Assembly: GCA_027919835.1 (NCBI GenBank)
Contig: JANVFP010000001.1
Coordinates: 744,001 to 808,000, forward strand
Direction: 5' to 3'
DNA from: Lentinula raphanica
Lineage: Eukaryota; Basidiomycota; Agaricomycetes; Agaricales; Omphalotaceae
DNA: 64,000 bases
Shown: positions 1-64,000 of the stretch, piece by piece
How the letters are laid out: the number at the start of each line of letters is the position of its first letter
How positions within the stretch are numbered: position 1 is the stretch's first letter
Notes under the pieces: generated by a model
The model's input: the letters and a program-made list of their open reading frames with translations, nothing else
Databases searched by the model: none
Told to the model about the DNA's origin: nothing
Position numbers and translations under genes: made by a program

Positions 1-176
1 ACCTGTTGTAATGTAGATATGGTGCAGAGCAAGCATGTCCCATCACTGGTTGTACAAATGAAAATATGTATGGCACAGAGATGATCAAATGATAAACTAC
101 TACTGATAATATGATAAGATAGAGATAGGAGATAAGATAAGTGATTAAGGTAGAGAATAGAGAGAAATCTGTGACA
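1..176 (-). repeat. 3' LTR, partial at window edge
   Basis: This segment is the outer 176 bases of the LTR and matches 7185-7360 base for base. It begins (minus strand) with TGTCACAG directly after the polypurine tract. The rest of the LTR and the far target-site duplication lie before the window. Confidence 0.95.
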
Positions 177-3100
177 TTACCCCCTCTTCTGATTCGAGCT
201 CCGTTGAGAATATGTCCAGTTCCACACTTTCAATTGAATGATCAATCTGTTTTTTATATTCTTGAATTTTCTCTGGTGCATTTTTGAGATTTGCAGCAGG
301 TTCCCAAGTATCATGATTTCGAGTAAAACCTTTCCATCTCACCAGATATTCCAATCTCTTTCTCTGAACTCGGTGTTGTAAAATTTTCTCCACTACCCAT
401 TCTTCCTCTCCATCAACTATTATAGTTTCAGGAGTAGGAGCCTTTTGTCCTGGAATGGTAGATTCTGTATAGGTGGCAAGCTTGCTAGCATGAAAAACAG
501 GATGTATTCCACGGTATTTTGGAGGTAGTTTCAGTTCAAAGGTCACATCTGATAGTTTTCTGATGATTTTAAATGGACCTTCAAATCTTGGCTGGAGAGC
601 TCGTTCTGTAGTTTGATAGTCTTTAAGATTCAATAGAACCTTGTCTCCAACTTTAAAAGGTATGTTTTGAACTCCTTTGTCATAATACCATTTCATTCTT
701 TCAGCTGCAAGCTTTAGAGCTGCTTTTGCTTGCTCTTGAGCTTCAAGTCTTTGTTGCATTATGTCATTAAAATCAATGGATCCCTGATTTTTAATGAGCA
801 TAGGACCTGCACGAGGATGTCGACCATATTCCAGGAAGAAGGGACTCTCCTTGGTACCTTCATGTGCTTGATTGCTGTATGCAAACTCTGCTGTGCTTAG
901 AAGATCGGCCCAGTCATTGAGATTATAGTCAACATAGCACCGAAGGTATTGTTCCAAAATCTGGTTAACACGTTCTGTTTGTCCATCAGTTTGTGGATGA
1001 TAGGCAGTTGACATAGTAGATTCAATTCCAAGTAGCCTGCACCATTCTTGGAAAACTTCAGCAGCAAACTGTGTTCCTCTATCAGATATTATTTGCAATG
1101 GGAGTCCATGCAGTGGATATATCCTGTCATAGAGTAACTTTGCTAAGTCTTTGGCTGTGAAATTATTTGTGATTGCAAAGAAGTGTGCACGCTTAGTCAA
1201 GCGATCTACCACAACACATATGGCATTGTGCTTTCCAGATGGTGGTAATTGAGTAATAAGGTCTATGGAAATAATTTCCCAAGGTCCATTTGGTACTCGA
1301 TTAGGTTGTAAGGGTCCAAAAGGCTGTTGTGAGCGATTTTTCATCCGCTGACAAGTATCACAGCCTGAGACATAATTTTTTACAAAGACTGACATCCCTG
1401 GCCACCAATAGTTTCGAGAAACGAGTTCATAGGTTTTCCATCTACCAGGATGTCCTGCTGATGGTAAATCATGATGCATTTGAACTATGCGTCTTCGTAG
1501 ATGATCATCTGTGCTCTTTGGAATATATATTTTACCACGGTAAAGTAGTAGACCATTTTCATAGTTCCACTCTTCTAGTGATTTCTTGAATTCACGTGGT
1601 CCTGATGACAGAAGTGATTTGTAATCCTTCGTAACTTCATCAGTTAGCAAGGCTTCTTTGACCTCCCTTAGGATTTGTTCATCATTGATAGGCGATTCAT
1701 GAGCAGCCTCAATAGCCTGAATGGCAAAAAATTCAGGTTTGAGTAAAATTTGATCTCGATTGTCGAGGTTTACCCCCTCCTCATGATCTGGCCTCCTGGA
1801 CAGAGGGTCTTCAGCCTGCATTGTTTTCCCTGGCTTATGCCGTAGAGAATAATCAAAGCGAGTAAGATACAGAGCCCATCTCGCTTGTCTTCGTGTTAGC
1901 TTCTGGGCAGACCGGAAATAAGTCAAATTCTGATGATCTGACCATATTTCAAATTTTTCTGGATGACCTTCCAAGTAATGTCGATATTCTTCCAATGCTC
2001 GTATAATTGCAAGTAATTCCTTGTCATATATCTCATAGTTACGTTCATGAACACTGAGTGACTTGGAATAGAAGGCAACTGGATGCCACAGATTGTCATC
2101 TGGGTCCAGTTGGTACAATACAGCTCCGACTGCAAAATCACTGGCATCTGTGCCTAGTCGGAAAGGATTAGTGTCATCTGGTATTCTTAAAATGGGAGCA
2201 GTTGTGAAAGCCTTTTTCAGCGCTTCAAATGCTTCCTGTGCTATGTCATCCCAGAGCCAAGGTTGATCCTTTTTAGTGAGATTGGTGAGTGGCCTTGCAA
2301 TCTTGGCAAAATCTTTAATAAATCTTCTGTAGAAATTTGCAAAGCCTAAGAATGCTTGAACATGTTTTACTTTTGTTGGTACAGGCCACTCAAGAACTCC
2401 AGCAAGCTTCTTTGGATCCATCTTCACATAACCCTTAGAAATAATCATTCCAAGGTAGTCTATACTGTCCTGCTCAAAAAAGCATTTTTCAGCTTTTGCA
2501 TAGAGATCATTGTCTCGAAGTCTTTGCAGCACTTCTCGAACAATCTCCCTGTGTTCTTCTTTGTCATTGCCAAATATAAGAATATCATCCAAGTACACCA
2601 TTACTTTTCCTTTACGTATCAAGTCTCCGAGAATATCATTCATCATTGCCTGAAAGGTAGCTGGTGCATTGGAGAATCCAAAATACATGACTGTTGCCTC
2701 AAATAAACCCCGCTTTGTAATGAATGCTGTTTTCCATTCATCCCCTTCACGAATTCGAACATTGTTGTATCCCCAGCGTAAGTCAATCTTTGTAAAGATT
2801 GAAGCCTGGCTGAGAGAGTCTATTAAGTCTGATATTCGAGGGATTGGATAGCGATTCTTAACAGTGATATCATTGAGAGCACGATAATCCATGACTGGCC
2901 GTAAGGAACCATCATGTTTCTTGACAAAGAAGAATGGAGCAGCAATAGGACTTTGAGATGGTCTAATATAGCCTTTCTTAAGTTCCTCATCAATCCATTC
3001 ATCTAAAGAATTCCTTTCTTTTAAAGACAGTGGATAGATTTTTGATGGTTTGGGAAGAGTAGACCCTTCCTCAAAATCAATTGGATGGTCGTATGGTTTA

Positions 3101-3834
3101 CGTTCTGGCATCCGCTCTGATCTTTTCTTTGAGAAGACGTCACCATAATCATATAACCATGGTGGTATAAGAGATTTCCACTTAGTGGTATCCTCGTCTT
3201 CCTCAACAAATTCTTCTTCTAGATGTTTTTCATCAAACATAGCAGCAATAGTTGCTGCTTGTTTTTGCTCATCTGGATTGTGCATGTCAATCCAGTTAAT
3301 GTAAGGATTATCCATGTCCTCTTCTCCTAAATTGTCCAGTGAAGATTCCCATGGTAAATCTGGTTCGAGGTGAAGCTCATCAGCTCCAGCTTCATCAACT
3401 CGTATTTTACGGGCTCTAGATGCACATGTCTCTGAACACCTGGTGAACGCCCATTCCCCTGAATGCCAATCTATTTCTGGATTGTGTTTGTAGAGATAAG
3501 AGTATCCAATCATCATGTCCTTGTCACCTAGCTGAGTGACATATAGATACTGTATGGTTTTATGTGAACCAATTTGGACATATGCTCGAACATACTCTTT
3601 TATCTCTCCTGCAACATTTGGCGTTCCATCTGCATTCAAAACTTGATATGGTTGTGCTATCTTATTTGTTACCAGGTGGTTTCTTTCAACATATCTTTTG
3701 TCGATGAAATTTGTTGTTGCTCCAGAGTCAACAAGAGCCTCGGCCTGCACTTTAAAACCGTATACCCAAAGTGTTACTGAAAGTCTAAAAGATGATTTCT
3801 TGTTACGAGCAATATTATTTAAACAAGCTTCCAT
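145..3834 (-). CDS. pol: Retrotransposon pol polyprotein (protease, RT, RNase H, integrase, chromodomain)
   Basis: One open frame of 1229 codons with all the expected parts in order. An aspartic protease motif (VDSGATTNF) lies near residue 36. Reverse transcriptase follows with the YLDDILIF active site near residue 415. RNase H has GTDASDFAVG and YDKELLAI. The integrase has a zinc-binding HHCC region ending CDTCQRM, and catalytic Asp/Asp/Glu contexts SIDLITQL, ISDRGTQF and HPQTDGQTERV. A C-terminal chromodomain (YLVRWKGF, DTWEP) is near residue 1170 and is known in chromoviruses to steer integration to modified chromatin. The frame is open upstream of the ATG back past the gag stop, in the -1 register relative to gag, so expression by -1 frameshifting is possible. 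No stop or frameshift was seen; the copy looks competent. Confidence 0.97.
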   Translation of the reverse strand: MEACLNNIARNKKSSFRLSVTLWVYGFKVQAEALVDSGATTNFIDKRYVERNHLVTNKIAQPYQVLNADGTPNVAGEIKEYVRAYVQIGSHKTIQYLYVTQLGDKDMMIGYSYLYKHNPEIDWHSGEWAFTRCSETCASRARKIRVDEAGADELHLEPDLPWESSLDNLGEEDMDNPYINWIDMHNPDEQKQAATIAAMFDEKHLEEEFVEEDEDTTKWKSLIPPWLYDYGDVFSKKRSERMPERKPYDHPIDFEEGSTLPKPSKIYPLSLKERNSLDEWIDEELKKGYIRPSQSPIAAPFFFVKKHDGSLRPVMDYRALNDITVKNRYPIPRISDLIDSLSQASIFTKIDLRWGYNNVRIREGDEWKTAFITKRGLFEATVMYFGFSNAPATFQAMMNDILGDLIRKGKVMVYLDDILIFGNDKEEHREIVREVLQRLRDNDLYAKAEKCFFEQDSIDYLGMIISKGYVKMDPKKLAGVLEWPVPTKVKHVQAFLGFANFYRRFIKDFAKIARPLTNLTKKDQPWLWDDIAQEAFEALKKAFTTAPILRIPDDTNPFRLGTDASDFAVGAVLYQLDPDDNLWHPVAFYSKSLSVHERNYEIYDKELLAIIRALEEYRHYLEGHPEKFEIWSDHQNLTYFRSAQKLTRRQARWALYLTRFDYSLRHKPGKTMQAEDPLSRRPDHEEGVNLDNRDQILLKPEFFAIQAIEAAHESPINDEQILREVKEALLTDEVTKDYKSLLSSGPREFKKSLEEWNYENGLLLYRGKIYIPKSTDDHLRRRIVQMHHDLPSAGHPGRWKTYELVSRNYWWPGMSVFVKNYVSGCDTCQRMKNRSQQPFGPLQPNRVPNGPWEIISIDLITQLPPSGKHNAICVVVDRLTKRAHFFAITNNFTAKDLAKLLYDRIYPLHGLPLQIISDRGTQFAAEVFQEWCRLLGIESTMSTAYHPQTDGQTERVNQILEQYLRCYVDYNLNDWADLLSTAEFAYSNQAHEGTKESPFFLEYGRHPRAGPMLIKNQGSIDFNDIMQQRLEAQEQAKAALKLAAERMKWYYDKGVQNIPFKVGDKVLLNLKDYQTTERALQPRFEGPFKIIRKLSDVTFELKLPPKYRGIHPVFHASKLATYTESTIPGQKAPTPETIIVDGEEEWVVEKILQHRVQRKRLEYLVRWKGFTRNHDTWEPAANLKNAPEKIQEYKKQIDHSIESVELDIFSTELESEEGVMSQISLYSLP

Positions 3835-3911
3835 AACTACTTTATCTGATTTTTTATCAGTGCTGATATTGGGTACACTATTTCCTGACTGTAGATCGCA
3901 GACATTATCCT

Positions 3912-5378
3912 CTACAGTCCCTCTGGAAAATCCGCCTTGTATTGTTGACTTCTAGCCCATCGCGATGGCTTAGAAGGTCCTGCCTGCACTTCACCGACAT
4001 GTGCAGTCGCTCCTTTTGCAGTGAGCTCAGGTAAACTAATATCAGGGGTGCTCGTGGAGTTGACATTGAGAGCATCAGCTGGGGGCGCTGGCTCTTGGCT
4101 GTCTATTTCATCAAATAATTCCATCAACCGCGCTTTGAATGATTTCTTATCACTCGGTGGTGGTTGTTTCCCTTTGTTTCCTTGACCAGATGCAGATGCA
4201 GATGATGAAGAGTTTTTATTGAAATTTGGCCTTTTGCCTTCATTTCCAGGCTTATCCCAGCAATCCACTGTATTGTGAGTCTTCGATTTTGCCTTTAAGC
4301 CCTTTCCGGCGCATATTTGGCAATATCGTTGTTTTTGCTCCTGGGAATTAACCTTTTCTGGGGCTTTGCCTTTACTCTTTTTTGCCGCATCTATCTCCAT
4401 TGCATCTGGTTCATGACTGCCATTGCCTTTAGCATTATTGCCTGTGCCAAATATTACACTTTTAGTCTTTTCTGGATGTAAGGCTTTATATGATAAAAGG
4501 AGAAGTTCCAGATAATCTTCCCATTTAGTAGGAGTCTTTCCGGAAATTTCCAACACAACAAGTGCATTACGCAACTCTTGTGAAATAACGTCACGAAGCT
4601 TGTCGATGTGAATACTATCTTGGTAGTCCACAATACGTGCAAGAGTGCGATATTGTTCAGCATATTTGATAAAGTCCTTACTAGCCAGTGACTTGTTTGT
4701 CCAAAGATGTGTGATTTCATTTTTAGCACCTTCTTTGTTATCACGGCGACCATAAATGGCATTGAGCTCATTGGCAAAGTTGTCCCAAGATCCCAGATCG
4801 TTTCCCAAACGTGTGTCATCAAAGTACTTTCTCATATAGTTTGTGGCAGGAGAACGCAACCTAGTAAGAGCAGTCACAATTCTTTGGTGATCTGTCACAA
4901 TGCCTAAAGATGAGCAGTACAATGCAACTTGATTCATCCAATCTTCTAAGGTCATCTTGTTGTCTGTTCCAGAGAAGGTTGGTGGGTCAGGTACTTTGGG
5001 ACCTCTGAATGGGCCAGCTCCAGCATCAGCAGGAAGCTTATCAAGCTGTGCCTTATAAGCTCGTAAAAGTTCTGCCTGAGTTTCGACAATCTGTCGAAGG
5101 CTACGAACTTCATTTGTTAAGTTCTCTTGATTGGTGAAGGCTGTAGTAAAAGCCTGATTCATCCAATCAGCAAGTCCATTGACATTTCTGTTGATATATC
5201 CAATGGAAATGTTGGTAGTAGCCTCGTGAGCATTGCGAAGGAGTCGTCCAATTTGATTTTTCTGTTCATCAGTTTGAAATCCAATTGCTGCCATATCAAT
5301 TCCTTGAGAGACAGCATCGGACCAAACTTGTCCATCATCGACTAATTCAACAACAGGGGTGAAAGGTGTGTAAGACAT
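3912..5378 (-). CDS. gag: Retrotransposon Gag protein
   Basis: A 488-residue protein directly upstream of pol. Residues about 130-290 (GPKVPDPPTFSGTDNK onward, then WMNQVALYC and ELRNALVVLE) match the capsid-like retrotransposon gag domain. A zinc knuckle follows near residue 350 (CQIC, then a His and Cys in THNTVDCW), in a basic, Ser-rich tail that would bind RNA. The stop at 3912 precedes the pol ATG at 3834, and pol is open in another frame across this gap. Gag would form the particle packaging the element RNA. Confidence 0.93.
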   Translation of the reverse strand: MSYTPFTPVVELVDDGQVWSDAVSQGIDMAAIGFQTDEQKNQIGRLLRNAHEATTNISIGYINRNVNGLADWMNQAFTTAFTNQENLTNEVRSLRQIVETQAELLRAYKAQLDKLPADAGAGPFRGPKVPDPPTFSGTDNKMTLEDWMNQVALYCSSLGIVTDHQRIVTALTRLRSPATNYMRKYFDDTRLGNDLGSWDNFANELNAIYGRRDNKEGAKNEITHLWTNKSLASKDFIKYAEQYRTLARIVDYQDSIHIDKLRDVISQELRNALVVLEISGKTPTKWEDYLELLLLSYKALHPEKTKSVIFGTGNNAKGNGSHEPDAMEIDAAKKSKGKAPEKVNSQEQKQRYCQICAGKGLKAKSKTHNTVDCWDKPGNEGKRPNFNKNSSSSASASGQGNKGKQPPPSDKKSFKARLMELFDEIDSQEPAPPADALNVNSTSTPDISLPELTAKGATAHVGEVQAGPSKPSRWARSQQYKADFPEGL

Positions 5379-5474
5379 TTTTCTAGTTGTAGAAGTCAGA
5401 TTATTTTTTCAGACATAATATTAAAAAATGAATATATGAAAAAACACAAATGTTTGCCAGATTACATAAGGCTA

Positions 5475-6353
5475 TCATGCTTTGGCTGCATCAGGAAGTA
5501 CAATATTCAGGTCTAATAGCTCCTTGCAAATTTCAGGAAGCCTAGTATACAGACTCTGAAAATTGACTTTCCCAATTTTGGTACATATCCCTTTTATCTC
5601 TCTCCAATTTTTGTTACTCAATTGGTGTCCCCTCTTATCTAGATCCTGATATAAATCCTCTAAATCATTATACCATCCCCAAAGAGAATTTCGATCCTGA
5701 TTGGAAATTCTAAAAGCCTGTCCATTATATTCCTTGTACTCTTCCGAGTTTAACTCCCTGAAAACTGGCTCGAGACGAATTTTGGTAGCCTGCAGAACAC
5801 CTTCAAACTCCTTGATACGCTTAAGGACAGCATCCTGTTTAGGATAAGTATCAAGAGGAGTGAGCTGAGAGGGTTCTTCAAGGCGCTGAGCAAGGGTCGG
5901 AATTCGTCGGAAGTGGAGATCAGAGGGAATAGGTGGAGGAGGAACATAGACAGGGTCAGGAAAGAATTTATGGGTTGGAGAGGTATCATAATCCTGAGAA
6001 GGCAGATCATGGAGCCTATTCATCAGGCGCTCTCGCTCGACGTATTTAAGATGACGTTTACGGAGCTTAGTGAGGTATTTCTTGTGAGAGATCGAGATTT
6101 GGAGGCGTTGAAGGAGAGTGAGTTTATGAGTACGCACAGGTGCGTAGACAGGGATTTTGGTATAGCAAGGACGTCCAACATGATCATACTTCTTCCGTTT
6201 GTCCTTGGGAATGGTGATTCGTTCCCAAAGACCTGTCGATTTATCCATGGCCATGACAGACACATGGTTACGACGATTGGAAGGAGTATATTTCATGGGA
6301 AAAGTGGGAATAATTTTGCAAGGCATTGTCTGGCAGAAATGGCATAAGTACAT
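5475..6353 (-). CDS. Extra ORF between 5' LTR and gag, function unknown
   Basis: An intact 292-codon ORF lies inside the retrotransposon, starting shortly after the likely primer-binding site and ending 96 bases before gag. It begins with a Cys pair (CHFCQTMPC), has a strongly basic middle (KKYLTKLRKRHLKYVERER), a Pro-rich linker (YVPPPPIPSD) and a charged, probably helical C-terminal half. I recognise no enzymatic motif. Its length without stops inside a young element argues for selection. Basic plus putative metal-binding residues suggest nucleic-acid binding, but that is inference. Standard gypsy elements lack an ORF here. Confidence 0.75.
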   Translation of the reverse strand: MYLCHFCQTMPCKIIPTFPMKYTPSNRRNHVSVMAMDKSTGLWERITIPKDKRKKYDHVGRPCYTKIPVYAPVRTHKLTLLQRLQISISHKKYLTKLRKRHLKYVERERLMNRLHDLPSQDYDTSPTHKFFPDPVYVPPPPIPSDLHFRRIPTLAQRLEEPSQLTPLDTYPKQDAVLKRIKEFEGVLQATKIRLEPVFRELNSEEYKEYNGQAFRISNQDRNSLWGWYNDLEDLYQDLDKRGHQLSNKNWREIKGICTKIGKVNFQSLYTRLPEICKELLDLNIVLPDAAKA

Positions 6354-6398
6354 TGTCCCTTTTCAGCAGACAAGTACAAAGAAACAAAGGGAACCAGA

Positions 6399-7360
6399 TG
6401 CAGTGTGCAAGTCTTGATGATCTTGATGTCAAATGGATGGGGGGATCTCTACATGTCCTCATGTAGCAAATGAGAGTGTGTTACACACTCCCTGGTTCTT
6501 GCCCAAGAGCTGGCTTGCCGTCTACTCCAGTTCAAAAAGAACCAGATCATGGCCTACCCAAAGGTACCAGTCTTGTTGTAATGAAATACAGCAAGTCCCC
6601 TTACGCCTAGGGTCCGGCAAATCAAGAACAACTGTCCCTTTCAGCAACAGTGTTCAAAGTCCAGAAGGACCAAACAAGGTGGTGATGCCCCCACAGCCAT
6701 GACAAGAAGTCAGACTGCACAACCTGCAAAAGGTCCCTGCCTGTTGCCCTTGACAGCAACAACAGGCAAGAAAGAAAAAGAAGTGTCTGTTGTCCTTGAC
6801 AGCAACAACAGACACACAAGAAGCAAGATTCAAGAAACTATCACAACTTAGAACTCACCTAGTTGTAGTTGCAAAGGTTGGGGATAGTGACAGAGTATGA
6901 GCACAAGTTGATCACAAGAGGATAAAAGATGTTCTTGAATCTGGGGGATCCCAGAGATACATGAGAGTATTTATACTACTCTAGAGTGGAGCTACTATCT
7001 AATGATATCATAGTCCATGTCATAGTTGGAGCTACATGAAGTCATTATGATTCATGGTGAAGTCATGCATGAAGTCATCTATGAAGTCATCCTGTGGAGA
7101 CTGTGGATGATTCATGGTGAAGTCATCTATGAAGTCATCTATGAAGTCATCCTGTGGATGCTTCACTTATTACATCATAAGACAACCTGTTGTAATGTAG
7201 ATATGGTGCAGAGCAAGCATGTCCCATCACTGGTTGTACAAATGAAAATATGTATGGCACAGAGATGATCAAATGATAAACTACTACTGATAATATGATA
7301 AGATAGAGATAGGAGATAAGATAAGTGATTAAGGTAGAGAATAGAGAGAAATCTGTGACA
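6399..7360 (-). repeat. 5' LTR (inner boundary tentative)
   Basis: The outer end, reading TGTCACAG on the minus strand at 7360, is fixed by the identical 3' LTR at 1-176. The inner end is inferred. At 6394-6400 the plus strand reads CCA-GA-TG, so on the minus strand the LTR would end in CA, followed by a 2-nt spacer and a TGGTTCCC primer-binding site. A TATAAATA box on the minus strand near 6970 would set transcription start near 6940. The U3 part carries imperfect tandem copies of a 'gaagtcatctat' motif at about 7026-7162, and a 29-bp direct repeat lies near 6739 and 6788. Confidence 0.65.
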
Positions 7361-8780
7361 CCCACAGTCTCTCAATACGGACATTGTGAACGGACCTGGA
7401 CAGAGATAAGTAAGAAACTTGATTGAAGATACAACATCGCACCTCCCCCAGATGTACGATCCTCGTCCTGGACCTCGCGCGTGTTCCATGTAAGCAGCGA
7501 CCCATATATTCTCCACACCATGATCTCCTCGTATTCGCGAAGGTACTCCATATCTCGCAGCAGCGGACAAGAACAGGGAGAGAACGGTCGAAGAGCGATT
7601 ATTGTTGTGTGCACGGAGGGCTGTGATCAAACGAGAATAACCATCAATGAATCCATGGATCACGATTCCCCATCGTATGAGCCCTGGTCCGGGAAACATT
7701 AGTGTGCAGTTTTATACCATGGTTCAGGCGCTTACGGTGGTGCCCGTCGTGATGCCAGAGCGAGTTGGGACCAGGAACCGTGTACCTACGACGGCGAATT
7801 CGAATACGTTCAAAGACGCGTTGCACGGGGTCAATCCTTGTCAGAGATTGTCGAATCCTTTCATACTGCACGACGTGTCCAAGCCGTCGCAGCATTCCGT
7901 CCAACATTCGTATGCCAGCCCCGGGATAATGTGAACGAAGAGATCGTACCATAATATCTAGATCATCGTTGGACATATTCGAAAGGTAGCTTGATGACGA
8001 TGAAGACTGGATCGAATTTGCTAAGTTTTGAACTTCTGAAGGTAGGTCTGCCGGTACAGATTGCTGTGGTTCGAGGTTATGATCAGCTTCCTGAGCATCG
8101 TCGTTTCTATCGATGCTATCTGCAAACGGCATAGACCCCGGGGACGCGATGCCGTGTTCAAGAAGTGCCCTCCTGACTGTCCTAGGATGTACATTCAGGA
8201 AATAGGCGATACCGCTGGTTGAGCGGCGTCCATAAGCCCAACGTAGGAAATTGGGATCAATGACTGCTCGAGGCCGCCCTGCAGAGCCACTTCGTTCCCA
8301 GGTGATGATGTCGGGGCGACCTTGATGACTCCTTTCCACCCGTTGATCGTATATTGTCCGAAGGTCCGTAATCATACTTTGTACATTTGTTCGAAGCATT
8401 TCCCATTCTGTTTGGTCACGAAATATTGCTGAATTCTGTTCGAACCAACTTTGAGTTAAGTACTTGCTGGGTTTTGTTTCACTCACCTGAGAAACGAGAT
8501 TAGCATATCCTTCGAGGTCTTCGCCTAGCAGCAGGATATGAAAGACATCGGTCGTGTCATCTTGGGATATTTGAGTCAGAACAGACTGGAAGTGATGGTA
8601 ATGTCTTCGAAACTCGTCCTGGAGTATGAGAGCATCGGGACCTGAAATATTCGCGTCTTGCAACGAACTAGGAGTGCTTGCCCGACAAAATATCGAATGG
8701 GAATGCGGATTCAGATAGGGAAGTACTAGTAAGGCCACAGATAGCAGTGAAGACGAGAGGAATGGGTGGTAGAACCTCAT
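7361..8780 (-). pseudogene. Integrase-core (DDE) protein gene, cut by the gypsy insertion
   Basis: The minus-strand frame from 8780 has a helix-turn-helix stretch (GRPRAVIDPNFLRW then RTVRRALLEHGI) before the integrase core. Two introns join cleanly: one after WHHDGHH near 7720, giving DGHHRLIRWGIVIHG, and one near 7390-7446, giving IWGRSVHNVRIERLW. The core thus holds the first Asp in WHHDGHH, the second in RGDHGVEN and the Glu in RIERLW. The LTR begins right after that exon's RIERLWV, so the C-terminus is displaced beyond the window. The family is widespread in Agaricomycetes and transposon-derived. The Met at 8780 followed by a hydrophobic stretch may not be the true start. Confidence 0.82.
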
Positions 8781-9488
8781 GATCGTGGTTCAAGTTCAAC
8801 CTCAGTCAACCTCAGGGTCGAATCTATGATAATAACGTGATCGTGGTGTCACCGTGTCGGGATGCGGAGGAGTCGTTGTTTTTCTGAGGATATTCAATGA
8901 GTTATCTGGACTGATTTCTTTCTAGCAATACCTTATCTTGCCGAATCATATCAAACTCTATCCACCATACATTTCGACCTCATCCCTGTCATTTCTTCCC
9001 TAATCCTGACCACACATTCTTCAACTATGAGGTTCGTTTCGACACTCCCGTCCTCAACGTTATCACCGATGCATTTGTCCATAGAAGTACAAGACCTGAC
9101 ACCTGTTCTGCCACAGAAGGTCATTTTCTACTTATTTCTCCTCTTCAGCGCTGACCGCAATGAGACCGGATGTATATTGATATATCATATCATGATGAGC
9201 ACAGAAATTGCTCAATCTCCTGAAGGTAGCTGAAAATGTTTGCTCAGTACATATTGTCATGTATACAAAAGGCACTAACCTTTCATTTTTGTTCGAAATT
9301 GCCTTGCAGTCGAGGGATGGGTGATTCTCAATCTACTACTTCACACTTTACATTTCTTGTGTGTTCAATAATGATAATCTACTTCTACATATGTAGTACA
9401 TCAAGTATTATAAGAATTCGTATCAATAAGTAACCAGTAATATCCGATGCATAAGTCCCAAGAATAAAGTGGAAGGTAGTCTCTATGA
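8781..9488. other. Intergenic, nothing recognised
   Basis: AT-rich spacer between the interrupted integrase gene and the SPT5-like gene. A short plus-strand ORF at 9027-9233 starts with a hydrophobic stretch, but it has no recognisable motif and is not called. Confidence 0.5.
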
Positions 9489-12400
9489 TTACAATTCATG
9501 CACTGGTTGATACGTACTACGAATCAGTTCCAACTGTTTGTTTCCCTGAGTCCGCATACCGACAGTTTCATGCACTGTAGCCAGGTCTTTGCCTTCAATC
9601 CAGACAGTCCCGACATCCGTATCGATGATTTCGTCGAATTGTATACCTTTCCTGTGCTTGGGTCTGCGTATGAGCTTGACCACTTGAACCAACCAGCGTG
9701 AAGGTCGCGTGGAATCCAAGCGCATCATATAGTTGACTCGGCGACATAACATCCCGGTGTGTTCTCCTGAGCAGATGATGTAGAGGCCTCTGGCAATCGC
9801 GGGGTTGAAAGGTACAGAATATGATCGAGGGTTTTGAAGGATAGTCCAGGGGTCGAGTTCCACAATATTGCTGCTATCGGGGCTCCTTCGCCGATTCCCT
9901 ACGTTAGAATACACTCTTGTTACACCGTTGACAGTTTGTATGAAAATCCGTTGATCTTGCTTCGGGTCGTCCGTAGTTGCTACCAACAGTTCCAGGTTAC
10001 CCTGAACTGACTTTACGATGCGCGGATCCAGGATCCAATGTTGCAAAGAAGGATCAGGAGAAGAAGGATCCCAGGCCGGGTCTGTGCCTGGACTGGGCGG
10101 GTTGAAAGAACAGGGCGTTGTCGCACGAGTCGGTCCTGCGTCCGTGGAGCCAGTTGCTAGTTCACTTTCCTCCAGTACTTTTCGCCTCTTCCGATCATGC
10201 TGCTCTTCAGGAGAGTAAGCGGGGATATAGCCAGATTTCAGACGCCAGTAACTTCCCCATTTCGTATACAAGCCAGCCTCGTCAGAATCATTGTCGTCAT
10301 GAAGAAACCGATCATTATCCACGCGCCGGAGTAAGTGGTAGTCGACCCAGGCAAATGAATTATTCATTCCCTGTGTTTCGTAACGGATTTGGACGGAGAG
10401 CCCGCTGACGGTGTCGCCATCTAATTTTGCATCTACGACTATGGCTCGATAACCCTTCTTGGAATATTTGATGGGATACACTTCCACGTTCTTCAAGGGA
10501 AATTGAGGGGTGGAGGGTTCGATCAAAGGGGCCTGCGTTGGTGTGCTGAGAGGTGTTTTGGGTGATGAGATAGCACGTCGTGAACGGCGGCTGATTGTTC
10601 GACCTTTGTAAGTGTATTTGGGTGAAATTCAAGAATTTGCTTCTGGAAGTCATTGAGTTATCAGTACGATGATTGAGAAGTGAGACGGACCTCATTGTGA
10701 CCCTCCTGTAACAGCACCTCGACTCTACCAGGACAAACACTGATCACTAGACCTTCATTTCCTGCCAGCTCTATATCCTCCGTTTTAGCCAATGACCCGA
10801 ACTCATTCGTTTCGTGGTGGAAGCGAAGCCTTGGACGGACGCCAGTAAGAAGTTTGACAATATCGCCCGGAAAGAATACTTTTTCAAGATGGACTTTTGA
10901 CATGGTATGGAGTGAGTTGACCGTGATATTCGCCACCTGCAGAGGGATGCTGATCTCACAATCTGAAGGACCAACATAGTGAATCACGCCTTTGGTACAG
11001 CCTTCGGGAAGTTCGAATGTATATCGTCCTCCTGGTGTACACCAAACACCATCGAGATCAGTGAAACGAACGTCCTCCCCGATGTGGAATTCCCAGGATG
11101 ATGGCGGAGGCATCCGTAGGAGAGATTGTTGAACGGCATAATGCTTAGACTCTAGAAAATAGTAGCGATTGTCGGCTGGAATCTCCGATGCAAGCTCCAT
11201 ATCTGCGAGCTTTATTCGTACGAGAACAAGGCCGTTCTGCCACTGTTGACCTAGACATATATAGCGTTTGTGTGTCGCCTCGGAATGTGAGCATGAATGG
11301 GGCGTTTCGCAATGTTTAGCACAATCCATTCGCGTGGGGAAGCAGTAATTTTGATCGATATACACTCCAGCCTTGCGAGAGAGAACCGCTGGGCGTTCCG
11401 TCGGCTCACGCTTTCGTTTGCCAAGGGAGGCTTTCCCACTAGAAAAATCGGGAACCAGTTCCCAGTCGATACGAGGAGGAAATAGGACCAAACGTTCGAC
11501 ATCAGAGTTGATTTCATCGAATTCGTCTGCAATGACAAGTCCAACGTCATTCTTATAAAGACCGCTTTTGCATTTGATCCAACTACGAGGGGGATATCGA
11601 TCAAGATGGGACGGTTCCCGTAGAATGCGTTGAATGCCCACAGGATCGTCAATGGAATTATGGATGGGTAGAACTAGATCTGTGCGAGCTGATGCTGTAG
11701 ATATACGGTGGGGTAACTCTTGCACTGGAAATGCGAATCGGGGGACTTTTGAGTACAAGAAGCCAGGTATCGTGAGGAGGTATGCTGCAAGAACAGTGTT
11801 CTGAGGGAGCATGCTTCGCGCTTGGAGATATATACCTCCAGGTAAAGCAGAGGGAAATGCCGCTCGTAGAATCAGAGGGTCAATAACTCGGTGCTGAATA
11901 TCTGTGCAAATGCGATCGACGATTTTTTGTTCGAACTGGGGCTGAAGGTTTCTGCATGAGTTTCGGATTTAATGGCTTAACCAAATGATCGCACCTGGCA
12001 GCGAACGTAAAAAACTTGAACCCCGGTGCCACCAACTCTTCGGCTCCCATATATTTTTTGATCCAATGCTTCAATAAGCGTTGGTCATTGGTCAGCTCAA
12101 CCTCATCTTCCATTTCCCAATCTTGCTCTACCTCTGAGCCCGCTATATCAGCCGTGATACCGGTATTCATGCCATGGGATGCTTCCATATCACTTGAAGA
12201 CATTACATGGGTCTGACGCGTTACTGTACCCGCAGGCGGAGTTGATCCTCCACGTCGTAGTTTGGTTGTAGTCATCTTTGATACAGCCGGCGGAGGTACA
12301 GATGCTGAGCGTCGTCTAGGTTTAATCCTAGGTGGAAGAGGATCATGGTGTGCCGATGATACTGGAATAACGGTTGGAAATACACGACCACTACGCGCGT

Positions 12401-12599
12401 TGACGAATTCCCTAAGATGGAACGATTCCTCCATATGTTGAATCATCCGATCGAAACGATATGGAGCATGCATCGATGGGAGCTTATATTCGGATGGAAT
12501 TTCTGCGGTAGCACGAGTGGTTTCATCACCATCTGAATTGTTCCATTCGTCGGAATCTTCTTCTTCCTCCGCTTCAAGCAAAATGAAGTTGTGGCTCAT
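9489..12599 (-). CDS. SPT5-like protein with NGN and KOW domains (copy 1, intact)
   Basis: A multi-exon gene. The start at 12599 (MSHNF) is chosen because copy 2 begins the same way. Introns inferred: 11952-11994, 10643-10690 and 10533-10603, all restoring one frame. The N-terminus is acidic (EAEEEEDSDEW), as in SPT5. An NGN-like region spans the first intron (PGGIYLQARSM, PGFLYSKV). KOW-type segments follow (WIKCKSGLYKNDVGLVIADE with PPRIDW; IGEDVRFTD; PGDIVKL with GNEGLVISV). A Pro/Thr-rich part and a unique C-terminus end the protein. SPT5 proper is the universal RNA polymerase II elongation factor; this shorter form belongs to a lineage-specific SPT5-like expansion in agarics. Whether it binds polymerase is not known. 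Confidence 0.75.
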
Positions 12600-12626
12600 G
12601 TTTTCAACCTGGGTGAATGTCAGCAT

Positions 12627-13255
12627 ACACGGCTATCAGAGTGACCTGAATTTTGGTGAATTTTGACATGGCCTCTCTGCCTGGAACCTTCTTTGGCATC
12701 TTTGCTTATGTACTTCATCAAGTATTTGGCCTTTAGCCTGTGTTGTTCAATGGCATAGTGCATGTCCTCTCAGACGGCTGAATTGAACAGTAAAGTACTC
12801 ACAATTGTAAGCAGGATGATATCCTATCAGCAATTCGTGGTAGACAACGAAAAAATGAAGCTTTACGTAAGTTGACAATTGGAAACAAAGCCCGCCGCTA
12901 TTGAGAACTGCTTACGATGAGCTATCGAGAACTGCTGACGAAGTCTATCATAGTACCGCCGGTGCGCGGGACAGTGAGCGCTGAGAGACGGGGTACAGTA
13001 TCATTCAAAGCATGGACTTCGGTATCATACATACGTGTTTGACGGTGAGTAATACCGCGGCGGATATAATAAAGCCTTCAACCTTGCTATCAATAGTTCA
13101 TAAGCTATCGAGGCTTATGAGCCATCGAACTCAACAACCTGAAGATGCTGAACATCAAAGTTTAGATTAAGCTATACTTCAACATTGCTAAAGTAACGAG
13201 CGAGGTGTATCTATCAAGTAGCGAATTGTCCATCATATATCAAAAAGAACGTTGC
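12627..13255. repeat. Upstream region shared with the second SPT5-like copy
   Basis: This 5' flank resembles 20051-20560 (for example the 'acaattgta.gcagga' and 'aatgaa.ctttacgtaagtt' stretches). The duplication therefore carried the promoter region as well as the coding region. No separate gene was recognised here. Confidence 0.6.
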
Positions 13256-16200
13256 CTACAAAATGTTGTAATTCCCAACGCCATCCAGAATCTGCAAGAA
13301 AAGCCAGCTAGAGATTGCGTCCATGACCGCCTGTGGATCGCTAGATGGTGCCTTTAACAACTTCAGTAGATAGGATACGGGTATGAACATCATGCGCGTG
13401 CAGGTCCTGAAGCCGCATGTGCCTTTATCCAAATACTGTCTACGCGCCTCGTCTGAAGTACCATACCCATGTACTGGGGACTGTCGTCTGTAACAAGACA
13501 AACCTATGGAATGTTTAAGAATAGCTTCCAACATGAACAGGAATCACTCACCTCAGTATAAGAACCATCGACGAGTATATGAGGCACTCCAGTAGTTGCC
13601 CAGCAGAACATTCTCATTCGGAATTCTTTCTTGGAGACATCGTCGAGTGGTACTACATCTGCGAACCTGCCTTGCAAATCTTGCATAGTCAGAGGTGGCG
13701 GCAATCCTGAACCTTCCAGAAACTTCGGAAAATGGCAGGAAATCCTTCGTCGGACATTGCTGGGAAAACCAACGACAGAGCGTCTTTGAGCTCACGCTGG
13801 ACAGAATTGTTGATATGGTTGATGTAATCAATTCGAAGCATAGTATAGTCGCCTTTGATACGAGTTTCGAGGAGTGAGTTAACGAATTCGCTCGTACCAC
13901 CGGTGAAACGTCTTGCGATCTAGTGATTAAGCACACTGAGCACCACCACCATTCGAGTACAAAGATATATACGCACTTCCGATAAGTTCACACCCAGAGT
14001 CCCACACGGGAGGAGGAGGCCCTTCAAGAAAGCCTTGAAATAAGGGTGCTCGACGGATTCGGGACCAATGATGCATTGTGAAGCATTCTCCATGCAAGAG
14101 AATGATGGAGTTGTTCATTCCGATCACGCAAAACCGAAACCTAGTAAGCCTTGAGTATGTGCGATGGTGACAATGGAGGAACGTACCGATAAATTATGAT
14201 AAGTTGCGAAGTGCGCTTCAAATGAGGATAGAGCGTTGTTATCGCGATAGTCGAGTGCGAGCCATCGAATTAAAGTCTGATATAGTGTAGGGAAGAATTC
14301 AAGAACCAATCTTTCGTGATGGAGCTGAGATCGCAATCATTGAGGAGGTATACCAGAAGCAGAGGGTTCAGATTTGCAGGATAAACCCGTGTATGAGGGA
14401 CAACCCGACACAGACCCAAAGTTAGTTAGCTCATCCTTCTTGGTGGTCGATATTTCTGACGCCGACAACATGGGCACGGTGGCGAGTGTGGTATATCATC
14501 GGTAACGTGGGTGAGAAGGATCGCAGCGTCATTGAAAGCGGACTGGAAAAAGATGCTCATAACCTCCTTTTCGACGCCAGGTCCCGAGGTGATGTAGGTC
14601 TCGGCGCCGCTTGGTTCGGTATGCACTCTAGAAATATGCATATGAATATCAGTTGATTCGACGAACAGCCCACTCACAACTGAAAATGTCTGTGCTCCGA
14701 CAGGAGGGTAGTGAAATCTCCATCTATGTTGGCTTTGCGTACGAGCTTGGTGTATATTTGAGCCAATTCATGTGTGTTCTCCCTTTGATCATGAAACCTG
14801 GTTCTTCCATGTCGAATAACTGGTGATATCGCTCCGAAACGTATTTGAACATTGGTGAACGATCGACGACAGAAAACATTCGGTGACATCAGGAGGGACC
14901 CAAGTAGTATCCCAGAGGATCTTCAAGGGCTATCACGAAACACATGAGCTGCTGTGCAAGCTAACGAGAACCTGTTACTTACTCCAGTGTCCGGACCTTC
15001 TGAGCTACCTTGAATCACGGAGGCATCGGGGGCGTAAGTCGAATAATTCTGTGAACGGTGAGCTATTGGACCAGTGGTGTCATTGAGTAATTTACCTTGC
15101 GTGATAGAACTAGTAGAACTCAATGGATCCATAGTGAGCATTTGAGCTACTACCCTCATCTCCTAGGATCAAACCAGTTCGCGTTATTACGATGGATGGA
15201 AATGGATGGAATAAACATACCGCAGAGTCCTCATCAGCATCCCTTCTACATCCGAACTCAATTTCAGTTTCGTTGAGTGCCCTATATCCCTCATCGACAA
15301 GGGCGTCCGTGTCAGAACAAAGATACCATATATACGTTTCGAAATGCAGTGATGCGTATGTACAGATTATCAGATCCAAGCCCTTTCTCGAACAGGTTGA
15401 CGCTCAAGGACACATTGGAGGATCGAATGGCTATTGAATAAGATTAGTGATCACCCTTGGAAATCAAAGCGCGGACCATACCAGTATGGAGAACAAATTT
15501 TTTTTGGAAGTGACGGCGTACTTGGAACCCCATAATCTGGATCGTAGACGAGGTGCGCCAAAGTCATGTCCTCAGAATCTACCTTCCCGGGGCACAGTCG
15601 AGGCGTCTTTGCGTTATTATTGGTGTTTCCTCGGTTCACAAACCGCAGAAGCTGTATAGCGAGGCGCTCGTGACGACGAAAGAAGGCTGATGGCTCGGTA
15701 CCAGAGCTCAGATTGGGGGAAAGCTCCAACCGGACTGGGATAAGATGATTGTATAACGTCGAGGAGGTCGACAACCTTCGTATTCAGAGACAGATTGTCG
15801 AAATGATACACTAGATTGAGAGATTCGAGGACAGTCTGGAACGCGTCGCTGTTCTGCACATAGTGGTGAAGCCGGAGAGGGATATTATGAATCTGAAATG
15901 ACTATCATGTTAGTATCATAAGATTCCAGATCGATATATGAGAAGACGTACTTGACATTCGTCAGGAGTGAGGGGCGGCGGATACACGAGAACGACCAGA
16001 CTCACAACTTCCGTTCCGTCGCTAGCTGTGGCGATCGTGTCTTCTACTTTGAAGGTACTAGCACCGCCAACCAGTCTAGGCGGTTTCCTACCCAAACCTC
16101 TCTTCTTCCTCCTCCTTTCGGGGTTGCTCGTTGACATCTGAGCTGCATGCTCGCTACGGTCACGATTCGCTCGTTCTATGGTAGTGAGGCTGTGAAAAGG

Positions 16201-16653
16201 TGAGGCCGGGGGTGCAAAGGATGGATGTGGGTGACCACTGTTGGAACCCGAAGCGCGGACGGATGCCAACATATTGAGAGGAGATAGATAATTTGTGATC
16301 GGCGGCGCTGGTTGAGAATGCAACGAACTCGCTGGCGTGCTAATAGAAGGTAGCGGTGCAGGTGTGAAAGCAGGTATCGTCTGCGAAGCTGCAGATGCAG
16401 GACTTGTCTGCGAAGCCGTAGGAGCAGGCAGCGCTGCAGAAGCAGACACTGAAGACGAGACTGAGGAGCCTTCGATGGAAGAAGAGTTAGGCGTCGTCTG
16501 AGTAGGAGCTGACGGCTGAGGCGATACGGATAACTGTGGCCCACTCGAACCGGATGCTGGAGGCGACGACTGCTGTAAGAATTGAAGAATAAGCTGAGGG
16601 TTGCTAGCAAGCATGGCTTGCAGCGACTGTTGAACGATCTGAGGATAATCCAT
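13256..16653 (-). pseudogene. Agaricomycete protein with C-terminal HECT-like domain, several apparent frameshifts
   Basis: The first exon (from 16653) encodes a Gln/Ser/Pro-rich region and a basic RRRKKRGLGRKPPR patch. Later exons join through good introns, for example DECQ/IHNIPL, RITAFRN/GYRALNE and GPDTG/PLKILW. The C-terminal part resembles a HECT ubiquitin-ligase lobe: RRFTGGTSEFVNSLL, FADVVPLDDVSKKEF, FCWATTGVPHI, then TCGFRTCTRMMFIPVSYL, where a Cys sits as in the HECT active site. Conserved text jumps frame near 13716 (FRSFW then EGSGLPPP; one base missing) and near 13465 (DDSPQY then GTSDEARRQY). A further jump lies near 15760. These suggest decay, or sequence errors. The HECT assignment is inferred from pattern only. 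Confidence 0.55.
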
Positions 16654-16889
16654 GTTCAGTGGACGATTAGATGAAATGATATCTGAAGAAAAAATCAGAT
16701 TTATCCATCAATTCGGCCAGACACTGCGTACTGACTGTAGAAACGACTGAGAAATCCAAGAGATTGGCTGGGGGGCGAGATACACGCTGAACAAAAAGGA
16801 CGATGAAAGAGGGGGGTAAAGAAGGATTGACCGCTTCATGCGTCTTCATGCATCTTTTATAGACCTCAAAACGTATCGTTCCCGCCGTC

Positions 16890-17190
16890 GATCTAAATGG
16901 AGGACACGTCAGCAGAGTAAAGCAAGGCATCAGCAAAATCAGCAAAATGGAACGACGAACCTGCGACGAACACACGTAGGTGAAGGATCGGAACTAGGGG
17001 TTTTTGAATACCTGCTTGAAGTGCTTCATTCCAATCACGAAACGATGACCAATCACTAGATAATGACCAATCACAAGTAGATGACCAACTTTACACAATA
17101 CACGCCAACTTATTCAACTGTATATGTGGTGCAGGCCGTTTCTATACGGCCCTACTCTGAGTGGAGCGGTACACAATTCACAATATTTGA
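16890..17190. repeat. Dispersed segment, related to 35690-36030
   Basis: Upstream of the HECT-like gene. It shares an ordered series of matches, in the same orientation, with 35690-36030. Examples are a run of 'gaccaatcac' motifs, then 'gtgcaggccgt' and 'ctactc.gagtggagcgg.acaca'. The second site has no HECT-like gene beside it, so this is either a moved promoter fragment or a short repeat. Confidence 0.6.
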
Positions 17191-17636
17191 CATTGTACAA
17201 CTTTCCGGACCTGCAGAGATGATTTTGACTCGAAAGGCGTCTCGTACCTTGGCTCATATAATCACTTGAATTCTTCATTTTGACTTTCCTGAGCAACCGC
17301 CATCTACAGTGATTCGTCACTCCCTTTGATAAATTTGTAGAACATCGTGCTGGACTGCAACTTATTCTCTGAGTGAGGGCTCGGACTTTCGTGGAGTATT
17401 TTCGATATCAGCTCATGTTCGTCAGAGAAAGACTCATGTCCATCTTCGGTTGATCTCGGTGCGAGTAGGTCAGTGTATTCGTGGAATAGTATGTATGCAT
17501 TGTGTATGCATTTTCAGACTGATCGTTGATTCTGTAGGATCGATCGCTGGTTCTCGGAATTAAGGAATCGCCCGGAAGCAGATCGTATAGACTTGAGATC
17601 CGTGATTTGCACTACGTACGAGCTCGGGAGGAAACG

Positions 17637-17700
17637 ACGGAGAGTGCGACAAAAAGGGAAGGAAAAAGGGAAGGAAAGAGGGAAGGGAGTGAATGTAGGA
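17637..17700. repeat. Purine-rich simple tract
   Basis: An imperfect run of GGGAAGGAAA-like units on the plus strand. The surrounding 17191-17863 shows no gene. Confidence 0.7.
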
Positions 17701-17863
17701 AGAGAATGCCTTCACAAAGCTCGAAAGACCAGCGGACGACAGGAAAACTGCAGGAATATAGATGGTCAGAGCGTAAGTATGTAGAAGCAAAAACACGAGA
17801 AGGAAAAGAAGCAACTTTTTGACCGTGTCAGTATGGATGTTTACTAAGCAATCTTCGATGGCA

Positions 17864-20050
17864 CTAAGCAGTTTTCAATTCTACGATGCGAATTCTCATG
17901 GTAAAGATCCCCTCGTGTTTAACGCTCGTTCCAATGGTCAGTACCGGACTGGGTGGGTTGAAAGAACAGGACGTTGTCGCAAGAGTCGGTCCTGCGTCCG
18001 TGGAACCAGTTGCAAGGGAAATTGAGCGGTGGAGGAATCGATCAAAGGGAGCCTGCGTTGGTGTGCTGAGAGGTGTTTTGGGTGATGAGATAGCACGTCG
18101 TGAACGGCGGCTGATCGTTCTACCTTTGTGTGTGTATTTGGGTGAGATTCAAAAATTTGCTTCTAGAAGCCATTGAGTTATCAGTACGATGATTGAGAAG
18201 TGAAACGGACCTCATTGTGACCCTCCTGTAACAGCACCTCAACCCCACCAGAACAAACACTGATCACTAGACCTTCATTTCGTGCCAGCTCTATATCCTC
18301 CGTTTCCGCCGTTACCCCGTGCTCATTCGTTTCGCGGTGCAAGCGAAGCCTTGTTCGGTCGCCAAGGGGAAGTTGGACAATATCGCCCGGAAAAAATATT
18401 TTTACAAGATGCACTTTCAACATCGTATGGAGTGGGTTGACCGTAATATTCACCACCTGCAGAGGGATGCTGATCTCACAATCTGAAGGACCAACATGGT
18501 GAATTACGCCTTTGGTACAGCCTTCGGGAAGTTCGAATGTATATCGTCCTCCTGGTGTACACCAAACGCCGTCGAGATCAGTGAAACGAACGTCCTCCCC
18601 GATCTGGAAGTCCCAGGATGATAGCGGAGGCATCCGTAGGAGAGATTGTTGAACGGCATAATGCTTAGACTCTAGAAAATAGTAGCGAATGTCGGCTGGA
18701 ATCTCCGATGCAAGCTCCATATCTGCGAGCTTTATTCGTACGAAAACAAGGCCGTTCTGCCACTGTTGACCTAGACATATATAGCGTTTGTGTGTCGCCT
18801 CGGAATGTGAGCATGAATGGGGAGTTTCACAATGTTCAGCACAATCCATTCGGGTGGGGAAGCAGTAATTTTGATCGATATACACTCCGCCCTTCCGAGA
18901 GAGAACCGCTGGGCGTTCCGTCGGCTCACGCTTTCGTTTGCCAAGGGAGGCTTTCCCACTGGAAAAATCGGGAACCAAGTCCCAGTCGATTCGAGGAGGA
19001 AATAGGACCAAACTTTCGACATCAGAGCTGATTTCATCGAATTCGTCTGCAACAAAAAGTCCAACCTCATCCTTGTGAAGACCGCGTTTGTGTTTGATCC
19101 ATCTCCGAGGAGAATATCGACCAAGATGGGACGATTCCCGTAGAATGCATTGAATGCCCACAGGATCATCCATGGGACCAAGGATGGGTAAAGTTAGATC
19201 TGTGCGAGCTTCTGCTGTAGATATATGGTGTTTCGAAGTCTGCAATGGAAATGCGAATCGGAGGGCTTTCGAGTACAAGAGGCCGGTCATCGTAAGGAGG
19301 TATGCCGCAAGAACAGTGTTCAGAGGGAGCATGCTTCGTGCTTGAAGATATATATCTCCAGGTAAAACATAGGGAAATCCCGCTTGTAGAATCAGAGGGT
19401 CAATAACTAGGTGCTAAAGATTTCTGCATTAGTTCGAGTTCAATGGATTAAGCAAAGGATCGCACCTGGCAGCGAACGTGAAAGAACTTAAAACCCGGTG
19501 CCACCAACTCTTCAGCACCCATATATTTTCTGATCCTCTGCTTCAATAAGCGTTTCTTTAACTCAACCTCATCTTCCATTCGCCAATCTTGCTCTTCCTC
19601 TGAGCCCGCTACATCAACAGCGATACCGGTACTATGAGATACTTCCATATCACTGGAAGACATCACATTATTCATACGCGTTACTGTACCCAAAGGCGGA
19701 GTTGATCCTGAGCGTCGTAGTTCGGTTGTAGTCATCTTTGATACAGCCGGCGGAGGTACAGATGCTGAACGTCGTCTAGGTTTAATCCTCGATGGAAGAG
19801 GCTCATAGCGTGCCGATGATACTGGAATGACGGTTGGGAATACACGACTGCTGCGCGCATTGACGATCTCCCGAAGATGAATCGCTTCCTCCTCCCGTTG
19901 GATCACCCGATCGAAACCATGAGACGAATTGACGAAGGGGAGGGCATATTCGGATGGAGCGTCCGCGTTAGCGCATTTTTTGGCTTCATCCCCATCTGAA
20001 CTGTCCCACTCGTCGAATTCTTCTTCTTCCTGCGCAAGATCGTGGCTCAT
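17864..20050 (-). pseudogene. SPT5-like protein, copy 2, damaged and shortened
   Basis: Closely related to copy 1 (9489-12599), with the same acidic start (MSHDLAQEEEE) and KOW exon (18181-19332). Three lesions are visible against copy 1. Just after the first intron, 48 bases are missing and the next codon reads TAG where copy 1 has CAG (near 19415). In the last exon one base is inserted near 18050. About 340 bases are then missing near 18014; this second change restores the frame, giving ATGSTDAGPT. Similarity ends near 17940 and the frame runs on to a stop at 17864, losing some 200 C-terminal residues. A shorter product from the internal ATG at 19332 cannot be excluded. Confidence 0.72.
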
Positions 20051-20740
20051 CCGTATGTACCTGCCAGGTGGATGTCAGCATATATGGCTATTAGTATCGG
20101 ACTGTCATGAATTTCAATGAATTTGACTAGAACTCTGCCCAAAATTTGGCGTGGTCTCAGCCTGAAACTTTTTGGCATCTTTGCTTGTGTACTTCATCTG
20201 ATATTTCTCTGTTTTTTGCCTTTAGGTTGCGTTGTTCATTGGCATGGCTCATGTCCTCTCGGATGGCTAATTTGAACGGGACGGTACTTACAATTGTATG
20301 CAGGAAAATATGCTAATAGTAGCAGCGATTCGCGGTCGACGTTGCCCAACAAAAAATGAAACTTTACGTAAGTTCACAATGGAAGCAAAGCCTGCCTGCT
20401 ATCGAGAGCTGCTTACGTCAGACGAAGTCTCTACTAGTACTATAGGACGGCGAGACGGTAGGGAAACGTTGAGCACTGAGAGATGTAATAGAGTATAATT
20501 CAAAATATGTATATTTGACTGGCCAAAGCATTCAGCTGGGCCACTTCTTGAAGTTAACTTGTAGTACGATGACGATGACGCGATCACGTGGTCATGAGCC
20601 TACATAAAGCACCGGCGCCAGTCGAAGTTTTCTCTCAGCTTCCCACCTTCATGTCTGCATGTGAGTGGCCTCAATTTTACCTTGCATATGTATATCTTAG
20701 CGTATTTCTGCATATTACGATGAATTGACCTCACTCCATT

Positions 20741-22423
20741 ATGCCCAAGCCTCTAGTATGCAGACCCGGCTTTGGGGCAGCAGAATGTAGCGTCTTGGCA
20801 TACCCTGGTATGCTAAGGTTTTTCATGTTCTTTCTCTTTCGTTCGTTCATTCACTCTCCCTCAATGTCAACGTTCATTTACTCTCCCTCAATGTCAATTC
20901 TAACACTCTTCACAGCTTTTCGGCGTGCATTACGGAACAATAAAGAATATAGCGGCATCTCTCGTGGAGACGAAGAGGCCGAGCTCCTCACCGTCAGCTT
21001 TGACGCAGGCAGTCTGATGGAGGATGTCTATAGGTGGCAAGAAGAATACAACGCACAGAACGAAGAGATTACCAATGAAGCTGTTCCTCTAAAGCCACTC
21101 GCTCTCGACCGACGTCCCCCCAAACCCTCGCATTTCTACACCATCAAAGAACTCGCCAAACCGAGGTCTGTGCGCCTTCCGTCTCCTCGCGAACGCGCTC
21201 CCTATCAGCCAAACATGGGTATCTCTGCTCAACGAAGGAAGAGTGAGAAGTCCCACAGACGCTCTCGCACCCTCCGTGATCACGAACGCCGTAAAAAGCA
21301 GCTCGCAGTGGGCTCCTCCCTCAAAGTGTGTGCCATGCAAAACATTGCCCGTTCAAGATTGGCCTCAAACATTGTAAAGACGGACTTTCAACATCAGAAG
21401 GCGAAGTGGGTTGGTAAAAAGATTGCGGCAAATGAGGAGGCGTATTCGTTGGAAGAACTGTTGGCCATGCCCGAACTTAAAAGGATGTGCTGGGATGGCA
21501 GGTGAGACATAACATTTCTAGACATTCAGGCGTCCTAACCTCCAAAAGCCATACCAGGATCATACAGGACGGGTGCGGTGTCCCTCTCGTCGTTATGGGC
21601 CGCCGACCATCAGACTTTGACGACGTTGTCGAACGTATCCAGCAGAAACTTACACAGGCACACGTAGCGCTCAATTTTGCACCTATGAAGAAGAAAGTCA
21701 ACTTACGAGGAACTTATGACGCGGCACCGATGGGCGGCAGTTTCGGCGGTGGTCAGAAACGACCCGCTATGTTCGCTCACACCCCTCACAATGCCGCTAT
21801 CCTTCAAGGGCTTCGAGAAGACCCAGACATGCAACGCATTGCTCGATTATGTGACCGTGAGTGGAACTTTCTACCTCCGATAATTCTCTTAAATGTTTTT
21901 GTCAGACTATTTTCAATCCTATTTTCCCAATATGCATAACTTGTACAACAACGTCCTCGACTTGCTTCACGAAGACAATCCCGAATTTGAGCGAAACTTC
22001 CCAGAATGCTCGTGGGCGGCGGCCCACATCAACTTCCTGCGCGCTGTGACCTTCCGACATCGAGACTTTCTCAACTTGCTTTTTGGTTTGTGTGCCGTCT
22101 TTCCCGTGGGTTCCTATGATTATCAGTGCGGTGGTCATTTGATTCTATGGGACCTCGGTCTATTCCTGGAATTTCCACCCGGAACTGTCATTCTCCTTCC
22201 TTCAGCATTGCTCGAACACTCCAATGTCAGTCTCCCGCCTGGGCAAACTCGCTCCTCTGTAACTTTTTACTCTGCCGCCGGTCTCTTTCGATGGTGCCAC
22301 AATGGTTTTGTATCAGATAAGGACATGCGCTCCCATGGGTCTCCCAAGCTCTTGAAGCGGTGGAATGCATACCGGGAGGAAATGTGGAAGGAGGGGCTGG
22401 GTTTACTGAAGCCCTCTGCTTAG
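20741..22423 (+). CDS. TET/JBP-like 2-oxoglutarate/Fe(II) dioxygenase family protein
   Basis: Three exons join in frame with introns 21502-21557 and 21857-21905. The C-terminal domain has the iron-binding HxD (FRHRDFLN), the late His (LLEHSNV) about 55 residues on, and an Arg (QTRSS) about 10 residues after that, spaced as in 2OG/Fe(II) dioxygenases. GGHLILWDLGL, EFPPGT and SAAGLFRW are hallmarks of a family greatly expanded in mushrooms and placed with TET/JBP, whose characterised members oxidise 5-methylcytosine in DNA. The N-terminal half is basic (RRKSEKSHRRSR) and poorly conserved. The first Met is uncertain; a short upstream exon near 20651 (ATGTCTGCATGTGAG) is possible. The gene is divergent from SPT5-like copy 2. 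Confidence 0.65.
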
Positions 22424-22430
22424 TGTTCAT

Positions 22431-22903
22431 TCAATGCTTCGTTGTTCCCTCATTATGATATCAATGGCGTTCAGCCTATATCCTGTAAGCTTCAGCACCT
22501 GTCGTATCCTACTCTTGTACATATTTGAAGTGTATACTGGAACGACTTCTAATAACATCATTCCTTTGTCTCTTTACACTCTTCCTTGAGCCTTCGTCAG
22601 TGAATTAGCATCTGTATCATGGAGCATAGCTCCTCCAAGCCTCCAGTCACTATTACATAGGTTCAGCTTTTCTCACCTTTTCCGCGTTTAAACTTAAGGT
22701 TTATTCCGGTCCACGGCCGCGCTAGTAATTCAACCTAAGTATTTCGCCTCCTCACTGAATTATCTGACATAGCAAGCGGCATTCGAATCAGCAATCCTAC
22801 TTCGTGTTAAACAAAAAACCAGTCCAAATATCAAGTACAAAATGTAAGGCAGACGCACTGCGACTTATAAACAAGAACTGTGGTACAAGATTCGTTCTGT
22901 ATC
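22431..22903. other. Convergent 3' intergenic region
   Basis: Spacer between the 3' ends of the TET-like gene (+) and RPA1 (-). AT-rich, consistent with two 3' UTRs; no gene or repeat seen. Confidence 0.5.
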
Positions 22904-25202
22904 TAGTCCATCAACATGTCGTTCGACTCCATTTTCAATTCCTGTTGACCCCAAGGGGTGTCCATCGAGTTCAACAGGGCTTCGCATTCCTCCTTGTAAT
23001 TCAACGGCAGGATACGAGCGACCCCATACCTGATACGTTTGTTGTCCTAACGTCAATAGACATAAAGGTCAGACAAAGAGATAAGTCATTGCCGACGGAC
23101 GAACATTATAGTCATCGCGTTTGGCGCGAAGCACAAAGTTGTACAACTTGCCGCAGGCCTCTGCCAATATGGAGTTGTACTTTGCATCATCATTGTCCTG
23201 GACAAATTCAATCAGTTACATGAGTAATATGTCTGATTTCACCTCAACCTACCTTGATCTCTGTGATCTCGTTTGCGGATTTTCCAAAGAGTGTATCACC
23301 GACGTCATTGAACCCTTGAAACCAGGCTTTACCTGTGTGATCCGAGACAACGAACGACATGATATATCTGTGAAAAAAGGAATTCATCACTCGACGAGAA
23401 TAGAGCAGACGTTGGTATACCTGTAAGTCGGGCGACTCCATAATTTGTTGCACTTGTCGCATCTCCACGACCCCCCTTCCTCAACAACCTTCTTTTTACA
23501 AGTCTCACAAGCAGGGTAGGCAATGTTCTCGTTTCTGATGTGCATCACCATCGCTCTTGTTGAAAAATAGACTGGTTTTTCGTCGGAGTCGGGGATGCGA
23601 TCGGCTTCTAACTTCATCTCACAGAGGGTTTTCATCTCTGAGCGATTGAACCCGCCTCCACCTGATCCAGGGAGCGATCCACCTGCATTCCTTTGGGACT
23701 GGAAGGTCATAGTACTGCCGGTGGAGTCGTACCAGCCTTGAAGGGCATACGATTCTGGAATATCCGGGTCGCGGGTCATAATGGAACTCGAGGTCATACC
23801 AAGCGAGCGTCCTGTAAAAGAAAAGACGATTCAACCATGGCTGTTCGTTTTGATGAAATTACACACTGACCTTCATAAGCGAAGACTTTGACACCCTTAA
23901 AAGCAACCACTGGGTTTTCTTTGTCAGAGCTGAAATTTTCGGCTTCCTTGCCCCAGAGAGTCAATCTCACGAAAAACCCTGATTCGTCAACCAGGGTCAG
24001 ATCTCTCTTCTGCATCTGCAAAGGAGGTTACAGTTAGATAATTCCGCAAGTATTGGAAATGTCATGAATGCTGACCGTGCGATTAGTCTTTTGAGAAGTG
24101 ATTTCAGAAACATCGCCATATTCCTTCAGGATGCCAATGATATCTACTAGGCAATGAGGCAGTAGAATTCTGTACGATTAGATGTACGTACCACAATTAG
24201 AGTCCTTGGGCAAATTATGCAACTCCTGCAAAGTTACGAAGTTATACTTGATCGTAGGTAGACTTGATGCTTCCTCACACTGGAGTGGATATACTCAGAT
24301 AAGGACGTGCTGCGCATAGACAAATCATACCTCTTCAATCTCGGTTTTAGCCTCTAGAGTGATCTCGAAGTCATTCTGGACCTTGGAGTATTTTTTGTTC
24401 GCGAGGTTGACCTTCCCTTTGGAGATGTAGTAGACCTTCCCTTCCTTCAATTTGGGGTAAAGGTCGTCGGCGATAGCGTTGAACGCGGTGGCTCTGATTT
24501 CACCCGTTTCATCCTTGAAAGTCACATTGAATACCTTGCCTTCCCCACGCACATTCGAGAATGATTTGAGTTCTGTCTTCTGAATGATCCTTGCTTTGAT
24601 CGTCCAATTGTTCTGATAAGGACCAAGACTCTCAATAGGATGCCAGTTGTTCCTCTGGGGGAGATGACAGACAGAAAGTGCTGGAACCTCGCTGCTGGAA
24701 GTGGATTGAGCAGTAGGCTGCCGAAGAGGGTTTTCGACCGCAGGAGTCGGAGCTTCCGGATTCGCAATTGTTTCTATAGGAACCGGTTCTCCAATCCTCC
24801 CATCCTCTTGTCCAAGGATTCGTAAGGCCATAATGATCATTATACTGTATGTCAGTTTAAGTGACTTAACCACGACTGAAAACTGAGATAACGCGTCGCT
24901 AACCGTCTTTCTCGCACATAACCAAAAGACAGCCTCTCTATGCAAACTAGAGTGTTTTTCCTGAGGTTTTCTTCTACTACCATATTATTGAGGTGAGTCC
25001 CTAATACGGCTTGTAGAAAATGCGCGCCGTCCGACAAAACGATACGGTAACGATCAGAGTGAAGATTCGTATTATCTTGATGTCTACCAACTTTGTTCAA
25101 GGAGAGCACTTGAAGCGTAATGGAACGATCTAAAAGTTCATCTTCATTGAAGGTAGCGCTGCTAATTCGTTGGCAGATGCCCGTGTCAAGTTGGAAGCTC
25201 AT
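22904..25202 (-). CDS. RFA1: Replication protein A large subunit (RPA70)
   Basis: RPA1 is the large subunit of the single-strand DNA-binding heterotrimer used in replication, repair and recombination. The start MSFQLDTGICQ (25202) is preferred to upstream Mets because it begins the conserved N-terminal OB fold (DRYRIVLSDGAHFLQAVLGT). The linker and DBD-A follow (NWTIKARIIQKTELKSFSN, GKVFNVTFKDETGEIRATAF), then DBD-B (FFVRLTLWGKEAENF). DBD-C has the zinc ribbon CETCKKKV ... WRCDKCN. The C-terminus is DHTGKAWFQGFNDVGD. At least six short introns are needed. The protein ends MESNDMLMD at 22904. All domains appear complete. It shares a short divergent promoter with the NOT1 fragment. Confidence 0.92.
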
Positions 25203-25536
25203 TGTGGTTGGGAGTAAAAAAGTATTTGTTGACCAAGCGCGTTCGCCGTTTCGTTTATATGTCACAGGGTGACAATGAGTCATTGTCGCGCTTGAGTCAT
25301 TGTCGCGCTATGAGTCATTGTCGTGCTTGAGCCGAGGCGGCAGTTTGCCGAAGCAACCGATTTTGAGCTCCGACAATTAATTTCCTGCTGGAGTCATAGC
25401 TAAGCTTGTCTCGTCTTCCTTCCTGTCAGCCGGAGTGGCTCCGTAGCCTCAAAAGCGCCGCGTCGCCTCCAAGTTACCACCCATCCTTTTTCACCTCACA
25501 ACCTTCCGCTATCCATCAACAATTTCACCCTCAAAA
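25203..25536. promoter_or_regulatory. Divergent promoter with three TGAGTCA motifs
   Basis: This 334-bp region separates the RPA1 start (minus) from the NOT1 start (plus). TGAGTCATTGTCG occurs three times at 25276, 25293 and 25311, spaced 17-18 bp. TGAGTCA is the core bound by Gcn4/AP-1-type bZIP factors; the first two copies run into CGCGC and the third into CGTGC. A regulatory role is inferred from motif and position only. Confidence 0.5.
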
Positions 25537-27890
25537 ATGGCAACAGAACTCGGGAACGCTGCAGTCTGGCACTCGATCACACCGTCGAGGACCAGCTCGC
25601 ATATGGAGAACTCGTTTGGGCATACTATCGTCAAAGCCCAGATAGTGCTCTTGCTGTCAACCTTAACAGAGGACAATCATGAACAGAATCAACTGGAAAT
25701 TCGATCGGTGCGTCTTTACAATTAACTACACCTAACAGGAACTCATAACATTCTGCAGCTTTCGGAGCAACATGGTATAGATACCTATCTGCACTTCATC
25801 AGGCACTTGATTGTGCACTCTCACGCGCGTTTGTCTTGCAACAATAATTCCACGACCTTCGACGCCTCGAACTCACTCAGTTTTCGGCTGCTCTTACAAG
25901 AAATCCAGAGATTAGCTCGAGACCCATATCTTGCTGAACGCTTTCGGGACGGTGTTGATAGAGGTGAAGGAGAAGTCTTTAGGAACTTTGACTTTATTCG
26001 ATTCGTTGATCGCATGGGCTTACGACCTCTCGAACGACTGATCCTCGCGACTCCAATCGTTTCTTCCCCAGTCAGGAAAGAATTCAGCGCACAAGCACAA
26101 ACAGTCGTGAAGCAGGCGTTCAAAAATGCAGTCCTCAGCCTGTGTCATACTCCGTCCTTCGACCTTGCAGACTTGTCACCAAATCAGGTTAGCAAATTAC
26201 TGGGAAGTCTGCTCTCCGATCCTCCTGTAGATTCTCCCGTTCTGAACGCCTCACAACGACAAGCACTTATCGTGGCAGCACAGACCAAATATGGCAAAAA
26301 TACTGTTGCCCCCATGCTCCAACGTATTCTGCCTAGTTTGAGGTGAGTGTTCATCATCTCAAGCGTTACATCAATCCCAACCTCAAAGTTTTGACAGCTT
26401 ACCACCCGGTACAACACTCGTTCAGGCTCTCGTGCAGCTTGGCCCCGACATCACAGCTGACCCTGATGCCGTTCGTGCACTCTTGGCGCGTTTTGGCATC
26501 ACCGATGTTTCTCCTCCGCAAGACGAACGGGTCGTTGACGTCGTGTCGAACTTGAGCCGGAAGGCTACTGAAGGAGAGGTCATATGTGATATGGCAGCTC
26601 TAGTTCGAGCCTTAAACAGTTTTCCCAATGCCAACCTCAATTGGGCAACCGTGATCAAATCTTTCGATGTTCCCGACCGACACGGTGTTGACACGCCAAC
26701 TCTCAAACTCCTCATTGCCATCCTTCTCGGTTGCTCTCGTGACGCCAATCCCCACCCTGTAACCGGCTTTTGGACTATCTGGTCTAACGCCCTGTACCAA
26801 CTTCGCCTTCTTGATGCACTGCTATCCCTTCCGGGTGACACGTTCAACTTGGTCCAGCTTCCTGGCCACCGCGTTGTAACAGTCGAGGATGTTGCAGTTG
26901 CCAGTCCCACTATCAAATCCCTCGCAGCTAATGTTCAGGGTCACACTTGGAATTCCCTTGATTTATTTGAGGTTTTGGTGAAGATAGCAGATTCAGAATC
27001 GACAGAGATTCGAGGCGTCGTTTGCGAGATATTAGACAAAGCCATCAAAATCAGTGCTGAGCTTGTGCATATGGGCCTCTTACAAGTCTCGGTGAGCAAA
27101 ATGACAAGACATTCACGGTTCTGTCAATGGCTTACAGCTATGTATAGGACGCTCCCTGGAATGAAACTCGCCTCGAATACTCTCGCAAATTACTCACCAT
27201 GTTTCTTGCAGGACACCCTAACCATTAACTTGTTTTCATGCGAATTTGGCAAATACAACCAACATATCTTACAGATGCTTTTCGCGACTTCTACGAAGAG
27301 AACCCTCTCAATATAACTTGTATCCTAGATGTAGCACAGGATCTCAAAGTGCGTCAAGTTCCTCTCCCGTCTTTCTATCTTTCATTGTCTCTTCTCTCAG
27401 ATCCTAGAGGCTCTCTTAGAACTTCGTCCGTTAAGCTTTGCGTTAGACGTTGCGGCATTAGCGTCTCGGAGAGAATACCTGAACTTGGACAAGTGGTTGA
27501 CGGACAACGTTACCAATCATGGCGCCGAATTTTTGCATTCTGTGTTGATGTATTTGGAGGACAAGATGCAGAATGAAGAAACGATCCGAATTGCGGATCC
27601 CCAACCCGACTCCAGAACGATGACTCTCAATCCTAACACGATCACCATCATACTCAGGATGCTACGGAATAGGTATGTCATGGATTTGAGAATGCCCTTC
27701 CCGATGCTCACATGTTGCAGTCAAAGCCAAATGGCAGACGAGGACAAGCAGTTTTGGTGGGATGTCAAAAACCATTGCTTTCAAGTCCATCCTCGGTTGA
27801 TGAGTATGTTGCCTAATATGGATATCGAACCTACTCTCCCGAACTTGGAGCAGAAGTAGATGGCCTCTACAAGCAGATGTACGACTGCAA
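25537..27890 (+). pseudogene. NOT1: CCR4-NOT scaffold subunit NOT1, N-terminal part only
   Basis: NOT1 is the scaffold of the CCR4-NOT deadenylase and normally exceeds 2000 residues. Here exons from MATELGNAA (25537) give the family's N-terminal text: VLLLSTLTEDN, LSEQHGIDTYLHFIRHLIVHSHARL, FRDGVDRGEGEVFRNF, then ALVQLGPDITADPDAVRALLARFG and LDKWLTDNVTNHGAEF. Introns look normal. The match runs to AEVDGLYKQMYD near 27885 and then breaks off; 27 codons later the frame meets a stop. From about 28000 the sequence is a copy of the ZNRD2 3' end. At least two thirds of NOT1, with the CAF1-binding and C-terminal NOT regions, are absent. As NOT1 is essential, an intact copy should exist elsewhere. 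Confidence 0.82.
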
Positions 27891-28000
27891 CGAAAAGGAA
27901 AGCGAGGCAGTCGAGTCCTTCCTCCTCTCAGAGCGAGTTCTGCTGCATTGACATAGATGTGAATTCCTCAGTCCCGATGTATTGTACCGTAGCATTGTAA

Positions 28001-28473
28001 TCAGCCCAACCGGCTTCTTTAATCCTCAGACTATTTCGGTCGTGGATACAATCACCAAAACGACACATGCATTGGCAGAGGTCAAGAAACTTGAACGAAT
28101 CGAAAGAGGGGTTTGAATTCAAGTCAATTTCAACGATCATGTACACATGAGTTTTCCATGTATATCAGAATGCACGATGTATATACAGAGCTATGCAACT
28201 GTCGTTTGCGCGGTCATTTTTTCCAACCACCCCTCCCACTGCCACGACCACTCGTACCGCCCTTATGCGTCTGGACCGAATCGATCTCTCGACGACTGAG
28301 TCGCAAAGTGCCATCTTTGAAGCTCCCAACACCCATCTGCAGTCCCCGTATGCGTTTTTTCGGTTTCGCCGTCTCATAATCAGGGTCCAGCAGTCTTTTC
28401 AACGCCGGATGATAATTTCCTAGGTTTTTTGTCTATAGCCATTGGGAAAGAAGATGTGAAGATGAGCACCAGC
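28001..28473. repeat. Duplicated block: 3' ends of ZNRD2 (+) and FAF1-like (-) genes
   Basis: This block is a close copy (over 90% by eye) of about 30738-31203. It carries the last 30 or so codons of ZNRD2 (ending ALAEVKKLERIERGV) on the plus strand and, convergent to it, the last exon of the FAF1-like gene (KRLLDPDYETAKPKKR, GGTSGRGSGRGGWKK). It lies exactly between the broken ends of NOT1 and the GH47 gene, so it marks or repaired a rearrangement. Confidence 0.85.
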
Positions 28474-28572
28474 CTAGAGACATGGACGGACCTCCTCTAA
28501 TTGAGCAGCCTTCCCCTCTTTTTGTTTTTGGACCAAGCCCTCTAAAAACAAGAAGTGCAAAAGAGAAAACCT

Positions 28573-29478
28573 ACATGTTTCGACCGTTTCTCCTCGTACA
28601 AGTCCATGTCTGAGGTTGATCTGAGAAGCAATAAGAATAAGGATACGTGGAAGCGATTCTGGGCAAGCACTCAAAGACGAACACGGGCGAGTGGAATTCC
28701 AGTGGGAGTAGAGAACGTTGGAAGTAATCTCTTTCCTAGATCGTACGCCAGATCGAGCAATTTCCCCGTATACCATGTCAGATGAAAAGGGCCAGGCTGG
28801 CTGGCAAAGATGTGTCCGGAAAGTAAACCTCCAAGTACACGGATAGTAGTCTCAAAGGCTTGAGGCTTCGTATTCACGTCGAAAGATACCCACTGTATGA
28901 CATCTCTGACTGCAAATTCGAACCCTCTACGATCGTCAAGAACAACGAACGTATCGAGCACGTCGACGAGGGTCAGACTGAAATTCCCCGCGACATCGTT
29001 GGCACCGGTGTTTGTGCTAATGAACGGATTGAGGATTGATTCGTGATGGGCGCAAGATGCACGCACGGGTCTGCCCAGTCTGGACCTTTGCCAGAGCAGC
29101 TGAGAGGAGTTAACTGAAAGTTATTGAGATCAAGGTAGTGTTGGAACCTGAGGGAGGCAGTTACCTCGTCCAGAGGGAAAGCTAAATCAATGATTCGTGA
29201 TGAGATGATAGTTGACTGATGAGAGATGGTCCACATACCATGTTCCATGTAGTTATTGAAACCATGATACCACAGCTTTCGTGTCCTCTCTCTGATAATT
29301 GAGTTGTTGAGTACCCCGGGGAAGCAAATAGAATACTCTGCACAGACCGAGCTGCTAGTTTCCTTTCCGTAGTCCAACTGGAGTGGTTTAGAGGTGTAGC
29401 CAAAGAGCATTGGATGTGCTCAAGAGAGATAAACACAAGTGCAGCAAGGCATTTAGGAAGGAACCACCCCAGCTTCAT
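28573..29478 (-). pseudogene. GH47 alpha-mannosidase, EDEM/Mnl1-like, N-terminal part only
   Basis: EDEM proteins trim mannose on misfolded glycoproteins in the ER lumen. The start at 29478 (MKLGWFLPKCLAALVFISLE) is a signal peptide. Exons then give the GH47 N-terminal text: RTRKLWYHGFNNYMEHG, FPLDE with LTPLSCSGKGPDW, SLTLVDVLDTFVVLDD, VIQWVSFDVNTKPQAFETTIRVLGGLLSGH, LAYDLGKRLLPTFSTPTGIP and INLRHGLVRGETVETC. The match stops near 28573, after roughly 220 residues of a domain that needs about 450. The next plus-ward sequence is the duplicated ZNRD2/FAF1 block. Catalytic residues of the C-terminal half are missing, so the product would be inactive. It is divergent from ZNRD2. Confidence 0.8.
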
Positions 29479-29588
29479 TCGAGAACGTGGCAGTTAAGAG
29501 AGAGAACTTTTGGCGCCCATGGGCGCTTCTTCAACTTTTTAATCAAATCCAGTCATCCGCGACGGCCTCACCACTCTCAACACTAATA

Positions 29589-30848
29589 ATGGCAACTGTT
29601 GACGGTATATCCAACACCATTGGCGAATACATGCTCAAAGGATGGGTGCGTCGATGTAATTGCAGTAGTATCTTCGCGGGATACTAACAATCATCAAGGT
29701 TTTAACCGATACCCCATGTCCGCGATGCAAAAACATCCCGTTGATGCGCTCACCCAAGAATCAAGTTCCAATCGTGCATTTCTGTGCAAACTGTGATGGA
29801 AACGCTCAAAAAGGTCAACATCAATGATTTAAACGACTGCCATTTCTTACAGAATTCAATTAGTCGATGTTGTGCGAACATCAAGTTCATCTAGCTTGAC
29901 AAATGCATCCTCAACCACGCGAACAACTGTCTCCCGTTCCTCAACTCCAGCAACCGAAATTTCTGACGTTCCCAGCTCTCCAACGTTTGCGATACCCGCA
30001 GAAACCCCTGAAAGCAGACGCCGACGTGAACAATCTGACCGAGCTTCCGCAGAAATTGGGAATCGACTACTGAAAGGGTGGGCTTTACTTGGAGAGGAAT
30101 GTATCAACGAGACTTGCTTTGGAATTCCGCTTGTCAGGGCTCCGAAGTCGGGTAATGAGAAGAATCCCAACAGAGTTCGCATCCAATCTTTTTTCTGCTG
30201 TTGGAGGCTTATTTGACGACAAGGAATGTGTGATATGCGGCCGTGTATACGTCGGTGAAGGCGATCTTGTCGAAGCGGAGGTTTCCCAACCCCAACCGTC
30301 TGCTCAAATATCATCAATACCAACTCATCCAGTGGAAACCTCGGGATCTCATCTATCTTCAACTGTCACGGTGAGATAACATACTAGAGTCTCTACCTCA
30401 GTTGCCTCATTCAATGAACTCCTTTTGATCTAGAAACCTCGTCTACCAACAGAGAGCGACAACGTTTCCTTGCCTTCCCTCGGATTACATGAGGTACCTA
30501 TCGTTTTTCGTTCTCATGTAGCTCAAAGACTTTATCAACCATATCCTCACAGCCCATTGGAAGCATCCCTCACCCCGCTACATCTGTGCGTTCTGGTCCC
30601 TGTCATACACGTTCCTTTTTGACATATCTTTGCAGATCGCCAACGAATCCACCCTTTCGGCGCTGAACATCACAACGCACACTCTGGAGCAAACATTGAT
30701 AACACTATCTGGTCGATTGTCATCATCGGTTGGCCCAACCACGTTCATTGATCCTCAGACCATTTCCTTGGTTGTGGATACAATCACCGAAACGACACAT
30801 GCATTGGCAGAGGTCAAGAAACTTGAACGAATCGAAAGAGGGGTTTGA
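29589..30848 (+). CDS. ZNRD2/SSSCA1-family zinc-ribbon protein
   Basis: The N-terminal exon MATVDGISNTIGEYMLKGW joins over a short intron to VLTDTPCPRCKNIPLMRSP and VHFCANCDG, the four-Cys zinc ribbon of the SSSCA1/ZNRD2 family. A second degenerate ribbon follows a Ser/Thr-rich linker: RLLKGWALLGEECINETCFGIPLVR, then ECVICGRVY. The C-terminus (TLEQTLITLSGRL, ALAEVKKLERIERGV) looks helical. At least four introns are needed. The human protein associates with protein phosphatase 1; a fungal role is not established. The last part of this gene is duplicated at 28001. Confidence 0.8.
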
Positions 30849-30933
30849 ATTCAAGTCAATTTCAACGATCATGTACACACAACTTTTCCATGTATCTCAG
30901 AATGCACGATGTATATACAGATCCATGCAACTG

Positions 30934-31618
30934 TCATTTGCGCGGTCGTTTTTTCCAACCACCCCGACCACTGCCACGACCACTCGTACCGCCCTTATGC
31001 CCTTGGACCGAATCAATCTCTCGACGACTAAGTCGCAGCGTGCCATCTTTGAAGCTCTCAACACCCATCTGCAGTCCCCGTACTCGTTTCTTTGGTTTCG
31101 CCGTCTCAAGATCAGGGTCCAGCAGTCTTTTCAATGTCGGATGATAATTCCCTAAGTTTTTTGTCTATAGCCATTGGGAAAGAAGATGTGAGGATGAGCA
31201 CCGTGCAGCTGTTTTGTCAGAGAAAACAATTACATTGGCGTTGGATGTAGAGGAAGATGCCGCTGTGAAATCGTCGTCGTTTTCATCAAAGTCTGGGATG
31301 CCAGAGTTAGTCTTCGATGTGAGCGAATGTGCATATAGTTGTCAACAACGTACCTTCATCCGACTCGGATATAGAGTTAGTTTGTATCCCTTGCCATTCC
31401 TCGTCCTCGTCCTCTTCTTCTTCTACTTCTTCAATCGAAGATTGCACATTGCCTTTCCCGCGGCTGGTAGAGATACCTCCGTTGAAGGAGGAGAGAAACT
31501 TCTGACCATGGGCTTGCAAGATGCTTAAGAGCTCATCGTGGTCGTTCCTCAGAGATACTGATGCTAGCCGTCGAGTGCCGGTGCAAGTTTGCCGACGTGC
31601 CGTTCTCTCTTTACTCAA
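30934..31618 (-). CDS. FAF1/C1orf131-like ribosome-biogenesis protein (DUF4602 type)
   Basis: Exons on the minus strand give DELLSILQAHGQKFLSSF, an acidic stretch (EEVEEEEDEDEEW), DEDFDENDDDF after one intron, and a basic C-terminus after another: NYHPTLKRLLDPDLETAKPKKRVRG, FKDGTLRLSRREIDSV, and a Gly/Arg/Lys tail (GGTSGRGSGRGGWKK). The 'GGTL.LS.R.I' motif is that of the small family including yeast FAF1, involved in 40S subunit rRNA processing. The start is uncertain: the frame opens at TTG 31618 without an ATG, so a tiny first exon probably exists. It is convergent with ZNRD2. Confidence 0.68.
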
Positions 31619-31630
31619 CCACCATCATCA

Positions 31631-31897
31631 TGGCTTGGATTCGCCAGCGCAAGCCAAACCCGGAACCGCCTAAATCTGACGCTACACCTCTCATCGACAT
31701 ACCTGAAGATGAACAATGGAGGCTCATCAACGAGTCCGGCGTTCTACACAAAATAAGTTCAGACGAAGCGCCAACGGACTCGGAATATACATCAATGGAC
31801 GAGATTCTCGACACCAGCATGATCATCATACCCTTCTGCTCTCTACTCCTACTCATGGATATGTGCGTCTTTCAACTGGCTGTGCCCTCAGAGTGAC
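31631..31897 (+). pseudogene. Conserved fungal small membrane protein, 5' part only
   Basis: The protein MAWIRQRKPNPEPP, with PLIDIPEDEQWRLINESGVLHKI and then EILDTSMIIIPFCSLLLLMDMCVF, resembles the start of a small fungal membrane protein family with several C-terminal transmembrane helices. Only the first hydrophobic segment is present. The frame ends at 31897, and the following DNA shows no continuation even if an intron is allowed at ATGGATAT/GTGCGT. It is divergent from the FAF1-like gene. The family name is uncertain. Confidence 0.45.
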
Positions 31898-34219
31898 AGA
31901 GTGAGGCTGACTCGAGCTCGGTCAGAAAAGCCTAATCCACAATCAATACGGTCGACAGGCAAGCTTCAAGGAACTATTCCATGGAACGAGCTCGAGAGGC
32001 CCAAGTGAGCAAACTACTATCCAGTCTTCTTGCTCCAACTCATCCTTGCTCTAGTTCTGGCCTTGTTCAATGGTTCGCTAATTGACTCCTCTTCCTGAAG
32101 GACGACAATGTGACTATGTTCATTCACAGTTCATAGGCATAAACAAGGCATAAACGTAGCCAAGAGATTCAATCATTCCTCTTCTTCTTGTCATGTGCAA
32201 CGGGTACACGGTTGATATAGCTTTGGGCTCATGAACGGTCAATATGCGGCAGGCGAGTGAATTTGAATCGTGTTTCCCAACCCAGTCCTATTCCTCTTGT
32301 GCTGACATCGAAATCAGTGTCCTCCATTGGCTACAGTCTGGGTCTATACGGCGCTCGAGCTCGATCTTTTGCCCACTGTGATCAGTCTCTTGGTGACCGC
32401 CTTGTTCGTCTGGTGGAAAGGCCTTCAGAACTATCTGTTTTCGTAACTTGATGAATGAAAAGTCGAGTGTACGACCCATTCGGATGTTGTTCACACAGAG
32501 GAAACCAATGAGCATTGAGAATCGAGAATCGAGCGGTATCTACTGAATGTCAAGCCTTTGGGGTTCGACAGTTGAGATGCAGGTAACCGACCGCTGGGAA
32601 CCGTTACAAGTTAGCTCATTGTCGAGCGCTTCCAGTATCCGTCTGGTGATATGGTGATGAAGTTGCTGTGCGGGGATTTCGTACCCCACATTTTCCGGAG
32701 TTTAACGTCAATCTTCGCGAACTCGCTGTTACCGCAACGCAATCCCGCAAATCTCGAGTATGTTCGTGGATACTCGGAACGTGCTAACATATCCTCCAGT
32801 GTTATGCTTCACCAGAAATCCTGCATACATCCGCAATCTGGTCAGATCGATCTTGCACCTTTCCCCTTCTCTGACTTCTACTGATTCGCTCCCTTGGTCT
32901 CAAGATATTCAACTTCAATTAGAAATTAGGACCTTATTGCCACCACGCCGTATGCTCAATCATTTGTCTGCTCAAGTTTAACACACGGTGCAATTCACCG
33001 ACTCTTTGCGAGCTCGTAGGCAAGACTGTCGGCTCCGAATATTTCTTTGTGAGCCCCGACTATCATCCGACGAAAGCTCACGGAGCCGCATATTCTTTCC
33101 AGCCTTACTACGCGTGTTTCGATCAATGCTTTCGCCTCTGTCTCCGATGTTGTTGTTCAATACCGTCTTAGGCTTGTTCGTCGACGGCGCACTTTACGAT
33201 TGATTGGCTATATCCAGCCAGTCTCGATTCAAAAGCTCCTGCGTTGTCGCCTTCGTCGGTAGAATATGTCCTTGGAGATCACCGCAACATCAACTCTCCT
33301 TCGTCGTACAAAGAGGGTAGCAATGGCAATGCAAAGCCTGACTTACGAAGCCGATACGACATTGAATATGTTCGTTTTCGATGTGGGAGCTATACCCAAC
33401 TCGAACTTCAGCGGCACATGCAGTCTTGGGGGAAACAGCTATACTTCATTTACCCAAGCTGTATCCCCTGGTCCTCCCTCCACTCAAAACCAATGATTAC
33501 TCTCCCCTCCTTCTTCCGCTAAACCACCAAATACACCCTTCTCTCCTTCATCTCCCTCCCCCACTGCCCTCAACTCAGCAGCCAAAGCCGTTTGGACGAA
33601 AGACGAGGGAATCAAACCGTTATTGTCATATCTGGCTGCGAACCACATGATGGGTATGAGGGTCCCAAAATTCTGAAGGAGAAGGAGGAAGGCTCGGGCC
33701 CCAACTCACGCAATCGGGAAACAGCGGAGCAAGTCCTCGGTATTTTGACCCCCATCCTCCGATCCCTGCAATCCTCCTTACCTTCTCCGTCTCCCACCTC
33801 ATCACTTGCTCCGCTTCCCTCCTTCTCTTTGGCCAATTCCTCGTCTCCATACCCTTACTTCAAACTTCTTTCACCAACCTTCCTTTAACTTGGATCCTCC
33901 TCCTCCTCCTTCTCGGCCCTCGACCCTGCCCAATGATTGCTTCTTAGATACTCACAATTACTGGAATCTGTGTCTGTCCGTCCGTTGTGTTTGTCTCCCA
34001 GGATTCTCGCAGTTGTTGAAGCCAAACGATCACAAACGATTATACATCTTGATCCCATCGACAGCAGCAGGCAAAACCCTTCTTAATCCCAACCACCACG
34101 GTCCAAACTCAAGAATTTAGTCCTAACAACGTTTCACATCCTCATCCACACGATAACCGCTTCCTCTTCACAACCTAAACATCCTTTTTCCTCAACCATC
34201 TCTCTGACCTTCCTAGTCA
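31898..34219. other. Gene-poor stretch with no recognisable product
   Basis: Short ORFs occur on both strands but none has a clear family signature. A few stretches, for example around 32820-32980 and 33270-33480, look like decayed coding sequence, but I could not assign them. Pyrimidine-rich plus-strand sequence at 33460-33900 produces most of the longer spurious ORFs. Confidence 0.45.
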
Positions 34220-34719
34220 ATGGCCAAACGACCCAAAGTCATATTGCGCGCTCTCTACGCGTTTCGGCGGGCTCGCCCAACCTCATCGGCGGATGGTCCG
34301 GGTTATTTGTATGCGTTCGTCGATAAAGGTCGCCGATGGAAGATCGGCATGTCTCGCGATTTCGAACGGAGAAAGAGGGAATGGGACCAGCAGTGTCCTT
34401 GTGACGATCGGGTTTGGATGGTCCCCATTGCTACGACGAGGAGACGTCGAGCAGGTGAGTCACTGATCATTATCGAGGTTCCGATTCTAACTTCGCTTTG
34501 GCAGAATCGCTGGCACATCTATCTTTGGAGCTCGAATGCTCTGAACGACCCAAATACTACTGTTCTAACTGTACGTTCCTCATTCTTCGAGCGCCCCATC
34601 GCCAACTTTCCTTCCAGGCCGAAGAAAACACGTTGAAGTATTCGCATTCTCGGACGATTGGTTTTACGATTGGGTGACGATTATTCGTCCTATCCTCGTT
34701 AGGTCATCGACGGCGTGAG
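34220..34719 (+). CDS. T5orf172/GIY-YIG superfamily protein
   Basis: Three exons (introns 34455-34504 and 34571-34617) give a protein of about 134 residues. The core reads GPGYLYAFVDKGRRWKIGMSRDFERRKREW near residues 30-60: the GYLY strand, the K-I-G segment and the Arg-rich helix match the GIY-YIG fold as found in the T5orf172 family. The second part reads RRRRAESLAHLSLELE, CSERPKYYCSNC and RRKHVEVFAF, where the conserved His and Glu lie. GIY-YIG domains cut or bind DNA. In basidiomycetes such genes are present in multiple lineage-specific copies of unknown role. No fusion domain is present. Confidence 0.72.
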
Positions 34720-36641
34720 GTAAATATTTCTTTCCTTCCTCGAAATCTTCTACTGACTCTCATCAGTTATAGTATCGGGGATCATATACATCATGTATTC
34801 AATCATTAGTGTAGTTTAGAACAACACGCAACTCTCTGCGAATACGAAAGACCAACAAAATACGCAACAATGTGCGAAATAAAACCTTTAAGCTACGTAT
34901 TACAGTGTTCGTCCTATTTCCTCTATTAACAAACATGTGCTAGGCCTATGATGCTCGTACCGCATACGCACTGCTCGTATTGCGACTGAAACGACGCGAT
35001 GCAGTCATTTCGGATGGTAAGCAAAAACTCTCCCTCAGAATGAGACTGCTGTGTATCTGATTTTCAATTCTCTGTTTGCAGAGCTAATCGTGAGTTCTCG
35101 ATCTGATATACTCAAGCGTTCAACGGCTCATCCTCGTAACTCACATAGTCATTGTGGCCAATGGTCGTCATCATTGTTGCCAACGCCGACCCAGCGCCAT
35201 TGGTCCAATCCTCGCAGCAACGTCAAACTCAACAGACGGAGTCGTCCAATCAAAAAGTTGAACGACCAATCCTCGGAACAAAGCGAATCTCATGAATCCT
35301 ACAATGCCATCGCATCTCTCGACACCATACAACGGTTTTGCGACTGTTGATGAATTCGTGGAGGGCACTTACGAAGGTAAGGATGTTTCGCTTTTGAGCC
35401 GATACTGCTGGATCCGCTAACAAACTTCACCGTTGATCGATACTTACACAGACCGTGGATCGACCTTTCAATTCACGCATCCAGTTTCCGAGCCATAATA
35501 ATATGACTGCTTGTACTTTCGACGTTCCGCTTTGTCCTTTCTCAATACACTCAACAATACATACTTCTTTTCCTTCAGTATATTCGTCTTTGTGAAATTT
35601 GCAACAGCTGTATACTTGAAGGAAGGAAACTGCTCGGCTCCACCGACGGTGGGTCCTACAAGGGAACAGTCGAGCCCAATGAATGAGAGAAAAAGTTGAA
35701 AGTTGCAAAAGGACCAAGGAGGCTTTTGTTTAGCACAAGCTGTACAAAAAGAGGAATAAGGTACATCAAAATGGAACAGGACATCAGCAACGTAGAATGA
35801 CAAACACACATAGGTGAAGAATCGAAACCAGAGGCTGCTCATTTTCTGTTGAAGTGCTTCCTTCCAATCACAAACCGGTGACCAATCACGAAACAACGAC
35901 CAGTCGCAAGTCGAGGACCAACGAACAAAACTTACATGGCATCTTGTTCAACTCGATCACGTATGTGTGTCAGTGCTAACAGGTGCAGGCCGTGTCTATA
36001 CGACCCTACTCAGAGTGGAGCGGAACACAACTCAAGCGTTTATTTATTCAGTCTAAGTCAAAATGAGAATGTCACGGTTCAGGATAGTATTATTCATATC
36101 ATTGATCAAATGATCAGAGTACCCGACCACCTATATCGATTTTGTCCAGATTATGTCGTCATAAAGAAGTTCAAGTCGCTTTGTCTTGCCAGCTAGCACC
36201 ATGAAAACACCAGTTCCTTTACCTGATCTCTGTGGCGATCATCGGTGACTTAGCCTGAGGATAAGCACATTGACGGTGTTGTTCTAGTTGTATAGAGTTG
36301 CGGGAGATATAGATACTATTCGAGAACAAGGTTGGTTAACTGGCAGTGGATGAAGGTAAACAAAAGAGAACGAGTGACGATCTTCTCACGACAGTCGTAT
36401 GCGAGCTTGTCTCGCAAAGCCTACGGGAGACTACGACAGTCGTAGACTCGAGCCAGTAACTTTGCACGACAGTCTGAGTCGAGCGCTCAGAAGGTGATTC
36501 CGCTCATCACGTCTCCGTCACGTCTCTGCCAGAGTGACTGGTTCGAGTCTACGACAGTCGACTCATTTACAGAAAACCCTTTAACTGCTACCATTATGTG
36601 CCCTTTTGACAAAACTCTGCTTTCATATCCTCTCTCCCTCC
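34720..36641. other. Intergenic; contains dispersed segment at 35690-36030
   Basis: No gene recognised. Bases 35690-36030 resemble 16890-17190 upstream of the HECT-like gene. Bases 36388-36564 carry four copies of an ACGACAGTC motif, two of them within near-palindromes (ACGACAGTCGT). Confidence 0.5.
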
Positions 36642-38004
36642 ATGTCTACAGCACACAAATTGATTCTCGACGACAGCGAATCAGATGTCAATGTATACAA
36701 CGAAGAACTCTGGCTCAACGAAATGTTCGGGCGGGACCATTATGATTGACTCAAGAGTAAAGGCTACCTCCTCCGTCCTCGATACCATCCAGACTGAACC
36801 CCATCCTGGACTGGAAGTATCAAAGACCCATTCAGGTTTGGATGATTGTCAAACTAAAGGGCCATTCGTGAGTGCCCTGTTTCTTAACTTTGAACTCAGC
36901 CGTTAAGTTGACCATTCAGATTCTATCTATTAATCTCGACGCCATTCGTGTTGCGGATCGAAATCCTATCATGCTCAGACTCGCAGACCCTCCTTCTACT
37001 TCGTAGGAGCTCGAGATTGGACGCCTAGTATCGTCAAGGGATATGCGGTCTGATCCTCGGAATCACTGCGTGCCCATCTACGATACCGTTGAACTATCTA
37101 AAGCCATTGACAAAGGAAGGAGTTGTATCGTGGTCATGCCATATCTCGTTGACTGGGATCGGATTGAATCTCAGACTGTAGGAGAACTTGTTGTTGATTT
37201 CTGCAGTCAAATCTTCGAAGTATGCCGCTTGACTTCTCTGGCGTACATTGAAACCATTCTGATGATTCGGTTCACAGGGCTTGCAGTTTATGCACAACCG
37301 CAATGTTGCACATGAGTCAGTACTCTACGATATTCAACAGGAGTCCTCATCTAATCTTCTTTAAGCAGCGACGCCAAGGATTGTCACCTTTATATCCACT
37401 ACCTCCACATTTTTGTGACGGTTCGAAGAGAATGGACTGGAAGAGATCGTTAAAGCCCCGCAGCCGCACCCTCTATCCTCTATTCCATTGCCACCATACG
37501 TACGACTCGCGATCCAGTTCGACTCACAGGATATGGTGGTGATCAAACCGTCCCCGAATTCAAGAGGAACGAACCCTGTCACCCTTTCGCAGTCGGCGTT
37601 TATTGTCTAAAAACGTTCTTCGACAAAAAGCTCACCAATGGTGCTTACCATCACTCCTTTTGTTGACGTCTGATGTATGATATCTTCACCTCTGTTTAGG
37701 GGTACCCTGTTCTGAGAGAGCCTCCTAGACAAGTTACGAAACGTTGGGTTTTTGCGAGATCTCGTCGCAGACATTACCCATGACGATCCTTTCAAACAAC
37801 CTACGATGGACCCAGGTCGTCGCACGCTTCGAGGACATTCTTAACGGATGGAGTTGGTGGAAATTACGTTCGCGGGTTTCGGACAAAACCCTACCTTTGG
37901 TTTTCCACCGCCTGTGCACCCCTATACATTGGAGTGTTCAACTCTCTGACTTCTTCCGGTTGAAATCGCCCGTCCCAAAACACACTCCTCCGAGCTTGGT
38001 CTGA
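36642..38004 (+). pseudogene. Agaricomycete protein-kinase-like gene, decayed
   Basis: From ATG 36642 the frame gives MSTAHKLILDDSESDVNVYN and LNEMFGRDHYD, then TGA where the family has Trp, LKSKGYLLRPRYHPD, then another TGA at a Trp position, and TPSWTG. Further on are DPRNHCVPIYDTVE, SCIVVMPYL, then GLQFMHNRNVAHE. Near 37775 comes DITHDDPFKQPTMD, with a one-base shift before VVARFEDILNGWSWWKLRSRV. This order matches a kinase-like family common in agarics. Two in-frame stops and at least one frameshift show it is dead. Confidence 0.72.
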
Positions 38005-38689
38005 CTTCTTCTATACGTTTCCGATCATCTACAGTATTGAGGTTCGAAACTACGCCTTGCTGTGAAGTCGAGTATGTCATCCACTGTGGGTTCGTGCGCT
38101 TCTGATTCTGAATATACTGCATATTTTTCGTTCTTCCAAGTCTTTCACCTAGTCGTTTGAAACTCGGTCGTCGTAACCATACTTGAATCATCTCATTCCA
38201 AACCGAATACCGTATCAAATTGGCGAAGAGATACTCGGCAGCCGTCATCAACCTCTAGAACACATTTCGAAATACAGAAAGAGATGATCAGAACGGCTTG
38301 AACGAGCTACAACGGAGCTGCGACCATGACGTGGAGTCTTTACGACGTACTGCTGTGATGCAGTCGTGCCTGGCATGAATGCTATGTCGTGGTTCAGATA
38401 GTTCCAAATAATTAATCTGACTCAAGGCACATGAGACTGGAGCACAGATTGGGCGGCGACGAGCGTCTGAGGCAGATGTGATGTTAACAAAAAGACGTCG
38501 ATAAGTGTTACGAGACTGTTACGAGATACAAGCATTGAAGCAAGAGATATGCTCGCGCATGGACAATAAGAGCGAAGAGAAAGGGTAGTAATACCTCCTC
38601 TGACTTTCAGCAGTGCAGGAATGCATCTGCTGGGTGGATCTTCTCTCTAAACTTCTATCTCTCCCTCTATCTGCTTGACTGCCCCAAAG

Positions 38690-38875
38690 CGGAGGGCGCA
38701 CATGAGAAGAAAGAAGCCAGGTTTCGTAACATGTATTTCTTGTATGATCCAGTGGTATCACATCGAATGATATCTATCTCGTGCTCTCCTCGGCTTTGAC
38801 ACAGGAAACGCCCTAAAATGCCTCGTCAATTCGTGTGTCAGCATCATCGATCAACATATCCTCACCTCTGTAAGC
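38690..38875. repeat. Left diverged flanking repeat of the secreted-protein gene
   Basis: Shares 'cggagggcgcacatg' and, further on, an 'aaaatgcctc' stretch followed by an exact match to 40668-40695 that reads 'cagcatcatcgatcaacata' and runs into 'tcctcacct'. The order matches about 40417-40697 on the other side of the gene. The spacing between the shared blocks differs. Confidence 0.6.
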
Positions 38876-38975
38876 CTTCGTATCCCAGATTGTCACCCAT
38901 TCCAGATACCATCTTCCCCCGACGCACCCTGAACAGCCTGCTCTTTGACGGTACCGAGAATGACGCCCATGAGCG

Positions 38976-40013
38976 TCAAAACGCACTATCTTCGGTGCTA
39001 GAACTCATAGTCGAAGTCAAGTCGTCCGTATCGACCTCAATACCGTTTTCCATCACTCTATGCCACCTAAATTCCTCTTCGCGGGGTGCGTGATCATAAC
39101 AGTACCACTCCTTCGTCTTTTCCCGGTAGTACCGCCACTGAGGTTCGGGCTTGCCCTCTTTCTGTACCTCCTGCTGATTCACGCAGTCGAAGGACACCAC
39201 ACCGGACTCGTCATGAAGGCTACACACGGGGCAATCGTCACGGGTTTTGCATCGGTGGATGTCCTCCCCACGAAGACCATGAGTGTTTTCAGGATCGTCG
39301 ACAGGGAGGTGACACCAATGCCCCTCCCCGTACTCGATAACTTCCCGCATAAAATCGCGCTTCTCGATCCATTTCGTTGGAACACTCCCGTAAAGGTTCT
39401 GCACCGGGCCCGTCATCATCGCGTTGAGCTTGTCCAACCAAGTGTCACCCTGGCAACGCACGAGCTGCCATGCAAACCTTCTTTTGGACTTGATATCGGG
39501 GAATGTGGCAGGCATCGTGGCGAGGACTAGTCCACCGGAAGGGTAACCAAACCTCAATGCCGGACTAACCCCCTGAGATCTGTTGGGTACTAGTTGATCT
39601 ACTGTATTTTCTTCTCCTCCTCCTTGTCCTCCTCCCAGTTCTAAGCGAATGTTGTCAACGAACAGGACCCACTGTTCTCCTAGCGTGGGTGGCAGGTCAT
39701 AGTAGCGTATCTCTTGTCGGTTTGATATTGCATACAACACAACGGTCATGTCTTTCTTTGCTCCACCTTCACAACAATGAGTACGAAAATCTTGTGTGGA
39801 CGGACCAAGATGCAACAACGTACTTTTTCCTGTCGCTTTTGTCCGACCTGTTGCTTTTGTCCAAAGGTTTTTCACCGTCGAGATAACACCAACGCCGTAA
39901 CTCTTCGTTTCTTGGCGATGTGCATTTACAGGTGCGGCTGTCACGCCAAAGAGGGTTGAGAGGAATAGGAGCCCAGTCAAAAGGCGCGATGAGGAGGGTG
40001 ATAGAAGAATCAT
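38976..40013 (-). CDS. Putative secreted protein, unknown family
   Basis: An intronless-looking ORF. The start at 40013 (MILLSPSSSRLLTGLLFLS) is preferred to the Met 13 codons upstream because it gives a clean signal peptide cut near GVTAAPVNA. The mature protein of about 315 residues has a Gly-rich stretch (LELGGGQGGGEE), a PSGGLVLATMPA segment, several Cys (HRCKTRDDCPVCSLHDE) and an acidic, Ser-rich tail. I recognise no catalytic motif. The signal peptide suggests export. The flanks on both sides share diverged direct repeats. Confidence 0.6.
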   Translation of the reverse strand: MILLSPSSSRLLTGLLFLSTLFGVTAAPVNAHRQETKSYGVGVISTVKNLWTKATGRTKATGKSTLLHLGPSTQDFRTHCCEGGAKKDMTVVLYAISNRQEIRYYDLPPTLGEQWVLFVDNIRLELGGGQGGGEENTVDQLVPNRSQGVSPALRFGYPSGGLVLATMPATFPDIKSKRRFAWQLVRCQGDTWLDKLNAMMTGPVQNLYGSVPTKWIEKRDFMREVIEYGEGHWCHLPVDDPENTHGLRGEDIHRCKTRDDCPVCSLHDESGVVSFDCVNQQEVQKEGKPEPQWRYYREKTKEWYCYDHAPREEEFRWHRVMENGIEVDTDDLTSTMSSSTEDSAF

Positions 40014-40416
40014 GCTGCTGATTTTCCGAATGAACAACTCCAACCTCAACAAAACTAAGCATCAATCAAGGCTCGTCGGAAGACAAAGAATACGTCTCAG
40101 GTATGAGATAGACATACCAGTAAATGAACCGATTTGAGAACTCGTGTTAAAGCGGAGGCGTAGTTATGCGATCTACGGATATAGATGGTTCGATATGTTC
40201 GTCCAGCGAATATATCTATTCGATTTGCACAATGGCTTTGGGATGATCGTGCTTTGAGCTGGAGTCAACGTGAAGAAGAAAAGAGAAGGGAGATACAAGA
40301 AATGTGCTCACGTTTGAACAATCGAGAGGGAAAGAAAGGGCAGTGCCCACCGACTTCGGATCACTGATATCAGTGGTAAAACAGCGCATCCAGATGGGCT
40401 TCCACCCGCTTCACTG

Positions 40417-40697
40417 CCTCATACCGGAGGGCGCACATGGAAGCAGTCTGGAGAACCTATATATGGTAGTTGGAAGCTGGCTAACAATCAGTTCCATCTT
40501 GTCACATCCCCTAATAGCTGTCCCTTACATCTATCGATTGCACAGGACTTATCGCAAGTCATCTCCTGGGCCATTAGCGCCATCCCGAGAGCCAATCAAT
40601 AGGTTTGAGCAGGTTTGAGCCTGCTTGGAAAATGCCTCATACAAGCTCATACATCAATCCGTGTTTCAGCATCATCGATCAACATATCCTCACCTGG
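40417..40697. repeat. Right diverged flanking repeat of the secreted-protein gene
   Basis: Counterpart of 38690-38875 in the same orientation. The two probably derive from a local duplication that included upstream sequence of this gene or a relative. Confidence 0.6.
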
Positions 40698-41223
40698 AAT
40701 TATGTATGTATGTGGATTATCACCGAAGTATATCTCAGCTGCCAAAGGTTCCAAAGGATTGCAGTGGTCTCTATCCTGGTACCTAAACCTTGACATTGAA
40801 CCGTTGAATTTTCTTTGTTTATCAGCAAGTCTACTTGCTTAGGTGTGGCTCTTTCCGATGTGTTCCCGCACCCAAGGCGTGAATTTGGCGATCAATCCGA
40901 TTTTCTTCCCAAAAACTCATGTCCGGTAACGAATCCATTGTATTTCTGGGTGCCAAGATTACATGAGAGGGTAATGTTGATGCAGTATCGTTCATCACGG
41001 TCCTCGTCTGAAAGTCACTGTTTGCGAACCTCGATTTTTGCCTGTTGCTTTTTGTCGCAAATCGTCACATCTAACGATGGGCTAGCCCCTTGAAAGTCCT
41101 GCTTGTATTGTTTTTCGCAGTTTTACATAAACATGAAATACAGCTCGCGAACTGTATAATTCAATCCGTAAGATTTCAGCCATCACCCAAAGGAGGCACT
41201 CACCGTTCTTAGATCCGGATACC

Positions 41224-42197
41224 TCATTCCCAAATCGCCATTTCCGTTCGACAAATCTCCCATAATACAGGACACCCAAACTCCATTGCGTTAGGGATCT
41301 GTGTTCCAACTCGTGATCGAAGCTCAAATGTAGCTTCGCAATCACAGTCGTGATAGATGGACTGATCAAAGTCGATGAGACGAATGTCATTACCGTTAAC
41401 GAGTACGTTGCGTTCAGCGAACTAGAAATCGCAACAAGGTGTGATAACGTTGTATGAGAAGGTGTAGACAAACACGAAGATGAACAAGCGACTCACATCG
41501 CCGTGATGGAGGCCACACCGGTGTAGCTTGACAAGACTATCTAGAATTCGCAACCTTGCTCAAAATGGAACCAGTCGAGTTGCGCGTGTCAGTAATTCGA
41601 AGTAGGACAGAGAAGGTTGAAGCAAGCTATACCATATGACTGAACGCACCTTAAATCGATTGATAGCTTCCTGAACGGTGCCCTCAGAGATTCTCCCCAG
41701 TATTCCAATGCTAGGCAAGCAATTTCTTGCCCATCGGGACCAACGCCGGTGAAGAACCCATAACACCTTGGAACGACAACACCTTGCAAAGAGCGTAACG
41801 TGAATTCGTATGTTTGTGCTTCTTGATATAGATCGTCCACCAGATCCTCTCTGAAAGCAAATTTCAACGCGATTGATGTCTTTGGGTGATGAACTGGTGA
41901 TAATTCCTGCGAAGGAGTTAAATTCATCTGAGAGCGCCGCCACTCTCTACGATCGTCTGGTACAGCGAGAGCACGAAAGACAGGAGAGTCTGAGCCATAA
42001 TCGGAGTATGTGTTCGGGTCGACGCTCAATGTGAGTCGAGTGTTATCGTTGAGGTTGTATGATTCATTGGAGTCCGAGTCAGAACAGTCAGAATCTGAGC
42101 GATGTAGTGAGGACTGTAGGTTGAGTTCAGCAATGTGCCAACCAGGCCACTGTTCCCGAGGAAATTTGACGCGAATAGCACGAATAGAAGACGACAT
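41224..42197 (-). CDS. Agaricomycete kinase-like (PKL) protein, intact
   Basis: Three exons (introns 41555-41649 and 41422-41496) join in one frame. After a Ser/Asp-rich start, residues about 105-170 read ALKFAFREDLVDDLYQEAQTYE and GVVVPRCYGFFTG, CLALEYWGE, the small-lobe elements of kinase-like folds (a Lys, then an Glu-containing helix). The exon junction yields KLHRCGLHHGD/FAERNVLV, equivalent to the catalytic loop with its Asp, and LIDFDQ takes the place of the DFG motif. The protein ends early (EFGCPVLWEICRTEMAIWE) without a full C-lobe, as in others of this agaric family. Activity is doubtful or atypical. Confidence 0.75.
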
Positions 42198-42274
42198 CCA
42201 AGAAACAGAGTGATCAGAAAGAGCAAGATACTTGGGTCTTTATGAAAAAATCTCCGTCGGTCAAGTCGGCCCAC

Positions 42275-43058
42275 GTGGTCCGAAACTCACCACGTGATGG
42301 CTTCGCGTGCCGTCAACGCGTCTCCCAAAGTCGCGCTTTTGCTTCGTAACTACCACTGTTTGACCACGATAGGCAATTAGTAGAGCCGTCGAGAGATGGG
42401 TGCCTCTCAAGCTTATACTGCATCTATTTCTAGCATCACTTGACTGCTACAACCTAAAGTCCAATACGTTATCGGCGTTCAAGGGAATCCGATGGCTATA
42501 GCCCTACATAGTAGTTCTTCAGAGCACTCCATATTGAGATGCCAGTCTGCTGTCCAACGTCCCACTCTAATTGAATGCGGGCAAACATGTGAGCCTCCGC
42601 TCTCGGGATACATCAAGATGCCAATCTGCCTCTGAATACGAAGCGAAGAATCAGCGGTATGTAAGAAAAGCGATAACAGCCATTCGTCTGGCAAATAGGG
42701 TTTACCGGTCCTTCACAGGTGCTTACAGGCAGGGTACGTGACAAGATACAAGGACAACAGTAACACTTGTCCTGTTCGCCATATTCTGAGCCGCATTTAC
42801 GACGCTCTTAAATATCTGAGCTCTAGTGTTCACAGATGTGTCAAATCAAACTCTCATCTTGATTCTTCTTGACAGTGAAGTACAATCGATATAAGCTCAT
42901 TCGTCCACCAGAATCAACAATAAATAATACTATATGCATCTTTTCAACTCTCGAGCTGGAAGACTGATGGGTACAACGGTATCGGGCCTAGGCCTATCCA
43001 CCTGACGTCCAACCCATACATGATACAAGTTCTCCAACCGACTCCATGCGAGATCCAT
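42275..43058. other. Intergenic, nothing recognised
   Basis: No gene or clear repeat seen between the kinase-like gene and the surface-protein gene. Short ORFs at 42479 and 42944 lack motifs. Confidence 0.5.
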
Positions 43059-43975
43059 TCAAAGAACGCCGACACCAACCATAACGCCGAGCACTCCCAC
43101 CACAGCTGAAGCCATAGATCCTTTGAACGAACCCATCGCACCGTTCAAGCCTGAGATTCCACTTCCACTACTAGTGGTCTCACTTTCTGCAGACGAAGTG
43201 GCGGTTCCCGTGGTAGATACACCGGCCGGTCCTGTGGTTGCGGTAGATTGGCCCGTCGTCGCCGCAGCCTTGGAGGAGGAAGTACTGAGGCTAAGAGAGG
43301 AGAACGACACAGAGCCGGTATCTCCCGACGCTGTAGTAGAGGCCGAGACGGTGAGAGTAGGGAATCCAGAGACCGTAGAACATTCCTCGCTCATAGCTTC
43401 GAATCATAAGTTGTGAATGAGTGTGTGTGGAAGGAAAGAAGTTTGAAGGCATGGACTCACAATCAAGAACCTCGTTTCCTTCCTCTATCATAGAAGCAGT
43501 GGGGTCCAGTGAAATCAGGCAATTGACACAAGATTCCATCTCGTTGGCATTATCAGTGGTGCAGACGCAGGAAACCGTAGTACATGTCTGTAAGAGAATG
43601 AAACCGTGTTTCCATTGGTGAAATGAATGAGTCCGAAAGATCGTACGATTGCTTACGCTGATGGTATTGAGCACGGTCGTGCATTGACTTTGGCACTGAC
43701 GACGGATCGAAAAATGATGAGCTCAGCCACATGTTGCCGAGAGGACAGAACACACCTGGGTAGGTATGTCCGAAGGATCAATGCCCGAAGTAGAGGACTG
43801 TCTTGGGATCAAAACGTCGAGAGCATTGTACGCGCGCTCCCAGATGTTGGACTCAGTGGCAGCGACTGGTACGACGAATCAGCGTATGAACCTGAATAAC
43901 ACAACAAGAACAACGATACCGACAAGATTGAGCCGCCAAGCCACCGAGAATCAAGAACGAAGTAGTCTTAACCAT
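43059..43975 (-). CDS. Secreted Ser/Thr-rich protein, probably GPI-anchored
   Basis: The start at 43975 gives the signal peptide MVKTTSFLILGGLAAQSFA after the first intron is removed. The mature part begins ATESNIWERAYNALDVLIPRQ. A small Cys-rich domain follows across two introns: CQSQCTTVLNTIS, then TCTTVSCVCTT and SCVNCL. After YEAMSEECSTVSG comes a long Ser/Thr/Ala/Gly region that would be O-glycosylated. A hydrophobic C-terminus (SAVVGVLGVMVGVGVL) preceded by small residues fits a GPI-attachment signal. The same layout and Cys spacing occur in the genes at 52223 and 61393. The role is likely at the cell wall; function unknown. Confidence 0.75.
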
Positions 43976-44272
43976 GTTTATAGCGAGCAACAAGAAAGAA
44001 CGTTTGCGCCTAAACAAGCGAACTTGGTCAAGGTGGAAAAGATGGGAATAAGGATGGAGGTTGCATGTCGAACGGTGCAATTTAAGGCAGTGCCAAGCGC
44101 AAGATTGATCTCCGACTCTTTAGAGGAGGGTTTTGTGGTGTTCAAATGTCGAAAAATTCTGCAATCTTGCCCTTCTAGGAAATTTTATATTGCATTGTGT
44201 AATCAGCTGAGTAATGCAGTATTACCTTTTGATGGCACATGATGCCTTTCACTTTCCACGGTATATTCTAGA
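43976..44272. other. Intergenic, nothing recognised
   Basis: Upstream region of the surface-protein gene, ending at the left inverted repeat of the MITE-like element. No gene seen. Confidence 0.5.
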
Positions 44273-44283
44273 CTGCTAGTAAG

Positions 44284-44299
44284 GAACACAGGGACCCCC
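44284..44299 (+). repeat. Left core site of copy A (attL-like)
   Basis: GAACACAGGGACCCCC. To its left is host MITE sequence (...ctagtaag); to its right the element begins ctaagcattccc. The same 16 bases recur at 50503, 53452 and 59672. Confidence 0.8.
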
Positions 44300-44549
44300 T
44301 AAGCATTCCCACGCAGTGGGTCTCCAAAGGAGGGCGACCAGGCGCGTGCCGAATGCCGCTGGTCACCAGTTCGGGCGACTTCGATAAGGGTACGCAGGGA
44401 TCATAGTTGGCGAGGTCTCCTATAGCGTACCTCACTCTCCCTTTGTACTGTACTTGCCTCTCTCTCTAAGTACCATTTATCAATCACATTCTCTGCATTT
44501 TCAACTCATTTTCTTACGGCGATACGTTTGGCAACTGTATATATATCTG

Positions 44550-47500
44550 ATGGCCGACACTTCAATTGATCCTGCCATCCTTTCCGACAACATCGAATCA
44601 ACGGCGAACCAACAATTCAACACACCCACGCCACGCGTTCCTTCGACTCAACCATCTTCTCTCACCTTCCAAAACCTCGCACCTAGTGTTGGTCCAGATG
44701 GACATCTCTTAGAGTCTCGGTTGGAAATGTATAACCGCCTGTATGTCTTCTCACTGCTCTGGATATTCAACATGTTCCTCATTGGCTGGTAGAAAAATTT
44801 GCAAGAAGAAGCAACCTTTGTTCGAGCTCTGTAACTCTCTTGGCATGAAGGTGACGAAGAAGGCAAATTTGGAGAAACTTCGGGACGCATTGCTGGAGTT
44901 CTGGTGCGTGATCATGCTTTCCTCTATCCACATGAATACTCACAGAAGCTCGCAGGTACCCCTGTGCACAACACCAGCCTTCTACATCACTTCCACCACC
45001 TTGTTCCACTCCTGCATCACCCTTGGCAGACACCGAAGGCGAACGCGATAACGATGGCGATGACGACGACGAAGTGGGCTTAATCCAACAATTTGATCAA
45101 GATGGCTTGGGCGATGACATCCTTGCATACGATGAGGACGATATGAACGATGGAGGTGCAGAGGACTGGGATTTTGAAGATGACGGACAATATGAGGCCT
45201 ATCAGCAGAAGCTGCGTGTTGACGCTACCCGTGTTGCTGAGGGTAACCAACGCGCTGGTGGTAGGAAAACTCAGGCTGCGTTGGTGAAACTCATTGAGGT
45301 TTGCCCAATATCTTTTTCTATCTTCGTATCTCATGTGTTCGATAGGAATATATCGATAAGGCTCTCTTTGCAAAAACCATTCGGGATAGAATCATCGACG
45401 AAACCTTCCTGCTCCAGTTCATTGAACATAACGCGATACGTCCAAAACGCTCACGTCGTGGAGCCGAAATCACAGGCACTTACCTTGGCGCAGTGAGTTG
45501 TATACCTTGTGTAATACATTGGTTATACTCATGCTCTCACAGTCTCAGCAGAAAAAGCTTTTCTTTGCAGCCCTACGAATTCGCAAGGAGCAGGAAGCTG
45601 TCGACCCAACGCTACGTACCAAACGACCCGCCACCTCTGTTACCGTCTGGGACCTGCTCAAATCGCGCATGGACATGGCTTTACATCGTGCTCGGAGCGG
45701 TTTAGTTCCTGGTGAAGATGCCCCAGACATCATTGCGAACACGTTTCTCTCCTCCATAACAGAGGAACAAATTCGTCATATCGGGCTCAACGGCTTTCTT
45801 ATGCATCGCGAAGGTAAGTCTTTTGATCCTCTGTACAGCCCATGCTAATCATGTCACAGTGCGGTCCACAGTGCTGGGCCATCTCTCGTGGACCTCGCAG
45901 CATGCGAGTGGCAACCGCGGTGACGATATTCGTGCTCTCAAACTTGCGGAACTTCAGCCCCACACCCTCCTTCATCCAAACAAGGAAACGGCAATCTTCG
46001 CAATGCTCGGACTTCAAGGCGAAGAGAAGGCGGGTAAACGAGGTTTACGCACAGTTATCAATCCAACGTACACGACGTTCATCGCCCACCTCCATCCTGA
46101 GCAATGTCCGCTCGGCAGTTTTGCGCTGTACTTCCATTATCTGTTCGACTACAACGAAGGTCTCACCGAGAAGATGGACATCGACTGGTCCGTGAACAAG
46201 AGCTGGAGAGGCGTTCGAGTCCTCCATGGCCCAAAATCTCCCACTACGCCGTTCTCGGAACAGAGCATGTACAATTTGTATGTGCGGGCATTCAAGAAGG
46301 CTGAATTCAATTCGCCGGTCAAAGTACATCTTCCTCGACACTGTCTCGGCTACCGTCAAGAAACCATGGGGTTTGTCTTTGTTGCACTATGGGAATACTA
46401 CGCTGACTGGATATATAGTGTTGACTCTAATCAAACCTCGAAGCTCGGGTGGGCGCGCGGCTCAACGTATCACGATGTTTACGCTCCCGCGATTCCGGTC
46501 ACTGTACGATTCGTGTCATTGTCCCAACTCAATGATTCTTGCTCATTTAATGCAGGCTGTACTAGGTGGTGCTGGCTATAAGGCACACGAAACCTATGAC
46601 CCCCCTTGGCGACATGTTCACATTCCAGAGCAGTTCTTGCTTCTGGTGTGTCCTATGGCTGAGGCTATTCATGATTCAGTGGTCGGTAAGTGGTCAAAGC
46701 AAAATCTTGTGTACAAACTCTCATCTTGGACACAAGGTAAGCAAAACTTAAGTGGGGCTGCAAATTTCTGGAAGCTGGTTATGGACCTTCGGCCGTATGT
46801 CTTCCAGGTATGGTTTCCCTCTTCAAGTTTCATCTTCATCTCTCAATGAGTCTTCGCTCTAGTGTGGTGCCGCCATTTACCAGCATGTACCCGATTCCAA
46901 CATCTTCAAATTACCGGCATTTATGGATAGCGACGTTACAAATTGGATGAAGACTGAGTTCCCGACCCAACTGAGTCTGATACAGGCGAAAGCTGGAAGT
47001 CCCGTTGACCTTCAGCGAATTCAAAATGAGTCACTTCGCCTCGCACTCGAAGAGGTGCGCGTAATCATGACTGGAATGCGAATCGAAATGCAGAAGCTCT
47101 CGGCTCAACTCGACCGCCGAACACAACTTCTTTCTCCTCATGCTTACAAGCCGGTCAAAAATTCTCGAACGACCATCTCCTATCGTTTGCCACTGGACTC
47201 CTCCTCTGCACTTCTTCCTGCCGCCGATATCATTCCTGCGACTGCGCTCATTTCCACCACTAACATAGTGCCACCTGCCGAATGCAATGCTGATGACATG
47301 GGCATGTACCAGCTGGAAGATGAGTCGTATCGAGCTTTTGTATCACCGTCTCCAAAATCGCGTGGAATACCCCGACCTCGAACACAGGTGGACCTCAAGC
47401 TCCCGCCAGTCAATGTATATACTAAGCCAGGTGAGTGAGATCGAGACTCGTTTCTCTCCTTATGAAGCTCATGTTTCATTCTCACAGGCGGACCAATTTT

Positions 47501-48148
47501 CCTCCTTCCCCCATATGTCGGCCAGAAGTCTATCACCTGGGACGATGTTTTTAAACAAGTCCAGCAGCCAGAACAACTCTGGGATCTCTACAAGCCAACA
47601 AAGACACTGGACCAGTGGGAAAGTCTCAGCGAACTCTGGCACTGCTGGTCTGTTGGTGAACCTGAGACAGACAGTACTGGTGTCCAAACTGGAGTTCGGC
47701 CACCTTTGCGATTAGTCGAACAGTACTTTCAGTACAAATGGCGGCCAGGTAAACCCGCGGTACGTTGATTCATTGTCGTCGAACACAAGTTTTCTCAAGC
47801 CGACCTCAGGGAAAAATTTGGGAACGGTTTCGTGAGATCCCAGAATATATTGACGCACAAGTAGCCTCTCGAAACGTGTCACCAGCAATTGTCCTTGAAG
47901 AATTAGAGGCCCGTCGTAAGCAGAAGAAATTGATCACCATAGATGGAGTAGAGCGGTCACTCGAAACTACAATGGGACTCAACCAACTGAAGACAGAGCT
48001 GGCTGCGGAGCGAAAGAAGATGGCTATGAAGGAAACTATAGTGTACCCAACAGAGGCAATAGAAGGAGAGACAAGGGAAGGTAAGAAGCGTGCAGCTGCA
48101 GTTGCACCAAGACGCCCATTGAAGAAACACAAACTGGATGTAGCATAG
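44550..48148 (+). CDS. Crypton-type tyrosine recombinase (Ndc10-like core, GCR1_C DNA-binding domain), copy A
   Basis: A gene of about a dozen exons. The start at 44550 (MADTSIDPAIL) follows a TATA-like tatatatat. Exon 2 encodes a SAP-like segment (PLFELCNSLGMKVTKKANL). An acidic linker follows (DNDGDDDDEVG, YDEDDMNDGG). The recombinase core spans about 45500-46800: the first catalytic Arg context NRGDDIRALKL (45913), CPLGSFALYFHYLF as in Ndc10, the HxxR motif HLPR (46327-46338), and the nucleophile Tyr in YHDVYAP (46480) after the exon join MG/VDSNQTSKLGW. The C-terminal part (LWDLYKPTKTLDQW, LRLVEQYFQYKWRPG) resembles GCR1_C, which binds DNA in Cryptons. It ends KKHKLDVA in a basic tail. 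It would catalyse cutting and joining at the core sites. Confidence 0.88.
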
Positions 48149-48341
48149 TGAAATCCATGTCCCAATCTGTTTTGAATGATAATTGTGTTCTCTCACCCGT
48201 TGTTTGTCTGAGCTCAAGGAAAGCAGGTCATTGACAAACCTCTTCGTTCATTGCTTTACAAATTTGCATCCGGAGGTGCCTATAGGAGCCATTTCTTGTT
48301 TACTCTCGAACCAGCATCACCGCCTACCAAAAGCTTGACTC

Positions 48342-50211
48342 ATGGGCATCCCAGGTATATGGCAGGTGTGTTACTGAAATTATATTAAGTTTTCACATTG
48401 ATCTCATTTACATAGCTTGTTCGGAAAACTGGAGTGCAAAAGAATCTCGCAGACGTTGCACTTTTGGAAGGATATGTCCTCAATTATAACCGTACACGAA
48501 TCTACCATATTGGAATCGATTCTAGGTAAGTCTTTCCTTAGATCAATAACCATTCACTTACCAAGCAAAATTAAGCATCCTTCTCGATTCAATTCAAGCC
48601 AATACGAACGCCCATCCACAACTACACTCCCCTGTCAATAAGGGGCTCGCACAGCTCTTCAAACGGTTTTGTCAGTTCCATAGGGCTGGTGTACAGTGCA
48701 CGTTAGTTTTCGATGGACCTCAACGAGCATTGCACAAGCGAGGACGGGCAGTCATTACTGACCCTGCACACGAGCCTTTACTCTATAGGCAGGCACGAAG
48801 CCTGTCACGACTATTTGGATTCAATGTTCACCAGGTGTGTATTCCAAGACTAGTCACTACTTCATTACAATAGTATTGAGCCACGCTATGATAGGCAGCT
48901 GGTGACGCTGAGGCTGAACTTGCTGAAATGAATCGGCGGGGAATTGTTGATGCCGTTCTAACCACTGATAGTGATTCGTTTGCCTTCGGGACCCCACGGA
49001 TTATGACTATCGCAACGTAAGTATACAAGAATCATTCCCTCAGGATCGAACTCATGTGTAGCCTGCAGAGAGGCCTGTACAGAGACTCGATTGATGGTCA
49101 ATATCTACGAGATGTCCAAAATCCAAACTGAGCTTGGGCTCACTCGCGATAGCTTCATCTTCTTTGCATTTCTTGTTGGAAATGATTATGACAATGGAGT
49201 GCCAGGCATCGGGATACAGACTGTATCAGCACTTCTACAAGCTGGCCTTGGCCCGTCCCTAGTCACAAGCTATGCCCGCTGGTCACCGTCTGCGAATCTA
49301 CTCACTACCTACTTCCAGGAACTCAAACGAGTCCTCGTCACTGAGCTCCGGGAGAATCGCAGGCAAAAACTCCGTTCATGCCTTCCCGCAGCTGCCGAAG
49401 CACTCAACCGATCCCAGTTTCCATCACCTATCAGTATGATGGCATATTTAGACCCGCCGACTACGTGGTCAAATGATTCTAATGGAATCGAAGGCTGGAA
49501 TCAACATCACCCCAGCATAAGAGGTATAACGGAGTTCTGTCGCAATCAGATTGGGTGGTCCAATGAGCAGAAGCTTCTGAAGAGATTTTCCAAGAGCCTT
49601 TGGCCAGCATTAATACTATTCATGCTTAAATCAGTATGAATTCACTAGCCTATCAAACACGCTCAAGGCTGACATCAAATTTCAATAGAAGGCAGCCTCA
49701 TATGACTCCTCTACACGGGAAGTACAGCTAACTGCTACATCCCCTGAAGATAGTGGTGGCACACCCAGGGTCATCATACAGAGCTTCAATCCAACGCATC
49801 TACAAGCACGAAAATCTCATCAAAAGATACAGGTCACATTCAATATTGCTGGACTCGTCCTCGAAACGGGCATGAATGCGACATCTCAGTTGGAGATCAG
49901 GGTTGATGTTCCAATCCCAATCATGGCAACTATCATGCAGCAGCGCAGAATCACCGCATTTGGGACGACTCTTCCGCCGCTTCCTCCAGCCAGTAACAGA
50001 CAGGATGAAGGTAGCACGTCAATGGTATGACTACTCTTATCAAGCTTCATCTTTGATTGACCTCATCGCTACATAGAAACAACGCAAGGTCGACTCTGAT
50101 TCTGATAGCATTGAGATCATGAGTAGCAGTGATGAATCTATCGTGTTCTCAGATGTACAGCGCAGGCAGGATTTTATTGAAATTATGAGCAGTGATGGCG
50201 AGGGACAGTAG
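48342..50211 (+). CDS. XPG/Rad2-family structure-specific nuclease, GEN1/YEN1-like, copy A
   Basis: The start at 48342 gives MGIPGIWQ, the classic XPG N-terminus, after which an intron (48366-48415) is removed. The next exons read IGIDS/SILLDSIQ (first metal-binding Asp) and TLVFDGPQRALHKRG (second Asp, near 48712). The XPG-I domain is AAGDAEAELAEMNRRGIVDAVLTTDSDSF, given here in parts: GDAEAELAEMN and VLTTDSDSFAFG, with the Glu and Asp ligands present. FLVGNDYDNGVPGIG (near 49174) has the last Asp and starts the helix-hairpin-helix. A long C-terminal extension ends in acidic SSDESIVF and EIMSSDGEGQ. GEN1/YEN1 members cut Holliday junctions and flaps. It lies 193 bp after the recombinase gene on the same strand, inside the element. 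Confidence 0.87.
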
Positions 50212-50502
50212 CAGTAGGTATGGGTTATAACTTATTCCAGTAACTTTGTAACTTTCGATTGTACCTGTATATTTCCTGCGATGAAAGTCTGTTAGCCGCC
50301 CATATTTCTGTTGACCAGCGTGAGCGAAAGATGCGTTGACCAGCTCGACGACGAGCGATCCGTCGGCTGGTCGAATCGGTTGACCGCGCGCGAGGGCGAA
50401 ACCGGAGCCCACCTAGCGGAGTTTGAATTTTGGGCGCTTAACCGAGCGACCCATGTCGAACTCTGGCCTGATCGAGAGACCTGTCACCGGGAATCCCGTA
50501 TA

Positions 50503-50518
50503 GAACACAGGGACCCCC
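50503..50518 (+). repeat. Right core site of copy A (attR-like)
   Basis: GAACACAGGGACCCCC, preceded by the element tail (...cccgtata) and followed by the rest of the MITE arm (atgctcggaatt). Confidence 0.8.
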
Positions 50519-51301
50519 ATGCTCGGAATTTTCAAAGTCCGAAGGGCTGCCGGACGGATTCCGAGCCCATTAGTCATCGATATAGCCACGTGAAATGTCA
50601 AAGCAGGCATTTTTCGTCCGCTGAGAGCTGCTGAGAATCAACTCCTTCGTCATTCGAGTGTCGATTAGAGCATTTTTGTGATTCAGATAGCTTCAATTGT
50701 ACATGACCTTCCATCTACAAGAGAAATCATTGACTCATAATGTGTTTTTCTCTTGGAGGCCTTCTGCACTGTGCAAAGTTGACTTACATGAGCTTTTACA
50801 TCTTCTCAGGAATGAATACTAATGAGAAATAACAGTTTAAGAGCAGTACCATGCTCCGGCTCTTTTATGAGGCTCAGAAGATGTGCTCATTGCTCAGAGA
50901 GAGGCTACAGCTTGCTACAGAGGTCAGAGATTTATATATCTTATCTTATCTGAAAGCGGACTTTGAAAATTCCGAGCATGAGGGTCCCACTGTTCCTTAC
51001 CACCAGGCTGTTATTCAACGAACGCGTTTACTCTTCGTTGAACTATCAGATTGGCTAGCGAGGCTAGGTATATTCTTCCAGATCTGCTGCCAAAAGCCTG
51101 AACATTGACGTTGATTAAATTCTTGAGCTTGAACATTGAAGCCCGGTTGAAGCCCTTGAAGCTGGCTGGCTGGGGAAGGTTGGGAAGACCAGGAATGATT
51201 GCAAATTGAAACCACTGAGGTGTAGTGGGAGCACGCACTTCCGCAAGGATAATTCAACTTCATATCATTTGTTCAACATCTCCTCTGTAATTTATTATCT
51301 T

Positions 51302-51592
51302 CATCAGGAAAATATTCTCATCTCTAGAGTACCCAGAGATACCCCCCAATTCCTAGGCTGCTCAGAGATTTTTGTGAACTTTGAAAGATCAAAAAACATC
51401 CTAGAGATCCTGAAAGATCCTGAAAGCATCTGAAAGCACCAGAAAGCACCAGAAAGCACCAGAAAGCACCAGAAAGCACCCAGAGAATTTTTAGAAGCCT
51501 CAAAGAACTCAGATACTCTAGGCTCTCTGAGACTACCTAGGAATTAGGGGGTATCTCTGGGGACTCTAGAGATGAGAATATTTTTCCTGATG
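51302..51592. mobile_element. Second MITE-like element, 291 bp, with long inverted repeats (copy A)
   Basis: The ends are inverted repeats of about 55 bp: CATCAGGAAAATATTCTCAT onward at the left and its near-complement ending TTTTTCCTGATG at the right. In the middle, 51435-51480 is a 10-bp minisatellite (CAGAAAGCAC, about five copies). No coding capacity. A target duplication could not be fixed beyond TT. Confidence 0.75.
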
Positions 51593-52222
51593 TTCAATGT
51601 GTTCAAGACATCTCAAGAGTCGGAGACCGCCGCAAGGTCGGCACTACCGGTATCTTAGCGCGCAATGTCAAATTTGATCCCTGTCCAGTGTCCAGAGAGG
51701 CTGTTCGTCACGATGTCGCCCGAATGTCCACCTCAGCGTGCATTTTGTGAGAGTTTGAAGAGATTAGTGGGTAGAGTCCGAGTCTTGAGATGTGAACTCG
51801 TAGAACTTTTGATGTTTCTTCGAGTACCAAAGCCTACCAATTCTAGCCAAAACCCGAATCTTCCTCTATTTCGTTGAGTGAGCACTGACTCTGACATCTC
51901 CTATCAATTTCAGGGCGATAAATGCGTGCTATTGCGAAAGGCAAGCAAGAATTTCAAATCACGCTTATGGTATGATCGAGCTACGAGTTTCGAAAGTTGA
52001 CGTCGAAACCGTGGACGTCGTTGGTCAAGTAAGAAGGCTCCAGAGGATCGACCTGGCTCAACATGTGCATTGCGCGAAGAACAGTGGACACTATCATCCT
52101 ATCAGGATACGTGAGCAAATCACACATCGAGGTCGTACATGGTGAAGCTCTGAACAGCAAATATCATAACATACATCGTCTATGCCAGTACCCGAATAAT
52201 CCATAGTCCCTAAGCTCTTCCG
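51593..52222. other. Intergenic, one unassigned ORF (copy A)
   Basis: A 70-codon plus-strand ORF at 51665-51877 may be an exon, but it has no recognisable motif. The same applies to its twin at 60835-61047. Confidence 0.4.
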
Positions 52223-53110
52223 TCAAAACACAACCAGGCAGGATCCCAATAATCCTAGCAGCAAACTCGCTCCCAGGGCTGCAAAAGACCGATGATCAAC
52301 CAGAACCTTGGTAGCACTGCTTGAAGCTATGGTGGTGCTAGATGATCCGGAAGATGTTGATGCGACGGAAGCAGTCACAGTCGACTGTATGTTTTGCGTT
52401 GAACTTGTTTGTGACGATGAGCCTGGGGCTGTCGCCGTGACCACAGACGCTGAGGATGGTGCGGTCAGCGAAGAAGATGTTTGTGTGGATTGAGCAAGAG
52501 TCGATATTTCCGGGGAAGTGAGAGCAGATGATGTTTGGGTTTGCATATCAGAAAACGAAGAAACAGAACCGCCTTCGGAGTGAGCAAGATTGAATTGAAG
52601 ACTTGAAAAGGAAATGAAAATTCTGCACCTGATCCCGTGTTCGTAGTTTGAACTACAGAAACACTCGCTGTAGAAAGAGGCAGCCCAACGGAACCAGAGA
52701 ACCCAGACGCAGTCTGAACGGGGACAGAAATCCCACCGGCATCGCATAAAGCGGCGAATTCTGAACGGTTGATAAGTACGATCAAGATAGGTTTCAACCA
52801 TTAGTGAAAGACGAACGATTCAAAATATCCTGCGCCTGCGAGATGACTGTCTGATTCGGCTTGACGGCTTCAAGGCAGTCGACGCAGGTAGTCAATGCGT
52901 TCCCATTAGAGGAAGTGCAAACACATTCTACTGTCAGACAGTCCTATGGAAACAAGACGGTTAGACACGAATACCGGTGGCTGGGTTGCCATACTCACAC
53001 TAATGGTGGTCTCGATAGCATTGCAAGTGTCGTTGCAGCTCGTTGGAATCGTAGCGAGAGTTGCTAGATTGTTTACCATCGGATTAATTGCTGAGAGAAC
53101 GACGGAGGCC
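52223..53110 (-). pseudogene. Ser/Thr-rich GPI-type surface protein, 5'-truncated copy A
   Basis: Identical over its length to the gene at 61393-62420 but lacking exon 1. At 53110/53111 the sequence changes from coding exon 2 (ASVVLSAINP) to the tail of the Crypton-like element. The remaining exons give TSCNDTCNAIETTI, DCLTVECVCTS, TTCVDCLEAVKP, the Ser/Thr-rich stretch and the hydrophobic end LGASLLLGLLGSCLVVF. Without its signal peptide exon the copy should not produce a surface protein. Confidence 0.8.
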
Positions 53111-53451
53111 GCAGGCAGGATTTTATTGAAATTATGAGCAGTGATGGCGAGGGACAGTAGCAGTAGGTATGGGTTATAACTTATTCCAGTAACTTTGTAA
53201 CTTTCGATTGTACCTGTATATTTCCTGCGATGAAAGTCTGTTAGCCGCCCATATTTCTGTTGACCAGCGTGAGCGAAAGATGCGTTGACCAGCTCGACGA
53301 CGAGCGATCCGTCGGCTGGTCGAATCGGTTGACCGCGCGCGAGGGCGAAACCGGAGCCCACCTAGCGGAGTTTGAATTTTGGGCGCTTAACCGAGCGACC
53401 CATGTCGAACTCTGGCCTGATCGAGAGACCTGTCACCGGGAATCCCGTATA
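53111..53451 (+). mobile_element. Crypton-like element tail fragment in front of copy B
   Basis: These 341 bases match 50162-50502 exactly: the last codons of the nuclease gene and the element's right end with its GACCAG motifs. They are followed by the core (53452-53467) and the head of copy B. This makes a tail-core-head junction, as in an element circle or head-to-tail array. The left junction to the surface-protein gene is abrupt, with at most one shared base. Confidence 0.88.
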
Positions 53452-53717
53452 GAACACAGGGACCCCCTAAGCATTCCCACGCAGTGGGTCTCCAAAGGAG
53501 GGCGACCAGGCGCGTGCCGAATGCCGCTGGTCACCAGTTCGGGCGACTTCGATAAGGGTACGCAGGGATCATAGTTGGCGAGGTCTCCTATAGCGTACCT
53601 CACTCTCCCTTTGTACTGTACTTGCCTCTCTCTCTAAGTACCATTTATCAATCACATTCTCTGCATTTTCAACTCATTTTCTTACGGCGATACGTTTGGC
53701 AACTGTATATATATCTG

Positions 53718-56700
53718 ATGGCCGACACTTCAATTGATCCTGCCATCCTTTCCGACAACATCGAATCAACGGCGAACCAACAATTCAACACACCCACGCC
53801 ACGCGTTCCTTCGACTCAACCATCTTCTCTCACCTTCCAAAACCTCGCACCTAGTGTTGGTCCAGATGGACATCTCTTAGAGTCTCGGTTGGAAATGTAT
53901 AACCGCCTGTATGTCTTCTCACTGCTCTGGATATTCAACATGTTCCTCATTGGCTGGTAGAAAAATTTGCAAGAAGAAGCAACCTTTGTTCGAGCTCTGT
54001 AACTCTCTTGGCATGAAGGTGACGAAGAAGGCAAATTTGGAGAAACTTCGGGACGCATTGCTGGAGTTCTGGTGCGTGATCATGCTTTCCTCTATCCACA
54101 TGAATACTCACAGAAGCTCGCAGGTACCCCTGTGCACAACACCAGCCTTCTACATCACTTCCACCACCTTGTTCCACTCCTGCATCACCCTTGGCAGACA
54201 CCGAAGGCGAACGCGATAACGATGGCGATGACGACGACGAAGTGGGCTTAATCCAACAATTTGATCAAGATGGCTTGGGCGATGACATCCTTGCATACGA
54301 TGAGGACGATATGAACGATGGAGGTGCAGAGGACTGGGATTTTGAAGATGACGGACAATATGAGGCCTATCAGCAGAAGCTGCGTGTTGACGCTACCCGT
54401 GTTGCTGAGGGTAACCAACGCGCTGGTGGTAGGAAAACTCAGGCTGCGTTGGTGAAACTCATTGAGGTTTGCCCAATATCTTTTTCTATCTTCGTATCTC
54501 ATGTGTTCGATAGGAATATATCGATAAGGCTCTCTTTGCAAAAACCATTCGGGATAGAATCATCGACGAAACCTTCCTGCTCCAGTTCATTGAACATAAC
54601 GCGATACGTCCAAAACGCTCACGTCGTGGAGCCGAAATCACAGGCACTTACCTTGGCGCAGTGAGTTGTATACCTTGTGTAATACATTGGTTATACTCAT
54701 GCTCTCACAGTCTCAGCAGAAAAAGCTTTTCTTTGCAGCCCTACGAATTCGCAAGGAGCAGGAAGCTGTCGACCCAACGCTACGTACCAAACGACCCGCC
54801 ACCTCTGTTACCGTCTGGGACCTGCTCAAATCGCGCATGGACATGGCTTTACATCGTGCTCGGAGCGGTTTAGTTCCTGGTGAAGATGCCCCAGACATCA
54901 TTGCGAACACGTTTCTCTCCTCCATAACAGAGGAACAAATTCGTCATATCGGGCTCAACGGCTTTCTTATGCATCGCGAAGGTAAGTCTTTTGATCCTCT
55001 GTACAGCCCATGCTAATCATGTCACAGTGCGGTCCACAGTGCTGGGCCATCTCTCGTGGACCTCGCAGCATGCGAGTGGCAACCGCGGTGACGATATTCG
55101 TGCTCTCAAACTTGCGGAACTTCAGCCCCACACCCTCCTTCATCCAAACAAGGAAACGGCAATCTTCGCAATGCTCGGACTTCAAGGCGAAGAGAAGGCG
55201 GGTAAACGAGGTTTACGCACAGTTATCAATCCAACGTACACGACGTTCATCGCCCACCTCCATCCTGAGCAATGTCCGCTCGGCAGTTTTGCGCTGTACT
55301 TCCATTATCTGTTCGACTACAACGAAGGTCTCACCGAGAAGATGGACATCGACTGGTCCGTGAACAAGAGCTGGAGAGGCGTTCGAGTCCTCCATGGCCC
55401 AAAATCTCCCACTACGCCGTTCTCGGAACAGAGCATGTACAATTTGTATGTGCGGGCATTCAAGAAGGCTGAATTCAATTCGCCGGTCAAAGTACATCTT
55501 CCTCGACACTGTCTCGGCTACCGTCAAGAAACCATGGGGTTTGTCTTTGTTGCACTATGGGAATACTACGCTGACTGGATATATAGTGTTGACTCTAATC
55601 AAACCTCGAAGCTCGGGTGGGCGCGCGGCTCAACGTATCACGATGTTTACGCTCCCGCGATTCCGGTCACTGTACGATTCGTGTCATTGTCCCAACTCAA
55701 TGATTCTTGCTCATTTAATGCAGGCTGTACTAGGTGGTGCTGGCTATAAGGCACACGAAACCTATGACCCCCCTTGGCGACATGTTCACATTCCAGAGCA
55801 GTTCTTGCTTCTGGTGTGTCCTATGGCTGAGGCTATTCATGATTCAGTGGTCGGTAAGTGGTCAAAGCAAAATCTTGTGTACAAACTCTCATCTTGGACA
55901 CAAGGTAAGCAAAACTTAAGTGGGGCTGCAAATTTCTGGAAGCTGGTTATGGACCTTCGGCCGTATGTCTTCCAGGTATGGTTTCCCTCTTCAAGTTTCA
56001 TCTTCATCTCTCAATGAGTCTTCGCTCTAGTGTGGTGCCGCCATTTACCAGCATGTACCCGATTCCAACATCTTCAAATTACCGGCATTTATGGATAGCG
56101 ACGTTACAAATTGGATGAAGACTGAGTTCCCGACCCAACTGAGTCTGATACAGGCGAAAGCTGGAAGTCCCGTTGACCTTCAGCGAATTCAAAATGAGTC
56201 ACTTCGCCTCGCACTCGAAGAGGTGCGCGTAATCATGACTGGAATGCGAATCGAAATGCAGAAGCTCTCGGCTCAACTCGACCGCCGAACACAACTTCTT
56301 TCTCCTCATGCTTACAAGCCGGTCAAAAATTCTCGAACGACCATCTCCTATCGTTTGCCACTGGACTCCTCCTCTGCACTTCTTCCTGCCGCCGATATCA
56401 TTCCTGCGACTGCGCTCATTTCCACCACTAACATAGTGCCACCTGCCGAATGCAATGCTGATGACATGGGCATGTACCAGCTGGAAGATGAGTCGTATCG
56501 AGCTTTTGTATCACCGTCTCCAAAATCGCGTGGAATACCCCGACCTCGAACACAGGTGGACCTCAAGCTCCCGCCAGTCAATGTATATACTAAGCCAGGT
56601 GAGTGAGATCGAGACTCGTTTCTCTCCTTATGAAGCTCATGTTTCATTCTCACAGGCGGACCAATTTTCCTCCTTCCCCCATATGTCGGCCAGAAGTCTA

Positions 56701-57316
56701 TCACCTGGGACGATGTTTTTAAACAAGTCCAGCAGCCAGAACAACTCTGGGATCTCTACAAGCCAACAAAGACACTGGACCAGTGGGAAAGTCTCAGCGA
56801 ACTCTGGCACTGCTGGTCTGTTGGTGAACCTGAGACAGACAGTACTGGTGTCCAAACTGGAGTTCGGCCACCTTTGCGATTAGTCGAACAGTACTTTCAG
56901 TACAAATGGCGGCCAGGTAAACCCGCGGTACGTTGATTCATTGTCGTCGAACACAAGTTTTCTCAAGCCGACCTCAGGGAAAAATTTGGGAACGGTTTCG
57001 TGAGATCCCAGAATATATTGACGCACAAGTAGCCTCTCGAAACGTGTCACCAGCAATTGTCCTTGAAGAATTAGAGGCCCGTCGTAAGCAGAAGAAATTG
57101 ATCACCATAGATGGAGTAGAGCGGTCACTCGAAACTACAATGGGACTCAACCAACTGAAGACAGAGCTGGCTGCGGAGCGAAAGAAGATGGCTATGAAGG
57201 AAACTATAGTGTACCCAACAGAGGCAATAGAAGGAGAGACAAGGGAAGGTAAGAAGCGTGCAGCTGCAGTTGCACCAAGACGCCCATTGAAGAAACACAA
57301 ACTGGATGTAGCATAG
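53718..57316 (+). CDS. Crypton-type tyrosine recombinase, copy B
   Basis: No difference from copy A (44550-48148) was seen, including the NRG, HLPR and Tyr motifs (about 55081, 55495 and 55648), the introns and the GCR1_C-like end. Two identical full-length copies mean both could be expressed, or that the duplication is very young. Confidence 0.88.
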
Positions 57317-57509
57317 TGAAATCCATGTCCCAATCTGTTTTGAATGATAATTGTGTTCTCTCACCCGTTGTTTGTCTGAGCTCAAGGAAAGCAGGTCATT
57401 GACAAACCTCTTCGTTCATTGCTTTACAAATTTGCATCCGGAGGTGCCTATAGGAGCCATTTCTTGTTTACTCTCGAACCAGCATCACCGCCTACCAAAA
57501 GCTTGACTC

Positions 57510-59380
57510 ATGGGCATCCCAGGTATATGGCAGGTGTGTTACTGAAAATTATATTAAGTTTTCACATTGATCTCATTTACATAGCTTGTTCGGAAAACTG
57601 GAGTGCAAAAGAATCTCGCAGACGTTGCACTTTTGGAAGGATATGTCCTCAATTATAACCGTACACGAATCTACCATATTGGAATCGATTCTAGGTAAGT
57701 CTTTCCTTAGATCAATAACCATTCACTTACCAAGCAAAATTAAGCATCCTTCTCGATTCAATTCAAGCCAATACGAACGCCCATCCACAACTACACTCCC
57801 CTGTCAATAAGGGGCTCGCACAGCTCTTCAAACGGTTTTGTCAGTTCCATAGGGCTGGTGTACAGTGCACGTTAGTTTTCGATGGACCTCAACGAGCATT
57901 GCACAAGCGAGGACGGGCAGTCATTACTGACCCTGCACACGAGCCTTTACTCTATAGGCAGGCACGAAGCCTGTCACGACTATTTGGATTCAATGTTCAC
58001 CAGGTGTGTATTCCAAGACTAGTCACTACTTCATTACAATAGTATTGAGCCACGCTATGATAGGCAGCTGGTGACGCTGAGGCTGAACTTGCTGAAATGA
58101 ATCGGCGGGGAATTGTTGATGCTGTTCTAACCACTGATAGTGATTCGTTTGCCTTCGGGACCCCACGGATTATGACTATCGCAACGTAAGTATACAAGAA
58201 TCATTCCCTCAGGATCGAACTCATGTGTAGCCTGCAGAGAGGCCTGTACAGAGACTCGATTGATGGTCAATATCTACGAGATGTCCAAAATCCAAACTGA
58301 GCTTGGGCTCACTCGCGATAGCTTCATCTTCTTTGCATTTCTTGTTGGAAATGATTATGACAATGGAGTGCCAGGCATCGGGATACAGACTGTATCAGCA
58401 CTTCTACAAGCTGGCCTTGGCCCGTCCCTAGTCACAAGCTATGCCCGCTGGTCACCGTCTGCGAATCTACTCACTACCTACTTCCAGGAACTCAAACGAG
58501 TCCTCGTCACTGAGCTCCGGGAGAATCGCAGGCAAAAACTCCGTTCATGCCTTCCCGCAGCTGCCGAAGCACTCAACCGATCCCAGTTTCCATCACCTAT
58601 CAGTATGATGGCATATTTAGACCCGCCGACTACGTGGTCAAATGATTCTAATGGAATCGAAGGCTGGAATCAACATCACCCCAGCATAAGAGGTATAACG
58701 GAGTTCTGTCGCAATCAGATTGGGTGGTCCAATGAGCAGAAGCTTCTGAAGAGATTTTCCAAGAGCCTTTGGCCAGCATTAATACTATTCATGCTTAAAT
58801 CAGTATGAATTCACTAGCCTATCAAACACGCTCAAGGCTGACATCAAATTTCAATAGAAGGCAGCCTCATATGACTCCTCTACACGGGAAGTACAGCTAA
58901 CTGCTACATCCCCTGAAGATAGTGGTGGCACACCCAGGGTCATCATACAGAGCTTCAATCCAACGCATCTACAAGCACGAAAATCTCATCAAAAGATACA
59001 GGTCACATTCAATATTGCTGGACTCGTCCTCGAAACGGGCATGAATGCGACATCTCAGTTGGAGATCAGGGTTGATGTTCCAATCCCAATCATGGCAACT
59101 ATCATGCAGCAGCGCAGAATCACCGCATTTGGGACGACTCTTCCGCCGCTTCCTCCAGCCAGTAACAGACAGGATGAAGGTAGCACGTCAATGGTATGAC
59201 TACTCTTATCAAGCTTCATCTTTGATTGACCTCATCGCTACATAGAAACAACGCAAGGTCGACTCTGATTCTGATAGCATTGAGATCATGAGTAGCAGTG
59301 ATGAATCTATCGTGTTCTCAGATGTACAGCGCAGGCAGGATTTTATTGAAATTATGAGCAGTGATGGCGAGGGACAGTAG
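57510..59380 (+). CDS. XPG/Rad2-family nuclease, GEN1/YEN1-like, copy B
   Basis: As copy A (48342-50211), starting MGIPGIWQ. One extra A lies in the first intron and one codon differs silently (GCC to GCT, Ala, at 58123). All metal-binding Asp/Glu positions are kept. Confidence 0.87.
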
Positions 59381-59687
59381 CAGTAGGTATGGGTTATAAC
59401 TTATTCCAGTAACTTTGTAACTTTCGATTGTACCTGTATATTTCCTGCGATGAAAGTCTGTTAGCCGCCCATATTTCTGTTGACCAGCGTGAGCGAAAGA
59501 TGCGTTGACCAGCTCGACGACGAGCGATCCGTCGGCTGGTCGAATCGGTTGACCGCGCGCGAGGGCGAAACCGGAGCCCACCTAGCGGAGTTTGAATTTT
59601 GGGCGCTTAACCGAGCGACCCATGTCGAACTCTGGCCTGATCGAGAGACCTGTCACCGGGAATCCCGTATAGAACACAGGGACCCCC

Positions 59688-60175
59688 ATGCTCGGAATTT
59701 TCAAAGTCCGAAGGGCTGCCGGACGGATTCCGAGCCCATTAGTCATCGATATAGCCACGTGAAATGTCAAAGCAGGCATTTTTCGTCCGCTGAGAGCTGC
59801 TGAGAATCAACTCCTTCGTCATTCGAGTGTCGATTAGAGCATTTTTGTGATTCAGATAGCTTCAATTGTACATGACCTTCCATCTACAAGAGAAATCATT
59901 GACTCATAATGTGTTTTTCTCTTGGAGGCCTTCTGCACTGTGCAAAGTTGACTTACATGAGCTTTTACATCTTCTCAGGAATGAATACTAATGAGAAATA
60001 ACAGTTTAAGAGCAGTACCATGCTCCGGCTCTTTTATGAGGCTCAGAAGATGTGCTCATTGCTCAGAGAGAGGCTACAGCTTGCTACAGAGGTCAGAGAT
60101 TTATATATCTTATCTTATCTGAAAGCGGACTTTGAAAATTCCGAGCATGAGGGTCCCACTGTTCCTTACCACCAG
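59688..60175. mobile_element. Remainder of the split MITE, copy B
   Basis: Copy of 50519-51006: the inner part of the left arm, the interior and the right inverted repeat (about 60126-60175). The outer left arm is absent because the element tail fragment lies to the left of copy B. Confidence 0.75.
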
Positions 60176-60470
60176 GCTGTTATTCAACGAACGCGTTTAC
60201 TCTTCGTTGAACTATCAGATTGGCTAGCGAGGCTAGGTATATTCTTCCAGATCTGCTGCCAAAAGCCTGAACATTGACGTTGATTAAATTCTTGAGCTTG
60301 AACATTGAAGCCCGGTTGAAGCCCTTGAAGCTGGCTGGCTGGGGAAGGTTGGGAAGACCAGGAATGATTGCAAATTGAAACCACTGAGGTGTAGTGGGAG
60401 CACGCACTTCCGCAAGGATAATTCAACTTCATATCATTTGTTCAACATCTCCTCTGTAATTTATTATCTT

Positions 60471-60762
60471 CATCAGGAAAAATATTCTCATCTCTAGAGT
60501 ACCCAGAGATACCCCCCAATTCCTAGGCTGCTCAGAGATTTTTGTGAACTTTGAAAGATCAAAAAACATCCTAGAGATCCTGAAAGATCCTGAAAGCATC
60601 TGAAAGCACCAGAAAGCACCAGAAAGCACCAGAAAGCACCAGAAAGCACCCAGAGAATTTTTAGAAGCCTCAAAGAACTCAGATACTCTAGGCTCTCTGA
60701 GACTACCTAGGAATTAGGGGGTATCTCTGGGGACTCTAGAGATGAGAATATTTTTCCTGATG
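60471..60762. mobile_element. Second MITE-like element, copy B
   Basis: Copy of 51302-51592 with one extra A near 60480. Inverted repeat ends and the CAGAAAGCAC minisatellite are the same. Confidence 0.75.
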
Positions 60763-61392
60763 TTCAATGTGTTCAAGACATCTCAAGAGTCGGAGACCGC
60801 CGCAAGGTCGGCACTACCGGTATCTTAGCGCGCAATGTCAAATTTGATCCCTGTCCAGTGTCCAGAGAGGCTGTTCGTCACGATGTCGCCCGAATGTCCA
60901 CCTCAGCGTGCATTTTGTGAGAGTTTGAAGAGATTAGTGGGTAGAGTCCGAGTCTTGAGATGTGAACTCGTAGAACTTTTGATGTTTCTTCGAGTACCAA
61001 AGCCTACCAATTCTAGCCAAAACCCGAATCTTCCTCTATTTCGTTGAGTGAGCACTGACTCTGACATCTCCTATCAATTTCAGGGCGATAAATGCGTGCT
61101 ATTGCGAAAGGCAAGCAAGAATTTCAAATCACGCTTATGGTATGATCGAGCTACGAGTTTCGAAAGTTGACGTCGAAACCGTGGACGTCGTTGGTCAAGT
61201 AAGAAGGCTCCAGAGGATCGACCTGGCTCAACATGTGCATTGCGCGAAGAACAGTGGACACTATCATCCTATCAGGATACGTGAGCAAATCACACATCGA
61301 GGTCGTACATGGTGAAGCTCTGAACAGCAAATATCATAACATACATCGTCTATGCCAGTACCCGAATAATCCATAGTCCCTAAGCTCTTCCG

Positions 61393-62420
61393 TCAAAACA
61401 CAACCAGGCAGGATCCCAATAATCCTAGCAGCAAACTCGCTCCCAGGGCTGCAAAAGACCGATGATCAACCAGAACCTTGGTAGCACTGCTTGAAGCTAT
61501 GGTGGTGCTAGATGATCCGGAAGATGTTGATGCGACGGAAGCAGTCACAGTCGACTGTATGTTTTGCGTTGAACTTGTTTGTGACGATGAGCCTGGGGCT
61601 GTCGCCGTGACCACAGACGCTGAGGATGGTGCGGTCAGCGAAGAAGATGTTTGTGTGGATTGAGCAAGAGTCGATATTTCCGGGGAAGTGAGAGCAGATG
61701 ATGTTTGGGTTTGCATATCAGAAAACGAAGAAACAGAACCGCCTTCGGAGTGAGCAAGATTGAATTGAAGACTTGAAAAGGAAATGAAAATTCTGCACCT
61801 GATCCCGTGTTCGTAGTTTGAACTACAGAAACACTCGCTGTAGAAAGAGGCAGCCCAACGGAACCAGAGAACCCAGACGCAGTCTGAACGGGGACAGAAA
61901 TCCCACCGGCATCGCATAAAGCGGCGAATTCTGAACGGTTGATAAGTACGATCAAGATAGGTTTCAACCATTAGTGAAAGACGAACGATTCAAAATATCC
62001 TGCGCCTGCGAGATGACTGTCTGATTCGGCTTGACGGCTTCAAGGCAGTCGACGCAGGTAGTCAATGCGTTCCCATTAGAGGAAGTGCAAACACATTCTA
62101 CTGTCAGACAGTCCTATGGAAACAAGACGGTTAGACACGAATACCGGTGGCTGGGTTGCCATACTCACACTAATGGTGGTCTCGATAGCATTGCAAGTGT
62201 CGTTGCAGCTCGTTGGAATCGTAGCGAGAGTTGCTAGATTGTTTACCATCGGATTAATTGCTGAGAGAACGACGGAGGCCCGGACTGAATGTGAACTCGT
62301 TATCTCAGAATTTGGGGTTATAGAAATTGCAACAAATTACGCACCGAACAATCCACACTTCATTCCCCAAAGGATGAAGAAGAGGTAGCCGTGGACACTG
62401 ACAGGATTTCCCGAGAGCAT
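61393..62420 (-). CDS. Secreted Ser/Thr-rich protein, probably GPI-anchored (complete copy)
   Basis: Exon 1 (62345-62420, MLSGNPVSVHGYLFFILWGM) lies partly outside the duplication and supplies a hydrophobic leader. Introns at 62285-62344 and 62114-62170, and two further ones, restore one frame through TSCNDTCNAIETTI, DCLTVECVCTS and TTCVDCLEAVKP, then FAALCDAGGISVPVQTASG, a Ser/Thr-rich region and a hydrophobic C-terminus typical of GPI signals. The Cys pattern matches the gene at 43059-43975, so the two are relatives on either side of the transposon. Function unknown; a wall or surface role is likely. Confidence 0.75.
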
Positions 62421-62831
62421 ATTGACGAGTGGGCAGACGGTCAGCAGGTCGAGAGATGGGAAAGTGGGGAGTCTAGCTGGAGGTGAGAAAGAAAGACCCG
62501 TCCTCTTTTTGAAATCGTTCAGCCGCCGGTGTATCACCTCATATCATCTGTCATGACCAAATGATAGAAGCAGAGGATTCAGGTTATTCTATAGGCTCAG
62601 TACATGCCGGGTGTTCACTGTGCCATGATGAACGTTCCGAGTGATGAATGCAAGAATTCAAAGAACAGATTGAGTATTAGAATAACCCTAAATCGGGGTT
62701 TCAATAAATCTCCAGTGCGTTGTTCGAAACTTCAAATTCAAAGTTCAGTATTTCAGTCTTCGAATTCAACATCCAGTCTTATGGTCTACTTACTAGTATA
62801 CAGATAACAGTCTACAGAAAGGGTATGCAAA
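62421..62831. other. Intergenic, nothing recognised
   Basis: Spacer between the surface-protein start and the 3' end of the next minus-strand gene. A minor run of 'aaattcaaagttcag'-like repeats lies near 62730; no gene seen. Confidence 0.5.
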
Positions 62832-63632
62832 CTATACAAGTACATATTCTCCTGAAGTAATCGCCAGCTTCATCATTTCATAGCCAAATCGCTGTGAACA
62901 CGGACCCAGATTAAAAACCCTCAGGCCTGCAAATCGAAGAATGGTCTTACCATACGCCAAATTATTCTCTGCATCCGTCACTTTCACATTCTTCGTCGAA
63001 CTCTTTGAGAAGTTCTCAATAACACCTTCACAGTTTCGCCCCAGTTGAACCACCTTCTGGTCCTTCTCCATCGGCACCTTCTCCAGCTGTGCTTTCGACT
63101 CCTGATTGGCAACGTCCGGCTCAACTTCGTCAGACTTACGCGTGGAAGAACATGCCGGGATTTCGGGATCAGGCTTCTCGCTCCAAAAATTGAAACGAAC
63201 TTCGCCAGAATTGGATTGAGCTTGGTTCAGGTAATGGAATATCAATTTTGGTCCTCTGAACCCCAAACGCCGTGAAGACTTGTCGATCAGTTTCTCCACT
63301 GCAGCGTTCACGGTAGGAAGCTCTTTCTCCCCAGCTGTCACGTAACTGATTTGGATGGTGAGTTTTTCAGGAAGAGTGGCTGCAGGAGGACGAGGACGAG
63401 GAGGAGTGTCCGCAGGAGGAGGAGTGTTTGGGCGGAAGAATGACAACAACGATGAGAAGGATTTGCTGTGACGGAATTCGCTCGGTGGCAGACCCTGGCC
63501 GTAAGGTCGTGATGGGTAAGATCCCAGTGTCACAAGCTGAGCTGGATGACTTACCACTCCAGGCGGGGCATATACTTGAGTTATGCAGCTCATGATCACT
63601 GCGAGGATAACTCCGATAAACTGATGCCGCAT
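62832..63632 (-). CDS. Putative secreted protein, unknown family
   Basis: A single ORF of 266 residues. The first 22 residues (MRHQFIGVILAVIMSCITQ, then VYA) form a signal peptide. A Pro-rich linker (PNTPPPADTPPRPRPPAA) precedes a domain starting KLTIQISYVTAGE, with LGFRGPKLIFHYL and, near the end, YGKTILRFAGLRVFNLGPCS. Only two Cys are in the mature part. I recognise no enzymatic motif. Predicted export is the only functional statement supported. Confidence 0.6.
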   Translation of the reverse strand: MRHQFIGVILAVIMSCITQVYAPPGVVSHPAQLVTLGSYPSRPYGQGLPPSEFRHSKSFSSLLSFFRPNTPPPADTPPRPRPPAATLPEKLTIQISYVTAGEKELPTVNAAVEKLIDKSSRRLGFRGPKLIFHYLNQAQSNSGEVRFNFWSEKPDPEIPACSSTRKSDEVEPDVANQESKAQLEKVPMEKDQKVVQLGRNCEGVIENFSKSSTKNVKVTDAENNLAYGKTILRFAGLRVFNLGPCSQRFGYEMMKLAITSGEYVLV

Positions 63633-64000
63633 GATGCTTGATAGGATGACTGCGTGAAAGGGTACACAAAAGAAACGAGGGATGGACAGGCTATTTTGAA
63701 CACTTGACCAGCAAGTGAGGAAACTGAAGAGCTAAGTGGACTCTTTATAAAGTTCCTGGGCCCGGCCTGTGTTACGATATCACCGAATCCTATCAATCAA
63801 ACCTATGCGTTCACCCTGCAATTCCCTCACCCATCCTGCGCCAGTGTCCCCCCTCCGTCGCACTTGTACACACATTTTCAGTAATTTTCCGAATTTCCGG
63901 TCCGAGTCTCCTACAACCAGATGCAAAAGGACGCAAGCCAAGTAATCATTAATGTATGCAGAGAACATCGATAAGGCTTAGATTGCTGCTGATTGCTGCT
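63633..64000. other. Upstream region, nothing recognised
   Basis: Promoter-side flank of the secreted-protein gene up to the window end. A CTTTATAAAG box lies near 63742-63755. No further gene supported. Confidence 0.45.

What the first reader, a model, noticed from the sequence alone, without database searches (positions are those of the whole stretch)
44284..50518. Crypton-like transposon that carries an XPG/GEN1-like nuclease
Seen: two intact same-strand genes 193 bp apart within one pair of 16-bp core repeats. One is an Ndc10/GCR1_C-type tyrosine recombinase with NRG, HLPR and Tyr motifs. The other is an XPG-family nuclease starting MGIPGIWQ with all acidic ligands. Known: described fungal Cryptons generally carry only the recombinase. 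XPG/GEN1 enzymes resolve branched DNA, just the kind of intermediate a tyrosine recombinase makes. Inference: the nuclease may resolve or bias recombination intermediates, help replicative copying, or protect the element.
Basis: partly seen in the sequence, partly recalled or inferred. Interest (0 to 1): 0.9.

Follow-up and report, generated by a model that had tools for sequence, protein, structure and literature searches.

The report
Mushroom transposon with recombinase and nuclease
A jumping gene of the mushroom Lentinula raphanica carries, besides the enzyme that moves it, a gene for a nuclease related to DNA-junction cutters, and the same pairing appears in other mushrooms and in a second kind of jumping gene, which hints that the two enzymes work together.

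Summary
Confirmed, with a correction to the ends. The window (Lentinula raphanica) holds two near-identical 6.2-kb elements. Each has an Ndc10-type tyrosine recombinase (YR, 1006 aa) and, 193 bp downstream on the same strand, a GEN1/XPG-type nuclease (516 aa; all seven metal-ligand positions acidic; best structural match GEN1). Mobility is supported by five uninterrupted copies of the target repeat and a third intact copy elsewhere. Across sites the shared core is only GAAC(A); the 16-bp repeat arises because this target resembles the element's left end.

The pairing recurs: 22 of 120 listed YR homologues are gene models with an XPG stretch after the YR (seven genera). In this genome 12 of 13 element-type XPG loci adjoin a recombinase gene, eight of them in a different element (XPG plus a second, probable YR type, at seven of the eight with a TET/JBP-like dioxygenase). 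The XPG tree rejects simple co-inheritance with the Ndc10-type YR, so the nuclease seems to have passed between recombinase elements. Two relatives share the right end but lack the nuclease, so it may be dispensable.

Inferred, untested: the nuclease resolves YR recombination junctions. The held paper library showed no description of it.

The parts
44284..50518 (+). Element copy 1 (left end at 44284; the right core 50503-50518 belongs to the target)
44284..44299 (+). Left terminus GAACACAGGGACCCCC; in the other copies seen it is part of the element
   Evidence: same first 15 bases in 5 of 5 left ends seen
44550..48148 (+). Tyrosine recombinase gene, Ndc10/CryptonF type, 12 exons, 1006 aa
48342..50211 (+). 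GEN1/XPG-like nuclease gene, 7 exons, 516 aa
50503..50518 (+). Right core, target copy; only GAAC(A) is shared with the right junctions of other copies
44260..44268 (+). GGTATATTC, left copy of the 9-bp duplication that flanks the interrupted target repeat
   Evidence: read; like duplications by eye at L005, L006, L008
44269..44299 (+). Left part of the interrupted target repeat (short mobile repeat)
50519..51066 (+). Right part of the interrupted target repeat
51067..51075 (+). GGTATATTC, right copy of the 9-bp duplication
   Evidence: read
53110..53451 (+). 342-bp copy of the element's tail (same as 50161-50502) joined directly to copy 2
53452..59687 (+). Element copy 2, both genes giving identical proteins (YR 53718-57316, XPG 57510-59380)

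Best explanation
It is a CryptonF-like tyrosine-recombinase DNA transposon with an added GEN1-type nuclease. Shown: insertion into a mobile repeat at a GAAC(A) core, several genomic copies, an intact recombinase of Ndc10/Cre fold, an adjacent nuclease with a complete acidic active site, the same gene order in other mushrooms, and the same nuclease family beside a second kind of probable recombinase. Inferred: the recombinase cuts the element out as a circle and joins it to a site alike over only 4-5 bp; strand exchange between such poorly matched sites tends to stall or reverse at a four-way (Holliday) junction, and the GEN1-like nuclease cuts that junction, or the flaps that follow, so that the reaction is completed.
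Against: C40 and C30 relatives have the YR and the right end but no XPG, though neither is shown to be active. 98 of 120 listed YR homologues show no XPG stretch; a separate XPG gene cannot be seen there. Of 17 fusion rows checked, 6 have all seven ligands acidic, 6 have gaps only, and 5 have a non-acidic residue (gene-model errors or decay). The nearest non-Lentinula YR relative, P0018, has only a partial XPG stretch, nearer to GEN1-like proteins. Between window and C20 copies XPG has 5 silent and 3 replacement changes, YR 6 and 10: too few to show selection. The nuclease's C-terminal third is poorly modelled and Pfam GEN1_C is not matched. Some bacterial integrases cope with mismatched cores unaided (recalled).
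Confidence: 0.5

Rival explanations
1. The nuclease raises copy number rather than completing strand exchange: it cuts forks, flaps or repair intermediates at the donor site so that homologous repair restores the donor copy while the excised circle inserts elsewhere.
For: Same anatomy; GEN1 relatives FEN1, XPG and EXO1 act on flaps and gaps, and their folds match nearly as well as GEN1.
Against: Few copies in this genome: three intact and one degraded with XPG. No footprint of donor repair was looked for.
Confidence: 0.2
2. The nuclease is cargo that serves the element's survival or the host (DNA repair, or harm to rival elements or invading DNA), not the recombination step.
For: Two relatives lack it; it occurs with two kinds of recombinase element.
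Against: No other foreign gene recurs in its place: 22 of 26 long C-terminal extensions are XPG. A junction-type nuclease beside two kinds of recombinase points to recombination.
Confidence: 0.18
3. Passive capture: a GEN1-like gene was picked up and rides along without function.
For: Exchange between element types; decayed copies (C20:42.7-66.9k) and decayed fusion models exist.
Against: All seven ligands acidic in both window copies and in 6 of 17 fusion rows, 6 more with gaps only; 6 of 8 second-type rows all acidic, 2 with one gap. Same gene order in seven genera.
Confidence: 0.09
4. The fused proteins in other mushrooms do not reflect real adjacency (annotation artefact).
For: They probably are merged neighbouring genes: in the window the two are separate, with a stop between them.
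Against: Merging still needs neighbours; 22 of 26 long extensions are XPG. Adjacency is read directly from DNA in the window and on C20.
Confidence: 0.03

Closest known systems
CryptonF transposons (PMC3212892; passages seen)
   Same: Tyrosine recombinase with Ndc10-like fold, GCR1_C-like C-terminal part in relatives, 4-6 bp terminal direct repeats, no terminal inverted repeats of its own
   Different: Carries a GEN1/XPG-like nuclease gene. The passages seen name only a C48 peptidase (oomycetes) and a Mariner fusion as extras; the words XPG, flap, resolvase and Holliday do not occur in that paper's main text
GEN1/Yen1 Holliday-junction resolvases (PMC5039027; abstract opening in a listing and passages)
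   Same: XPG N and I regions, seven acidic ligand positions, best fold match GEN1 over residues 2-446
   Different: Shorter (516 aa), Pfam GEN1_C not matched, sits in a mobile element beside a recombinase; in the tree apart from the GEN1-like rows (99/99)
TET/JBP-bearing fungal DNA transposons (PMC12730594; passages seen)
   Same: The second element type found here also carries a TET/JBP-like dioxygenase (weak Pfam hits)
   Different: There the transposases are mostly DDD/E, some Helitron; the terms Crypton and tyrosine recombinase do not occur in its main text
Starships (recalled; listing only)
   Same: Fungal tyrosine-recombinase elements with extra genes
   Different: 6.2 kb with two genes; the Pfam scan shows NDC10_II and weak GCR1_C, no DUF3435

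Membership tests
CryptonF transposon | Tyrosine recombinase with Arg, HxxR, Trp/His and Tyr | tested here: met
   R374/R379, H511-x-x-R514, W536, Y546 in at least 90% of 56 sequences (P0014 numbering); fold matches Ndc10, Cre, Flpe
CryptonF transposon | GCR1_C DNA-binding domain | tested here: inconclusive
   Window protein 14 bits against a cut-off of 23; relative P0101 passes at 25.8; several relatives listed with PF12550
CryptonF transposon | Short (4-6 bp) terminal direct repeats, no terminal inverted repeats | tested here: met
   GAAC(A) shared by five different sites; the inverted repeats belong to the target
CryptonF transposon | Circular intermediate | not testable with these tools
   No reads or PCR
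GEN1/Yen1 resolvase | XPG N and I regions with acidic ligands | tested here: met
GEN1/Yen1 resolvase | Chromodomain after the nuclease core | tested here: inconclusive
   GEN1 alignment reaches model residue 446, but residues 364-402 and 438-511 are under pLDDT 50 and Pfam GEN1_C is not matched
GEN1/Yen1 resolvase | Cleaves Holliday junctions | not testable with these tools
   Needs an assay
Starship | DUF3435 captain recombinase | tested here: not met
   Pfam scan at E up to 0.1 gives NDC10_II and weak GCR1_C only

The most novel reading that the evidence does not exclude
In mushroom-forming fungi a GEN1-type junction nuclease is a recurrent, exchangeable partner of tyrosine-recombinase transposons: at least two kinds of recombinase element have it, one mostly together with a TET/JBP-like dioxygenase. 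Transposition is then a two-enzyme reaction, in which the recombinase starts strand exchange between sites alike over 4-5 bp and the transposon's own nuclease resolves the junction. This would explain both the loose target choice and the presence of the same nuclease in different elements.
Probability: 0.35. Interest if true: 0.9.

Novelty: new variant of a known kind. Interest (0 to 1): 0.75.

Why it matters
Tyrosine-recombinase transposons are generally described with the recombinase as the only enzyme of the reaction. A GEN1-like nuclease that recurs beside the recombinase in seven genera, and that seems to have passed between two kinds of recombinase element, suggests a two-enzyme transposition reaction. 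It makes an open question testable: how Cryptons join sites that share only a few bases. It may also explain part of the 'PIN domain-like' and 'XPG-I' genes annotated in mushroom genomes.

Tried and rejected
Rejected: (a) a 16-bp core as the general recognition site: the other right junctions share 4-5 bp. (b) Terminal inverted repeats of the element (inverted pairs I2 and I3): they belong to the target repeat, whose empty copies have them. (c) Starship membership. (d) Simple co-inheritance of YR and XPG: rejected by the AU test. Caveats: the group was named after the tree was seen, second-type rows come from one genome and are exon pieces strung together, several fusion rows have long branches.

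Led nowhere: the profile search for more XPG proteins gave 14, of which 13 were already known. PDB sequence searches with the YR alone or as a profile and with the dioxygenase found nothing; with the second-type recombinase one chance-level hit. Profile comparison of the two recombinase types gave no match (four close rows on one side, so no evidence of unrelatedness). Library scans of the second-type recombinase were weak (Phage_integrase E 0.015-0.036, phrog_1 integrase 0.27, NCBIfam none), so it rests on motifs read by eye (LLRVDEL, HSFRRGG, GGW, Tyr; motif meaning recalled).

Rows left out: of 22 fusion rows, the XPG tree uses 17, omitting P0018, P0105, P0069, P0032, P0078; also out are P0001, P0003-P0006, P0011 and the near-duplicate or housekeeping rows C20 intact copy, C17:380k, C29. 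The YR tree has 20 fusions, three Lentinula rows and 12 unfused proteins of my choice. The Mantel test omits P0032 and P0078 and treats P0016 and P0004 as a pair because both are listed with a 15593-base longest contig (inferred). The 120 YR homologues are those listed of 132 found. The 13 element-type XPG loci exclude GEN1/FEN1-like loci (C19, C11, C14, C29, C26; C11, C14 and C26 were not read) and a fragment at C2:1577581-1577855 whose surroundings were not read.
Full report
What is in the window. The window lies on contig C1 (2,145,657 bases) of a 49-Mb genome. The best database match to its recombinase, P0014, is from Lentinula raphanica and from a contig of the same length. Hand-spliced models give two intact same-strand genes: a tyrosine recombinase of 1006 aa (44550-48148) and an XPG-family nuclease of 516 aa (48342-50211), 193 bp apart. 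P0014 is 6 aa longer than my model, so some introns may lie slightly otherwise. A second copy lies at 53452-59687. The two units agree over 8829 bp at 99.97% with one mismatch and two gaps (one search shows one more gap at the very edge of the unit) and encode identical proteins.

Ends and mobility. Five stretches elsewhere (C3, C4, C11, C12, C36) hold the target repeat without the element: 31-36 bp match the left flank at 97-100% and 418-568 bp match the right flank at 93-99.5% (junctions). The interrupted repeat in the window has its own 9-bp duplication, GGTATATTC, at 44260-44268 and 51067-51075 (read). The element therefore went into a short mobile repeat that was already there. The 15-mer GAACACAGGGACCCC occurs exactly at 13 places: four in the window, five empty repeats, three left ends of other copies (C15, C20 twice) and one at C7 that I could not explain. 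The five left ends seen begin GAACACAGGGACCCC after unrelated flanks, while four right junctions run from GGGAATCCCRTATA into GAACAGTG, GAACAACT, GAACTTGG or GAACATGA. The general core is thus GAAC or GAACA. Left ends of the C40 and C30 relatives were not found.

Other copies. A third intact copy (C20:949667-955899, 99.3% over 6.2 kb) has both genes. A degraded copy (C20:42701-66850), split by about 15 kb, also has both. Relatives at C40 and C30 have the recombinase and the same right end but no nuclease match. More distant recombinase fragments (C3, C27, C46, C25) have no nuclease match in the stretches read. So the nuclease is not found with every recombinase of the family.

Tandem arrangement. 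Between the window copies lie 2.6 kb of repeated flank and then 342 bp of element tail joined directly to the start of copy 2. The simplest reading is unequal exchange between a chromosome with one element and one with two elements head to tail. A head-to-tail pair is what insertion at an existing core would give; other rearrangements, or an assembly fault, are not excluded.

Recurrence. Of 120 recombinase homologues listed (132 found), 21 carry an XPG stretch after the recombinase by comparison with the window XPG alone, and 22 with a profile built partly from those same proteins. They are 22 of the 26 that have more than 120 residues there. Genera: Mycena, Favolaschia, Psilocybe, Gymnopilus, Galerina, Arthromyces, Rhodocollybia. 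They are probably merged neighbouring genes; what matters is that the neighbours are in the same order. Of 17 such rows checked, 6 have all seven ligands acidic, 6 have gaps only, and 5 have at least one non-acidic residue. For the other 98 homologues a separate XPG neighbour can be neither seen nor excluded.

A second element type. The other element-type XPG genes of this genome lie at nine loci (L023-L031). At eight of the nine a probable tyrosine recombinase of another kind lies about 1-4.5 kb away in divergent orientation. A TET/JBP-like dioxygenase lies between them at seven of these eight (not at C15), and a partial one stays at the ninth locus, C17:380k. The dioxygenase rests on conserved HxD, H and R positions and weak Pfam hits (Tet_JBP best E 1.8e-4; the first member is below the cut-off). 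The recombinase rests on motifs. A palindrome of two 14-bp arms around 6 bp lies downstream of XPG at eight of the nine loci, and its surroundings match only ten places in the genome, eight of them these loci. Of ten strong recombinase loci of this kind, eight have XPG. Counting both types, 12 of 13 element-type XPG loci adjoin a recombinase gene; copies share descent, so these are two kinds of association rather than twelve independent ones.

Phylogeny. The XPGs of both element types separate from the GEN1-like rows sampled (99/99), and the window's XPG is sister to the second-type XPGs (100/100) rather than to the XPGs fused with its own recombinase family. Holding all Ndc10-linked XPGs together is rejected (AU p 0.00014). 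YR and XPG distances still correlate (Mantel r 0.84, p 0.0001, 22 rows; r 0.46, p 0.0086, 14 lineages), but descent of the hosts alone could give that. The nearest non-Lentinula recombinase relative in the tree, P0018 of Rhodocollybia, has a partial XPG stretch whose best match is a GEN1-like protein. The best reading is a nuclease that travels with recombinase elements and has at least once passed from one kind to another; the direction is unknown.

Mechanism. Shown: the pairing, its recurrence, intact active sites, insertion at a 4-5 bp core. Inferred: the nuclease resolves four-way junctions or flaps left by strand exchange between poorly matched sites. Against: nuclease-free relatives, and bacterial integrases that manage mismatched cores unaided (recalled). 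I put it at about one in two.

Known or new. A full-text search for Crypton with XPG found 0 papers. Searches combining tyrosine recombinase, flap endonuclease, Crypton, endonuclease, Ndc10, XPG, CryptonF, Agaricomycetes, Holliday junction and resolvase showed nothing on point in the titles and abstract openings listed (only the top rows of longer lists were shown, and subscription papers and most preprints are not held). Of PMC3212892, PMC12730594 and PMC5039027 I saw passages only. The element works like, and mostly matches, a CryptonF; the nuclease makes it a new variant.

Noticed in passing
L023-L031 (C38, C17, C4, C39, C24, C15): Second element type: XPG nuclease, divergent TET/JBP-like dioxygenase (at seven of the eight loci that keep the recombinase) and a second kind of probable tyrosine recombinase, with a 14+6+14 bp palindrome downstream of XPG.
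   Followed up: partly
window 44284-44299 and 44269-51066: The element's left end and the end of the mobile repeat it sits in share 16 bp, far more than the 4-5 bp core at other sites; whether this is target mimicry, capture or chance is open.
   Followed up: partly
window 53110-53467: 342 bp of element tail joined head to tail to copy 2, and the 2.6-kb flank repeated: sign of a tandem element pair and unequal exchange, or an assembly fault.
   Followed up: partly
C-termini of XPG stretches, e.g. P0037, P0063, P0109, P0115; L028: Several element XPGs end in a V-I-D-L-T or I-E-L-T-like motif that resembles a SUMO-interaction motif (recalled); the window protein has SIEIMSSSDES and FIEIMSSDGE.
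   Followed up: no
L020 and L021 (C27:1-9900, C46:214000-223900): Two 9-kb stretches 97% identical, each with a decayed Ndc10-type recombinase fragment.
   Followed up: no
L007 (C7:532790-532804): A GAACACAGGGACCCC 15-mer in other surroundings, neither an element end nor an empty target repeat.
   Followed up: no
window 10494-11908 and 18013-19428: Repeat pair 91% identical over 1.4 kb, carrying similar 383-aa reading frames.
   Followed up: no
window 145-5378: Long reading frames that look like the polyprotein and gag of an LTR retrotransposon (by eye).
   Followed up: no
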